Below, in pieces: positions 1-64,000 of a DNA stretch of 64,000 bases. A program made the position numbers and the translations under genes. Every line of letters starts with the position of its first letter. Position 1 is the stretch's first letter. The stretch comes from Auriscalpium vulgare (taxonomy: Eukaryota > Basidiomycota > Agaricomycetes > Russulales > Auriscalpiaceae): the NCBI GenBank assembly GCA_019915015.1, contig JAHBBC010000044.1, positions 124,001-188,000 of the forward strand, in the 5' to 3' direction. Under the pieces are notes generated by a model that did no database searches, was not told the origin of the DNA, and saw only the letters and a program-made list of their open reading frames with translations.

Positions 1-224
1 GAGGGTTCCGCGCTGCCAGGATATAGCAGGCAAGCGCGTGCTCAAAGCCTTCGGCGCCGTGACGGTACTCGAGCTGCGCGAAGGTGACGGACTTGTCAGA
101 GGGATTCCGAGCGATGTGAATACGTGGCCTGAGAGCGACAGGGGCCGGAGGAGCAGCCAGCAGGCCCGGCGTGTTGTTGAGCCACCATTCGACGAATTTT
201 GAATGCCGAAGGACCTGCTCGCGG
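1..224 (-). pseudogene. Plavaka-type transposase, C-terminal part (separated by element A)
   Basis: Read on the minus strand from 224 down to 1, one frame stays open and begins REQVLRHSKFVEWW. This directly continues the transposase reading frame that stops at 14652 (ending TKWLVRR). When element A and one copy of the GCGG target duplication are removed, the two pieces join in frame (WLVRR then EQVLRH). The frame is still open at base 1, so the true C-terminus lies outside the window. Plavaka transposases belong to the CACTA (CMC) DNA-transposon superfamily in fungi. Family assignment is from remembered motifs, not a search. Confidence 0.8.
221..224. repeat. Target-site duplication of element A, left copy (GCGG)
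   Basis: GCGG immediately precedes the first LTR base. The same four bases follow the 3' LTR at 14652-14655. Removing one copy plus the element restores the Plavaka reading frame. Confidence 0.88.
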
Positions 225-1062
225 TGATGGGACCCGCAGCGCTACAGGCACCGATACGGACCAATCACACCGCTACACCAAGACACACACCCCCGAGACG
301 CCCCACTGGCGTCGCGGCACCGGCACGACCACGGGACAGCACAACGCGAGCGAGCGTCTGGAGAGGAGACGGAGAGCCCGAGGTAGGGAGTCGGAACGGT
401 CGGGCGCGGAACTTGGTAGGACGCGTGGGAAGAGCTGACGAAGCAGCGGTATATAGACGCGATTCGACTTGTTGTAGACACACTTTTGGACCTTGGGCCT
501 ACACCCGAGACTACACCTTTCATTCCTGCTTCACAGAGAGCATCGCACGACGCGACACCGCCAGACCAGCCCGACACGATGCCTTAAACCAGGACGCCGT
601 AGCGACATCCGGGTCGCGCCACCTTTGCGATACCACGGGCTATGCTGCCCCGACTCAACCACAGACTGGAGTGATACAGTGTGGTAGGTTTTATGACTGA
701 CGTTTATGTTCTAGGATAGCGACTCGGACGGTACAAGCGCGGGGACACAGGTCGGACGGTCGGACGGCAAGGGCGACTCCGCAACTGGGACGGGCCGGCG
801 GCGACAGATGGGAGGGTCGCACCGAATAGTGTGAGAGGAGACGCAACGTGCGACGGTCGGACGGGAGCGGAGAGAGAGAGAGAGAGGGAGAGGGCCGCAG
901 GACGAGGGCAGGACCCGCGGGGTCCTGGGTGGTTTGTTCGGGGCACGGTCGCGATCTTGGGTTTCTTCCTCCGACCCACTACCTCTTGGGCCAGCGGTTG
1001 GCTGCTCGCTCCCTCCATTTCTATCGACGTTCCCGGGGCCTCCCCCAGGGTTCATCTCATCA
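225..1062 (+). repeat. Element A 5' LTR (838 bp)
   Basis: Starts TGATGGGACC and ends CTCATCA. It matches 13798-14651 base for base as far as I can read, except that the 3' LTR has 16 extra bases. It contains a TATA-like box at 450-455 and a GA-rich simple repeat around 867-893. Open frames inside it occur equally in both LTRs and are not taken as genes. Confidence 0.93.
450..455 (+). promoter_or_regulatory. TATA-like box in element A 5' LTR
   Basis: TATATA within GCGGTATATAGACG, about 225 bases into the LTR. The same site is at 14039-14044 in the 3' LTR. It is the most TATA-like site in the LTR and probably sets the genomic RNA start. Inferred from sequence only. Confidence 0.5.
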
Positions 1063-1066
1063 TTTG

Positions 1067-1084
1067 TGGAGCCCACCGCGAGGG
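1067..1084 (+). other. Primer binding site of element A
   Basis: TGGAGCCCACCGCGAGGG starts four bases after the LTR end. TGG pairs with a tRNA 3' CCA. The same 18 bases at the same offset follow the LTR of element D (52617-52634), which supports this as the primer site. I could not name the tRNA. Confidence 0.8.
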
Positions 1085-1111
1085 GGCTAGTGTCAACCGC
1101 TCAGCAACCCG

Positions 1112-4100
1112 ATGGCACCAAAGGCGAGGGTTATCGTAGAGCCCACTCGACGCGCACCGCCCCGATCGGCCCCGTCGGAGTACTCGACTAGTCAGCGGGC
1201 GGAGTCCATGCCAGGACACCTCGCATCGTCGGAAGGTGGGGCGTCGGACGAAGAGCGCGCGACTTCCAGCGCTGAAGGCGCCGAGGGCGACAACGAAAAC
1301 GACGACGGCGAGGCATCGGGTGTGTCGGACGCAGCACCCGAGAACAACGGGGATGCTGCGGGCGAGGCTCCCGGCGATCAAAACGCGGAGGCAGGCCCTG
1401 TCCAATCGGAAGAGTCGGAGCACGGTTTGGATGGTAGACGGTCCCTCCATCAGGAGCTCCTGGACGTCAATGAGGCGTCGATCGAGTTGCTGACTGGCGG
1501 AGCGATGCGACAATGGTCGTCGCCGGAGCTTACCCCGTCGGAATCGGAGCCCGAAGTGGCTGCGCTGATTGATGAGGACCGAGACGAGGCACAGGTGCCT
1601 CCCGACAGCGACCGCTTGGCTTCCGACCGCGGAAACGTCGGAACGCACGGAGGTTTATCAGGAGACGGGCGTGGAGCGGCCGCACAGGTTTCCCGACCAG
1701 TTTCTCCCACATCGCAATCCAGTACTCCGTTATCGCGTTTACCCCGTCGCATGACCATGGCCACTCCGATGCCTACCCGTGGCGACCGCCAAGCCCCTAA
1801 GTTCGACAATCTTAAGCCGCGCGAGCTGCAACGCTATTTCGCGGAATTGAGGCACTTGTTCACACGGGCGGGTATCGAGGACGGCCAGGACCAGGAGAAG
1901 AAGGAGCACGCCACGCGATACCTGGACGTCCTTACAGCAGACCAGTGGCAAAGCCGACCCCAGTACGCGGGCAATGCGACGTTCGAAGAGTTCGTGACCG
2001 CGATCATAGCGCTATACCCCGGAGCGGACGAGGAGCGCAAGTACACGATGGGCGACCTCGATCAGCTCGTCGCCGAGACAGCCCGCCGAGGCATCACGAC
2101 CATTGGCGACGTTGGGGAATACTATCGCGGTTTTTACGCGATCTCCCAGTTTCTTATAGGGCGGCAGCGTATCTCCGAGCGCGACCGCGACTACACTTTC
2201 TTGCGTGGATTTCAGAAGGGACTGCAAGATAGGATAGAGCAGCGGCTGCAGCTGAAGTATCCCGACCACGATCGCGACGGCCCGTACCCGATGGACCAAA
2301 TAGTGGAAGCGGCGCGGTACGTGCTGCACGGCACGTCGAGCACCCCGCGGTCGGCAGGGCTCAGCGTCCCCGCGGGTCTGGCCTACTTGTCCCAACCCGC
2401 GGCCGTCAAGGCGGAAGAACCTGCGATCAAGGTCGAGCAGTTTGCCGCTCTGATGGAGAAGGCGGCCGAGCAGATCGCGAAAGCGTATAGCGCGGGGAGA
2501 GCCGATGCGATGGGGATGAGTAATGCAGGCCCGCAGCCGTCGGCGTACACGCGCGGGCCACCGGGCCCGATGATGGCGTCGGCCGCTCGTTTTGATCGTC
2601 CTCGCCCGGCCCCGGGACAGGATGGCGCCAGGTGCTCGTTCTGCAACGGTCCCGAGCACTTCATCCGCGAATGCCTCGTCCTGCAAGACTACATAGCGAC
2701 GGGGCGGGTGGTACGCAACGAGATGAACCAGGTGGTACTCAAGAGCGGCAGGCCAGTGCCATTTGGGCTAGGCCCGATTCAAGCGAGGGTAGACGAATAT
2801 TATCGCACGGACCCGTCCGGGCTGCGCGCCGACGTCGCGGCCAGAGTCGCGGGCAACGCGACGGAAACAATGATGTTGGCATCGACAGGTCCCATCGCCG
2901 TCACCGACTACCCGCTCCGACCTGCGCGCGACCAGCCGGTCGCCGGGCTCATCCAGTTAATCCCGCCGTTGACGGACGACGAGCGACTCGAGGAGTTGCG
3001 TCAAGAGATGGCGGTGTTAACCCTCATGAAGGAGCAGAGGAACGCCGGCCGGGCCCGAAGGGAGGCAGCGATTCGCAACGGAGAGTTACCGCCACCAATC
3101 GGTCCGCTGCCCGGGGATAGAGTGCGATCCAAGAGGCTAGTCCCTGAGGTGGTGATATCTCCGTCGAAATTCACGGCAAAGCGGCCGAAGGTTACGTTCG
3201 CGGTGCCCGAAGATCCAGAGGATGCGGAAGAAGCGAGGGAAGAGAGCGAGGGCGAGCCGACAGTCGAGAAGGACCCCGAGGAGATAGAGCCGGAACCCAT
3301 CCATCCTTTCGCCTCCGTACCCGACGCAACCTACATACCCGTCGGGGACGCGTCCCGACCAGACAAAGGGAAGAAACCAGTCGCCGCCTATACCAAGGAC
3401 ACGCCCATCCATAGTGAGGAAGTCGCGAAGGAAGTCTACGGCCGCGCGATGGAGACTTCCGTCACTCTGACACAGAGCGAGTTACTGTCGCTGGCGCCAG
3501 AAGTACGTTCCCAGTTGCGATACGCTATCACCCCGCGGCGCATAGCGGCCCCGGTACTGTCCAGCGGGGACTCCCCAGTAGCGGTCCTACACACGGTCGT
3601 AGCGGAAGGGGAAGGGCCTACCAAGGAGTGGTCGGACCTACCAGGCGACTTGTACGAGGAAGAGCGCGAGCAGGAGAGAGATCAAGCGCGGGGATACACC
3701 TCGCACATGCCGTCGTCGTTCTTGCAGGCCATACAGAGCCAGCCAGCGGTGCCGCCTCGCGGGTCGCTGGTGCTCTCCGACCCGATGCTGACGTTGATGA
3801 GTGCCTCGGCCGAGAAACCGGCCCCGTTGGTGGTCGCAAAAGAGTCATCGGCATTGCGAGCGGTCCTGCCCTTGGTGGATAACCAAGCGCACATTGAGGC
3901 CATCCTGGATCCAGGGTCGCAGGTCATCTCCATGTCCGAAGACGTTTGTCATTTTCTCGGCCTGGCATATGATCCCGCGATCACACTGGACATGCTTTCC
4001 GCCAACGGCTCGATTGACAAATCCCTCGGGCTAGCCCGCAACGTAGCGCTAAAGCTGGGCGACATCATGCTCTACGTGCAGATACACGTCATACGTTCTC

Positions 4101-4294
4101 CGGCCTACAACATCCTGCTAGGGAGGCCCTTCGACGTCCTCACTGGGAGTATAGTCCGCAACTTTGTCGATGAGCGACAGACCATCACGATCACCGATCC
4201 CAACACTCAAGCGACGGCGACCGTCCCGACAGTAGAGCGAGGCTCGCGTCGCATCGTTCAGAGCGCCGGCGAGCGCAGGGATTTTCGGCTCTAG
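1112..4294 (+). CDS. gag: Element A gag-protease polyprotein (1060 aa)
   Basis: The ATG at 1112 opens an uninterrupted frame of 1060 codons. Residues 1-210 are acidic, low-complexity and probably disordered. A second plausible start (MTMATPMP) is at residue 214, where similarity to the gag of element D begins. The capsid-like part is about residues 215-420 and shares LYPGAD and AIS-FLI motifs with D. A CX2CX4HX4C zinc knuckle lies near residues 508-521 (CSFCNGPEHFIREC). A retropepsin-like site DPGSQ near residue 933 and ILLGRPF near 1010 mark an aspartic protease fused to gag. The product would form particles and process the polyprotein. It ends TAG at 4292-4294. Pol follows in the -1 frame. 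Confidence 0.9.
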   Translation: MAPKARVIVEPTRRAPPRSAPSEYSTSQRAESMPGHLASSEGGASDEERATSSAEGAEGDNENDDGEASGVSDAAPENNGDAAGEAPGDQNAEAGPVQSEESEHGLDGRRSLHQELLDVNEASIELLTGGAMRQWSSPELTPSESEPEVAALIDEDRDEAQVPPDSDRLASDRGNVGTHGGLSGDGRGAAAQVSRPVSPTSQSSTPLSRLPRRMTMATPMPTRGDRQAPKFDNLKPRELQRYFAELRHLFTRAGIEDGQDQEKKEHATRYLDVLTADQWQSRPQYAGNATFEEFVTAIIALYPGADEERKYTMGDLDQLVAETARRGITTIGDVGEYYRGFYAISQFLIGRQRISERDRDYTFLRGFQKGLQDRIEQRLQLKYPDHDRDGPYPMDQIVEAARYVLHGTSSTPRSAGLSVPAGLAYLSQPAAVKAEEPAIKVEQFAALMEKAAEQIAKAYSAGRADAMGMSNAGPQPSAYTRGPPGPMMASAARFDRPRPAPGQDGARCSFCNGPEHFIRECLVLQDYIATGRVVRNEMNQVVLKSGRPVPFGLGPIQARVDEYYRTDPSGLRADVAARVAGNATETMMLASTGPIAVTDYPLRPARDQPVAGLIQLIPPLTDDERLEELRQEMAVLTLMKEQRNAGRARREAAIRNGELPPPIGPLPGDRVRSKRLVPEVVISPSKFTAKRPKVTFAVPEDPEDAEEAREESEGEPTVEKDPEEIEPEPIHPFASVPDATYIPVGDASRPDKGKKPVAAYTKDTPIHSEEVAKEVYGRAMETSVTLTQSELLSLAPEVRSQLRYAITPRRIAAPVLSSGDSPVAVLHTVVAEGEGPTKEWSDLPGDLYEEEREQERDQARGYTSHMPSSFLQAIQSQPAVPPRGSLVLSDPMLTLMSASAEKPAPLVVAKESSALRAVLPLVDNQAHIEAILDPGSQVISMSEDVCHFLGLAYDPAITLDMLSANGSIDKSLGLARNVALKLGDIMLYVQIHVIRSPAYNILLGRPFDVLTGSIVRNFVDERQTITITDPNTQATATVPTVERGSRRIVQSAGERRDFRL

Positions 4295-4302
4295 AGGCGT
4301 CG

Positions 4303-7300
4303 TTGGACGACCAGGCGGAGGTGGCGCTCGTCCTCGAGTTCACGGGCGACGCCGCCGATCCTATTTCCGTGGAAGCCGTGGTCCCCTTCGACTCCTCTAG
4401 TTCGCCGGAAGAGTTACGAGCAACCTATTTATCATTTTGCGATCTCCCAGAATCTACCCCTCCAATATTTGATCGGCCGACCAACGCGACTTTAGACGTT
4501 CCATCGGCGCCCGTTTTCTTTCTCGCCCCAGCCGGGGTGCCCTCGTTCGCAGGCGAACAGGAATTTCGCGACTGTAAGTCGCTGCCAAGCAGCGCGCGGG
4601 CACGCGCAGTTTTCGCAGCGACCAAGAAAAAGTATAAGCCAGCCCACCTAAAAGTGAAGCCAGTACTAGCCGACTTGCCTGGGCAGTTCAGAATCATACG
4701 CGACATACGAGGCGACCCGCTAGCGACACTACCCAAGTTACCGACGAAGCCCCCCGACTTCCGGCCGACGGGGCGTTACACCGAGGAGCGCCGCGACCAA
4801 TTCGACGTAGTTCACGAGGGAGACTTCTTGTGGAAGGAGGAACGCAAGCTGATGCACCATTTTATGTGCGAGCACAACGGTGCGTTCGCGTGGGACGACA
4901 GCGAGCGAGGCCACTTCCGCGAAGATTTCTTTCCGCCGGTCACGATACCCGTCGTACCGCACACGCCATGGGTACAACGCAACATACCGATCCCGCCGGG
5001 TATCTACGACCAAGTCATGGAACAAATCAGTCGGAAGTTGGCCGCGAACGTCTACGAACCATCCAATTCGTCGTATAGGTCGCGGTGGTTCTGCGTGGTC
5101 AAAAAGGATGGAACGAGCCTGCGCATAGTGCACAGCCTGGAGCCGTTAAACGCCGTCACGATAGCTCATTCCGGTGTGCCCCCGTTTACCGACCAACTGG
5201 CCGAGCAATTCGCGGGTCTGGCTTGCGGCGCGATGCTGGATCTGTACGTCGGATACGACGAGCGAGCGTTGGACCCAGCGTCGCGCGACCTCACTACGTT
5301 CCAGACCCCTTACGGCGCGCTGCGGTTGGTAACACTACCGATGGGCTGGACGAATTCAGTGCCTATCTTCCACGACGACGTCACACATATCCTGAGGCCG
5401 GAAATTCCCCACGTCACGATACCGTTTATTGATGACGTACCGGTCAAGGGCCCCGCGAGCGAATACAAGGACGACCAGGGGAAGTACGAGACGATCGCTG
5501 ACAACAAGGGCATCCGCCGATTTGTCTGGGAACACTTTCAGAATCTCAACCGCGTCGTACAGCGCATGGGTTATTCGGGCGGGACATTTTCGGGTTGGAA
5601 GACTATTTTGTGCGCGCCCGAAATTGTCGTGGTCGGACACCGCTGCACGAGGGACGGGCGGATCCCCGACGAACAACGGGTGGCTAAGATTGTGAATTGG
5701 GGGCCATGTCAAGACCTGTCCGATGTACGGGCGTTCCTCGGGACGGTCGGGGTGCTGAGGATCTTCATCCACCATTTCGCACATCGCGCGCATGCGCTCA
5801 CGCACCTTACGAGGAAAGATGTGCCGTTCGAATTCGCAGCGGAACAATTAGCAGCTATGGAAGATCTCAAAAGCGCGTTGCTGGAGTCGCCAGCCCTGAA
5901 ACCGATCGACTATCAGTCGGGCGAACCGGTTATCCTCGCGGTCGATACGTCTCCTATTGCGGTCGGGTTCTTGCTGTGCCAGGCTGACACCGACGATCCG
6001 AAGAGTCGCAAGAAGCGTCGGTACGCACGGTTTGGGTCCATCGCGTTGAACGATCGCGAGGCGCGTTTTTCGCAACCAAAGTTAGAATTATACGGCCTGT
6101 TTCGGGCGCTCCGCGCGCTGAAGATATATCTCATCGGAGTGCGGAACATGGTCGTGGAAGTCGACGCACGCTACATTAAGGGCATGCTCGACAATCCCGA
6201 TATTGAACCCTCAGCCAGCATGAATCGGTGGATTATTGCCATTTTAATGTTCCATTTCGTCCTAGTTCACGTGCCCGGCCTGTTTCATGGGCCTGACGGG
6301 ATGTCGCGACGAAGGCGCCAACCGGGCGACGTGGCAGAGAATGAGCACGACGGGTTCGAGGATTGGGTCGACGCAATGTATGGCTTCATTCACCTCGTGA
6401 ACGCATACGTACCGCGCAGTACAAGGCCACGGTCGGGGGATCCGCGCGACCAACCAAGGGCCGCGATCGCAACGTTCGTCACCCAGGCAGCTCCGACAGA
6501 GTTGTCGTACGACGCCGTTGACCGCGACATCAAGGCGCAGCAGGCCGATGAGCGACTCGTTCGAGTGCGGGAATGGCACAACACGCTCCAACGGCCGGAG
6601 GGCCTAGCCGACCAAGAGTATGCGACGTTCCTAAGGTACTGCACTGAGTTCTTCCTCGACGGCACGAGTCTCTTTCGCAAGGAGCCGCAGGGGCGCCACC
6701 AGCTCGTCTTACCACCGGAACGCCGCATAGGGGCTTTAAAAGCGTGCCACGACGACGTCGGCCATCGCGGCGCGTACCCGACCAAGATGTTTCTCCTCGA
6801 ACGCTTCTGGTGGCCCTACATGGACCGCGACGTCGCGTGGTTTGTCCGATCGTGCCACATTTGTCAAGTGCGACAGGTGAAGCACGTGCTCATTCCCCCA
6901 ACGGTCGCGACCCCGGCGCCGCTGTTCGCCAAGATGTACGCTGATACCATGCACATGCCGGCTTCGCGAGGTTTCAAATACATCGTACAAGGCAGGTGCT
7001 CGGTCTCGCATTTCCCAGAGTGGCGCATGCTGCGTCAGGAAAATGCCAAGTCACTCGCGCGATGGATATTCGAGGACGTACTCTGTCGCTGGGGAGCGCT
7101 CCGGGAAATCGTAACGGATAACGGGACGCCGTACCTAGCAGCGATGAAGCACCTCGAGGAAGATTACGGCGTGCAGCACATCCACATCTCAGGCTATAAC
7201 TCGCGATCCAACGGAATCGTAGAGCGATCGCATTTCGACGTCCGACAGGCCCTGTACAAGGCCGCCGACGGTGACGCGAGCAAGTGGGCCACGGTCGCAC

Positions 7301-7962
7301 ACTCGGTATTCTGGGCGGACAGGATCACAACGCGCAGGCGTATGGGCTGCTCCCCCTACTTCGCGGCGACCGGCACGCAGGCATTGATGCCCCTCGATAT
7401 CGTAGAGGCGACGTATCTCCTACCACCGCCCGACTCAATACTGTCGACGACGGATTTAATCGCGCGACGGGCTGTCGCACTTTAGAAGCGCCGCACCCAG
7501 CTCCGTACGCTCCACTCGAAAGTGTTTGACAAGCGGCGGCATGATGCGCTGATTTTTGAGCGCGACCACGAAGCATCGATCAAGAACTACGGCTTCCAAC
7601 GAGGCGACCTTGTCCTGGTACGTTTCACGCAGTTCGAGAAATCACTCGACCGCAAGATGCTGCCTCGCTACGACGGTCCGTTCATCGTAATTGGGCGGCG
7701 ACGCGGTGGACCGTACGTCCTGTGTGATATGCACGGGGCGGTCTTCGACAGGCCCACTGCGGAGTTTCGCGTCATTCCGTACTTCGCACGACCACACATC
7801 ACGCTTCCTCCGCTACCGGAGTTCATCGACATACCCGCCCGACGACTAAACGAGCTTCTCGGGCAGCCTGGCTCCGACGCCCAAGCACAGGAATCACGCA
7901 GCATAGACAGCGACGCGTCGGACACAGCGAGTAACAGCGCGGAAGACGGTAGTGTCGCCTGA
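4303..7962 (+). CDS. pol: Element A pol: reverse transcriptase, RNase H, integrase (one in-frame TAG)
   Basis: The frame is -1 relative to gag and open from 4174, so it overlaps the gag end by about 120 bases. I saw no canonical slippery heptamer in the overlap, so how pol is expressed is unclear. Counting residues from 4303: RT around 200-400 with active site FIDD near 374 instead of the usual YxDD; RNase H with an AVDTSP start near 547; integrase HHCC finger near 815-855 (CHDDVGHRG ... CHICQ); catalytic core with D near 881, D near 938 (TDNGTPY) and E near 973 (GIVERSH). A TAG at 7483-7485 interrupts the frame, where a Gln codon is expected. The same frame continues to 7962 with a GPY/F module (RYDGPFIVI). 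No chromodomain is visible. Confidence 0.88.
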
Positions 7963-7992
7963 CCGGCCGTGCGCAACTGCTGAGGTCAGCAG

Positions 7993-8012
7993 TTTCAGTC
8001 GGGGGGAGGACG
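7993..8012 (+). other. Polypurine-like tract 1 of element A
   Basis: TTTCAGTCGGGGGGAGGACG, 31 bases after the pol stop. It is almost the same as the tract directly before the 3' LTR (13781-13797) and a third copy at 12117-12136. It may be the ancestral tract left in place when the antisense cassette was added, or a working internal plus-strand primer. Confidence 0.55.
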
Positions 8013-8233
8013 CGATACGACTGGACTAGGTATTACGTTAAGGAGATACACCACGGACAGTACACTGAGACTATTGGTTCAACTTATTTCTTTTCTCCTC
8101 TTGTGGTGGGGGGGGACACTAAAATTCTATTTGGGCAAGCATGCGTAGAGACGACAGCACGAAAAACAACAAGAAAAGTAACGCAAAAACAAGAGAATAC
8201 AAGAAACAGAGAAAAATGCGAGAAAGGGTCGAC

Positions 8234-10327
8234 CTACTCAGCGACGTCCATATACACGGTCTCAACGGTGTCGCCAACGTCGGACCCGTCCTCCGAGCTG
8301 CTCTCCTCGACGCCGACCACGCCTTCCTCGCCCTCCTCTTCGTCGTCGTCCGTCTCGTCGTCGACACCCGCTGGATCGGCAGGCGCGGCAAGGGGGATAC
8401 CGCCGGCCGAGGGAAGGTCCTCCGCGCTCTCCGCGCCATCCGACACGGCGGGCGTACGAGCAGCGCGCCGGCAACCATACGTGCGCAGCACGGGATGCAC
8501 GGGAGCCGGGGACGCGCGCGACTCTACGGAGGGGGCGCGAGCAGGCTCCAGCTCATCCTCCTCCTCATCGCTAACGATCGGGGCGGCGGGAGTAGAGGCG
8601 GCGACGGAGCTGGGCGGAATGGTGGCGATGGTGGGCGGGTCAGAGCGCCGGTGACCACTGGGCCCAGCGACCGGCGAACTACGGAGGGAGGGAGAGCGGG
8701 AGGCCTCGGAAGCCACAGCGTCGGCGGACACGCGCGAGCCGAACTGGTGCTCGAGCTGGGCAAGGCGCACGAGGAGCCGGTCGTGACGGTAGGGCCACAG
8801 GTTGAGCGTCGTCGCGCTAGCAGCCAGCTCCGCCCGGACGAGCGCAATGGAGTTGGCATGGTCGGAGAAGTTGTCGGCAGGAGGGAGGTCCTCAAAACGC
8901 CGCGCGTCCTCGTCCACCGACGCCAGCACGGACGCGAGGAGGTCGCGAGCCCGACGTGGGGAATCTGAAGGGAGGGAAGAACAGGTGAGTGTTAGGAGAA
9001 GGGTAAGAGGGGCGCAGCAACGTACCTGCAGAGTCGGCGGCCGCCAGTAAGTCCGCAAGGAACTTGGCGAAGAAGGGCGCCGCCACAGGCGCCGCAGCGC
9101 CGCGACGGGAGGCAGAACGCGGCCGGGGGGCACGAGAAGGAGCGCGGGAGCGGACCGACCGACCACGGGAACGGTGGGGGGAAGGGGCGCGAGGGCGCGA
9201 ACCGTCCAAGAGTACAGCGCCGCCGCAGCCCTTGCGCTGGGCGCGACAGCGGATGCACTTGGTGGGGCGGTGAGGCTTGAACTCACAACGCACCGGCCCG
9301 CGCACGAAACCAGCCTGGCAGCGGCCGCAGCGGGTAGAAGTCTGGAAGGGTGGACGGTCAGCAACAGCAGGGGAGATGGGGAGGGGGTAGTTCACCTTGA
9401 TGCGCTCACCAGCGTACCGCTCGGTGTGCGTCGGGCGGCGATCCGACCGGTGGAACAAGGGGTCGCCGTCACTGTCTACCGCCTCCGACAGCGAGTCGTC
9501 GAGACCACTACCCGGCGAAGTCGACGAACGGCTGCGACGGCGGCGAGGGGCGGGCCGACCCTTTTTGGCGGTGCGACCGCGCCGGGGTTGAGGCGACTCG
9601 GTCGCGTGGGGAGACGAGAGGGGTGTGGGGGAGTGCGAGGCGCGGCGCTTCCCGGCGGCTTGGGACGGACGCTGGACGGTCGCAGTGGCGGTACGCGCGG
9701 CGAGGCGCTCCCCGCGGGCAGAAGGCGGCGGCGGGACCGGCCCCGGGAGCGGCAACACCACCTCCGCGCGGTTCGCGAGCACGCGACGAGCCTGCGTAAA
9801 GAGCGGGCAGAAGGAAGGGGCGAGGTTAGCGGGTGACGGCAGGGACCGCCGATACACGCACCTTGGGGCGGAGCCGGGTAACGGGAGGGTCGGCCACGGC
9901 GACGGTGCCCTCACGCGTCCCGGCGCCGACGAGGGGCGACGGCGTGGCAACGGTCTGAGCGGACCGCGGCACGGTCGCCTGGGGCGCTTCAGGGGCCTCC
10001 GCAGCCTCGTCGTCTTCGTTCGCCTCGTCGAGGAACAGGGGCGGGGGTCGCACGGCTTCTTCAAGCGCGTCGTACCGCGCGCGCGCCTCGGGGGAGAACG
10101 TCACCCCACGACCACGGGCGTCGTAGTAGGCACGCTAGGAAATCGCAAGTCAGAGTGGAAGGCGAGATCAGGAGGAGCAGACGTACCAGAAGCTGGCGCG
10201 CTTGCGGGCGCAGCAGCGCGAGTTGGGCCTCGGAGGTGGCGTCACGCGCCATGGGCCCGAGTAAGCCCAGCTGGAGATCCAGCATGGCGCGGGTAGCGGT
10301 GGCGTCGGCGACGGTGGCAGCGTCCAT
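8234..10327 (-). CDS. A1: antisense four-exon gene for a Zn2Cys6-like protein (636 aa)
   Basis: On the minus strand: exon 1 10327-10187 (47 codons), exon 2 10134-9862, exon 3 9791-9026, exon 4 8964-8234. The introns (52, 70 and 61 bp) begin GTACGT, GTGCGT and GTACGT and end TAG, CAG and CAG, in phases 0, 0 and 1. The spliced frame is open from ATG to stop. At residues about 293-327 it has six cysteines spaced CX2CX10CX9CX2CX6C, close to the fungal Zn2Cys6 binuclear cluster but with longer loops. The flanks are rich in Arg, Ser and Pro (RRRRSRSSTS, PHRSRGRSVRS). The C-terminal third is acidic. It is encoded opposite to the retrotransposon. I know no function. DNA or nucleic-acid binding is inferred from the Cys cluster and basic flanks. 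Confidence 0.8.
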
Positions 10328-10816
10328 GGGGTGAGGAATCGGGGGAGCGGGAAGGCGAGCGAGCGAGGTGAGGGGAAGAGGGAAGAAGGGCGACGGCGAC
10401 TTCGCCGCAGGCGCACGAACAATGGTGCGTGCGTGGGAGCGACCGGCCGCGTGGCCCGGCCAGAGCGCTGGTTTTGCCTCCGAGCGCCCACGATGCCGGG
10501 TCGATCCGCGATCTGATCAGCGATTGTTGATTTGATCCCGCGACGTACACCGGGCCGCGGCGGGACGACGCGCGCGGCAAAGCCGCGTGGCGACCACGTG
10601 CCCCCGTCGCGAGCGAAAGCTCTCAAGTCGTTGGCGCCCGTCCCTCCCTCGACGCGCGGCCCCTGCACACTGACGTCGCCTAACCAGGCAATGGGTCGCA
10701 GATCTAATAGTCCTATTGGGAGGCATTCAACGACGTACATGCAGATGCAAAATGACTACACTAACGCGGGCGCTTTCTTTCCCTCTACTCCTCGACGCCC
10801 CGACAACGCGACAAAG
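10328..10816. other. Spacer between antisense genes A1 and A2
   Basis: No reading frame I trust. The part next to A1 (10330-10390) is purine-rich on the plus strand and would be the A1 leader and promoter region on the minus strand. I saw no clear TATA box. The rest is GC-rich and featureless to me. Confidence 0.4.
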
Positions 10817-12000
10817 CTATGGTATGGCAGGGTCGTCGCGTGGGATGCGCCCCTGCTGGCTGACACGACCCCGATTCGCGCCTCCACCTCGGCGACCGCG
10901 GTGAACGTTCTGCCACCCCATCGGGACAGCGCGAAACGTCACGATCTCATCCAGAAACATAGTCGGGTTGCTGTGGATGTCGGCCAACAATTGAGTGGGG
11001 AGGTTCGACGCGAGGATCGCGCTTTCTATCGCAGTCCGGGCATGGATGCTGTCGATCGTGGTAGCCCACTGCAACGAGTCGCGAAGAAACGCCGCCGCGG
11101 CGGCCTCCAGCGACCCATCCGCCGAATCAAAAGCGTCAACGTAGGGACCCCAGCGACCGCGCGCACTCCGATCGTCGGGTCGCGCGACTCGAGCGATGGT
11201 AGCATAGACCGATTCCACGGTCGCCACCGTCTCGGTAGTGTGGGTGATAAGAGTGTCGGAGAGGGGATGCGCGAGGGTGCGCAGGAGGTCGGGAAGGGAT
11301 ACGCCAGTGGTCGAGTAGGCCAGGCGATGGACCTCGGACAAGAGGGCCTCCTCCCCGCCATTCAGGCGCTGGAGCGCGGACGCGCAAGCCTCCATCGTGG
11401 AAATAAACTCCGCGTGCACGGTCGCGTCAATGCCCGCGCCGCGACCAGTAGGATGAGCGGCCAGGCAGAGCTCGCCGAGGCTGCGGCGGTACTGGGGAAC
11501 GGACGTGCGACCCGATTCGAACGCGGCCCACAGGGCACCCTCGCAAAGGCGGGCGAGCTGCCGAGCATGATCGCGATTGTTGGGAAAGGTGAAGCCAGCA
11601 ATTGGGCGAACTGCGAACGTCGGATCGAGTGGAGCGGACGTCGGGGGCGCGATGTCGCTGATGAGAATACCACCCCACTCGGCGAAGGCAATACGCGACT
11701 CGGGGGACACGGTGAACAACGTCTCGAAGATCGGGCCCGCAATTGCCTGCACCAGGCGGAGGACGGACGGCTTCGCGCGGTATTGAAAACTTCGCCCTGG
11801 AACAACCCGACACCAGGATGAGCGGCGGTCGCGATAACAATGCGACGACGTACGTAGAGGGCGGCTACCTTGCGACCCCACTCTTCACGATCCGCGACCA
11901 GGGTCTCTACGGGGGCGGTCTCCAAGTCAATGGCAGGGGGCGCGAGGAGTAAGCCGACAAGGGCGAGTGCGCGCGATTCAAGGGCAAAGGTCGACGACAT
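10817..12000 (-). CDS. A2: antisense two-exon gene, unknown protein (366 aa), paralogous to A3
   Basis: Exon 1 runs 12000-11854 (49 codons, starts MSSTFALESRALAL) and ends at donor GTACGT. Exon 2 begins most consistently at 11770 after an AAG acceptor (intron 83 bp, phase 0) and runs to the stop at 10817. A closer CAG acceptor would break the frame, so the acceptor is uncertain. Exon 1 has exactly the same length and phase as exon 1 of A3. The start of exon 2 aligns with A3 (pattern PI-E, PE, F-W-G, P, L-P). The protein is mostly helical-looking, with no membrane segment, signal peptide or catalytic motif that I recognise. It lies inside element A opposite to gag-pol. Function unknown. Confidence 0.65.
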
Positions 12001-12420
12001 GTCAGACAATGGGTCGCAGGCACCAACAGCCCGCGTTTTGTACGCCGTCGGGCACTTGTCGCGACCCGATGCACCGCGGTTTGACCGGGGAATGCGCGTC
12101 TGGGGACAGGCGCAGATTTCAGTTGGGGGGAGGATGGCCAGTCGCGAGCGACGAGGAGAAAGATAGGGATTTCCTCGGCGACGGGTGACCAGCCCGCGCA
12201 GGGCACACAAGGAACAAGTGGCCAGAAGTGAGCGGGACAAGACAAAGTCGGAACCGACCACGCGCGACCGAATCCGCGACCCATCAGAATACTGTCGGAG
12301 ACCTCGCGACGCTACGAGTTGCCTACGCAGCGGAACACGACGATCATTGCTATGAGACATTGGGGCCACAGTCCTGTGCGATTCACGGTGGCCGAAGAGA
12401 CCATTTACAGAAGGGGTACA
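12001..12420. other. Spacer between A2 and A3, containing polypurine-like tract 2
   Basis: Probable promoter region of A2 on the minus strand. Apart from the tract at 12117-12136 I see no element or coding frame here. Confidence 0.4.
12117..12136 (+). other. Polypurine-like tract 2 of element A
   Basis: TTTCAGTTGGGGGGAGGATG, matching the tract before the 3' LTR in its last 16 bases. It lies 117 bases upstream of the A2 start codon. The terminal tract lies about 130 bases upstream of the A3 start, so the tract and an antisense gene seem to have been duplicated together. Confidence 0.6.
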
Positions 12421-13649
12421 CTACTCGCGACTGCTCGCGATGTCGCTATCACTATCGCTGCGATAATCCACTATCGCCCCGACATCGCCGACCACCACAC
12501 GTTCCATCACAGCGGCATTACCTCCGACACCCCCGATGTCCACGGGATCGCCCTGCATCTGCTCGTCGGAGTCGAAACCGCCGGCATCGTCGTCAACCGA
12601 GCCGACACCATCACCGTCGGGCAAGGCGGGGAGACCCGACAATACACGATGGCGCACGAAGGTTACCAAGAGGTTGTTCGTGTAAAGGTCGGGTTCGGTC
12701 GGGGCGGCTGGGAAATGGCGCAGAACGTATGCCGCAGTCACTGCGTTCTCCAGGAAGAGTCGGGTTGCGTGCTCGAGGGAGAGGCAGGGGTCACGAACGA
12801 TGGCTAACAGGTAGGGAGCGTCGGCCCAGAGGGCTTGCAGATTGGCGACGTTCTCCGTAGCCCCAGCGAGCTCCTCGACGGTCTCGCGGTACACGGCCTC
12901 GAAACGAGCTAAAAGGCGCGCACCCAGTCCGCCGAGGTTGCGACCGTACTGAGTGGGGGGCGAAATGGGCCAAGCGGTCGACTCGCGGGCGACGTAGTTG
13001 GGAAGGAAAGCGGTCCCACCACGCGAGTGGCGAATGGAGAGCGCGGAACATTCCAAGGCCTCTCGGAGGACGTACGCAACCCACGTCTGGTTGCCCAGGG
13101 GACGGTCATTGGGGATGGCGGCATGGAAAATGGCAAGCTCGCGCAAGTACGACGCAACCGAGCACCCGCGTTTGCGAAACACGACCCAAAAGTTCTCCTC
13201 AACCAGCGTCGCGGTCAGCCGGACCTTGGGGGCGTCAAGTAGGTCGACCCGATCAACAACGGAGGTCCACGGGTGCAGCTCGGTCGTAGGGAGCGGGGCG
13301 GGACGAAGAAAGCGCCCCGCCCACGAGCGGAAGCGATCCTCGACCTCGGGTACGAGGAGGATGGCGTTCTCGAGTATCGGCATGAGGATGCGCTCGGCGA
13401 GGGGGATGATCAGCCTGGGGTCGGAATCGGTGATGGATTCCTACAGCCGATGGGAGCGGACGGTTAGCGCGACAACGGGGCGGGAAAAGAGGGGAACCGT
13501 ACGATGACAGCCAACACCTCCTGTGCCCAACGCTCGCGCGACTCGATCGCTTCGGCGGCTGCTGCGAGTGGGAAGTCCGCGCTGGGGGCCCGACCCAGGT
13601 GGTACAGCAAAAGAGTACCACGACGGTACGTGTGGGGAGACCAGGTCAT
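12421..13649 (-). CDS. A3: antisense two-exon gene, unknown protein (388 aa), paralogous to A2
   Basis: Exon 1 runs 13649-13503 (49 codons, starts MTWSPHTYRRGTLLL). Intron 13502-13441 is 62 bp (GTACGG...CTGTAG, phase 0). Exon 2 runs 13440-12421 and begins ESITDSDPRLIIPL. Splicing joins the frames exactly. The body is helical-looking. The last 80 residues are rich in Asp, Gly and Val (GVGSVDDDAGGFDSDEQ) and probably disordered. No membrane segment or enzyme motif seen. Same layout as A2: short first exon, same intron position and phase, tract just upstream. It is the antisense gene nearest the 3' LTR, so an LTR antisense promoter could drive it. Function unknown. Confidence 0.72.
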
Positions 13650-13780
13650 GGTGGTGTGTGGGGGGTTTGGTTGGGTCGGACGGGTGGTGCGACGCTACCT
13701 GACGACTCATCGAGACGGCGCGAGTGAGCCTTTATCAGGAGGAGCCATCCGGGGATTTGCCGACTGAGGGCAGTCGGTAG

Positions 13781-13797
13781 CTCAGTTGGGGGGAGGA
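13781..13797 (+). other. Polypurine tract of element A
   Basis: CTCAGTTGGGGGGAGGA directly abuts the 3' LTR start at 13798, the standard place for plus-strand priming. Confidence 0.8.
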
Positions 13798-14651
13798 TGA
13801 TGGGACCCGCAGCGCTACAGGCACCGATACGGACCAATCACACCGCTACACCAAGACACACACCCCCGAGACGCCCCACTGGCGTCGCGGCACCGGCACG
13901 ACCACGGGACAGCACAACGCGAGCGAGCGTCTGGAGAGGAGACGGAGAGCCCGAGGTAGGGAGTCGGAACGGTCGGGCGCGGAACTTGGTAGGACGCGTA
14001 GGAGCGCAGACGCGTGGGAAGAGCTGACGAAGCAGCGGTATATAGACGCGATTCGACTTGTTGTAGACACACTTTTGGACCTTGGGCCTACACCCGAGAC
14101 TACACCTTTCATTCCTGCTTCACAGAGAGCATCGCACGACGCGACACCGCCAGACCAGCCCGACACGATGCCTTAAACCAGGACGCCGTAGCGACATCCG
14201 GGTCGCGCCACCTTTGCGATACCACGGGCTATGCTGCCCCGACTCAACCACAGACTGGAGTGATACAGTGTGGTAGGTTTTATGACTGACGTTTATGTTC
14301 TAGGATAGCGACTCGGACGGTACAAGCGCGGGGACACAGGTCGGACGGTCGGACGGCAAGGGCGACTCCGCAACTGGGACGGGCCGGCGGCGACAGATGG
14401 GAGGGTCGCACCGAATAGTGTGAGAGGAGACGCAACGTGCGACGGTCGGACGGGAGCGGAGAGAGAGAGAGAGAGGGAGAGGGCCGCAGGACGAGGGCAG
14501 GACCCGCGGGGTCCTGGGTGGTTTGTTCGGGGCACGGTCGCGATCTTGGGTTTCTTCCTCCGACCCACTACCTCTTGGGCCAGCGGTTGGCTGCTCGCTC
14601 CCTCCATTTCTATCGACGTTCCCGGGGCCTCCCCCAGGGTTCATCTCATCA
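13798..14651 (+). repeat. Element A 3' LTR (854 bp)
   Basis: Same as the 5' LTR apart from 16 additional bases around 13998-14013, where ACGCGT appears twice around a 10-base spacer. Ends CTCATCA and is followed by the GCGG target duplication. Confidence 0.93.
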
Positions 14652-14655
14652 GCGG
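14652..14655. repeat. Target-site duplication of element A, right copy (GCGG)
   Basis: Matches 221-224. It lies inside the Plavaka coding sequence. Confidence 0.88.
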
Positions 14656-17184
14656 CGCACGAGCCACTTGGTCATCTGCGGATAGACGTCCTTGTGGTTT
14701 GTCGATCGGTAAGCGTCCTTCGCGTAGTCGATATGGAGTCGTTCGGTGGCCTCGGTGTTGGTATTGTCCGTTGTTCTAATAAGCTTGATGGAGTCGACAT
14801 AGTGCGCGAGTGCGTGGAGCTTGGGGAGGTTGAAGCCTTCTCGTATGCCGAGAGCCTCGAAGATATGTTTGCTGGCATGGAAGCGCTTCAGAGCCTTCTC
14901 GAGGTACTTTAGAGTAGCGTCGCTGTGCGATGGATATTGCGCGAGATAGAGGAAATCGAGGAGAGCGCGGGCCGTGCGGATGACGTCGGTGACGGGCGTT
15001 CGGGCGGGAAGATCCAGGTCGATGATAAGGCCGAGTAGAATGCGACAGATATCCTTATGTTCTTGCCCGGATACGCGCGACAAGATAGAGATTCCGTTCT
15101 TGAAGAGGCGGACATTGTGATTGGGAGGGAGTCGTGCACAGCGCGCATCAATCTCGGCAGCTCCAAAGGCATCAGTAAGCCAGCCCAGGAGGTGTTTCAC
15201 CATGCCCTGATAGAGTTGATGGAGGACGTCGGGCGTGATCGCAACAAAGACATTGGAGTAGGGAAGATCTGCCCAGAACGGATGATACACCGGTTTGATC
15301 CCAGCTTCTTGGCAGGCCGCGATGTATGCCTCTGGCCCGCGGTCAATAACGGATAGCGCCTCGCGCGCTGCAGCTATGCTCCGAGGGGATGGCAGAGAGG
15401 GTGTATGGTCCCCTAGCGCATCAGGATAAACGACGCACTTGGGGCACTCGCCGGACTTGACGCATGCGACGAGCACCTGTTCAGGGTAATCTCCGATGAA
15501 AACGGCAAAGATCGGATGACAGCGCCGAACGACGCCGTCTCCGCTCGCCATTTCAACGCCGTGCAGACCAGGTGAGATGGTGGGCGACACGATCTTTCGA
15601 ACGCACGCATGGAAGAGGTTGGCAACAGCGCGGCGGCGCGTGTCCTGATTTTTGATGCTCGTCAGACGGGCGGTCGGAAGGTAGCCAATCAAGATCTGAG
15701 CCTGCTTTGACGGCTTCCTGCGATTCTCCTTCGAGATGTTGCCTATGGTAAGGTACAACGGGTACGCGGAGTTGTTCCGAAAGTTGGTGACGAGGGTCTT
15801 GTCAGAGGACAAGATAAGGGGGACAACGGTTGCGCCTGGCGTCTTGTCTTCGAGCAAGGTCTGTGCGCGGAGCATGAGCTACACGTTGCTGTCAATTGCT
15901 GTGCCACGCACCTGTATGTGCCACCACCACTTCCCAGTATTCATTTGGCCGTACACGCGAGTCCTCGGCCGCGCAGCCTCATCCGCGGGCTCAGCAGCGT
16001 CGTCGGCATAGTGACATTCGGGGGTGAAGGCCATGGTCTGTAGGAACTCGGAGTTGCTATAGAGGTGGCGGACGCATTGCATGATGTCGCGGTAGAACAG
16101 CTCGTATGTCTCGCCGTCGACAGTGATCTCGTCGCACTTGAACGCGGGGATGCTAGGCATGCTTGAATCGATGATGGCATTCAGCGCCTTCAAGGAATTG
16201 AATGACAGGTTGAGTCGCTCGCGAACCTAGAGCGGGAATGTAAGCGCTGCTCTGCATGCACGTGGGGCGCTCAGTAAAACGTACTTCGTCGATCTGAAGG
16301 AGCTCCGTGAAGGCTGTGGACGTGGGGCCTCGCATCTTCGCCCAGCGCGCGATCTCCCACTCCAGTTTGGAGTGGAATGGTGCCCAGACGTTCGCTGCGG
16401 GATTGTCGCCGGCGTCGAGGGTGTCGCGGTATGCCTCGAACGTTGAGCGCGTGTCAACCTGTGGGATAGTCTCGCCTGCTCGGCCTCCAAAGTGAACCAC
16501 CGTGGACGGCTCATGGAGGGCCTCCTCGTCGTCTCGCCGCTGCTCGTCCTCCATGCGACGGGCCTCTTCTTCGCCGACTGCAGGAAACTCGTAGGCGTCG
16601 TCCATTGGAGCGTCTGGGCGCAACTGGTCCGCGCGCGGCCGATCCTCATGCATGGCAGCAATGTCGTGCTCTTCACCGCCAGGGCCGCCTTCTTCGTCGT
16701 CGCTATCGTCCTCTTCTTGCTCGTTTGCGCCCTGGGAGGCTGTGGCGTCGACACCCTGCTCGTCTTCATCGCCCCAGACAAGCTCCTCGGGATCAAGGTC
16801 GGCTCTCCACGCGTCGATGGGTAGGTCACAATCTGAGGGGCCGTCAGCAAGGAAATAAAGGTCATGAAAGAATGGCCGCGTACCTGAAGCCCCATCGTCC
16901 CACTCACTATTGGATATGGTGGCGTCAGTCTTGAACCACGCGGGCGGTTCGTCTTGGGGAATGGGGAGCCGATTGTGCGACCGGAGGAGAGCGGACGGGA
17001 GCGACGCCGATCCGCCTGCGTCGTTGGCGTCCGAGAGGCGCTGCGTGCGGTACTCGACACATCGTGGAGTTGACGTGCGGCGCAAGTGTTTGGTGAGGGC
17101 TGATGGCTGAAACCACTGGCCACATCCGTGGCACAGCTCATGGCCAGCGTGGCGTTGTGAAGATGGGCCAGCGCGACTTGACAT
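14652..17184 (-). pseudogene. Plavaka-type transposase, N-terminal and central part (split by element A)
   Basis: Minus strand. The start chosen is ATG at 17184 (MSSRAGPSS), just before a zinc-finger-like segment CHGCGQWFQPSALTKHL typical of this family's N-terminus. The frame is open further upstream but that part looks non-coding. Likely introns lie near 16840-16890 (GTACGC...CCTCAG), 16205-16290 and 15876-15910. The acidic middle is followed by the conserved core: ASGDGVVRRCHP, GDYPEQVLV, CPKCVV, ITPDVLHQLYQGMVKHLL and TEATERLHIDYAKDAY. The protein would cut and move a CACTA-like transposon. The frame stops at the element A junction and resumes at 224-1. I could not find the transposon's own terminal repeats. 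Confidence 0.82.
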
Positions 17185-17433
17185 GGTGGCGCGGGGAAGG
17201 CGGTAGGAAGGGAGGAGAGGGTCTTCAGACTTGTGCACTGCAGGCCCGGTTGATTTGAAACCCGTAGTATGGCCGCCGATCCGTGATACCGCGCGTGGAT
17301 ACGACGGGTCCGGCGGGTAGGTCCGCGGAAAAATACCTATAAAAATTTGCTGCATCAGTAATGGCGGCCGATCGTTGCCATCTCCCGCCCACTTACCCAG
17401 CAGCCCATACCGCCCGCTCGCAGGCCACTTCTC

Positions 17434-19143
17434 ATGACCAGGACGCGCAAGAGCCAGAGGGTCGTTAGCGATGATGACGAGGAGAACCAGCCCGCGGAGA
17501 ACAGCGAAGGCGCCCCGGGGAAAAAGCAGAAGGCGCAACACAAGCCAGCCAGCCTAGAGTCCGACGGGGGCGAAGAGCACGAGTCCATGCCCAGTGAGTT
17601 CCGAGGCCGTGACTGCTGGTCTGTGTTGACCGCTGTCCCATAGAAACACGCAGGTCCGCACGTCAGAAGGCAGGAAAATCGACAAAACGTTGCGTCGCTT
17701 ACCTTTCTGTCAATTCCTGACCTCACTGGTACGCGCAGCGCCGCGCGCTGGCGGTGGGACCGACAACGTGGTCCCTGAGTTGCGCAAGCGAGCCGCGTCC
17801 GCCGCCGAGCCGCCGTCAACGAAGGCAGCTAAGAAAGCTAAGAAAGCTAAGAAGACGCCCGGTGAGCACAACCGTGAAGCTCACCTGTAAGTGTGCGCAC
17901 TGACAAGCGGCTTCTGGATGACTGTAGTGGATGCCAACTCACAGCCTTCTTTGCAAGGCGTCAGCTCGGCTGCTGGCGAGTCGGCTCAGGCTGTTGCCTC
18001 GGCACCCTTGGTACATGGAAATGGTGAGTACACAGCCCGCAAATCGAACGCGTACTGATGCTGGTTGTCCATTGCTTCACGACCCCTCACAGACTCGTCT
18101 ACCGTGCACAAGTCCAAACCCACCGCATCCGCCCAGTCCTTCGCGCGTGACGACCTGTTTGGCGAGAGGTCTGAGGACGACTCGGAAGGTACTGACCAGG
18201 AGCCTGAGAAAGACGAGCAATGGGTGCCGGATGATGAACCGGAGGGCACAGGTGGCGAGGGCGCGAGCAAAGGGGCCAGGACTATCAACGCACAATTCAA
18301 GAAGGCGGTCAGTCCTCTTTCTCGCGTCGACTTCGCTGTTTGAGGCACTCATGCATGCGTGGGACCGGAGGTTCCACAATGGGATTCCACAGACGCCGAA
18401 CCCGTGACGCTCGACGCTGAACAGCGCGAGTTAATGAGTGCTGTGGACAAGTACCTCAACTTCACCGACCTTGACGACCCTGCCCCCGCGCCGGATCGGA
18501 CCACGAGCGTTCGATCCTCAGCTCCGCGTTCCAAGGCCACATCTATATCGGCGCGCTCAAAGGGCAAAGGCGCCGCTGTGCCGCAGACCGCCACTCTCAG
18601 CAACAGCCGTGTCGGCGTCGCACCTGAGGCACGTCCCTTTTCTTCTTTCATTCTGCTCGTACATTCACATAGGAGCTACAGCAGGGTCCTATTTTTTCTA
18701 AGACACTGGCGAGTAAAGTACGTGGCACGCTGTCAGTCGATGGCGCGCATGACTGAGAGACGCTCGGGTGCACTGGGCTACAGCCACGCAACAACGACGG
18801 CCATGCGGGCGCGCCGCGCGTCGTCGAGGTATCGGACGGCTCGGAAGACGAAGGCCAGGCTAATTCCAATGGGGGGCGTTCCAGTGACGGACAGGTGCGT
18901 GGCCATGCGCTTGAGGGCCGCCAGTTACTGATGAATCCTAGCCTCGGGCTTCCCATGTCCGCCTGTCGCCCTCTGTCGACACGTCCCCGGCGGCTCTCGA
19001 GGTCGAGGAGTCACTCCACGTCGACGCGCGCGGGATCCAGAGCAAGGCCAACACGCCTGGCACGGGCGCATCGGCGGACCGCGGTGGCAAGTGGCCTGCG
19101 TGGACGAACGTCGTGCCCCCAGAAAAGGGCCGCCGTATGACCA
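17434..19143 (+). pseudogene. DUF6532-type gene, 5' exons (split by Helitron-like H1)
   Basis: Several short exons with GT-AG introns. Starts MTRTRKSQRVVSDDDEEN; next exon around 17739-17857 with lysine repeats (KAAKKAKKAKK); then DANSQPSLQG (about 17929-18022, donor GTGAGT); then SSTVHKSKPTASAQ to about 18305; then DAEPVTLDAEQREL onward. The product is charged, low-complexity and probably disordered. The last exon runs to ACC-A at 19143. Deleting 19144-21497 fuses it in frame with MGDQTEQVQAV. Such long disordered N-termini precede the DUF6532 domain in mushroom genomes, where the family is large and of unknown function. Exon limits are approximate. Confidence 0.62.
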
Positions 19144-19651
19144 CTTGGGGTTAATGGGCCAATGCACGCATGGCAGTACAATTACTCTTAATCATTTAGG
19201 GGGGAGGGGGGCTTGGCCATCCAACATACAACCCATCCAACATACAACTGACTGCCTGGTATGGTTATGTTGTTTTGAATATGTTGCAGATATAATACTT
19301 GGGGTTAATGGCTCTGGCTCTGCTTGCAGGAAAGTGACTCTATGATGTATTGGAATGTCAGGACAAAGTTGTGGTGTTGGGCACCCACATGTAGTAGGGT
19401 GGTAATGTCACATGTGTCCGAAACCAGATCCCTACTAGAGCACCAAAGAGGATATTGTAATGTGTGTGAGCAAGTGTCAGGATCCCAAAGACGAACAGAG
19501 TGTTTCATATGTGCGTGGGGTGTGTGATTGGAGGTGATGATCGGAATGTGCAAGCGTTTGGAAAATTATCAACGGGAGTCCAGACGTAAGAACACATGAT
19601 GCAAGTAACTGTGAGTGATCAGACACTGTGTGTATGACCATTAAAGATGAA

Positions 19652-20430
19652 GAGACCAGTGAGGGGCAGTGCAAGCACATGGGGAATGGTCTGTACTGTC
19701 AAGAAGTGTGGGAGAGGTGTCCTACAGTGTGGGACAAGACAATATGAATATAATTGAACACAATGGAGACGCAGCGAACAATAGAATGCGCTCCGATATG
19801 GGATAGGTTGTAAGCAAGTGCTGCGATGTTGGAACACTGCAATTGTTCAGAGGAATGTACTGGAATGGTGTGTGCAACGGTCAGAGCAGTGGAGCAATAA
19901 TTGGAGCACTGGCGCAATCACAGAACAATCTAGATCAGAGAAATGTGGTGTAAGCTCAAGAGCTAAGCTGGACAATGGATGGAGGATAATGGCGCAAACT
20001 ATAGAGGTACCCGGCAGTCACAGAGTTATTGGAGCGGTGTGGCGAACATGTTCTAACAACAATCTCGACAATAAAAATGTCATATGAAATCCCGCCAAGT
20101 TGTGACAGCTGTGAGAGGATGCTATGCTCGAGGTCATGTGGATGCGGTTGAAACAATGTGCGAGTGGTCGGATGACTGTGTGTGGGGTGTGCAACTGAGT
20201 TGATGGTCTGAGTGTGGTGTCCAAGGTATGATTCCGATCGCCCAAATGCCCTGCGAGACTCCAACGGTCAGAACTCTGGCTTCAATCTTGCAAGAATTCA
20301 GAGAGACTATATCGGGTGGTTGGAGCTCATGTGTGCGACTCTCCAACCTCCAGAATTGCATGACTGTTAACTTGTCAAAAGTGCGAAAATTGGTGAAGAA
20401 TTGCATCGGAGCGCGGAGTGAGGCTTATCA
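19652..20430 (-). repeat. Old element-D-type LTR carried inside H1
   Basis: On the minus strand it begins TGATAAGCCTCACTCCGCG and follows the order of the element D LTR (cf. 47116 onward and 51568-51700), diverged but continuous, up to the CATGTGCTTGCACTG segment. The same block is at 63072-63850 (H3) and, more diverged, at 50791-51405 (H2), so it travels with the element. Confidence 0.65.
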
Positions 20431-20979
20431 TTGGTCACATGCTGGAGACCGCCGTGCGGCGGAAACACTCAAAGACAAGAATCAGGCGACGCAGATAGGA
20501 ACCAAGTCGGGATTGCTAGGAAGCAGAGGAGGTGTGGGTACAGGAGAGGCAGTTGTAGATGAGGAGAGAGAGAGCAGAGCGAACACAACGCGACTGTGAC
20601 GTGGCAGCGGGGCGGCGATTGCCGGGGCGCGCTGGTGCGTAAGTACGGGGACGAGAATATATACTATGTACGAGTCCGATGAGAGAGAAAAGAGAAAGGA
20701 AAAATGTATGTAGTAAGCTGTAGGCTTACACATGCCCGCGCTTGGTAGACCTGGGTCTACACACAGGTGGTAAATACGCACCAGAGATACATCACAAGTC
20801 CTTCAGACTCCAGCACCATGACCATTGTGTGTGCATTGGTTGTAGCTTTCCGACAATATATAATATGTGTGCATTGTATCAGGGAAAAGGCAAGAATCTG
20901 ATAGAAAGAGCAAAATGTTTTGTAAGGCACAAGGAGGTAGAAGGTTGATACAAGCTATACACAACTATTATAGATATGC

Positions 20980-21065
20980 AGCCTTGTAGTCTAGTGGTTG
21001 ACGCTCTTAGCCTATATTATGTAAGTTATGAACCATGTGCTGTGGGTTCAATTCCCACTGTGTGT
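20980..21065 (+). repeat. tRNA-like segment (SINE-like) in H1
   Basis: Contains an A-box-like TAGTCTAGTGGTTG and a perfect T-arm, GTGGG TTCAATT CCCAC. The acceptor strands do not pair, so it is not a working tRNA gene. Same segment inverted at 62437-62522; a diverged relative is at 50080-50155. Confidence 0.5.
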
Positions 21066-21497
21066 GGATTTTTAGTAATGAAACAGTTGGGCCCGGGTAT
21101 TGTAGTAGCCGGAGTAGAGAAAAATGACATAGTAAACCGGATCAATTGGCGGTTTGCCCTCGAAAACTACGTCATCTTTCTCTGCACCATGCGTGGGAAC
21201 TTTTTACCAAAAACGGAAACTGTAGGGCCTCCTATTCTCATCACAGAACAATTCGAATCATATGCATATCTGTGCTATTTAGCTTGCAAAACACAAAATA
21301 CTCACAGACACGAGTGTCTTTTGAGATGCAAAGGTGTGAAAAAGCATTGGGCAGAAGCTACTTAGGTAAGAATTACTCAATTAGGCAGGTGGGACGACGC
21401 GACTTGACCGTGGGATATAATTTCCTTTGGTAACGATCCAAACACACATTTTTTGGCCTGACTGGTTAGAGAAAAGAACGATTAAGAGTAATCGTAA

Positions 21498-22619
21498 TGG
21501 GCGACCAGACTGAGCAGGTCCAGGCGGTTCTGAAGCGCACATGTGCTAAGGAGGTGCCAAGGATCATGTGTTTCCGCAACACCTACCCATCGGACGGCGC
21601 GCGCACCTTCTACCTCATCGACGGTCTCAAAAATGCGGCGCGGGCGCTCGGCTATAGCGACATCTTGGCGAGGCTCGAGCAGGAGCCGGCATATCACGAG
21701 CTCCTCATCAAAATCGTACGTGCACTCGTTTGGGTCGCCTGCACTGTAACTGATTGGTGACGGAGCGACCACCAGCCAGAGGCCCGTATATCCATTTTCC
21801 GCGGGGATGTCAAGCGCAGCGCCGACGATACCGTGAAGCGCGCGTACCACCTCAACCGCATCCCGGACTCCGTGTACGTCAAGAGCATGAAGCGCGTGCT
21901 GACCGAAGGATTGAACGGCCGGCTGTACGTCTTCCCCGCCGACATATCTGTAAGCACAGATCCGCTACTCCATTGCGTCCCTCTTCAATTAACTTGCCTA
22001 CGCTATGTATGTCTAGAAGATGACATTCGACACAAGCAGTCCATTCTGCCACAAAGCGATCACTGACATCCTACACGACAAATTCTTCGGCGCGCGCGCG
22101 GTGCACCGGTTCCCTACCGCCGATTACAAGGCGGTATCCCCGAAAGGCGACACTCCAGTCATCCCGCCGGTTATGCTGGCGCTCGTCGCTACCATAGTAT
22201 ACCTCTTTAACTACCCTGACATTTTGCCACGGTCCTGACCGCCTGATTTCACAGATTGATGCTGGTCTTGTTTCACACTCGCTGTCACCAGGCCCTGCCA
22301 CCAAGGTCGACTTCCATGCCGACAAGTTCAAGGTCGTGTACGAAGAACACATCCACCGCCTTCGGAGGCTCAAAAAAAGGAGCGAGAACGGTTTCTGGGG
22401 CCTGCTGGGGCTCCTGTACTCGAAAGCGTCGTGAGCATTACGACTCTGTGGTGTGGCTCCGAGTCTCGCCCCTCTGACTGCACCTGATATCTTAGGAAGG
22501 GGTCTGTCGACCCAGACTCCCTTGAGCCACCGCTTGAAAGCGACGGGGACGACAACGATGATGACGACGATGACGACGTCGTTGACAATGACGGTTTCGC
22601 AGCAAATTTCGCGCGGTGA
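21498..22619 (+). pseudogene. DUF6532-type gene, 3' exons with the DUF6532 domain
   Basis: Continues the gene after H1. Exons run roughly 21498-21718, 21770-21949, 22020-22190, 22257-22433 and 22494-22619, separated by 50-70 bp introns. Recognisable parts: IMCFRNTYPSDGARTFYL, RAYHLNRIPDSVYVKSM, KAITDILHDKFFG, IPPVMLALVATIVY and KFKVVYEEHIHRL. The spacing fits the DUF6532 domain, an all-helical domain of unknown function abundant in Agaricomycetes. The C-terminus is an Asp-rich tail ending NDGFAANFAR. No frameshift is visible in this half, so H1 insertion may be the only lesion. Confidence 0.7.
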
Positions 22620-22928
22620 TTCAACGGTGCTGGGGGTGCGTTTCGCATCATATTGTTGCTCATATGCGTCTAATTATGCTCTTATTTCAGGGCCCTTCAA
22701 TGACCTGTAGTACTTATTATGTCCTACTGCGTGTCTTATTTATGTCTCATATGTGTCTAATAAGATGTCCTGCATTCGTGCATATCTACCATGTGCTTTC
22801 AGTAAGGCTCAAATAAGATGCTACTTAAGATACTACTTAGCAACAAATATGACTTGCCCAACCTTAGCTAAGTCTAATGCAAAGAAGGTCTTATGAGACC
22901 TAATTATCCACAAATAAGCACAGTATAG
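22620..22928. other. AT-rich spacer between the DUF6532 gene and element C
   Basis: No gene, LTR or primer site recognised. It separates the DUF6532 stop from the truncated 5' edge of element C. Confidence 0.4.
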
Positions 22929-24443
22929 GTTTCCAGATCTGAGCAAGGCGAGGGGGCTTTCAGCGACTGGGAGCTTGGGCTTAGCGAGATGAACGCCCTC
23001 CTCCACGACACCCCGTCCTTCCTCGACGACAACGCATATCGCCGCAGGGTCTCCGCGGGGCTCAACCTCGCGCTCGGCGCTGCCGTTGCGGACAAGAATC
23101 TGTCCGCCACCCTTGATCTCCATGACTGGGTCGACAAGGTTGTGGCCCTCGACGAGAAGCGGCTCCGCGAAGCCGAGCAGATCAACGCGGCCGTCGCCCG
23201 CCTCGCGCGTGCCCGCAAGGACACGCCTGCGGTCGCCACCGCAAAGGGCTCGATCGCCCCGCCGCGCACGAGTTCCGGGCAACCGGCCTCACGCGCGGTG
23301 CTGCCGAAGCTGACAGACCTGGAGCGCAAACTCCTCGCTAGCCACGAGGGGTGCTTCAAGTGTCGTCGGTTCTACGCAGGGCATCGGTCCGTCGACTGTA
23401 AAGCTGGTTTCCCCGTGGCGGACGGGTACAAACCGCTTACAGAGGTGATGGCCAAGGCCTTGGGGAAGGCAAAGACAAAGCCCTCGGGTTTTGTTGCTGC
23501 CGTCTTCCCCACCACCGACTTGTCCACCTCCGGCGTCATCGGCGCCGGCTCAGACAGCGAAGAGGATGAGTTGTACGTCATCAATTCAATCTCTTCCTTC
23601 CCTCCACGCCCCGAGTCGCCTCCTCCACCTTCTGTCTTCTCGGAGGACCCGATGCATTGGCAATGCGTGGCTCACGGCCCACGCCGCCTCAACGGCAAAG
23701 GTTCCGAACGCGCCCTCGCCGCACTTATTGACGACGGCTCCCAGGTAGTCCTCATTCGCAACAGCCTCGCCGCCGCTCTCGGCCTTCGTCGCCACGCTCT
23801 TCACAAGCCACTCCCCCTGGGCGTTGCGTTTAGTGCAGGAGGAGAACGGACTTTTTCATCAGACTCATCTTCTGTCATTGCAACCCATTGGGTCAAACTC
23901 GCCTTGTCTTCCCCCGACTACCGTTACCGCTCGTGTTCCGTTCGCGCCATCATTGCGCCCGACTCTATGTGTATGCCTGTCATCCTTGGCCTTCCTTTCC
24001 TCACTGTCAATCGCATTGTTGTTGATCACGAGCTCCGCACCTGTGTGTCGAAGGATTTCGACTACAACATGCTACACGACTACGACGACAACGAGCCGCC
24101 GCCGCATCCTCCCACCCCTGTCACGCCCACGCCCGAACACGTTCGCTCTGTGCGCGCGTGCGTATTGGAGGAGCTTGGGGCACGTCTCATGTCGCAACGA
24201 GCAGAGTGCGAGCGGCGCGCGGAGGTTGTGCAGCCAACCAACGTCGTCGCCACAATTGCTCAGCGTATTGCGGCCATTGCCCATGCTGAGCAACTCCGCG
24301 AGCTTGACCAACGCATGAAGGATGAGTTTTCGGACCGCTTCCCGTCAGATATTCCACATCTCGACGAGCTCCTGACTTCCGTGTACCACCGCATCCATCC
24401 GTCTCAAGGACGCCTCCAAGACCATCGTGACACGCTCTTATAA
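22929..24443 (+). pseudogene. Element C: Ty3/gypsy gag C-terminal region and protease, 5'-truncated
   Basis: The frame is open from 22929, first ATG at 22989. A CX2CX6HX4C knuckle CFKCRRFYAGHRSVDC lies near residue 124, and a protease-like site ALIDDGSQVVLI near 250, with a later ILGLPFL. The gag capsid part, 5' LTR and primer site are missing. After about 24398 the gag frame runs out of register: the homologous sequence (RLKDASKTIVTRSYNCPRKY) is in the +1 frame, so the stop at 24443 is the result of a frameshift. Confidence 0.75.
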
Positions 24444-25683
24444 TTGCCCTCGCAAATATCGCGACACCTAGAGGACCTTGCTCGACCAACACCTGTCTGC
24501 TGGCCGGATCCGTCCCTCGTGCAGCCCTCACGTGTCCCCTGCGTTTATCATACCTAAGGCGGACCCGACAGTCCTGCCTCATTGGGTGAACGACTACCGC
24601 GCGCTCAACGAGAACACCGTCCCCGACTCGCACCCTCTCCCGCGCGTCGACAACATCCTCGCCGACTGCGCGAAAGGAAAGGTCTGGGGTAAAATGGACA
24701 TGACCAATTCCTTCTTCCAAACCCGTGTGCACCCTGACGACATTCACCTCACGGCGGTGATGACCCCGTTTGGCCTGTACGAGTGGACGGTCATGCCTAT
24801 GGGTGGTCGCAACGCCCCCGGCACCCACCAGCGACGCATGACCGCCGCGCTGTGTATGCATATCGGCAAGATCTGCCACGTTTACCTTGACGACATCATT
24901 ATCTGGTCATAATCAGTCGCCGAGCACGTACGCAACGTCAGGACTGTCCTCTCCGCTCTTTGTGATGCACACCTTTACTGCTCGCTGAAGAAGACTGACC
25001 TCTTCACCGAGTCGGTTCACTTTCTGGGCCACGAGATCTCCCGGCGAGGGATTGAAGCGGACCCCACGAAGGTCGACCGCATCTCCAATTGGCCGGTGCC
25101 GCGCAACGCGACCGAGGTTCGAGCCTTTCTGGGGTTGGTGCGTTACATCTCCGCGTTCCTTCCCCAGCTGGCCGAACACACGCGCGTCTTGACACCGCTC
25201 ACGACACTCGAAGCGCAGCATGAGTGGCCGGGGTGGCTCCCCGTCCACCAAGCTGCCTTCCAGCAGGTCAAGTCTCTGGTCCTCAGTCGTGAGTGCCTAA
25301 CAACCATCGACCACCAGAATCCGGGTGACAACCGGATCTGGGTGACCACAGACGCCAGCGATTTCCGTACGGGCGCGGTCCTTTCGTGGGGCCCAACCTG
25401 GGAGTCCGCTCGGCCCGTTGCCTTCGACTCGATGCAGTTGAAGGGCGCTCAGCGGAACTATCCAGTCCACGAGAAGGAACTATTGGCAATAGTCTGTTCT
25501 CTTCAGAAGTGGCGCGTCGATCTTCTCGGGTCCCAGTTTGTCGTGCGCACTGACCATCGCACGTTGGAGTACTTCAACCAGCAGAAGGATCTCTCCCGTC
25601 GTCAATGTCGCTGGCAGGAGTACATGGCTCAAAACGTTTTCACCATCGAGTACGTCCCCGGCGCTGACAACACCGTTGCCTGA
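24398..25683 (+). pseudogene. Element C pol: reverse transcriptase and RNase H, decayed
   Basis: Same family as the gag-protease piece. The RT is recognisable from LLDQHLSAGRIRPS, GKMDMTNSFFQTRVHP and active site YLDDIIIWS. RNase H has TTDASDFRTGAVLSW, QRNYPVHEKELLAIV and RTDHRTLEYFNQQ. Lesions visible: TAG at 24469-24471 (Trp expected), TAA at 24910-24912 right after the RT active site, and a one-base shift at 25680 (NTVA then DALSRLP in another frame). The left break of the 10.3 kb tandem duplication is inside the RNase H part at 25470. Confidence 0.82.
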
Positions 25684-27155
25684 TGCACTCTCCCGCTTGC
25701 CTGTCCCCGACGACGCCTCGCCAGTATCTGTGTTTGCGGCCGCTGTCTGCCTTTCAGGCGCCGCGCCCTCCTCTGCTGTCCCTTGTACGGCCTCGGTTGT
25801 CTTCCAGGTCTCTCAGGATCACGCGCTGCTCGACGCCATCCGCCTCGGTTACCCTGACGATGCCTTCTGTGCGCGACTGCTTCGCAATCTGGACAGCATG
25901 CCTGGCGCTGAGCTGCGCGACGGCCTTCTCTTTCTCGGGACCCGTCTAGTCCTTCCCCGCGTCCCAGCCCTGCGCGAAACTTTCTTCCAACTGGCGCACG
26001 ACTCACTGGGACATTTCGGCACTGATAAATCTTACGCTGCGCTCCGCGAGTCCTACTATTGGCCGGGCATGCACCGTGATCTCGACCAGGGGTATATCTT
26101 GTCTTGCGCCGAGTGCCAGCGAAACAAGACACTCTCCTCCAGGCCCGCCGGTCCGCTGCACCCTCTCGCCGTGCCCGATGCTTGTGGCGATAGCGTCGCT
26201 ATCAACTTCATCGGCCCTCTTCCGCCCGACTCTGGCTTTGACTGCATCGTGTCCATGACAGACCGCGCTGGCGCAGACGTCCGACTGGTACCTGTCAAGT
26301 CGACGATCTCTGCTGAACAGTTTGCCGCGGTATTCTTCGAGCACTGGTTCTGTGAGAATGGCCTGCAGCTCGAAATTGTCTCGGACCGCGACAAGCTGTT
26401 TGTTTCGCGCTTCTGGAAGGCGCTCCACCGTCTGACCGGCATCAAGCTCAAGATGTCTTCCGCCTTCCATCCTCAGACTGATGGTGCCAGCGAACGGACG
26501 AACAAAACGGTAAACCAGTGCCTGTGTTTCCACGTCGACCGCCAGCAACGCGGATGGGTGCGCGCCCTTCCACGTGTGCGCTTCGATATCATGAACACGG
26601 TGAACGCGTCGACCGGCTTCTCGCCGTTCCAGCTGCGAATGGGCCGTCAGCCTCACCTGATCCCGCCCATCGTGTCCACGGACGTTGACAACCCCGGTCG
26701 CGAATTTGGCGTCGATGCTGACCGCGCGGCAGCACTGCTCACGCAAATCGCCGCCGATTTTGCTGAATCGCAGGACAATCTCACGGCCGCCAAACTACAG
26801 CAAGCGGACAGTGCAAACCAGCACCGCGGCCCTGAACGGCCGTATGCCGTCGGCGACCGCGTCCTGCTCTCCACGCTCCACCGCCGCCGCGATTTCAAAG
26901 CCCAAGACCCTTCTCGTGTCGCCCAAATTCATGCCTCGGTACGACGGCCCGTACAAAGTCCTCATAGCTTTCCCTGAACGCAGTGTCTATACGCTCGACT
27001 TGCCGTCAACCGACAAGACCTTCCCCACATTCCACGCCAGTCTTCTTCGCCCGTTCGTCAACAACGACGCTTCCACCGCCCCCTCTCGCTCCCTGGCGCT
27101 GCCCGGTCCCGTCGTCACCACCCACGGCGCTGAGGAGTGGGAAATCGAGAACTGA
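25684..27155 (+). pseudogene. Element C pol: integrase and C-terminal part (copy 1)
   Basis: Begins DALSRLPVPDD. Integrase zinc finger: LAHDSLGHFGTDKSY ... CAECQ. Core: D in NFIGPLPP, D in VSDRDKLFVS, E in GASERTNK. A one-base shift near 26922 moves KFMPRYDGPYKV (GPY module) to another frame. The frame ends GAEEWEIEN at 27155, where a chromodomain would begin, so the chromodomain and 3' LTR are missing. Confidence 0.82.
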
Positions 27156-28473
27156 TTTTTAGGAGTCCAGTGATACCAAGATTGTCCTGATTGAATAAAA
27201 ATTGGCCAAGATATGGTCTGCTCTGAACCCGTGGGAATAATATACCATCTTTGGTCCTACCTCGGGTATTTACGGCCATCCAGGTGTCGCACTTTCACAA
27301 GTGCAACACCTGGATGGCCGTAAACACCCGGGTGGCCATTCCTATGCCCATATATGGTAACTCAAATGGCAACACATACATGCTTCAAAGGATCTTCTAC
27401 ATTGTCATAGGCTATTCTATGAGGTCCCTTCATATCCTAGTCCCCAGGTCCCAGATAGGGTACATTTCGAGTACCGTGGGAAAGTACTACCAAAAATAGT
27501 AAGTATGAACACTTGCTTTGTCAACTTAGATCACTCAAAATCATGCTCATATCTGTACTCATTGGCCCAGAAATTGCAAAATACTGGCGTAAACGCGACA
27601 CTTTTGATGGTTCATACATGCAAGAGACCTAGGAATCAAAGCTGACTGAGATATACCATATTAGGCAGGTGTCACGACGCGACTTGACCGTGGGAGCCAA
27701 CTTCCTAGAGCGACTTATAAAAATGTGCGACAAAAAACCTGACCTGTGAATTAAATAAACAATTATAGTAATCGTAACAAATAGTTCTGAGTCGCTAGAA
27801 GACAGAATAACAAGTTACTATTCCCCCTCGTACTCAGGATCTCGAAAGAGCTTCTGAAGTGGTCTGACTTCACCACACCCCGTCGCTCTAGCTCTTAGAC
27901 GCACGAACTTTGACACCAATACCATGCCGCAATATCAATACCAATATCAATACCACGACCCTCGACAAATCCCCTCTCATCCTTCGAAATCTCCCTACGT
28001 CTCACCACTCTCTCCCTCGACACCCCGCACCTTCAACGCAGAGATCAGGCCTATATACGCCCCTCTGTTCCTTCGTCACCGCCTCGTACTTCGTCCCTCT
28101 CATCTTCAATATATTCCCCCGACCTTTGCCACCGCTGCGTAACTCCCCTTCGACTCCTGTAATAGTCCTCGCCTCCCCTCCGACATTCCTAGCTTCCTTG
28201 ACACATTCTTGGGAGCTCGCCCCTCGCGTCTCCAGCACTGCATCATTTCAGTGATCAGTGCCGTGTCTAGCCCGCGCACTATTGTCCTCTCCCCCAGCCT
28301 CTCGTGCCCTCCGATCCAAGTTCTAGTCAACGTGTCCCACTTGTACACCGAGCAGGATTTGCTGTGCGTAGTCTCGGGACCCTGACTGCACTCCCTCAAA
28401 TTGATACGTCCACTACTGCGCTCTGAGGATTAGATATCAGTATATATACGCCTCACTACCAGTTGGACGCCCA
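27156..28473. other. Non-coding stretch with foldback hairpin and Helitron-like 3' end remnant
   Basis: Holds a foldback at 27262-27332. At 27661-27783 a sequence resembles the 3' end of H1 (shared GACGCGACTTGACCGTGGGA, ending TAGTAATCGTAA). It has a TATA-like run near 28442. The CT-rich frames at 27910-28254 look non-coding. Repeated at 37481-38798. Confidence 0.45.
27262..27332. repeat. Foldback hairpin, about 33 bp arms
   Basis: The left arm includes ACGGCCATCCAGGTGT, the right arm its complement, with a 4-base loop TCAC at 27295-27298 and only two or three mismatches. Copy at 37587-37657. Confidence 0.85.
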
Positions 28474-31453
28474 TCAGCAATAGTCTGGCAGGACTTGTAT
28501 GAGCAGCGGCCTTGGGTATCCGCGATCAGATACAGGTATGGGCCAGTTCTGAAAATCCTGGATGCCTCGTCTGACCACTTTGGGCACAAGTGTGTCAGGT
28601 TCTGCCAGGTCTGCGTCCATCACGTCATAGACGTGTTCATCAGTGAGCCAGTCCGTCACTTCATATCCGTCACCCATGAATAATGCAGTAAACCGCTTGT
28701 GTGGTTCGCGCCCAGCGCGCAGCGCGCAGCGCTTCATCTGGGTCGTAGTACTGCTGGAATAGCTCGCAGATGAAACACGCAGTGGCCTTAGTGCTTGACG
28801 TCTCGAGTTCTGGCCCGTCCGGCTCCGGCAATGGATATCCCGTGATGTTCACAGGGTTCACAGCAATGTCAACCCCGCGGGCTCTGTCGGCTAATTTATT
28901 GACATCCGCAAGCCACACGCTGCCTGTGTGGACGCCTTTCGCGCCTCTTGGGCTCGAGCGGTCTGACGCTTAGGACAATTGTGTGCCTCATGACCGCTCT
29001 CTTTACAATTGAAGCACTTCCATTCAGCGCGCAGCTGATCCTGCTTCTCACGCGATAGCCTTGGCCGCTCCCAGCGGTTCTCAGTTTGCGGCCGCGGCAC
29101 TGAGCGCCACCTCCCTTCGCAACAGTCGGTGGGTGTTCGCTCTTGAGGCTTATCCTTGGGCTTACTCTCACTGCGTCCAGCAGTTGGCTTCATATGGTTC
29201 ACCTCGGGACCGCTCGCGCGGTCGCGAATTGTCCCCAGCGTCGACCGCTGACTAAATAAGTACCTCCACGATCGGCATTCTCTGCTTTCAGAGACTCATG
29301 TGCCGCTTCACTACGTGATGCGTGCTTCACTAGCCTGGGAAGCAGGGTGCTCTCAGGGTTAAGTCCCTTCTCAATGAGAGCAAACCGTATATACTGATGG
29401 ACACCTTTTCAGAATATCTGCACGAGCTGCTGATGTGTGACATCAGGGAACCGTGTCGCAAGCGATTCGAGATCACGCACGAAATTGCAGACATTGTCTT
29501 TGCCCTGTACCGACGACATAAGCTGCTCGCACAGACGACGCTTGAAATCCTGCAGGAAACAGTAGTCGAATAGACCCTCATAGATAAGCTGGATAGTCCA
29601 TTCTTCCCGTCGCTTCGCGACATGCTTCATGAAGAACTGACTCGCTGTCCCTGGCAGGAAATTCTTAATCAACTTGACCGCAAGCTGGTCATTGAGCTCA
29701 TACAGCTCAGTCCAAGTCTCAAATTCATAGCAGAATTGGTCCAACGTGTCCAGGTCTGGAGTACCTTCATACGTCGCTGGTGTCTTGACTTGTATTCCTT
29801 TCAGCGCCGTCTTCGCCTTACGCACTCGTCGTTTGGCCTCTTTCTTGGCCTTGCGGCTCTTCTTCTTTTTCCGATGGCCCCCGCTCGAGCCGCTAGAGCT
29901 CTACGAGTCCAACGATGAAGATGAAGGCGGTGGCGTCCTGTCCCCAGGTGCGGGACTCGAAGCTCGACTGCTATCCGATTCTGTTGGCCCGTTGTAACTG
30001 CTGTCATCAGACGAACTGTCGTCCTCCGAGACTACACTCAATCTTTGTCCGAACGTCTGCCTCGCAGGCGGTTTACGGAACCAAGTACCATCCGGCACCT
30101 GTGACTCTTCGCGGACATACTTGTTCGCTGGTCACTGGTTAAAGCGAGGCACCGAATCTTGCGGTTGCGGCGGTGTCGCCGTAGGCGCCTTCGAGAAGTC
30201 GCATATGAACAAAAGGTATTCTGGTCCACGCTCCTGCGGATCCACTTTCTTACCCTTTCGCTTTTTAGTGCGGTACAGATTGGTACTCGTGTTAGACCTG
30301 GGCTCAGATTTCGCCGACTTGGTCGCCTTGGATTTGGAACCAGCGGCGCGCAATGCAAGGGACGAACCAGCAGGGGGTTCTTCGACCTTGACTTCAACAA
30401 TCACCGCCATTGACTGCAGCCTCGAGCGCTGTATGGCCTCCTCAAGCTGTGCTTCCTCCTCCGAGTCACTCCAAGCCATGTCTCCTGAATCAAGCGTGGC
30501 ATCAGTGCCGCTATCGGACGCAGCGGACAGGTCTGACGCACTTAACGAGCTCAAGTCGGGCTCGACTTCCTCAATTTTAACTTGAGTTTCAGTAGCAGGC
30601 AGTATCCAGGAACGCAAGATTGTACCCAGCGTGTCCTTGTCCAACGACAAGTCAAACCACGATTGGAAGAACTGTGAATTATCAAGGTTGTTTATATTGA
30701 CAGTATTAACCTTGTACTGTGGTACACGACGCGAGCGCGCGACACTGACTTTAGTTCCGAAGTTGCGCTCGTAGCGCTCGACTTCCTCGACCTGCTCCGA
30801 CGCAGCATTGGTCTCGACGTCGGTGCTCTGCGCATCGGTGTCCATTGTCGTCGTGGGCGCGGGGACATCTCCCTCGCCGCCCTTCTCGTGCGCTCCGGTG
30901 TCGCCTACCTGCGTAGGTACAATTCAACGGGCGCGGCGCGTTTGCGCGCAGGCTGCATAGCCTCGCGTGAGGCCGACACGGGCTTGTTCCGGCTCTGAGT
31001 GCCCAAGCCCGGCGCCGGCTTAGGTAACGCCGGGCACCTTGTGCTGATGGGGGCAGCGCCTCGTGTAACACTAACAGCGACGCCCGCAGCGGGCGACCCA
31101 CCGCGCAGCACGCTGGCGAAGCTGCGAGTGACGTGGCCGCCGCTCTGAGTCGGCCCACGGTTGCCGACGCCCCAGCGCAATGCAAGCTGGGCTGTGTCAT
31201 GCGGCCGTTCCGCTCGTACGGAGGAGGCTCCAGCTGTCGACGCAGCACGATGTGCGCGGACATGGCTGTCCTCTTTCACTCTGCCCTTCTCCTCGGCAGT
31301 GTCCTTCGCTAGCACGACTTCCGGGTCATCCTCCAGGAGGCACTTGCACGTCGTCTCCAAGGGAACTGGTTGTACTGACTTACCTTTCTTCTGGGAAGAC
31401 GTAATACGCTTCAACATGTCTAGAAAACCTGCAGGATAGAATAGTAAGAACAT
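28474..31453 (-). pseudogene. Element F: Ty3/gypsy gag remnant (copy 1)
   Basis: Minus strand, in several frames. N-terminal part near MLKRITSSQKKGK (31410) followed by low-complexity sequence. Around 30845-30132 an acidic region ends QERGPEYLLFICDF. The capsid domain at 29825-29409 has TPATYEGTPDLDTLDQFCYE, WTIQLIYEGLFDYCF and FVRDLESLATRFPDV, typical of basidiomycete gypsy gag. A CX2CX4HX4C knuckle (CFNCKESGHEAHNC) is at about 29030-28985. It ends in the gag-to-protease spacer. No protease, RT or LTR follows. Several frame changes mark it as decayed, although some could be introns. Confidence 0.75.
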
Positions 31454-31994
31454 TCAAAATTAGTGATGTTCGGGCCTGGGCTTGGCCTGAAGCCAATGGC
31501 TTGGGCTTGGCTTGGACGGGCTCGGGCCCGCTCAACATATGAGTTGAGCCAAACAGTAAGGCTTGGGCCGGGCTTTGGCCTGGCTTTGGCTCAGGCCATT
31601 GGCCTGCGTATAAAATCACGTGACCTTGCGGCCTGGCTCGGCATTATACTCACACATTTATACCCGGGTTTTGTGAACTTCTGAGAGTCTTGTATAGTGT
31701 TTTGAAAGTGTATAATGCTGTCTGATAGTATTCTAGAGCTTAGTGGTAGATGCCCCGACTTCTGTGAAATTCACTGTGGCAAGCCCGCAAAAGTCACGTG
31801 CCTCATTGGCATCCGTTGCTAACGTCTTCGACAGGGCCACAACACTGTACCACTAAGCCACGAAACTCGCACAGAGTGTATTGACAATAATTCTAAGGTT
31901 ATACATGAATTGTTCATATCCCAAGCTCATCTGTGACAGCCACCAATGACAACATACATGGTTCCAGGCCGAGCTCGAGAGTTGAGAAGGAGCT
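31454..31994. other. hAT element 3' terminal region with subterminal repeats (copy 1)
   Basis: From about 31461 (TAGTGATGTTCGGGCCTGGG) the sequence is dense in GGCTTGG and GGCCTGG motifs in both orientations, as is common in hAT ends. Around 31738-31860, GCTTAGTGGTA occurs on opposite strands about 120 bases apart. No gene recognised. Repeated at 41779-42319. Confidence 0.5.
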
Positions 31995-34639
31995 CTACCC
32001 GTCCGACTCGCAGCCCGAGTCTACAATAATATCCCATGAGCCATCATCAGACTTCCCTATACTCTCACCATCATCCCCATCCTCATCCTCATCCTCCTCC
32101 TTTTCGATCATCTCTAGCTCCTCCGAAGACATAGCTGGTTTGCGGAACAATAAGTCGTGCTTGATAATTACCTTCAAGCATTGGAGAGCTTTGACAATGT
32201 CACCTTTGAGTCGGCTTCAATGCTTGCTGATTGTGATGCCTGCCTGCGAGAACGCACGTTCACTTGAAACGGAAGAACCCATGATTGCGAGAGCATCTCA
32301 CGCGAGAGATGCCCAGACAGGGTATCTATGAGCGTTGCGCTGCAATATTGTTGGTCAGAATAAGAAACATAGTGCAAAACAAAATTACATACGCCCCACC
32401 ATTGCACGATAGACATGCCAGGAGGTGTATCTTCAACCGTGTTGAGATATCGCTGAAACTCAGCCTTCCACGGATGATCCAGGTCGAGCGGTGGTTGTCC
32501 GGGCCCGCCACCTGCGACTTCATCGTCTTCATTGTTGCTTGTCACTCGGAGCAGCTTCTCGAGCTTGGTTCTCGGCCGTGCTGATATCGGATGTGATCGG
32601 GTGTTAGCAAATTGCTCTCGGAAGCGAGCCTCAAACTAGGGTGAAGGTAAGTAGAGAGATAGCAGCTTGGAAATGATCAAAGTGTACCAGCTTCTCTGCA
32701 TGCACCAGAACTTCAGACTGAAGTTCAGCAGACCAGTTCTTCTTGAAGTAAGACATCTTTTCCAATGGGTCAAGTACTATCAAGGATTATGAGCAACAAC
32801 ATGGCCGCGAATGGAGAGACTACTTACGCATGGCAAGAACGTATGAGGAGGAGGCTGAAGTGCGATCGTAGTACCCCGCAATTTTCTCGAGTGCTGCCTC
32901 GAGCGGTGCAACAAAGTTTTCATACTTTGAGCGCGCTGCTCGCGATGACCATGCCTTGTGAAGAGCCTCCAGGGCGGGCAACGCAAAGTGCAGCGTTGGC
33001 CCAGTGTCCAAGGAGAACGTGTGTTGAGCACGGTCCGCATGCTGGCACACTTGAGTATTGAAACAGATAAGGCATGGGGAGAACATACCGCTAACAGATC
33101 CAGGAAGAGCCTGACGTGCTCCCACTCATCTGGCCTGAGCTTCAAAGCATCAAGCTTCTTGCGCTTTTCTAGGTCCTTCTGCTGGAGCGCCATTTCGTAT
33201 ACAAATGTGTCAACATCCTAGAAAGACAGGCATCAGTTTGAAAGCAAAACTCTTGAGAATAAAAGAGCATACGCCTCTGCTAGAGTCTGCTCGGTCGAGC
33301 ATTACATATGTGGAGGACCAGCGGACGGGCATGTCGAGGACCAGCCGCTTGGGCTGTGCGACACCTCGACGAGCTTGGATGCTCCGATAGAGCTCCTTGC
33401 GCTTTGAAGATGAACGTTCCTACAAAGCGGCACAGGTCAGCGGTGATCATATGCAACCATGACATTGATATTTTGAGATTTACCTTGACCGCTATCGCGC
33501 GCACGAGACCAACCTCATTGCGGACATACAACTCGGTATCCGGGACGTGCTCATCAGGAGCGTGTGGATTGTAATGCTTTGACTTGCTGTGTGTTGTGAT
33601 GAGTGCTTGGGTTGCTAGATTGATGACGTGGGCAAGGCAGCTGATGGTTACGATTCCTTCGAATCGTTTCTTATGTAATCTACATACAGCATTTTTTTGA
33701 CCCATGCAACGACTATCTCAGTCGCCTTTTTTGGAACTTCACTCCCACGCTTTGTTGACTGACGACTTTACCCCTCCTCCCTTTTGCTCCACACAATGTA
33801 AACTAATGATTGCCCAGATACACCATTTATTAGACCATGAAACAAATACATAAGTTGACAAACAGTGATATTGCAGGAAATAAGCAGCGCAGGACAACAC
33901 AGGCAGAAATATGATGACATCACTCCGGGGTTTAAAATTACATTTAGAACCCGGAATGATGTCATCGCTCTCACAGCAACCACCTCAGGCTGCAACTGCA
34001 CACGCAATATAATGCCCTCCAGTGCTAACCATCGTTCAGTATCCCGGGCTATTCCCAGGGCCACCAGTTGTGTTGTAGTGTCGCTCAGTACTGTTTTTTC
34101 ATGTATATTTTTGATTATGTAACCAGAAACCCAGAAGTGAGACATTGGAGCGGAATCGTACCGCCGCGCTACGTGTCGGCCCACTCCCAGCAAGTAAGGA
34201 GTTCAGTCATATGCATGACCGCAGAGCTGCGCAAAGACTTACCGTATCCGACGCTCCTCAATATCAAATTCTTTACCTGTCTTCATCTCGTAGCATCGCG
34301 CAAATTCTACCATCATTGTGTCGTTGTTGGACGCGTTGTCACAGGTTATATAACCAATCTGTATCATCGTGAGTGAGTTCACAAAGCAAAAAGGATAGTG
34401 GTACTGCGCACCTTCTCCGTGATGTTCAAGCGCTCGGTGATCTTGAATAAGGCCTGGCCGAGACGCTCCCCGTTGTGAGCTGTGTTCATACGGGTAAAGC
34501 GCAAGAGGGCGCTCTGTAGCGTCCATTCCCCTTTGTCGTCCTCTTCAATCCAGTGTCCGGTCACGGCGAAGTAAGCGTCAACATTACTAGCCTGATATGC
34601 ATCGCATGTTATGCTAATACTGCCTTTCACAGCATTACT
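31995..34639 (-). pseudogene. Element G: hAT transposase (copy 1, incomplete)
   Basis: Minus strand with several introns. Exon 34639-34412 starts SNAVKGSISITCDAYQASN (RNase H-like fold, first catalytic Asp region). The next exon, ending near 34243, has GYITCDNASNNDTMM. Exon around 33690-33480 has ISCLAHVINLATQALI. Later exons lead to the C-terminal dimerisation segment near 32330-32170 with RYPVWASLA, SSVSSERAFSQAGI and ALQCLK, then an acidic tail to 31995. Two stops in that segment are TGA where Arg (CGA) is expected. The intron at about 33690-34242 is unusually long. Upstream exons were separated by the D' LTR (see 46649-46930). Confidence 0.78.
33913..33966. repeat. Short foldback in the long hAT intron
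   Basis: GATGACATCACTCCGGGG near 33913 pairs with CCGGAATGATGTCATC ending near 33966, about 19 bp arms with a 15-base loop. Copy at 44238-44291. Confidence 0.7.
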
Positions 34640-34701
34640 CTGTAGCAAGGCATCAGGTAAGTGTTCTGTATTGCATAGACTCGGAAGGAATGAATACACG
34701 T

Positions 34702-35794
34702 TGATGACCAAACTCGTCGGACAGGCGGTCAGATGACAAAACCAAACCCTGCTCGTTGAGTAGTACTGTTTTAGTTGGGGGGCGTGTCCCAGGTCTACCA
34801 GAGGGCTCGGAGAGTCGCAGCTGTCACTGGGGAAGTGTAGCGGGCGACGGGGGATGAGGGGGAGTGTCGGCGAAGGTGTGGGCGGCAATACAAGGCTTGG
34901 GGTGGCGTAGCGAGAGTCGGGGAGGTAGGGCAAAGGTCGGGGACGATAGGCGACGCTGGGCGACGATGGGCGACGATAGGGCGAAGGTTCTCAATATGCA
35001 AGTGCGTAAACGATGCGCTGCGAAGGTGAATTCGATGTCGATGTCGATAAAAGGGCTAAACGATGCGCTGCGAAGGTGAAAGACGATAGTTCTCGAGGTT
35101 TGAGGTGCTGTCTCTGGGGGGAGAAGTTCCTATTGCATGCAGACACTGCTAGCTACACTTATACATGAGAAAATGTGTCGGAGTAGCTACATGAGTCATG
35201 CGATGCAGTCAGCGAAGCCGTGCGAAGCATTGGCGAATTATAGCGAATGAGAGAGAAGAGATATCAAAGGCCTAGACACAAAAGCGGAGATATCTCCAGC
35301 AAAGTCTCCGAGACGCTCGGGGCGCATCAGCGACGCATCAAAAGTGGTCGTTGATCCGGATCACTGATGGCTCGGGCTTGGGCACTGTCTCCTGCGTTGC
35401 TGAGCGATATCTCGATGTTCAGCGAGTCACTGTATCGTTGGCGAGTTGCTGAGAGACCCTAGACGTGTATCTGAGCTCGCTGAACATAGGCAAACATAGG
35501 CGAACGGCTGGAACATGAGGGGACAGTATCGCGACGGTCTAGGCGCAACTATGATGCTATCTTCGGCGAAACCTCCGGGATGCTCGGGATGCGACAGCGA
35601 TGCATCGGGAGTGGTTGATGATCCGGTCCGCTGATGTCTCGGGCTCGGGGATCGTCTCCGATGTCGCTGGGCAATAGCTCGATGGTCTGGGAGTCTGCGC
35701 TGCATCTCTGAGTCGCTGGGAGGTCGGGCATGTGCAGCTGTGTCCGCTGAGTACAGGCGAGCGCCGGCAAACGGCTGCGATGACGTGGACGGGG
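34702..35794 (-). repeat. D' LTR, truncated copy in duplication unit 1
   Basis: The same sequence as 45027-46119. It begins TGATGACC after ACGT and is cut off at the duplication junction. Contains a 24-base direct repeat at 35007-35030 and 35057-35080, and two diverged repeats of about 265 bases (around 35300 and 35570). Confidence 0.8.
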
Positions 35795-37480
35795 CGAGAA
35801 GGAACTATTGGCAATAGTCTGTTCTCTTCAGAAGTGGCGCGTCGATCTTCTCGGGTCCCAGTTTGTCGTGCGCACTGACCATCGCACGTTGGAGTACTTC
35901 AACCAGCAGAAGGATCTCTCCCGTCGTCAATGTCGCTGGCAGGAGTACATGGCTCAAAACGTTTTCACCATCGAGTACGTCCCCGGCGCTGACAACACCG
36001 TTGCCTGATGCACTCTCCCGCTTGCCTGTCCCCGACGACGCCTCGCCAGTATCTGTGTTTGCGGCCGCTGTCTGCCTTTCAGGCGCCGCGCCCTCCTCTG
36101 CTGTCCCTTGTACGGCCTCGGTTGTCTTCCAGGTCTCTCAGGATCACGCGCTGCTCGACGCCATCCGCCTCGGTTACCCTGACGATGCCTTCTGTGCGCG
36201 ACTGCTTCGCAATCTGGACAGCATGCCTGGCGCTGAGCTGCGCGACGGCCTTCTCTTTCTCGGGACCCGTCTAGTCCTTCCCCGCGTCCCAGCCCTGCGC
36301 GAAACTTTCTTCCAACTGGCGCACGACTCACTGGGACATTTCGGCACTGATAAATCTTACGCTGCGCTCCGCGAGTCCTACTATTGGCCGGGCATGCACC
36401 GTGATCTCGACCAGGGGTATATCTTGTCTTGCGCCGAGTGCCAGCGAAACAAGACACTCTCCTCCAGGCCCGCCGGTCCGCTGCACCCTCTCGCCGTGCC
36501 CGATGCTTGTGGCGATAGCGTCGCTATCAACTTCATCGGCCCTCTTCCGCCCGACTCTGGCTTTGACTGCATCGTGTCCATGACAGACCGCGCTGGCGCA
36601 GACGTCCGACTGGTACCTGTCAAGTCGACGATCTCTGCTGAACAGTTTGCCGCGGTATTCTTCGAGCACTGGTTCTGTGAGAATGGCCTGCAGCTCGAAA
36701 TTGTCTCGGACCGCGACAAGCTGTTTGTTTCGCGCTTCTGGAAGGCGCTCCACCGTCTGACCGGCATCAAGCTCAAGATGTCTTCCGCCTTCCATCCTCA
36801 GACTGATGGTGCCAGCGAACGGACGAACAAAACGGTAAACCAGTGCCTGTGTTTCCACGTCGACCGCCAGCAACGCGGATGGGTGCGCGCCCTTCCACGT
36901 GTGCGCTTCGATATCATGAACACGGTGAACGCGTCGACCGGCTTCTCGCCGTTCCAGCTGCGAATGGGCCGTCAGCCTCACCTGATCCCGCCCATCGTGT
37001 CCACGGACGTTGACAACCCCGGTCGCGAATTTGGCGTCGATGCTGACCGCGCGGCAGCACTGCTCACGCAAATCGCCGCCGATTTTGCTGAATCGCAGGA
37101 CAATCTCACGGCCGCCAAACTACAGCAAGCGGACAGTGCAAACCAGCACCGCGGCCCTGAACGGCCGTATGCCGTCGGCGACCGCGTCCTGCTCTCCACG
37201 CTCCACCGCCGCCGCGATTTCAAAGCCCAAGACCCTTCTCGTGTCGCCCAAATTCATGCCTCGGTACGACGGCCCGTACAAAGTCCTCATAGCTTTCCCT
37301 GAACGCAGTGTCTATACGCTCGACTTGCCGTCAACCGACAAGACCTTCCCCACATTCCACGCCAGTCTTCTTCGCCCGTTCGTCAACAACGACGCTTCCA
37401 CCGCCCCCTCTCGCTCCCTGGCGCTGCCCGGTCCCGTCGTCACCACCCACGGCGCTGAGGAGTGGGAAATCGAGAACTGA
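35795..37480 (+). pseudogene. Element C pol: RNase H end and integrase (copy 2)
   Basis: Second copy of 25470-27155 with the same shifts. It begins abruptly in RNase H (ELLAIVCSLQKWRVDLLG) at the duplication junction, without the RT, and ends GAEEWEIEN. Confidence 0.85.
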
Positions 37481-37586
37481 TTTTTAGGAGTCCAGTGATA
37501 CCAAGATTGTCCTGATTGAATAAAAATTGGCCAAGATATGGTCTGCTCTGAACCCGTGGGAATAATATACCATCTTTGGTCCTACC

Positions 37587-37657
37587 TCGGGTATTTACGG
37601 CCATCCAGGTGTCGCACTTTCACAAGTGCAACACCTGGATGGCCGTAAACACCCGGG
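37587..37657. repeat. Foldback hairpin (copy 2)
   Basis: Same as 27262-27332. The surrounding stretch 37481-38798 repeats 27156-28473, including the Helitron-like 3' end remnant at 37986-38108. Confidence 0.85.
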
Positions 37658-38798
37658 TGGCCATTCCTATGCCCATATATGGTAACTCAAATGGCAACAC
37701 ATACATGCTTCAAAGGATCTTCTACATTGTCATAGGCTATTCTATGAGGTCCCTTCATATCCTAGTCCCCAGGTCCCAGATAGGGTACATTTCGAGTACC
37801 GTGGGAAAGTACTACCAAAAATAGTAAGTATGAACACTTGCTTTGTCAACTTAGATCACTCAAAATCATGCTCATATCTGTACTCATTGGCCCAGAAATT
37901 GCAAAATACTGGCGTAAACGCGACACTTTTGATGGTTCATACATGCAAGAGACCTAGGAATCAAAGCTGACTGAGATATACCATATTAGGCAGGTGTCAC
38001 GACGCGACTTGACCGTGGGAGCCAACTTCCTAGAGCGACTTATAAAAATGTGCGACAAAAAACCTGACCTGTGAATTAAATAAACAATTATAGTAATCGT
38101 AACAAATAGTTCTGAGTCGCTAGAAGACAGAATAACAAGTTACTATTCCCCCTCGTACTCAGGATCTCGAAAGAGCTTCTGAAGTGGTCTGACTTCACCA
38201 CACCCCGTCGCTCTAGCTCTTAGACGCACGAACTTTGACACCAATACCATGCCGCAATATCAATACCAATATCAATACCACGACCCTCGACAAATCCCCT
38301 CTCATCCTTCGAAATCTCCCTACGTCTCACCACTCTCTCCCTCGACACCCCGCACCTTCAACGCAGAGATCAGGCCTATATACGCCCCTCTGTTCCTTCG
38401 TCACCGCCTCGTACTTCGTCCCTCTCATCTTCAATATATTCCCCCGACCTTTGCCACCGCTGCGTAACTCCCCTTCGACTCCTGTAATAGTCCTCGCCTC
38501 CCCTCCGACATTCCTAGCTTCCTTGACACATTCTTGGGAGCTCGCCCCTCGCGTCTCCAGCACTGCATCATTTCAGTGATCAGTGCCGTGTCTAGCCCGC
38601 GCACTATTGTCCTCTCCCCCAGCCTCTCGTGCCCTCCGATCCAAGTTCTAGTCAACGTGTCCCACTTGTACACCGAGCAGGATTTGCTGTGCGTAGTCTC
38701 GGGACCCTGACTGCACTCCCTCAAATTGATACGTCCACTACTGCGCTCTGAGGATTAGATATCAGTATATATACGCCTCACTACCAGTTGGACGCCCA

Positions 38799-41778
38799 TC
38801 AGCAATAGTCTGGCAGGACTTGTATGAGCAGCGGCCTTGGGTATCCGCGATCAGATACAGGTATGGGCCAGTTCTGAAAATCCTGGATGCCTCGTCTGAC
38901 CACTTTGGGCACAAGTGTGTCAGGTTCTGCCAGGTCTGCGTCCATCACGTCATAGACGTGTTCATCAGTGAGCCAGTCCGTCACTTCATATCCGTCACCC
39001 ATGAATAATGCAGTAAACCGCTTGTGTGGTTCGCGCCCAGCGCGCAGCGCGCAGCGCTTCATCTGGGTCGTAGTACTGCTGGAATAGCTCGCAGATGAAA
39101 CACGCAGTGGCCTTAGTGCTTGACGTCTCGAGTTCTGGCCCGTCCGGCTCCGGCAATGGATATCCCGTGATGTTCACAGGGTTCACAGCAATGTCAACCC
39201 CGCGGGCTCTGTCGGCTAATTTATTGACATCCGCAAGCCACACGCTGCCTGTGTGGACGCCTTTCGCGCCTCTTGGGCTCGAGCGGTCTGACGCTTAGGA
39301 CAATTGTGTGCCTCATGACCGCTCTCTTTACAATTGAAGCACTTCCATTCAGCGCGCAGCTGATCCTGCTTCTCACGCGATAGCCTTGGCCGCTCCCAGC
39401 GGTTCTCAGTTTGCGGCCGCGGCACTGAGCGCCACCTCCCTTCGCAACAGTCGGTGGGTGTTCGCTCTTGAGGCTTATCCTTGGGCTTACTCTCACTGCG
39501 TCCAGCAGTTGGCTTCATATGGTTCACCTCGGGACCGCTCGCGCGGTCGCGAATTGTCCCCAGCGTCGACCGCTGACTAAATAAGTACCTCCACGATCGG
39601 CATTCTCTGCTTTCAGAGACTCATGTGCCGCTTCACTACGTGATGCGTGCTTCACTAGCCTGGGAAGCAGGGTGCTCTCAGGGTTAAGTCCCTTCTCAAT
39701 GAGAGCAAACCGTATATACTGATGGACACCTTTTCAGAATATCTGCACGAGCTGCTGATGTGTGACATCAGGGAACCGTGTCGCAAGCGATTCGAGATCA
39801 CGCACGAAATTGCAGACATTGTCTTTGCCCTGTACCGACGACATAAGCTGCTCGCACAGACGACGCTTGAAATCCTGCAGGAAACAGTAGTCGAATAGAC
39901 CCTCATAGATAAGCTGGATAGTCCATTCTTCCCGTCGCTTCGCGACATGCTTCATGAAGAACTGACTCGCTGTCCCTGGCAGGAAATTCTTAATCAACTT
40001 GACCGCAAGCTGGTCATTGAGCTCATACAGCTCAGTCCAAGTCTCAAATTCATAGCAGAATTGGTCCAACGTGTCCAGGTCTGGAGTACCTTCATACGTC
40101 GCTGGTGTCTTGACTTGTATTCCTTTCAGCGCCGTCTTCGCCTTACGCACTCGTCGTTTGGCCTCTTTCTTGGCCTTGCGGCTCTTCTTCTTTTTCCGAT
40201 GGCCCCCGCTCGAGCCGCTAGAGCTCTACGAGTCCAACGATGAAGATGAAGGCGGTGGCGTCCTGTCCCCAGGTGCGGGACTCGAAGCTCGACTGCTATC
40301 CGATTCTGTTGGCCCGTTGTAACTGCTGTCATCAGACGAACTGTCGTCCTCCGAGACTACACTCAATCTTTGTCCGAACGTCTGCCTCGCAGGCGGTTTA
40401 CGGAACCAAGTACCATCCGGCACCTGTGACTCTTCGCGGACATACTTGTTCGCTGGTCACTGGTTAAAGCGAGGCACCGAATCTTGCGGTTGCGGCGGTG
40501 TCGCCGTAGGCGCCTTCGAGAAGTCGCATATGAACAAAAGGTATTCTGGTCCACGCTCCTGCGGATCCACTTTCTTACCCTTTCGCTTTTTAGTGCGGTA
40601 CAGATTGGTACTCGTGTTAGACCTGGGCTCAGATTTCGCCGACTTGGTCGCCTTGGATTTGGAACCAGCGGCGCGCAATGCAAGGGACGAACCAGCAGGG
40701 GGTTCTTCGACCTTGACTTCAACAATCACCGCCATTGACTGCAGCCTCGAGCGCTGTATGGCCTCCTCAAGCTGTGCTTCCTCCTCCGAGTCACTCCAAG
40801 CCATGTCTCCTGAATCAAGCGTGGCATCAGTGCCGCTATCGGACGCAGCGGACAGGTCTGACGCACTTAACGAGCTCAAGTCGGGCTCGACTTCCTCAAT
40901 TTTAACTTGAGTTTCAGTAGCAGGCAGTATCCAGGAACGCAAGATTGTACCCAGCGTGTCCTTGTCCAACGACAAGTCAAACCACGATTGGAAGAACTGT
41001 GAATTATCAAGGTTGTTTATATTGACAGTATTAACCTTGTACTGTGGTACACGACGCGAGCGCGCGACACTGACTTTAGTTCCGAAGTTGCGCTCGTAGC
41101 GCTCGACTTCCTCGACCTGCTCCGACGCAGCATTGGTCTCGACGTCGGTGCTCTGCGCATCGGTGTCCATTGTCGTCGTGGGCGCGGGGACATCTCCCTC
41201 GCCGCCCTTCTCGTGCGCTCCGGTGTCGCCTACCTGCGTAGGTACAATTCAACGGGCGCGGCGCGTTTGCGCGCAGGCTGCATAGCCTCGCGTGAGGCCG
41301 ACACGGGCTTGTTCCGGCTCTGAGTGCCCAAGCCCGGCGCCGGCTTAGGTAACGCCGGGCACCTTGTGCTGATGGGGGCAGCGCCTCGTGTAACACTAAC
41401 AGCGACGCCCGCAGCGGGCGACCCACCGCGCAGCACGCTGGCGAAGCTGCGAGTGACGTGGCCGCCGCTCTGAGTCGGCCCACGGTTGCCGACGCCCCAG
41501 CGCAATGCAAGCTGGGCTGTGTCATGCGGCCGTTCCGCTCGTACGGAGGAGGCTCCAGCTGTCGACGCAGCACGATGTGCGCGGACATGGCTGTCCTCTT
41601 TCACTCTGCCCTTCTCCTCGGCAGTGTCCTTCGCTAGCACGACTTCCGGGTCATCCTCCAGGAGGCACTTGCACGTCGTCTCCAAGGGAACTGGTTGTAC
41701 TGACTTACCTTTCTTCTGGGAAGACGTAATACGCTTCAACATGTCTAGAAAACCTGCAGGATAGAATAGTAAGAACAT
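38799..41778 (-). pseudogene. Element F: Ty3/gypsy gag remnant (copy 2)
   Basis: Unchanged copy of 28474-31453: capsid domain at 40150-39734, zinc knuckle near 39355-39310. Confidence 0.75.
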
Positions 41779-42319
41779 TCAAAATTAGTGATGTTCGGGC
41801 CTGGGCTTGGCCTGAAGCCAATGGCTTGGGCTTGGCTTGGACGGGCTCGGGCCCGCTCAACATATGAGTTGAGCCAAACAGTAAGGCTTGGGCCGGGCTT
41901 TGGCCTGGCTTTGGCTCAGGCCATTGGCCTGCGTATAAAATCACGTGACCTTGCGGCCTGGCTCGGCATTATACTCACACATTTATACCCGGGTTTTGTG
42001 AACTTCTGAGAGTCTTGTATAGTGTTTTGAAAGTGTATAATGCTGTCTGATAGTATTCTAGAGCTTAGTGGTAGATGCCCCGACTTCTGTGAAATTCACT
42101 GTGGCAAGCCCGCAAAAGTCACGTGCCTCATTGGCATCCGTTGCTAACGTCTTCGACAGGGCCACAACACTGTACCACTAAGCCACGAAACTCGCACAGA
42201 GTGTATTGACAATAATTCTAAGGTTATACATGAATTGTTCATATCCCAAGCTCATCTGTGACAGCCACCAATGACAACATACATGGTTCCAGGCCGAGCT
42301 CGAGAGTTGAGAAGGAGCT

Positions 42320-44964
42320 CTACCCGTCCGACTCGCAGCCCGAGTCTACAATAATATCCCATGAGCCATCATCAGACTTCCCTATACTCTCACCATCATC
42401 CCCATCCTCATCCTCATCCTCCTCCTTTTCGATCATCTCTAGCTCCTCCGAAGACATAGCTGGTTTGCGGAACAATAAGTCGTGCTTGATAATTACCTTC
42501 AAGCATTGGAGAGCTTTGACAATGTCACCTTTGAGTCGGCTTCAATGCTTGCTGATTGTGATGCCTGCCTGCGAGAACGCACGTTCACTTGAAACGGAAG
42601 AACCCATGATTGCGAGAGCATCTCACGCGAGAGATGCCCAGACAGGGTATCTATGAGCGTTGCGCTGCAATATTGTTGGTCAGAATAAGAAACATAGTGC
42701 AAAACAAAATTACATACGCCCCACCATTGCACGATAGACATGCCAGGAGGTGTATCTTCAACCGTGTTGAGATATCGCTGAAACTCAGCCTTCCACGGAT
42801 GATCCAGGTCGAGCGGTGGTTGTCCGGGCCCGCCACCTGCGACTTCATCGTCTTCATTGTTGCTTGTCACTCGGAGCAGCTTCTCGAGCTTGGTTCTCGG
42901 CCGTGCTGATATCGGATGTGATCGGGTGTTAGCAAATTGCTCTCGGAAGCGAGCCTCAAACTAGGGTGAAGGTAAGTAGAGAGATAGCAGCTTGGAAATG
43001 ATCAAAGTGTACCAGCTTCTCTGCATGCACCAGAACTTCAGACTGAAGTTCAGCAGACCAGTTCTTCTTGAAGTAAGACATCTTTTCCAATGGGTCAAGT
43101 ACTATCAAGGATTATGAGCAACAACATGGCCGCGAATGGAGAGACTACTTACGCATGGCAAGAACGTATGAGGAGGAGGCTGAAGTGCGATCGTAGTACC
43201 CCGCAATTTTCTCGAGTGCTGCCTCGAGCGGTGCAACAAAGTTTTCATACTTTGAGCGCGCTGCTCGCGATGACCATGCCTTGTGAAGAGCCTCCAGGGC
43301 GGGCAACGCAAAGTGCAGCGTTGGCCCAGTGTCCAAGGAGAACGTGTGTTGAGCACGGTCCGCATGCTGGCACACTTGAGTATTGAAACAGATAAGGCAT
43401 GGGGAGAACATACCGCTAACAGATCCAGGAAGAGCCTGACGTGCTCCCACTCATCTGGCCTGAGCTTCAAAGCATCAAGCTTCTTGCGCTTTTCTAGGTC
43501 CTTCTGCTGGAGCGCCATTTCGTATACAAATGTGTCAACATCCTAGAAAGACAGGCATCAGTTTGAAAGCAAAACTCTTGAGAATAAAAGAGCATACGCC
43601 TCTGCTAGAGTCTGCTCGGTCGAGCATTACATATGTGGAGGACCAGCGGACGGGCATGTCGAGGACCAGCCGCTTGGGCTGTGCGACACCTCGACGAGCT
43701 TGGATGCTCCGATAGAGCTCCTTGCGCTTTGAAGATGAACGTTCCTACAAAGCGGCACAGGTCAGCGGTGATCATATGCAACCATGACATTGATATTTTG
43801 AGATTTACCTTGACCGCTATCGCGCGCACGAGACCAACCTCATTGCGGACATACAACTCGGTATCCGGGACGTGCTCATCAGGAGCGTGTGGATTGTAAT
43901 GCTTTGACTTGCTGTGTGTTGTGATGAGTGCTTGGGTTGCTAGATTGATGACGTGGGCAAGGCAGCTGATGGTTACGATTCCTTCGAATCGTTTCTTATG
44001 TAATCTACATACAGCATTTTTTTGACCCATGCAACGACTATCTCAGTCGCCTTTTTTGGAACTTCACTCCCACGCTTTGTTGACTGACGACTTTACCCCT
44101 CCTCCCTTTTGCTCCACACAATGTAAACTAATGATTGCCCAGATACACCATTTATTAGACCATGAAACAAATACATAAGTTGACAAACAGTGATATTGCA
44201 GGAAATAAGCAGCGCAGGACAACACAGGCAGAAATATGATGACATCACTCCGGGGTTTAAAATTACATTTAGAACCCGGAATGATGTCATCGCTCTCACA
44301 GCAACCACCTCAGGCTGCAACTGCACACGCAATATAATGCCCTCCAGTGCTAACCATCGTTCAGTATCCCGGGCTATTCCCAGGGCCACCAGTTGTGTTG
44401 TAGTGTCGCTCAGTACTGTTTTTTCATGTATATTTTTGATTATGTAACCAGAAACCCAGAAGTGAGACATTGGAGCGGAATCGTACCGCCGCGCTACGTG
44501 TCGGCCCACTCCCAGCAAGTAAGGAGTTCAGTCATATGCATGACCGCAGAGCTGCGCAAAGACTTACCGTATCCGACGCTCCTCAATATCAAATTCTTTA
44601 CCTGTCTTCATCTCGTAGCATCGCGCAAATTCTACCATCATTGTGTCGTTGTTGGACGCGTTGTCACAGGTTATATAACCAATCTGTATCATCGTGAGTG
44701 AGTTCACAAAGCAAAAAGGATAGTGGTACTGCGCACCTTCTCCGTGATGTTCAAGCGCTCGGTGATCTTGAATAAGGCCTGGCCGAGACGCTCCCCGTTG
44801 TGAGCTGTGTTCATACGGGTAAAGCGCAAGAGGGCGCTCTGTAGCGTCCATTCCCCTTTGTCGTCCTCTTCAATCCAGTGTCCGGTCACGGCGAAGTAAG
44901 CGTCAACATTACTAGCCTGATATGCATCGCATGTTATGCTAATACTGCCTTTCACAGCATTACT
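42320..44964 (-). pseudogene. Element G: hAT transposase (copy 2, main body)
   Basis: Unchanged copy of 31995-34639. This copy is still collinear with its upstream exons at 46649-46930 across the D' LTR, so it shows the original arrangement. Confidence 0.78.
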
Positions 44965-45026
44965 CTGTAGCAAGGCATCAGGTAAGTGTTCTGTATTGCA
45001 TAGACTCGGAAGGAATGAATACACGT

Positions 45027-46642
45027 TGATGACCAAACTCGTCGGACAGGCGGTCAGATGACAAAACCAAACCCTGCTCGTTGAGTAGTACTGTTTTAGT
45101 TGGGGGGCGTGTCCCAGGTCTACCAGAGGGCTCGGAGAGTCGCAGCTGTCACTGGGGAAGTGTAGCGGGCGACGGGGGATGAGGGGGAGTGTCGGCGAAG
45201 GTGTGGGCGGCAATACAAGGCTTGGGGTGGCGTAGCGAGAGTCGGGGAGGTAGGGCAAAGGTCGGGGACGATAGGCGACGCTGGGCGACGATGGGCGACG
45301 ATAGGGCGAAGGTTCTCAATATGCAAGTGCGTAAACGATGCGCTGCGAAGGTGAATTCGATGTCGATGTCGATAAAAGGGCTAAACGATGCGCTGCGAAG
45401 GTGAAAGACGATAGTTCTCGAGGTTTGAGGTGCTGTCTCTGGGGGGAGAAGTTCCTATTGCATGCAGACACTGCTAGCTACACTTATACATGAGAAAATG
45501 TGTCGGAGTAGCTACATGAGTCATGCGATGCAGTCAGCGAAGCCGTGCGAAGCATTGGCGAATTATAGCGAATGAGAGAGAAGAGATATCAAAGGCCTAG
45601 ACACAAAAGCGGAGATATCTCCAGCAAAGTCTCCGAGACGCTCGGGGCGCATCAGCGACGCATCAAAAGTGGTCGTTGATCCGGATCACTGATGGCTCGG
45701 GCTTGGGCACTGTCTCCTGCGTTGCTGAGCGATATCTCGATGTTCAGCGAGTCACTGTATCGTTGGCGAGTTGCTGAGAGACCCTAGACGTGTATCTGAG
45801 CTCGCTGAACATAGGCAAACATAGGCGAACGGCTGGAACATGAGGGGACAGTATCGCGACGGTCTAGGCGCAACTATGATGCTATCTTCGGCGAAACCTC
45901 CGGGATGCTCGGGATGCGACAGCGATGCATCGGGAGTGGTTGATGATCCGGTCCGCTGATGTCTCGGGCTCGGGGATCGTCTCCGATGTCGCTGGGCAAT
46001 AGCTCGATGGTCTGGGAGTCTGCGCTGCATCTCTGAGTCGCTGGGAGGTCGGGCATGTGCAGCTGTGTCCGCTGAGTACAGGCGAGCGCCGGCAAACGGC
46101 TGCGATGACGTGGACGGGGTCGCTATCTCATGGCTCGGGCTTCGGCGATGTGGGCTAATTGATGTGAGACATGGCCAAGATCCGACGGACTATGCAGTTG
46201 ATGGACTGCTCTAGATGCTCGGACGAGTCGGGCGACCGCGGCGATGACGTGGCTGGCGCAGGCGGACGGTGCAAACGTGTAGCGATGCTCGGGCGAAGCA
46301 GCGATGTCAAGTGCGAGTGTGCGCGAGCTGTGTATGCACGCCTGAACGTATAGCGAGTCGGTGCGACCTTGGGAGAACATTGTCCGACTGCTGATGAGTG
46401 ACTAGGGTGCAGGGGACGTGGCGTGACTTTGGCGACTGTCGTAGGATGATGTGCGAGTAAGAGCGAGCATCGGCGAACTGCAGCGAACGATTGCGCGGAC
46501 AGCTACAGCGCTAGCTGTTGTGCGAGTGTGTCGGCAGGAACGATAGAGTTGGGGATGCGTGGCGACGGTCGGAGCTGCTGTGTGAGTGCCACAGTGCATC
46601 GAAAATGCGCAAACAGTAGCCACGCGCGTAGCAGGCGTATCA
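45027..46642 (-). repeat. D' solo LTR (1616 bp) in a hAT intron, TSD ACGT
   Basis: Plus strand starts TGATGACC and ends GGCGTATCA; on the minus strand it runs TGATACGCC...GTCATCA. ACGT flanks both sides (45023-45026 and 46643-46646). Removing it leaves a hAT intron with donor GTACGT and acceptor CTACAG. Size, ends and 4 bp duplication match the element D LTR, but the body is diverged. No internal region, so it is a solo LTR. Confidence 0.82.
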
Positions 46643-46648
46643 ACGTAC

Positions 46649-46930
46649 GAGCAATCTGTTGCGCAAGGCCGTCATCTGGCTTTTGAATATGTCAATAATC
46701 TCCGCACGAGTTGCCTTCCGCCCTGGAATTACTACGCCGTTAGTAGCGCGAGCGGCAACATTAATCATGTTCTTGAAGCTTGGATGATCAAATGCTTGAA
46801 TCGGCTGCACAGCACGTCAGCAAAATTGATCACAGGAAAATCAAGAAGCCCATACCTGGTTTGTCTCTATAAGCCATTGGATCGCGGCGTTGCAAAAGAG
46901 CTTGTCCGATGATGGGCACCAGACGGTAGT
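46649..46930 (-). pseudogene. Element G: hAT transposase upstream exons
   Basis: Minus strand: an exon ending LFCNAAIQWLIETNQ, a 51 bp intron (GTATGG...TGCAG, about 46861-46811), then PIQAFDHPSFKNMIN ... TALRNRLL ending at 46649. The pattern (WLIETNQP, DHPSF) is the region before the catalytic core in basidiomycete hAT transposases. It continues across the D' LTR into SNAVKGSIS at 44964. The N-terminal BED-finger part is missing. Confidence 0.72.
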
Positions 46931-47115
46931 AGGGCGGAAATGGGTAGTTTCCTATCCCTAGAGCGCTGTCAGTGGTACCGCGTTGTTGTGCGAGCGAGTC
47001 GTCACGTTCCCAAAGGTTCGCGAAGTGACTCCACCGATACGCGGATCGTGGTCGTAACGGTGCTGCGGTCCGAACTCGAACGGGACACCTTTGCGAGTGA
47101 GATGCGTCAAGACGT
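46931..47115. other. Unassigned strip between hAT remnant and element D
   Basis: On the minus strand it reads VLTHLTRKGVPFEFG, close to LTHLTRKDVPFEF in the element A pol, then diverges. Possibly a short scrap of an A-like pol. Too short to name. It ends ACGT, the element D target site. Confidence 0.35.
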
Positions 47116-48339
47116 TGATACGCCTCGCCCCGCGCTGCGAGGCGATCGTTACGGAATTTTCGCACTTTCGTCAAGTCGACAGATACACAATTCCGGAGAT
47201 CGCAGCGTCGCGCAGCAGTGCTCCGACCACTCGCTTAGTTCTTCCGACCGCTCGCAAGATCGGAGCCAGAGTTCCGACCGTTGGAGTCTCGCAGAGCTGT
47301 CGCCCAATCAGAATCATACCTTGGACACCACGCTCGGACCAGCAACTCCGTCGCACGCATCACACGCAGTCATCCGACCACTCGCTCATTATTCCGATTG
47401 CCGCCATGCGACCTCGAGCACAGCGTCTCCCACAGTTGTCACAATGCGTCGGAATTCCATCAGACATTTCGATCATCGAGATCATCGTTTCAGCACGTGT
47501 GCCACGTCTCTCCGACGTGTCTGCAACTTCCGAGTACCCCCACAGTTGCGCCATTGTCCTCCGACCATTGTCTAGCCCAGCTCTCGAGTTTGCGCCACAT
47601 TCCTTCGATCCCGATTGTTCTGCGGTCGGACCAGCACTCCGATTATCCCTCCACCGTTCCGACCATCGCACGCGCAACACCGGAGCATTCTTCCAACTGT
47701 TCGACGAGTTGCAAGATCGCAACACTCACCTGCGACCCCCTCGCACGTCGGAGTGCATTACGATTACTCTTAATCGTTTCTTTCTTCAACCAAGTCAGGC
47801 CAAAACGTGAACACATTATAAGTCGCTTTAGGAAATAGATCCCACGGTCAAGTTGCGTCGTCCCAACTGCCTTTTTCAGTAATTCTTAGCTAAGCAGGTC
47901 CTGCCGCACCTTGCAGGATCCTCACACTTCAACTATAGCACTAGCATGGTTCTCATGACGAGTACTCTTCATTATGATTCCTCCTAATCATTTATTTCCT
48001 TCATCAGTCAGGCAAAATGCATGCATTAGAAAGATTGCTCTAGGAGATATGTCCCAAAGCTTGGACTAAAGTCAAGTCGTGTCATCCCACCTGCCTAATT
48101 CTGTAATTCTTAGCTAAGTAGCTACTGCCTGCCCTGTGATTTACACACCTTTGCACTGCAAAGACACTCGTGTCTGCGAGTATTTTGCATTTTCCAAGCT
48201 AATTAGCATTGATATACACATGATACCAATTGTTCTCAAGTCAGAAGAGAAGGCCTTCTAACTTCCCTTTTTGGTAACATGTTCCCACGGGGTGACAATG
48301 GTGAGGTTGGCAATTGGGAGGGCTCTAGTTGCTAACTAC

Positions 48340-49579
48340 CACCGCGGGTTGCCCCAAATCGCTCCCGGCGTGTAAGTGGCGGGGATGTGGGATCTATCCC
48401 GCATCTACGCCATTTATGCGCAGAATCGCCGCGACGCGCAAAAGTAGCGGCGAGACGGGATCGCCGCCGTTTCTGCGCCGGTTCTATCCCAGATTCGCGC
48501 CAGTTCTGCGCATGTAGCAGATTCAGGACCCTGGCCGGCTGGTTTGCTTCGACATATTGCAATATACTAATACTGCATGCTTGTATTGACTGGATTATGC
48601 TACATATGGGACAGTCTACGGTACAAATGACTACAATACCCGTCACTCTTGCTCACGTCGCCCTTCGCTCACCTGCAGGGCTGTCTCAGCGGCTCTGTAG
48701 CACGTCACAATGAGCAATCAGATAGGACAGACATGAAGAATACTGACCGTGGCCGAAGAAGCGTGGAGCTCGAGAAAGTGAACTAAATGCATAGGATGAG
48801 CCGAGTCCGACAGACTGAGTGTAGCGGAAGCAGGACTTACCTCCACTGCAATCGGGACCGACCTACGACGAAAAGGTGAGTAACAGCGCCCCAAAAGAGA
48901 CATATAGCACTCACCCGGAGCGCATATATCCAGCTTGAGATGCCCTCGAGGCCTCTGCAGCGGGTGTGGCGCGCATACCTGGGCTGAGCCTCCATGCTTC
49001 GTACATCCGGTGTTTGTTCTCCCTTCCCCACGAGTCACAGCGCCTTCATCCCAGACTCGTCTCATCCCGGGCGGGCGCGGGGTGGAGGGCTCACGTACAG
49101 TAATGTCTCGTATGGTGCCGTGTGCGCCGAGTGGACAATAAACATGATTCTAAAAATAAAAAAAAATAAAAAACCTGGGCTGAGCACACCATCGACGTTG
49201 CTCGAGTAAGCCGAGGAGTCGACATTCGGAGGCTCAATGAGGAGGGGACGAGTCTTGGAGGCAGGGCAGGAGGGCAGGGCGTGCGGGTGAGGGAGGTGGT
49301 GGTGTGGGGGAAAGGGAGCTCAAGAGACAAGTCGAGAGGCTGCGGTATAAATGAGAGACGACTCGGACGTGTTGTTTGCGCGTTGTTTGGCTTGAGCCGC
49401 GCGGCACTGGCTCGGCATCGTGTGTACCGGAAATATATTTGGTGGCGATTTAGGCCGCAAATTTACGCTGGGGGTAAATGTGGCGGAAATGGCACGGAGC
49501 GTCGATTTGGCGGAGAGGTAGCGTAGATATTGTATCTACTCCACATCTATCTGGAGGCGATTTAGGGCAACCCGCGGTG
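48340..49579. mobile_element. Small TIR DNA transposon in H2 (1240 bp, TSD TAC)
   Basis: Inverted ends CACCGCGGGTTGCCC(C/T)AAAT agree over about 24 bases with one mismatch. TAC flanks both sides (48337-48339, 49580-49582). Three-base duplications occur in PIF/Harbinger and CACTA groups; the class is not decided. No transposase frame, so non-autonomous. Absent from H1 and H3. Confidence 0.75.
48990..49173 (+). mobile_element. Retroposed sequence with A-rich tail and 12 bp target duplication
   Basis: CCTGGGCTGAGC occurs at 48978-48989 and 49174-49185. The 184 bases between end in an A-rich tail (AAAAATAAAAAAAAATAAAAAA), with AATAAA about 10-15 bases before it. This is the footprint of LINE-type retroposition of a polyadenylated RNA. 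I do not recognise the source transcript. Confidence 0.7.
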
Positions 49580-50079
49580 TACCATGCATTATATATACCA
49601 GAAGTGTTGAAAGGATGTTGATCATGTGAATAGCCAATAATATAATTCCTCAACAAGCGTGGGAAAATGACGCAGTTGAATCAGGCAGACTGGGATTTTT
49701 GCCGGTCAATGAGTCATTGCTTACTAATCCCGGGGATAAAGTACCCGGTTACCCGGTAATTGAGCAATTTTTAGCTAAGTAGCTCCTGCCCAATGTTTTT
49801 CAACACCTTCTCACTTCCAAAGACACTCATGTCTGCAAGTATTTTGCGTTTTGCAAGCTAACCAGCAACAATATGAACATGTTTTCAATTGTTCTCGAGT
49901 CAGCAAAAAATACTGCACGATTTCCATTTTAGGTAATATTTTCCCACGGGTAGGCCAAACACGCACCATGACGCATCAACCGGCACTTTCAACTATGTGC
50001 AGGTTTAAACGCGTCATGGTGCACAAACCCGGCTACTACAATACCCGGGCTGAATAATTATATTATTAAAAAGTCGCAC

Positions 50080-50155
50080 AGAGGGAGAATTGAACCTACA
50101 ACCTCTTGGTTCTTTATATCAACCAATAGTATTGACCACTACACTACAAGGCCAT
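50080..50155 (-). repeat. tRNA-like segment (SINE-like) in H2
   Basis: On the minus strand GGCCTTGTAGTGTAGTGGTC resembles an A box and GTAGGTTCAATTC a B box. A diverged counterpart of the segment in H1 and H3. Acceptor pairing is absent, so not a tRNA gene. Confidence 0.45.
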
Positions 50156-50790
50156 TCAGCTTTGTAGGATATGTACAGTACTTGTTGACCTTCTATCTTC
50201 TCCTGCCCTACAAGACAATTTGCTCTTTGCATCAATTTCTTTCCCCTTCTTTGGTACTTTGGGAAAAGATATATATATATAAAGCTACAATTATTGTGAT
50301 TTGCAAAATGGATGAGATTCACTGAAAAAAAGAGTTCAGAGGTCTTCGACCCATGGGCTGCGGCGCCACCAGGTGCCGTGGCTTCGCTCTTGACTCCAAC
50401 GCTTACACATCACCGCTGCTTCCCACAACATGTGACGTGTTGTCGCTGTCGTGCTGACGTGCCATGAGACATCGACAACATGTATCTCAGCTTCTACTGC
50501 ACCTGTGGAGGTGGTTCTGGGCTCAATCGAGATAGTGATGTATACTATCATGACTGATTCACATATACATGCAATTCTATGGTTCTACTGTGGATAGAAA
50601 TTACATACATGTGAAAATGAAATACAACTCTTTTGCCGTGAAATACAGCATCAGATAAACTCTTGGGCATCTTAGGAATACATGACATCCAAGCCCTTGA
50701 TTGAGCCTGGAACCGCCTCCATAGGCGTAGTGGAAGCCAAGATACACATTGTCGATGTCGTGTGGCACGTCAGCACAACGGTGACGGCAC

Positions 50791-51405
50791 TGATACACAT
50801 CGCTCCATGCTGCGAGGCGATCATTACAGAATTTTCGCACTTTCATCAAGTCGACAGACACACAATTCTGAAGATCGCAGCATCGCACAGCAGTGCTCCG
50901 ACCACCTGATTAGTTCTTCCAACCGCTCGCAAGATTGGAGTCTTGCAGAGCAGTCACGCAATCGGAATCATACCTTGAACACCACACTCGCGCCAGCGAC
51001 GCTGTCGCACGCAGCACACACAGTCATCCGACCACTTGCTCGTTGTTCCAACTGCCACCATGTGACCTCGAGCACAGCACCTCCCACAGCTGTCACAATG
51101 CGTCGGAATTCCATCAGACATGTTTACTGTTGAGATTGGCATCAGAATGTATGCACGATGCCACTCCAGTCACTGTGACATCTGTATTCCTCTGCAGTCG
51201 CACTATTGTCCTCTGACCATTGTTCACCTCAGTTCTTGTACTCACACTGCATCGTTCTGATCCCGATTGTTTTGTATTTTTATCAGCGTCCCGATTATTG
51301 CCTCAGGATTCTGACCACCATTCCGGAGCATTCTTACCGGAAGAATAATCACAACGTCACAACATTGCAACACTCACCTCCGACCACCTAGTGCATCGGA
51401 GCATG
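50791..51405 (+). repeat. Old element-D-type LTR fragment inside H2
   Basis: Starts TGATACACATCGCTCC and follows 47116-47757 in order (GCTGCGAGGCGATC, TTTTCGCACTTTC, TCAAGTCGACAGA), with many substitutions. Corresponds to the LTR blocks in H1 and H3. Confidence 0.68.
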
Positions 51406-51882
51406 CAGGATGTTGAGCTACCACCCAGTGATAGAGACAATCCCCAAGCCTAGACTGTCAGCAATTTTTCTTGGGTATATTTAATGGCCAAGCCCCTCTC
51501 CCCCCTGCCCCCTAAATGATTAAGAGTAATTGTACTGCCATGCTTGCACTGGCCATTTCCCACCAAGTTCTACCATTCGCCACACCTCCATTGTCTCCTG
51601 TTCTGGTCGTATTGTCTTGTTCGACATTGTAGGATGTCTCTCCCACACTTCTTGACAGCGCAGATCGTTTCCCATGTGCTTGCACTGCCCTCCTGACAGC
51701 GCTGATCACTTGCTCCACATTGTTCTCCACAGCATCGCAGACCTTCTGATATGTTCTATGGACTCTCCCCCATTGTCTGTACCATGTGCGACTTGCGCAC
51801 CATCGTTTGCTTTTGTTCCGACTCGTTTTCCTTTGTTCCGGCTCCATTCTCGATCGGACTCGTACTGTAGCGGTCGAAACAC

Positions 51883-51890
51883 ATAAATAG
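51883..51890 (+). promoter_or_regulatory. TATA-like box in element D LTR
   Basis: ATAAATAG within CACATAAATAGCGG, in the part of the LTR after H2. H2 does not remove it. Inferred. Confidence 0.4.
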
Positions 51891-52616
51891 CGGTCGCATC
51901 CATGCTGCAATACAGATTCGGTTCCCCCCGCACGGTTCAGATCTCATTCGACGCCCATAACGCCTCGTCTCTATCGTATAGTTAGCTCGAGGCTAGCTCT
52001 GTCGCCTTTGCCTTTGCCTTTGTCTTTGTTGTCGTCGTCCCGCACTCAGCTTATCGTTCTCCTCGCTCTCATCTTGTTCCATCGTCGTCCCATTAGCCAT
52101 TGCCCTCGCACTTCGTCGCTCCGACCGTCTTGCGACATCGGAGATCGCAGTTGCGTTCCGCTCGTCCCGCAGCAATCGCAACATCGATTGGCATGCTCGC
52201 ACCACTCATTCCTATCTTCCGACCACCGCCCCCGCTCCTCCGACCGTCCACACGCCTCTGCGTCGTTGCCTGCACGACTCATCGTCGCTCCGACCGTCTT
52301 GCAACCTCGGAGATTGCAGTCTTGACTCTGTCGTCTCGCAGCGGTCGCAGCCTCGATCGCACCACTCGCACCACTTGTCCACACATTCCGACCATCGCAT
52401 CTGCGCCTCCGACCCCTCATCGACGATTCTCCGACCGATCACGCATTCCGACCGGCGCATCCGATCGCACACCTCCCCACACTCGTCGGAGACGCACTCT
52501 GATTGTCTTCGGGACCCTGACGCTCACTCGCACACATCACGGTACCCTCACCAGCGCTCTAGGGATCTGGTATCTGACACATTACCACCCTACTACCTGT
52601 GGGTGCCCATCACTTT

Positions 52617-52634
52617 TGGAGCCCACCGCGAGGG
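52617..52634 (+). other. Primer binding site of element D
   Basis: TGGAGCCCACCGCGAGGG, identical to element A and also four bases after the LTR. Confidence 0.82.
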
Positions 52635-52859
52635 ACCAGTCAGGCTTTCTCCGGAGATTTTGGCAGTGTTTCTACCCCTCTAGCACACGTCGGAACATTC
52701 TCGTCGAGTTCCGACTCCCATCTACGCCTTTGCGACCTATCATATTCCGATTCCGATCACAGCCACTCGCTCATCTCCCCAGCCATCGTCGCAGCTTGCA
52801 CCCATTCATCCAATCGCATCACGACATCCCGCACCTGCTCTCCGACACGTCGCACAGCC

Positions 52860-54422
52860 ATGGCCACTCGTATGCCACCTCGCGGTGCGAAAACGGCACC
52901 CATTTTCGCTTCCGACCCTCGCTCTGTTCGAAGGTTTTTCTCCGACTTTGAAACAGTCGCAGCGCTCGCTGGTCTTACCTCCGACCGTGCGAAGAAGGAC
53001 CAGGCCCAGTACTATGTTCCGATCGAAGTCGCGGACCTCTTTGACAGCATTCCCGAGTTCAATGACGCAAGCACCTTCAGCGATTTCAAGACGGCCGTCA
53101 CATCGCTCTACCCCGGAGCTGATCAAGATCGGACATATTCGTCTTCCGACCTCGAGACACTCATTGCGACCACTCGAACAATCCCTGCGATCACGCTCGA
53201 TGAGTTTGCGGCGTACCACCGAGAATTCCTAGCCATCTCGGGGTTCCTCATCAGGCAGAACCGTTACTCGGCGCTCCAGCAGAAGTCCGATTTTCCTCGT
53301 GGCATTCCTAACACACTCTGGGATCGCATCAGTGTTCGCCTGCAGGTCATGAAGCCGGACGTCATTCCAGGAGATTCATACGACGTTTCCGACGTCAACA
53401 GCGCCGCTCAGTTCGTTCTCCAGCCTCGCACTCGATCAATGGATCGGAACGTTGCCATAGCAGTCCTGACCGATCGGACACCCATACCGCCATTGCCACC
53501 AGCTTCTCTTGCTGTCCCGATCGCAGACCCAGTCGCATCGTTCGTCCGAACATTTATGCAAGGAGGCACCCCACCAGTCACAGCACCAATCGCAGCAGGC
53601 ACTCTTCACTCCGCAGCCGTCGTTGCTACACCTCTGACTCATGGCCAAGTCGCGACTCAGCTCATGGTCGACCTCACTCCGAAGACAGTACTTCCGACAT
53701 CGCTCCCGACCTCCGATCGCATTGCTGCTATTGAAGCGGAGATAGTGTTTCTTCTTGAACAGCAGGCGCTCGCACAGGAGTATGACAATCTCGCAGCGGT
53801 GCTCGAGCAGCCTGAAGTCGCCGACATCGCTACAGAACGCGAACCAGCTATGTCCAGTGCAACAATTGCTGCGGCTCCAGACTGCGACTCGGATCGGAAC
53901 ACGTTCTATGCCTCCACCACTCCAGCAATGGCGTCGTTTATCCTTGCGAGTGCTCCGACGTGTGGCACATGCATCTCCGACCATTGTGCCGTTCCTCCGA
54001 TCAATTGTGCGGAATTTTTGGAGCCAGTCCTCGCACAGTGCATTCAGGATTGCGATTGCGCCGGCGTCGAGCCAGTGCCTATCGACGACTCCACTGCACC
54101 AGCCACTACGATTTTCGAATCGGAGGACCGCAACTATGCGCAAGACAGCCTCAGCGTCGCGTCGGACATCATCCCAGCCGCTCCAAGCATTATCGCAAGC
54201 TTCCTAGACGACATAGGACGCAGCGCAAGCCTCGATATGGAGTTCCGACCCACATTCTGTGACACGCCTGCACTTCATGCCATTTCCGACCGTCGAAACT
54301 CTCCCGAACTTTCGCAGCCCAATCTCTCGACATCTATCGTTCTCGACAGCGTTCTCAGTGACAACCACACTTGGCGAAACATTTTCCGATTCCTCGACGA
54401 CCACGTCCAGAACATTGGTTGA
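52860..54422 (+). CDS. gag: Element D gag-like protein (520 aa)
   Basis: ATG at 52860 (MATRMPPRGAKTAPIF) aligns with the internal start MATPMPTRGDRQAPKF of the element A gag. Shared features: LYPGAD-DR-Y, a YHREFLAISGFLI stretch and DRI-RLQ. There is no CCHC knuckle or protease motif. A Cys-rich patch occurs near residues 362-402. The TGA at 54420-54422 is followed in the same frame by another 500 codons, so this could be one long gag broken by a single stop. It probably assembles with or borrows element A proteins (inference). Confidence 0.75.
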   Translation: MATRMPPRGAKTAPIFASDPRSVRRFFSDFETVAALAGLTSDRAKKDQAQYYVPIEVADLFDSIPEFNDASTFSDFKTAVTSLYPGADQDRTYSSSDLETLIATTRTIPAITLDEFAAYHREFLAISGFLIRQNRYSALQQKSDFPRGIPNTLWDRISVRLQVMKPDVIPGDSYDVSDVNSAAQFVLQPRTRSMDRNVAIAVLTDRTPIPPLPPASLAVPIADPVASFVRTFMQGGTPPVTAPIAAGTLHSAAVVATPLTHGQVATQLMVDLTPKTVLPTSLPTSDRIAAIEAEIVFLLEQQALAQEYDNLAAVLEQPEVADIATEREPAMSSATIAAAPDCDSDRNTFYASTTPAMASFILASAPTCGTCISDHCAVPPINCAEFLEPVLAQCIQDCDCAGVEPVPIDDSTAPATTIFESEDRNYAQDSLSVASDIIPAAPSIIASFLDDIGRSASLDMEFRPTFCDTPALHAISDRRNSPELSQPNLSTSIVLDSVLSDNHTWRNIFRFLDDHVQNIG

Positions 54423-54434
54423 TCTCCGCAGCAC

Positions 54435-55931
54435 ATGCATGACCCTGGTGGCATGTTGGCCCTCACATCGCCCGAACCCATTGTTCCTCATCGCATTCGC
54501 ATTCCGACCATCCCTCGCAACACTGTCGCAATAGTATCGGAGCACGTTCGAGAGCAGCAACTCGCTCGAGAAAGCCTTCAGAACACTCGCAACTTGTTTG
54601 CAGCACTTCCGACCATGGACTACGACTTGCCAGTCACTCCCGGCGATTCGAATGTTTTGGAGATCGCAACGACGCGGTTGTTTGATCGCTTCAGGCCCCT
54701 CCGATCGCTCAACAATCAAGCACATCGCCATTCACTTCCGACATTCAATTTGGAGACCTTCGGACTGTTCCGCACGCGATCAGCACTTTGCAGCGACCTC
54801 GTCGGACCCAAGGATAACTCCGCAGCAGTCGACACTTGTTCCGATCGAAGATTGTCATGTGTCGCAGCCTTGGCACCGACTGCAGCGCCTGGTCGCTTCA
54901 ATCACAGTATGGAGGAGCCCGCAATCGGAACGATTGAGATCTCGCACCCAGACTCAGCGCACATCATCGACCGGCCACGCAGTCAACTTTGCAAGTCGCC
55001 CGACCAGCCAGCGCTCGCAGAACATCCTTCCGATGTCATAGTCGCAGTACTCGATCGCAACGTCGCCCTCATCATCGGACACGTCTCGCGACTCTGGCGA
55101 CACCCCGGACACATTTCTCGGAGCATTTGCGACATCACCAAATCGCTCCGACCGCTCTACCTCCCGCACCTCGTACTGGTCGTCGCACTGACCGTGGACG
55201 GTCAGGATTTCAGTATGGAGGATGTGATACGCCTCGCCCCGCGCTGCGAGGCGATCGTTACGGAATTTTCGCACTTTCGTCAAGTCGACAGATACACAAT
55301 TCCGGAGATCGCAGCGTCGCGCAGCAGTGCTCCGACCACTCGCTTAGTTCTTCCGACCGCTCGCAAGATCGGAGCCAGAGTTCTGACCGTTGGAGTCTCG
55401 CAGAGCTGTCGCCCAATCAGAATCATACCTTGGACACCACGCTCGGACCAGCAACTCCGTCGCACGCATCACACGCAGTCATCCGACCACTCGCTCATTA
55501 TTCCGATTGCCGCCATGCGACCTCGAGCACAGCGTCTCCCACAGTTGTCACAATGCGTCGGAATTCCATCAGACATTTCGATCATCGAGATCATCGTTTC
55601 AGCACGTGTGCCACGTCTCTCCGACGTGTCTGCAACTTCCGAGTACCCCCACAGTTGCGCCATTGTCCTCCGACCATTGTCTAGCCCAGCTCTCGAGTTT
55701 GCGCCACATTCCTTCGATCCCGATTGTTCTGCGGTCGGACCAGCACTCCGATTATCCCTCCACCGTTCCGACCATCGCACGCGCAACACCGGAGCATTCT
55801 TCCAACTGTTCGACGAGTTGCAAGATCGCAACACTCACCTGCGACCCCCTCGCACGTCGGAGTGCATTCTACCATTCGCCACACCTCCATTGTCTCCTGT
55901 TCTGGTCGTATTGTCTTGTTCGACATTGTAG
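54435..55931 (+). CDS. Element D downstream frame, same phase as gag
   Basis: Opens 12 bases after the gag TGA, in the same phase, so it may be the gag C-terminus. It runs through the 3' LTR start at 55225 and stops at 55931. I see no enzyme motif. The part inside the LTR has the same coding in the 5' LTR copy and is probably not functional protein. Low confidence as a separate protein. Confidence 0.4.
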   Translation: MHDPGGMLALTSPEPIVPHRIRIPTIPRNTVAIVSEHVREQQLARESLQNTRNLFAALPTMDYDLPVTPGDSNVLEIATTRLFDRFRPLRSLNNQAHRHSLPTFNLETFGLFRTRSALCSDLVGPKDNSAAVDTCSDRRLSCVAALAPTAAPGRFNHSMEEPAIGTIEISHPDSAHIIDRPRSQLCKSPDQPALAEHPSDVIVAVLDRNVALIIGHVSRLWRHPGHISRSICDITKSLRPLYLPHLVLVVALTVDGQDFSMEDVIRLAPRCEAIVTEFSHFRQVDRYTIPEIAASRSSAPTTRLVLPTARKIGARVLTVGVSQSCRPIRIIPWTPRSDQQLRRTHHTQSSDHSLIIPIAAMRPRAQRLPQLSQCVGIPSDISIIEIIVSARVPRLSDVSATSEYPHSCAIVLRPLSSPALEFAPHSFDPDCSAVGPALRLSLHRSDHRTRNTGAFFQLFDELQDRNTHLRPPRTSECILPFATPPLSPVLVVLSCSTL

Positions 55932-55977
55932 GATGTCTCTCCCACACTTCTTGACAGCGCAGATCGTTTTCCATGTG
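55225..55977 (+). repeat. Element D 3' LTR, cut by element E
   Basis: Starts TGATACGCCTCGCC after the purine-rich TATGGAGGATG. Matches 47116-47757 and then 51568-51680. Ends at CCATGTG where element E begins. In the 5' LTR, CCATGTG is followed by CTTGCACTG. Confidence 0.88.
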
Positions 55978-56279
55978 TGTAATGAGAACGCCCTTGTAGC
56001 TTACGGCTCACGCGTAATGAATCGAATCCACGTATAGAGACGTGGGGGGATGGATTCACGAAGGCGTGAGTGGATGTAATATACAAAGGAGTGCTGCCCG
56101 CTCGTCGACGACGAGCGAGCCCTAACTACTGCCATCCACGTGACACTGATCCGTGGTTGATCCGCGATGCGGATCAACCGGTCCATCTACCCCGGCCCGA
56201 GCTTTACAGGCGCCAGCGCCAGCTCGTGTGTTCAACGTTCGAAGGTCATCGCACTCGTGCGATGACCGTCTACCTTACA
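55978..56279 (-). repeat. Element E 3' LTR (302 bp), hairpin-rich
   Basis: Ends TGTAATGAG and CCTTACA (TGTAA...TTACA). At least six perfect inverted repeats lie within it: for example 9 bp arms at 56099-56117, 11 bp arms at 56155-56179 and 11 bp arms at 56244-56267. Only one LTR is in the window, so its limits rest on the TG/CA ends, the abutting polypurine tract and the break in element D. Confidence 0.78.
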
Positions 56280-56294
56280 CCCTCCCCCTGGGGA
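56280..56294 (-). other. Polypurine tract of element E
   Basis: Minus strand CCCAGGGGGAGGG directly precedes the LTR start TGTAAGG. It is next to an 18-base palindrome GGGATCGATATCGATCCC (56291-56308). Confidence 0.75.
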
Positions 56295-56414
56295 TCGATA
56301 TCGATCCCCCAGTACACAGTCCAGGAGCTGCAGAGTAATGTCAATTTATTTTGTGGCCGCTTAGTCCTGTGCGACCCTCCCCCTGTCGCGACCCCGCGGT
56401 GTCGCCCCGCGCGC

Positions 56415-58979
56415 CTAGTAGAGGACCTCGGGCGGTGTGTCGCTCACCTCGTCCTCCTCCATGTGTTCAACCTGGAGGGGAGGCGACGTGGGGTCCCCGG
56501 GCGTGTGTTCAACACTCACCGGGGATCCAGGACTCGGTGTCTCGGGGTCCTCGTGCGTGTCCATAGGCGCGATGGGTTGGTCGTCTGGTGCGGGGACGCT
56601 AGTGAGGGAGGCAGGAGCGGCCACCGGCGCAGTACCTCCCGCCGGCAGAGGTGCAGTGATCCCGGTACTGGCACCGGGGTTTGCCTCAGGGGTGACATAG
56701 GGGGTGTCGAGGGGCCCGTACTGCTCCTCCATCGCAGCGATGGTGGGGACGTCGGGCCACTCGCTCTGGTCGAACGCGTCACGTTCATACGAGCGGTTGC
56801 GGCGGCAGCGCGCGTATTCCTCCATCTGGCGCACTTGGATCGTCGTCACGCCTGCTCGTACCATGTGCGTGACGACGTCCTCGTACGAGATGTTACGCGC
56901 GTCACCCGTGTAGTGATGCTCGCCGGTGTTGGGGAGCCCGAGGGGGAACGGGGTTCCCATTCTCTCGGCGAGGCGCTCAGAGAGGTGGGGAATGGAGAGG
57001 AGCGCGATCATCCGCTGTGTGAAGCGGTAGCGCGCTCCACGCTCCTGTTCGTTCCCACCCATGGGGGCGAGTCTCCGCACGGAGAGGAACGCTCGCACGT
57101 ACAATCGTGTGAACGGTCCCTCCTTGGGCTCTATCCCCGCCGGGACTTGGGACGGATTTTCGCGCCAGAACTCCATCCAGGTGTCCTCGCTGTCTGACGG
57201 CCGCGGGGTCCTGAGATGGGCTCGCGGGCGTGGGGCTGCGTTCGCGGGCGGGGGCACGGCACTGGTGGGTGCGGGCGTGCTCGGCGGTGCCCCCGACTGT
57301 GTCGCAGTGGTGTAGCCGGGCGGGGCGGGCGATAGGTTCGCGCTCGACGCGAACTGCGCGTTGATTCCGCTCTCGTTCGTCGTCGTGCGCGCACTCCTCG
57401 TGCCACTTGCCCTCGCGTTCGATGTCGAGCGCGAGTTGCCTGTCTGAGCCGGTGCGGCGTTCATCCTCGAGCGCGTGCCGGTCGTCGTGTTGGTCGGCGG
57501 CACGCTCGCCGTCGAGCGTGCGCTTCCCGAGTCGTTGGTTGGCGGCGTTGCATTCGATGTCGAACGCACGTCGCTACCACTCTCGCCCCTCCCCCTGGCC
57601 GAACCGCCCGGCGTCTTCATGAGGTGCGCGTAGTCTTGCGACCACCGCGCCATCAGGTGGCGGTGCAGGTTCGTCCGTTGGTCGCGCGGGTGGGTGTTGA
57701 CATTGCGCACCATGCCGCGCAGGTCCTCCGTCGCCGTCGAGTCCGTCCGCGCGCGCTCGAACAGGGCGTCGAGTCGCCGGAGGGGCTCCTCGATGCCGTC
57801 ACGCTGTAGGAACCCGGTGACGGGGTCGTACGTCGGCAGCGGGGGGTGGTACACTGGCGGCGGCGCGGTGAACGGGTTGTTTGTCGGCGGGGTGCCATGC
57901 GCTATTTGCATGACGCCCTGGTGCAGCAGCTCGGCGTTGGCCATGAGCTGTTGTGTCGACGCCGGTATGGCGTGGTCGGTCGCGGGCGCAGGTGTGGTGG
58001 GACCCCAGGCGACGCTGGGTTCCCCCCATACCATGGGCCGCTGCGCGCGCTTCCGTTCCTTCTCGTGCGCCCGCTTCTACCTTTTGAGCGCATTGCTGTA
58101 CTCCCGGTCCTTCTTCTTCTTGGCCGCCTCGCGCTCATCCTCCGAGTCGGCGTCGTCGCTGCTGGCGGACCAGTCGAACGAGCGCTTGGCTGGCGGCTCG
58201 GTGGACGGGCCTGCGACGGGTGCGGACTCGATGGGGCGACCGGGGCGCGACGACGAAGTCGTAGGTGCTCGCGGCGGCGCGCGCGGCTCCGGGGCAGCCG
58301 GCCGTACCGGTGGCGGGGCTGGCTGCCGAGGTGCCGAGGTCCCCGTCGCGCGCGGTTTCGTCGTCGAGCTCGCGGGCGCGACAGGGGCGTGTACCGGGCG
58401 TTCAGCGCGACGTGCTACCGGGGGTGGCTCGTCGCGTGGTGGAACGGGAGTTACGGGTGGTGGTGGTGGTGGTGCTCGCGTGAGCTCGTCGATGCGGCGC
58501 TCCGCGTCTTCCAGGCGGCGGTGCACGTCGCTGAGCTTTTCGCGTAGCGAAATGTTCAGCTCGCGGCACTCGTCTCGCTCGTCGCGGATGCGGCGGATGT
58601 CTTCGCGCAGTTCGTTACGCGCAGCGCGGTCGCGGTCCGCCTCGTGCATCTCTGCGAGTGCCCGAGCGGATCGCAAGTCCGCGCGGTCGGCCGCGTGCGC
58701 CTCGCGGAGGTGTCGCATGTAGGGCTCGTCGCAGGGGCACGTCAGATGGCGGAGGCACTGCCAATCTACGTCCCACGAGTAGGGGGCCCTGGATTCATCG
58801 GTGTCGATGTCCATGGCTTCCTGCGCGGGGTTTGTCTCGCTCGGCGCGCCTGCAACGTCATTCGTTGCGGGCGCGCCCAAGCTCTGGGTGGCCGCCGGAG
58901 GCGGGTGCCCAGTCGCCGGGTCGTTGAGGTTGTCGGGGATGCGGGGAGGGTCGCTGAGGCTGCGGGCGCGGCGGGTCAT
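56415..58979 (-). CDS. Element E accessory frame 3' of pol (about 854 codons, one in-frame TAG)
   Basis: Two frames (58979-58077, 300 aa, and 58034-56415, 539 aa) share one phase and are separated only by TAG and 14 codons. The sequence around the TAG (ALKR, stop, KRAHEKERKRAQR) is one continuous basic stretch. Part 1: a Cys/His cluster CLRHLTCPCDEPYMRHLREAH near residues 74-95, then a long charged coiled coil at about 95-165, then Pro-rich sequence. Part 2: Ser/Thr/Ala-rich, then a folded-looking region (WMEFWRENPSQVPAGIEP to MVRAGVTTIQVRQMEEYA), then an acidic Pro-rich tail. Pol already ends in a chromodomain, so this is extra. Not a protease, RT or integrase. Function unknown. Confidence 0.65.
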
Positions 58980-59123
58980 ATTAAGTGGAGGTGGCGGGGG
59001 AGCGGTGAAGTGGTAGGCGCCCGCTGGCGCCTCTTTAAACTTTCCGCTTCCCGCTTACCTCAGCCGATATGACCCGCGTGCCTGTGGCCTCGCGAGCTCG
59101 ATCTGCTGAGCGCCTGATGCACC

Positions 59124-62004
59124 TCAACTCCGCTGGCGACGACCACCGCGTGGCGGTGATCGTCCCCCTCCCTTGCCCCCATCTTTGCGTGGCAGCGACT
59201 CAGGGTCGCTCACCCCGCGAAGTTGGAGGTACCCGTCTAGGGCCTCGAGGTCCTTACAGGTCTCGAGGCCCTCCCAAGTGTGGTCCCCAAGTGACCACCG
59301 GACTTCAAGTTCTAGGGCATCGCCATTCCAGCGATGCCCGACTATCTCGTCCACGTACCACTCGTCGGCGTCGGGCTGTCCGAAGTCGTAGAAGCGCCTC
59401 GCTTCACAATTTGGGAACACCCTCGCGTCGCTGGCGATGTGCTTCCGGAGTAGTGACGCGTGGAACGTCGGGTGTATTCTACGCGCCCGCAGTTCCTCGG
59501 GGAGTTCGATCTTGTAAGTCGAACTCCCGGGCCTCGCCTCGAGGACCTTGTACGGCCCCACGTACTTCGGCAGGAGCTTCTGAGCCCTCCCCTTGGGAAG
59601 GCTCAGGTTCTTGGTGCTCAGGTACACCAGATCCCCTGCCTTGTACTCGTCCTCGGCCCGGCGGCGTTTGTTGGCCTGGAAAGTCTGGTCTACTCGACTT
59701 TCCAGGATGGCGTCGTGCGCTACCTCCAAGTCGGCGATCGCTCGCTTCGCGAACACGTCGACTCCGCCGTACACGGTGCTGGGTATGGACGGCCCAAACG
59801 CCTGCGGGACGTACCCGTAGTTGAGCTCGAACGGTGCGAACCCTGTCGTCACGCTCGAGCTCGAGTTCATGGCGAACTCCACCATGGGCAGTTTGCTGCG
59901 CCAGTCGCGTTGGTCAGGCGCAACCATGCTACGCAACATCTGTCCGATGGTGCGGTTCGCGCGTTCCGTCGCCCCATCCGTCTGCGGATGGAACGAGGTC
60001 GACATGAGCAGCTTAGTGCCGAGGAGGCGGTGGAGTTCACGCCAGAATATGGATGTGAACTTCACGTCTCGGTCGGACACCATCGTCTGCGGCACGCCGT
60101 GCAGCCGTACTATCTCCTTGAGATAGACGTCGGCCAATTCAGCGGCGCTAGTCGTGGTGCGCACTGGTACCAGGTGTACCATCGAGGTTAGGCGGCAAAT
60201 AACCACCCATAGGTAGTTATAGCCGTCTTCCTCGGGGAATGGACCGGTAAAGTCCATTCCTATGGACTCCCATGGTTGCGCGGGGATGGGCATGGGGTGC
60301 AGCAGCCCGGCGGGCGCTGTATTCCCAGGCTTCGACGTTTGGCAAGTCCCACAGGACTTGCAGAACTCGTCGATATTCAGCCCCATTCGCGGCCACCAGA
60401 ACCAGCGACGGATGTACTCTGATGTCTTTTGCGTTCCCATGTGGCCCAGTGTTCGGTGAGCGGCGTCCGTGATTACTTCACGGAGTTTGCGCTTTCCGAA
60501 CATGGTGTCGGGGACGCACAGTACGCGGACTCCCATCCGGGATTTCGAATACCAGGCTTCCCCGTCCTCCTCAAACGCGGGGAATTCGCTAGGCGAATTC
60601 ACGACCTTGGAGAAGAACGCGTCCTTGGCGTATCCCGATCTGAGGGATGCCATCCAGTCTCCCTCGGTCGCGATGCTGTCCGGTAGTGGTGGTCCCTCGC
60701 CCAGTGTATCGCGTACTTGCGATGCAGGTGGGGGAGGTGCCGCCAACGTTGGTACGGCCTCGCTCGCGACCTCGCGTGCCTTCACTGCTTTCTTCTTGGG
60801 CGCGGCTACTCGCTTGCCAGGGGCAGCGGTTGTCGGCAGTGGAGCTGCGTTCTGCCGCATCTCACGGGCGATACGGTCACGCTCGGCGTCCCGCTCGCGC
60901 AACTTCATCGCGCGTAGTTCCAGGATGCGTGTCGGCGGCAGGTCATCCATGTCTGGATCCAACGCTGCGTCGATCGTCACGTATTCCGTACCGGGCACGT
61001 CAGGTGGTTGGGATGCGTAGTACCTAGACAACGCATCCGCCACCTTGTTCTGGATCCCCTCGACGTACTTGATCTCAGTATCGTACTTCGAGAGGAATTC
61101 AGCCCACCGCGTCTGTCGAGGCAACAAGTCCTTCTGCTTTTGGAAGAACTCGAGCGCCTTGTGGTCGGTGACGACGGTGAATCGGCGACCTATCAGCTTG
61201 TCCGACCACTTCGACAGCGCTTCTAGTATTGCGATTGTCTCGTGTTCGAACGTGCGGTAGTTGCGCTGGGCCTCCGTGAACCGCTTGGACATCAGCCCAG
61301 CAGGTCTACATGATGTCCATTCGGGGCCCTGGCCATACATTGCGCCGACTCCGACGGTGGAGGCGTCGCAGATGACCCAGATCGTTTCGCCGGTGCGAGG
61401 GTCGATCGGGCGCAAGATGGGGACTTTGCACACTAGCGCTTTGATTGTTTCAAAGCACGATGTGTGTATAGCCCGCCACTGGAATATACGACCATTCCGC
61501 GTCATTCCGGCCAGTACGGAAGTGTATGCGGATATGTCGGGCAAGAATTGGGACAGATATTGTACAAGTCCCAGGAATTGGAGCACCTCGTTCATGTTCG
61601 ATGGTGTGGGCCAGTTCCTGACCTTGGACATCTTGTCCGAATCAGCATGGAGGCCGCGGTCGTCTATGACGTGCCCGAGGCAGTCCATGCTCGTCGAGTA
61701 CAGGTCGCACTTTTCCTTGCTGAGGAAGAGGTGGTTTTTTCGGAGGGTGTCGAACACGATGCGCAGATGGCCTTCATGTTCTTCGATTTCATCGGAGAAT
61801 ATGAATATGTCATCTAGGTACACGTGCACGAACAGCCCGATGCAATCCCTCAGGATTGCCGTCATTAATCTCTGGAATGTGGCAGGGGCGTTGCAGTCCC
61901 CTTGCTGCATGACGTGACTGACCTTCGTCCCGTATATGGAGGCGAAGGCTGTCTTCCAGACGTCGTCGGGTTCGATGCGGATTTGTTCGTACGCATCGCT
62001 CATA
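59124..62004 (-). pseudogene. pol: Element E pol: RT (5' cut), RNase H, integrase, chromodomain
   Basis: The genuine sequence starts at MSDAYEQIRIEPDD; upstream residues in the frame come from H3. RT: GTKVSHVMQQGDCNAPATFQ and active site VYLDDIFIF. RNase H: WVICDASTVGVGAMYG, AQRNYRTFEHETIAILEAL, TDHKALEF. Integrase: HRTLGHMGTQKTSEY ... CKSCGTCQ finger, core MDFTGPFPEEDG, VSDRDVKFTS, GATERANR. GPY module KYVGPYKVLEA. Chromodomain at the end: DEWYVDEIVGHRW, LEVRWSLGDHTWEGLE. No stop or shift seen in the 960 codons present, so H3 is the visible lesion. The RT N-terminal half, protease and gag are outside the window. Confidence 0.88.
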
Positions 62005-62436
62005 TTACGATTACTCTTAATCGTTCTTTTCTCTAACCAGTCAGGCCAAAAAATGTGTGTTTGGATCGTTACCAAAGGAAATTATATCCCACGGTCAAGT
62101 CGCGTCGTCCCACCTGCCTAATTGAGTAATTCTTACCTAAGTAGCTTCTGCCCAATGCTTTTTCACACCTTTGCATCTCAAAAGACACTCGTGTCTGTGA
62201 GTATTTTGTGTTTTGCAAGCTAAATAGCACAGATATGCATATGATTCGAATTGTTCTGTGATGAGAATAGGAGGCCCTACAGTTTCCGTTTTTGGTAAAA
62301 AGTTCCCACGCATGGTGCAGAGAAAGATGACGTAGTTTTCGAGGGCAAACCGCCAATTGATCCGGTTTACTATGTCATTTTTCTCTACTCCGGCTACTAC
62401 AATACCCGGGCCCAACTGTTTCATTACTAAAAATCC

Positions 62437-62522
62437 ACACACAGTGGGAATTGAACCCACAGCACATGGTTCATAACTTACATAATATAGGCTAAGAGCG
62501 TCAACCACTAGACTACAAGGCT
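62437..62522 (-). repeat. tRNA-like segment (SINE-like) in H3
   Basis: Inverted copy of 20980-21065 with the same T-arm. Confidence 0.5.
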
Positions 62523-63071
62523 GCATATCTATAATAGTTGTGTATAGCTTGTATCAACCTTCTACCTCCTTGTGCCTTACAAAACATTTTGCTCTTTCTA
62601 TCAGATTCTTGCCTTTTCCCTGATACAATGCACACATATTATATATTGTCGGAAAGCTACAACCAATGCACACACAATGGTCATGGTGCTGGAGTCTGAA
62701 GGACTTGTGATGTATCTCTGGTGCGTATTTACCACCTGTGTGTAGACCCAGGTCTACCAAGCGCGGGCATGTGTAAGCCTACAGCTTACTACATACATTT
62801 TTCCTTTCTCTTTTCTCTCTCATCGGACTCGTACATAGTATATATTCTCGTCCCCGTACTTACGCACCAGCGCGCCCCGGCAATCGCCGCCCCGCTGCCA
62901 CGTCACAGTCGCGTTGTGTTCGCTCTGCTCTCTCTCTCCTCATCTACAACTGCCTCTCCTGTACCCACACCTCCTCTGCTTCCTAGCAATCCCGACTTGG
63001 TTCCTATCTGCGTCGCCTGATTCTTGTCTTTGAGTGTTTCCGCCGCACGGCGGTCTCCAGCATGTGACCAA

Positions 63072-63850
63072 TGATAAGCCTCACTCCGCGCTCCGATGCA
63101 ATTCTTCACCAATTTTCGCACTTTTGACAAGTTAACAGTCATGCAATTCTGGAGGTTGGAGAGTCGCACACATGAGCTCCAACCACCCGATATAGTCTCT
63201 CTGAATTCTTGCAAGATTGAAGCCAGAGTTCTGACCGTTGGAGTCTCGCAGGGCATTTGGGCGATCGGAATCATACCTTGGACACCACACTCAGACCATC
63301 AACTCAGTTGCACACCCCACACACAGTCATCCGACCACTCGCACATTGTTTCAACCGCATCCACATGACCTCGAGCATAGCATCCTCTCACAGCTGTCAC
63401 AACTTGGCGGGATTTCATATGACATTTTTATTGTCGAGATTGTTGTTAGAACATGTTCGCCACACCGCTCCAATAACTCTGTGACTGCCGGGTACCTCTA
63501 TAGTTTGCGCCATTATCCTCCATCCATTGTCCAGCTTAGCTCTTGAGCTTACACCACATTTCTCTGATCTAGATTGTTCTGTGATTGCGCCAGTGCTCCA
63601 ATTATTGCTCCACTGCTCTGACCGTTGCACACACCATCCCAGTACATTCCTCTGAACAATTGCAGTGTTCCAACATCGCAGCACTTGCTTACAACCTATC
63701 CCATATCGGAGCGCATTCTATTGTTCGCTGCGTCTCCATTGTGTTCAATTATATTCATATTGTCTTGTCCCACACTGTAGGACACCTCTCCCACACTTCT
63801 TGACAGTACAGACCATTCCCCATGTGCTTGCACTGCCCCTCACTGGTCTC
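63072..63850 (+). repeat. Old element-D-type LTR carried inside H3
   Basis: Inverted copy of 19652-20430. Starts TGATAAGCC and reaches the CATGTGCTTGCACTG segment that also occurs at 51674 in the element D LTR. Confidence 0.65.
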
Positions 63851-64000
63851 TTCATCTTTAATGGTCATACACACAGTGTCTGATCACTCACAGTTACTTG
63901 CATCATGTGTTCTTACGTCTGGACTCCCGTTGATAATTTTCCAAACGCTTGCACATTCCGATCATCACCTCCAATCACACACCCCACGCACATATGAAAC

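Follow-up and report, generated by a model that had tools for sequence, protein, structure and literature searches.

Three predicted antisense, intron-bearing genes appear to be long retained in a gypsy-type LTR retrotransposon lineage of Auriscalpium vulgare

A retrotransposon would be expected to lose any sense-strand introns in its copying cycle; how, then, can such an element come to carry several intron-bearing genes? The question is raised by a 64,000-nt stretch of Auriscalpium vulgare DNA (GCA_019915015.1, contig JAHBBC010000044.1, positions 124,001–188,000 of the forward strand; hereafter the window). Element A, a gypsy-type LTR retrotransposon of 14.4 kb (225–14651), had been predicted from the window to hold three intron-bearing antisense genes, and A1, A2 and A3 were confirmed, all on the minus strand and located between pol and the 3' LTR (Table 1). 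Comparison of the sequences suggests that these are antisense accessory genes, a set which appears to have been long retained and whose introns the element's own copying cycle would leave unspliced.

The predicted borders of element A were upheld: its LTRs start with TG, end with CA and show no substitutions over 838 aligned positions (with 16 further gap columns), and they are flanked by a GCGG duplication. The coding order is that of gypsy elements (gag–protease–RT–RNase H–integrase), with Pfam matches to the protease, then RNase H (E 8.6e-11) and then the integrase zinc domain (E 2.9e-16); the match to RT, at E 0.022, is weak and falls under the Pfam cut-off. A TGG-initial stretch just 3' of the 5' LTR was assigned to no tRNA. 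The window copy is partly decayed, its pol being interrupted and its A2 out of frame. The pol stop is absent from 21 of the 22 other loci, the remaining locus (L027) having no readable piece, and programmed readthrough was rejected on that ground. An rDNA identity, considered for a 10.3-kb tandem pair elsewhere in the window, was unsupported, an Rfam search of 25000–36500 giving no matches.

Table 1. Positions of the features of element A in the window.
Feature	Position	Strand	Details
Target-site duplication GCGG	left 221–224, right 14652–14655		4 bp; read from sequence
5' LTR	225–1062	+	838 bp, TG...CA
gag ORF	1091–4294	+	aspartyl protease near its end (PF13650, E 2.3e-5)
pol ORF	4174–7485	+	RNase H, integrase, weak RT match; in-frame stop ends window copy
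Remaining pol frame	7486–7962	+	integrase C-terminal region (ORF list, Pfam)
Hairpin and internal polypurine tract copy	7975–8010	+	tract 7996–8010, 1 mismatch
Gene A1	8234–10327	-	exons 10327–10187, 10134–9862, 9791–9396, 9341–9026, 8964–8234; 5 exons, 618 aa
A1 intron 1	10135–10186	-	52 nt, phase 0
A1 intron 2	9792–9861	-	70 nt, phase 0
A1 intron 3	9342–9395	-	54 nt, phase 0, in frame
A1 intron 4	8965–9025	-	61 nt, phase 1
Gene A2	10817–12000	-	exon 1 12000–11854, exon 2 11796–10817; 374 aa in 17/20 copies
A2 intron	11797–11853	-	57 nt, phase 0, after codon 49
Hairpin and second internal polypurine tract	12095–12134	+	tract 12120–12134, exact
Gene A3	12421–13649	-	exons 13649–13503, 13440–12421; 388 aa
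A3 intron	13441–13502	-	62 nt, phase 0, after codon 49
Hairpin and polypurine tract adjoining 3' LTR	13757–13797	+	tract 13783–13797
3' LTR	13798–14651	+	854 bp, TG...CA

For A1, the original prediction had joined the frames through introns of 52, 70 and 61 nt, in phases 0, 0 and 1, into 636 codons. Those three introns stand; the 54-nt intron 3 had been missed, and its inclusion shortens the product to 618 amino acids. The relative P0004 is without the 18 residues that this intron would encode, and a GT-AG intron occurs at the same place in the beta and delta copies. A1 of beta (617 aa) has four introns in the same phases as alpha (0, 0, 0 and 1), and that of delta is open across 650 aa with four GT-AG introns; in the one gamma copy read, the place of A1 is taken by just a short ORF that lacks the cysteine motif described below. 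Between the window and the delta copy L030 the A1 exons differ in length by 0, 21, 18, 15 and 114 nt, all multiples of three, and the introns by 10, 10, 3 and 1 nt, with a divergence of 43–49% in introns as against 26–38% in exons. Relatives among the annotated proteins of A. vulgare fit the same exon joins by eye.

A2 and A3 are helical paralogues, so the cassette grew through duplication. Their intron follows codon 49 in five of the six genes compared and codon 50 in the other, always in phase 0, and two further diverged families, with A2/A3 identities of 18–32%, retain an intron after codon 49–50. That introns stayed fixed while the proteins diverged to about 18–36% identity indicates that the antisense arrangement predates the family split and that the genes are used. 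The window A2 has a 2-nt insertion near the start of exon 2, which places it out of frame in the 374-aa model; an alternative donor giving 376 aa was dropped once the copies revealed 374 aa as the common model. Exon 1 of A2 in copy L010 is 147 nt long (148 in the alignment, taken as gap placement at the border).

The genes are present in other copies of the element, the cassette occurring whole or in part at 19 other places (L018 is without most of A1 and A2), and the predicted frames are conserved in most: among the 20 copies, A1 is open in 19, A2 in 17 and A3 in 15. For A3, two of the five failures reflect the limits of the slices used: that of L011 stopped within exon 1, although exon 2 of this copy is open, and A3 of L026 lay beyond the stretch taken (a genome search recovered it in two frames). 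In the beta copy compared, the cassette proteins are 29–44% identical to their counterparts, against 81% for pol and 65% for its C-terminal part.

Genome-wide counts were based on 48 of 53 A1 and 107 of 120 A3 matches, second fragments of one gene being omitted, and on 149 of 151 pol matches (one second fragment omitted, one other unlisted). The A3 search scored 119 of 218 candidates, and counts of matches behind pol are therefore lower bounds. A related pol precedes the match on the opposite strand for 45 of the 48 A1 matches and at least 86 of the 107 A3 matches; a match on the same strand as pol was found for 5 of the 149 pols. With pols ranked by identity, a cassette match lies downstream and opposite for at least 34 of 39 in the 85–100% band, at least 9 of 10 in the 66% band and at least 45 of 63 in the 64–67% band, which includes two misplaced members with a match (C35:145335, a 97% fragment, and C40:197588, 72%). 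Behind the pols of the compact group (47–52% band) there were 0/35 among the matches listed, and behind pol fragments 0/2. Protein searches, each scoring about 8000 candidates, found relatives in no species but A. vulgare.

The original prediction had left two origins open, captured host genes or an old part of the element. The second fits these distributions; recent capture does not, because the A1 and A3 matches group into repeat families and nearly all A1 matches lie behind a related pol. Admittedly, the introns look like ordinary fungal ones and LTR elements are known to take up host sequence (PMC7264820), as expected had a piece of chromosome been taken up in reverse orientation with its introns and carried as passengers. 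Against this, the cassette is not confined to one or a few copies, nor did the searches show a host counterpart lying apart from the element, it extends to families sharing just 18–32% identity in A2/A3, no host-like single locus stands out among the matches (a six-frame search misses very diverged exons), and it bears the marks of purifying selection described next; we regard recent capture as very unlikely.

Between A2 of L010 and L015, the antisense frame gives a dS of 0.90, a dN of 0.069 and a dN/dS of 0.076, with 38, 21 and 150 changes at the first, second and third codon positions. Each control frame of A2 has stop columns (2 to 20); one on the reverse strand also has a low ratio (0.20), yet with 11 stop columns. 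The dN/dS comparison that had been proposed thus came out low for A2, for A3 (0.19–0.24 in three pairs) and for A1 between alpha and delta (0.33), but not for A1 among close copies (0.82 for the window against L010, 0.48 against L015). Several strands in this G+C-rich region carry long frames, as chance would allow; given the conserved introns, the copies, the selection and the stops in every A2 control frame, we give chance next to no weight. The earlier argument that the A1 joins are not accidental is borne out: intron positions are conserved, exon lengths keep the frame and changes are biased by codon position. It has also been discussed that antisense transcripts of retroelements may themselves act, here by pairing with genomic RNA and feeding RNA silencing that limits copy number, with the ORFs incidental (PMC7264820). 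This is highly improbable for element A, where the codon-position bias and ratio of A2, the frame-preserving exon lengths and the fixed intron positions all point to translation. Chance frames, recent host capture and antisense RNA alone were rejected. Judged on sequence grounds, the cassette is old and under selection rather than recently captured, because of its copies, its conserved introns, the diverged families that hold it, the low A2 ratio and the lack of listed matches in the compact group.

We therefore favour, as probable, the explanation that a gypsy-type agaricomycete lineage gained an antisense set of intron-bearing genes before its families split and kept them as accessory genes. 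The acquisition of genes with spliceosomal introns opposite gag-pol, between pol and the 3' LTR, would predate the split of alpha/delta, beta and gamma. The full-length sense RNA does not present their splice signals, which lie on the other strand, and the introns would therefore outlast each round of reverse transcription; in an integrated copy the antisense genes would be transcribed off that strand, spliced and translated. Subfamilies differ in their combinations of A1, A2, A3 and LTR type, as might arise by template switching.

As to how the set was gained, another mobile element or virus may have inserted in antisense into an ancestral compact gypsy element, bringing A1 and the ancestor of A2/A3. 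In the compact relative L031 the 3' LTR lies about 250 bp downstream of pol, and the paralogy of A2 and A3 and the units of polypurine tract and hairpin that punctuate the cassette are likewise in keeping with such a fusion; it is nevertheless rather unlikely, as Pfam, protein (about 8000 candidates each) and A3 fold searches turned up nothing resembling the proteins of known mobile elements or viruses. It concerns origin, does not contradict the main explanation and is compatible with it. A minus-strand ORF of L031 was dropped as a candidate antisense gene of the compact group since it overlaps the 3' LTR and extends outside the element. The hairpin arms were compared using 10 of 12 polypurine tract matches, leaving out L030 8715, which repeats the alpha LTR copy, and L028 5346–5360, which has two mismatches and no such hairpin by eye.

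Homology yields no function for the cassette, because Pfam gave no family above cut-off for A1, A2 or A3 (the sole sub-cut-off match of A2 being a weak one to PF20624, E 0.054) and a fold search with the A3 model (mean pLDDT 60.9; 57.8 for the A2 model) gave no match at E ≤ 0.001. Alpha and beta A1 share six cysteines (C-x2-C-x9/10-C-x9-C-x2-C-x6-C) in a basic region, and the C-terminus of A1 is an acidic tail. The cysteine spacing resembles that of Gal4-type (Zn(II)2Cys6) regulators, though no Zn(II)2Cys6 profile was found in A1 by Pfam, nor any family at E 0.1. Because of these cysteines and the tail, we tentatively put forward, at somewhat under even confidence, a nuclear nucleic-acid-binding regulator as the most likely role of A1, with A2 and A3 as helical partners that help or regulate the cycle. 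Alternatively, A1–A3 may be structural accessories, acting in the particle or in nuclear entry rather than in transcription: two of the three encode helical paralogues and all diverge faster than pol in the beta comparison. We think this a less probable possibility, as the composition of A1 fits a nuclear nucleic-acid-binding protein and A3 has no structural match.

In its logic, the regulatory role may be comparable to that of HBZ, GENE23 and other antisense accessory proteins. HBZ of HTLV-1 and APH-2/3/4 come from spliced antisense retroviral transcripts, whose products act on transcription of the virus that encodes them (PMC10186651). Like A1–A3, with their predicted introns, they are antisense genes of LTR-bearing elements; however, each is one gene expressed off the 3' LTR, in an unrelated host and lineage, and Pfam found no bZIP domain in A1–A3. 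A more speculative and rather doubtful extension is a set like that of complex retroviruses, all antisense and intron-bearing, in which A1 would regulate its own LTR with A2 and A3 as partners, and the hairpin and polypurine tract units (after pol, in the A2–A3 gap and at the LTR) would be extra plus-strand starts, speeding the copying of 14 kb and enabling module swaps among families.

The claim that no fungal element of this design had been described went too far: the plant elements Grande (gene23), RIRE2, Retand (TRP28) and PvRetro13, and Boty among fungi, are all reported to carry antisense ORFs in the interval that separates pol from the 3' LTR (PMC7264820). Products of such ORFs (aORF-3R) of plant gypsy elements are in some cases nuclear or predicted to bind DNA (PMC7264820, PMC11963269), and the word 'intron' occurs in the main text of neither paper. 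Most copies in the element A lineage likewise have opposite-strand coding sequence in that interval; they differ from the plant elements in that each cassette comprises three genes, with six introns in all at conserved positions, and no Pfam match above cut-off links A1–A3 to plant proteins such as TRP28 or the SMC-like ones. Boty belongs to an ascomycete, Botrytis. Found in Botrytis cinerea and Sclerotinia, it resembles element A in being an LTR element of fungi that encodes protein in antisense downstream of pol, before the 3' LTR; in the excerpted text of PMC7264820 neither introns nor several genes are mentioned for it. In a nuclear group I intron, an antisense homing endonuclease gene has its spliceosomal intron removed in vivo (PMC9548176); this too is a mobile element whose antisense gene retains such an intron, although it is not a retroelement and has one gene and one 47-nt intron. 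A search of titles and abstract openings in the open-licence literature found, among the matches listed, no paper describing a fungal LTR element whose antisense genes have several introns. Antisense reading frames downstream of pol are thus already known, and the conserved set of three genes and six introns seems to be a new variant.

The role of antisense ORFs in LTR elements, a long-open question, becomes testable in this lineage, and a search for antisense and spliced transcripts has been called for (PMC7264820); antisense introns would make stranded RNA evidence unambiguous. Three defined proteins, a compact group without a cassette match as natural control and near-identical recent copies make for a good setting, L010 and eight more copies sharing 99.83–99.99% identity across 9.5 kb.

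Element A, a gypsy-type LTR retrotransposon in an assembly of 51.6 Mb and 96 contigs, has gag and pol on the plus strand and, between pol and the 3' LTR, a cassette of three minus-strand genes (A1, A2 and A3). The matching LTRs and target duplication on which the original prediction rested were borne out: the LTR pair aligns at 838 positions, none of them substituted, and shows 16 gap columns, and GCGG lies on both sides. Protease, RNase H and integrase matches were found in the gag and pol frames, together with a weak RT match in pol. An in-frame stop in pol (7483-7485) is absent from 21 of 22 other loci, the remaining one being unreadable; the window copy is partly decayed, despite its substitution-free LTRs. 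In the 3' flank, right next to the LTR, is a reading frame for a Plavaka transposase (14652-15878; PF18759, E = 4.6e-84), so element A was probably inserted into such a gene.

Features of element A (window coordinates)
Feature	Position	Strand	Remark
5' LTR	225-1062	+	pairs with 3' LTR
gag	1091-4294	+	ORF
pol	4174-7485, continues to 7962	+	ORF
Hairpin + polypurine tract	7975-8010		after pol
Hairpin + polypurine tract	12095-12134		between A2 and A3
Hairpin + polypurine tract	13757-13797		at 3' LTR
3' LTR	13798-14651	+	pairs with 5' LTR

All three cassette genes are on the opposite strand to pol and contain introns, as predicted: four in A1, one of 57 nt in A2 and one of 62 nt in A3 (388 aa). The three A1 introns first proposed, whose joining gives 636 codons, stand; the four-exon count does not, having missed an intron of 54 nt. 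The Auriscalpium homologue P0004 is without 18 of the 636-codon residues; the corresponding 54 nt start with GTGAAC and end with CCAG; and A1 has introns at this position in beta (L028) and delta, which are a diverged family and subfamily relative to alpha, the family of the window copy. A1 is thus best read as five exons encoding 618 aa, with intron phases 0, 0, 0 and 1. For A2 a common model of 374 aa holds in 17 of 20 copies, but in the window copy it is disrupted by 2 inserted nucleotides just within exon 2. By eye, CTAAC or CTGAC was seen inside 12 of 18 modelled introns from alpha, beta, gamma (L029) and delta.

A search of other copies, proposed with the original prediction, recovered the cassette whole or in part in 19 other places, with 93-99% identity in aligned blocks and with A1 and A2 mostly missing from L018; an exact A1 30-mer occurs at 20 places in the genome. 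Across these, frames are open for A1 in 19/20, A2 in 17/20 and A3 in 15/20, two of the five A3 failures being L011 and L026, whose analysed slices ended too early. Intron lengths shift by single bases among copies (A1 intron 2, 70 or 71; A3 intron, 62 or 61), which would break a continuous frame through them. The 99.83-99.99% identity of L010 and eight further copies argues for recent transposition. In L011, A1 exon 2 is 222 nt longer than in other copies, and A1 is still open (711 codons including the stop).

For A2, L010 and L015 differ at 209 sites (38, 21 and 150 by codon position), with dS 0.90 and dN 0.069. Shifted control frames gave ratios of 2.3 and 4.5 with 6 and 15 stop columns, and reverse frames 2.0, 0.2 and 5.3 with 2, 11 and 20. 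Between alpha and delta, A1 has dS 0.99 and dN 0.33; three A3 pairs gave ratios of 0.19-0.24. When close copies are compared, the A1 ratios, based on few changes, are 0.10, 0.82 and 0.48.

One copy each of beta and gamma was read. Best stretches of pol are 81% (beta) and 68% (gamma) identical to alpha, compared with 32% and 19% for A3 exon 2 and 28% and 18% for A2 exon 2. Both A2 and A3 have a phase 0 intron after codon 49 in alpha and in beta, and in gamma it follows codon 49 of A2 and codon 50 of A3; both of these beta introns are stop-free multiples of three, so that their support comes from homology and not from the frame. An A2 query matches the beta A3 locus (E = 1e-9), A2 and A3 being paralogues. 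Beta A1 (617 aa, 36% identical to alpha) has four introns with the alpha phases; the A1 position of gamma (6805-7321 in L029) holds only a short ORF lacking the cysteine motif.

This motif, C-x2-C-x9/10-C-x9-C-x2-C-x6-C, is common to alpha and beta A1 and is flanked on either side by basic stretches; the last 100 residues are acidic (26 D+E versus 5 K+R in alpha, 18 versus 2 in beta). Exon 2 of A2 and A3 is modelled as mostly helical at low confidence (mean pLDDT 57.8 and 60.9). No Pfam family scored above its cut-off for A1-A3, although A2 weakly matched PF20624 (E = 0.054) short of that threshold, and a fold search with the A3 model gave no match. Among the candidates scored, the closest named relatives of the cassette proteins belong to Auriscalpium vulgare (Russulales, Agaricomycetes).

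When 149 sequences related to the C-terminal part of integrase were grouped by identity, an opposite-strand downstream cassette match accompanied at least 34/39 in the 85-100% band, 9/10 at 66% and 45/63 at 64-67%, all lower bounds because the A3 genome search scored 119 of 218 candidates (A1, 59 of 59). With the same A3 coverage there were 0/35 at 47-52%, and fragments gave 0/2; same-strand matches numbered 5/149. Two members of the 47-52% band were fetched: L031 is a compact element without the cassette, its 3' LTR starting ~250 bp past pol and being 99.9% identical to the upstream copy, and L032 showed no cassette match above noise. Subfamilies differ in how the modules are combined: identities to the window for A1, A2, A3 and LTR are 98.6, 81.3, 97.0 and 96.7% in L010, 98.5, 99.2, 98.9 and 89.2% in L015, and 67.3, 81.3, 97.2 and 97.1% in L030 (delta).

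The original prediction knew of no described fungal element of this design. Antisense ORFs after pol are, however, documented in plant elements and in Boty (PMC7264820), and two further sources describe TRP28 proteins of Retand (PMC11963269) and the spliced antisense hbz of HTLV-1 (PMC10186651). What stands is that our literature search found, among the matches listed, no account of a conserved antisense set with several genes and several introns; the design is therefore a variant of something known. The anatomy of the cassette is close to certain; its function we infer.

The 15-nt tract abutting the 3' LTR has two further copies in the element, one behind pol and one separating A2 from A3, in delta likewise, against a background of 0.06 matches per shuffled element (GGGG-core matches counted); internal copies, some of them mismatched, are present in beta and gamma as well. 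Of 12 tract matches, 10 directly follow a short hairpin whose loop has four bases; over six distinct arm pairs, 17 of 18 outer pairs are complementary (a figure reached in 59 of 20000 shuffles). The tract of the compact L031 also follows a hairpin, built from other stem bases. Folding z-scores for four examples were -1.3 to -3.0, and one motif form has 134 matches genome-wide, with 0 for the reversed control. Our guess is that the internal units might act as extra plus-strand starts.

Elsewhere in the window, 25470-46119 is a perfect tandem pair (unit 10,325 bp), either a duplication or an assembly artefact, and Rfam gave no RNA family for 25000-36500 within this region. Positions 19502-21498 and 62004-64000 form an inverted pair of 99.95% identity, with related pieces at 47116-55977.
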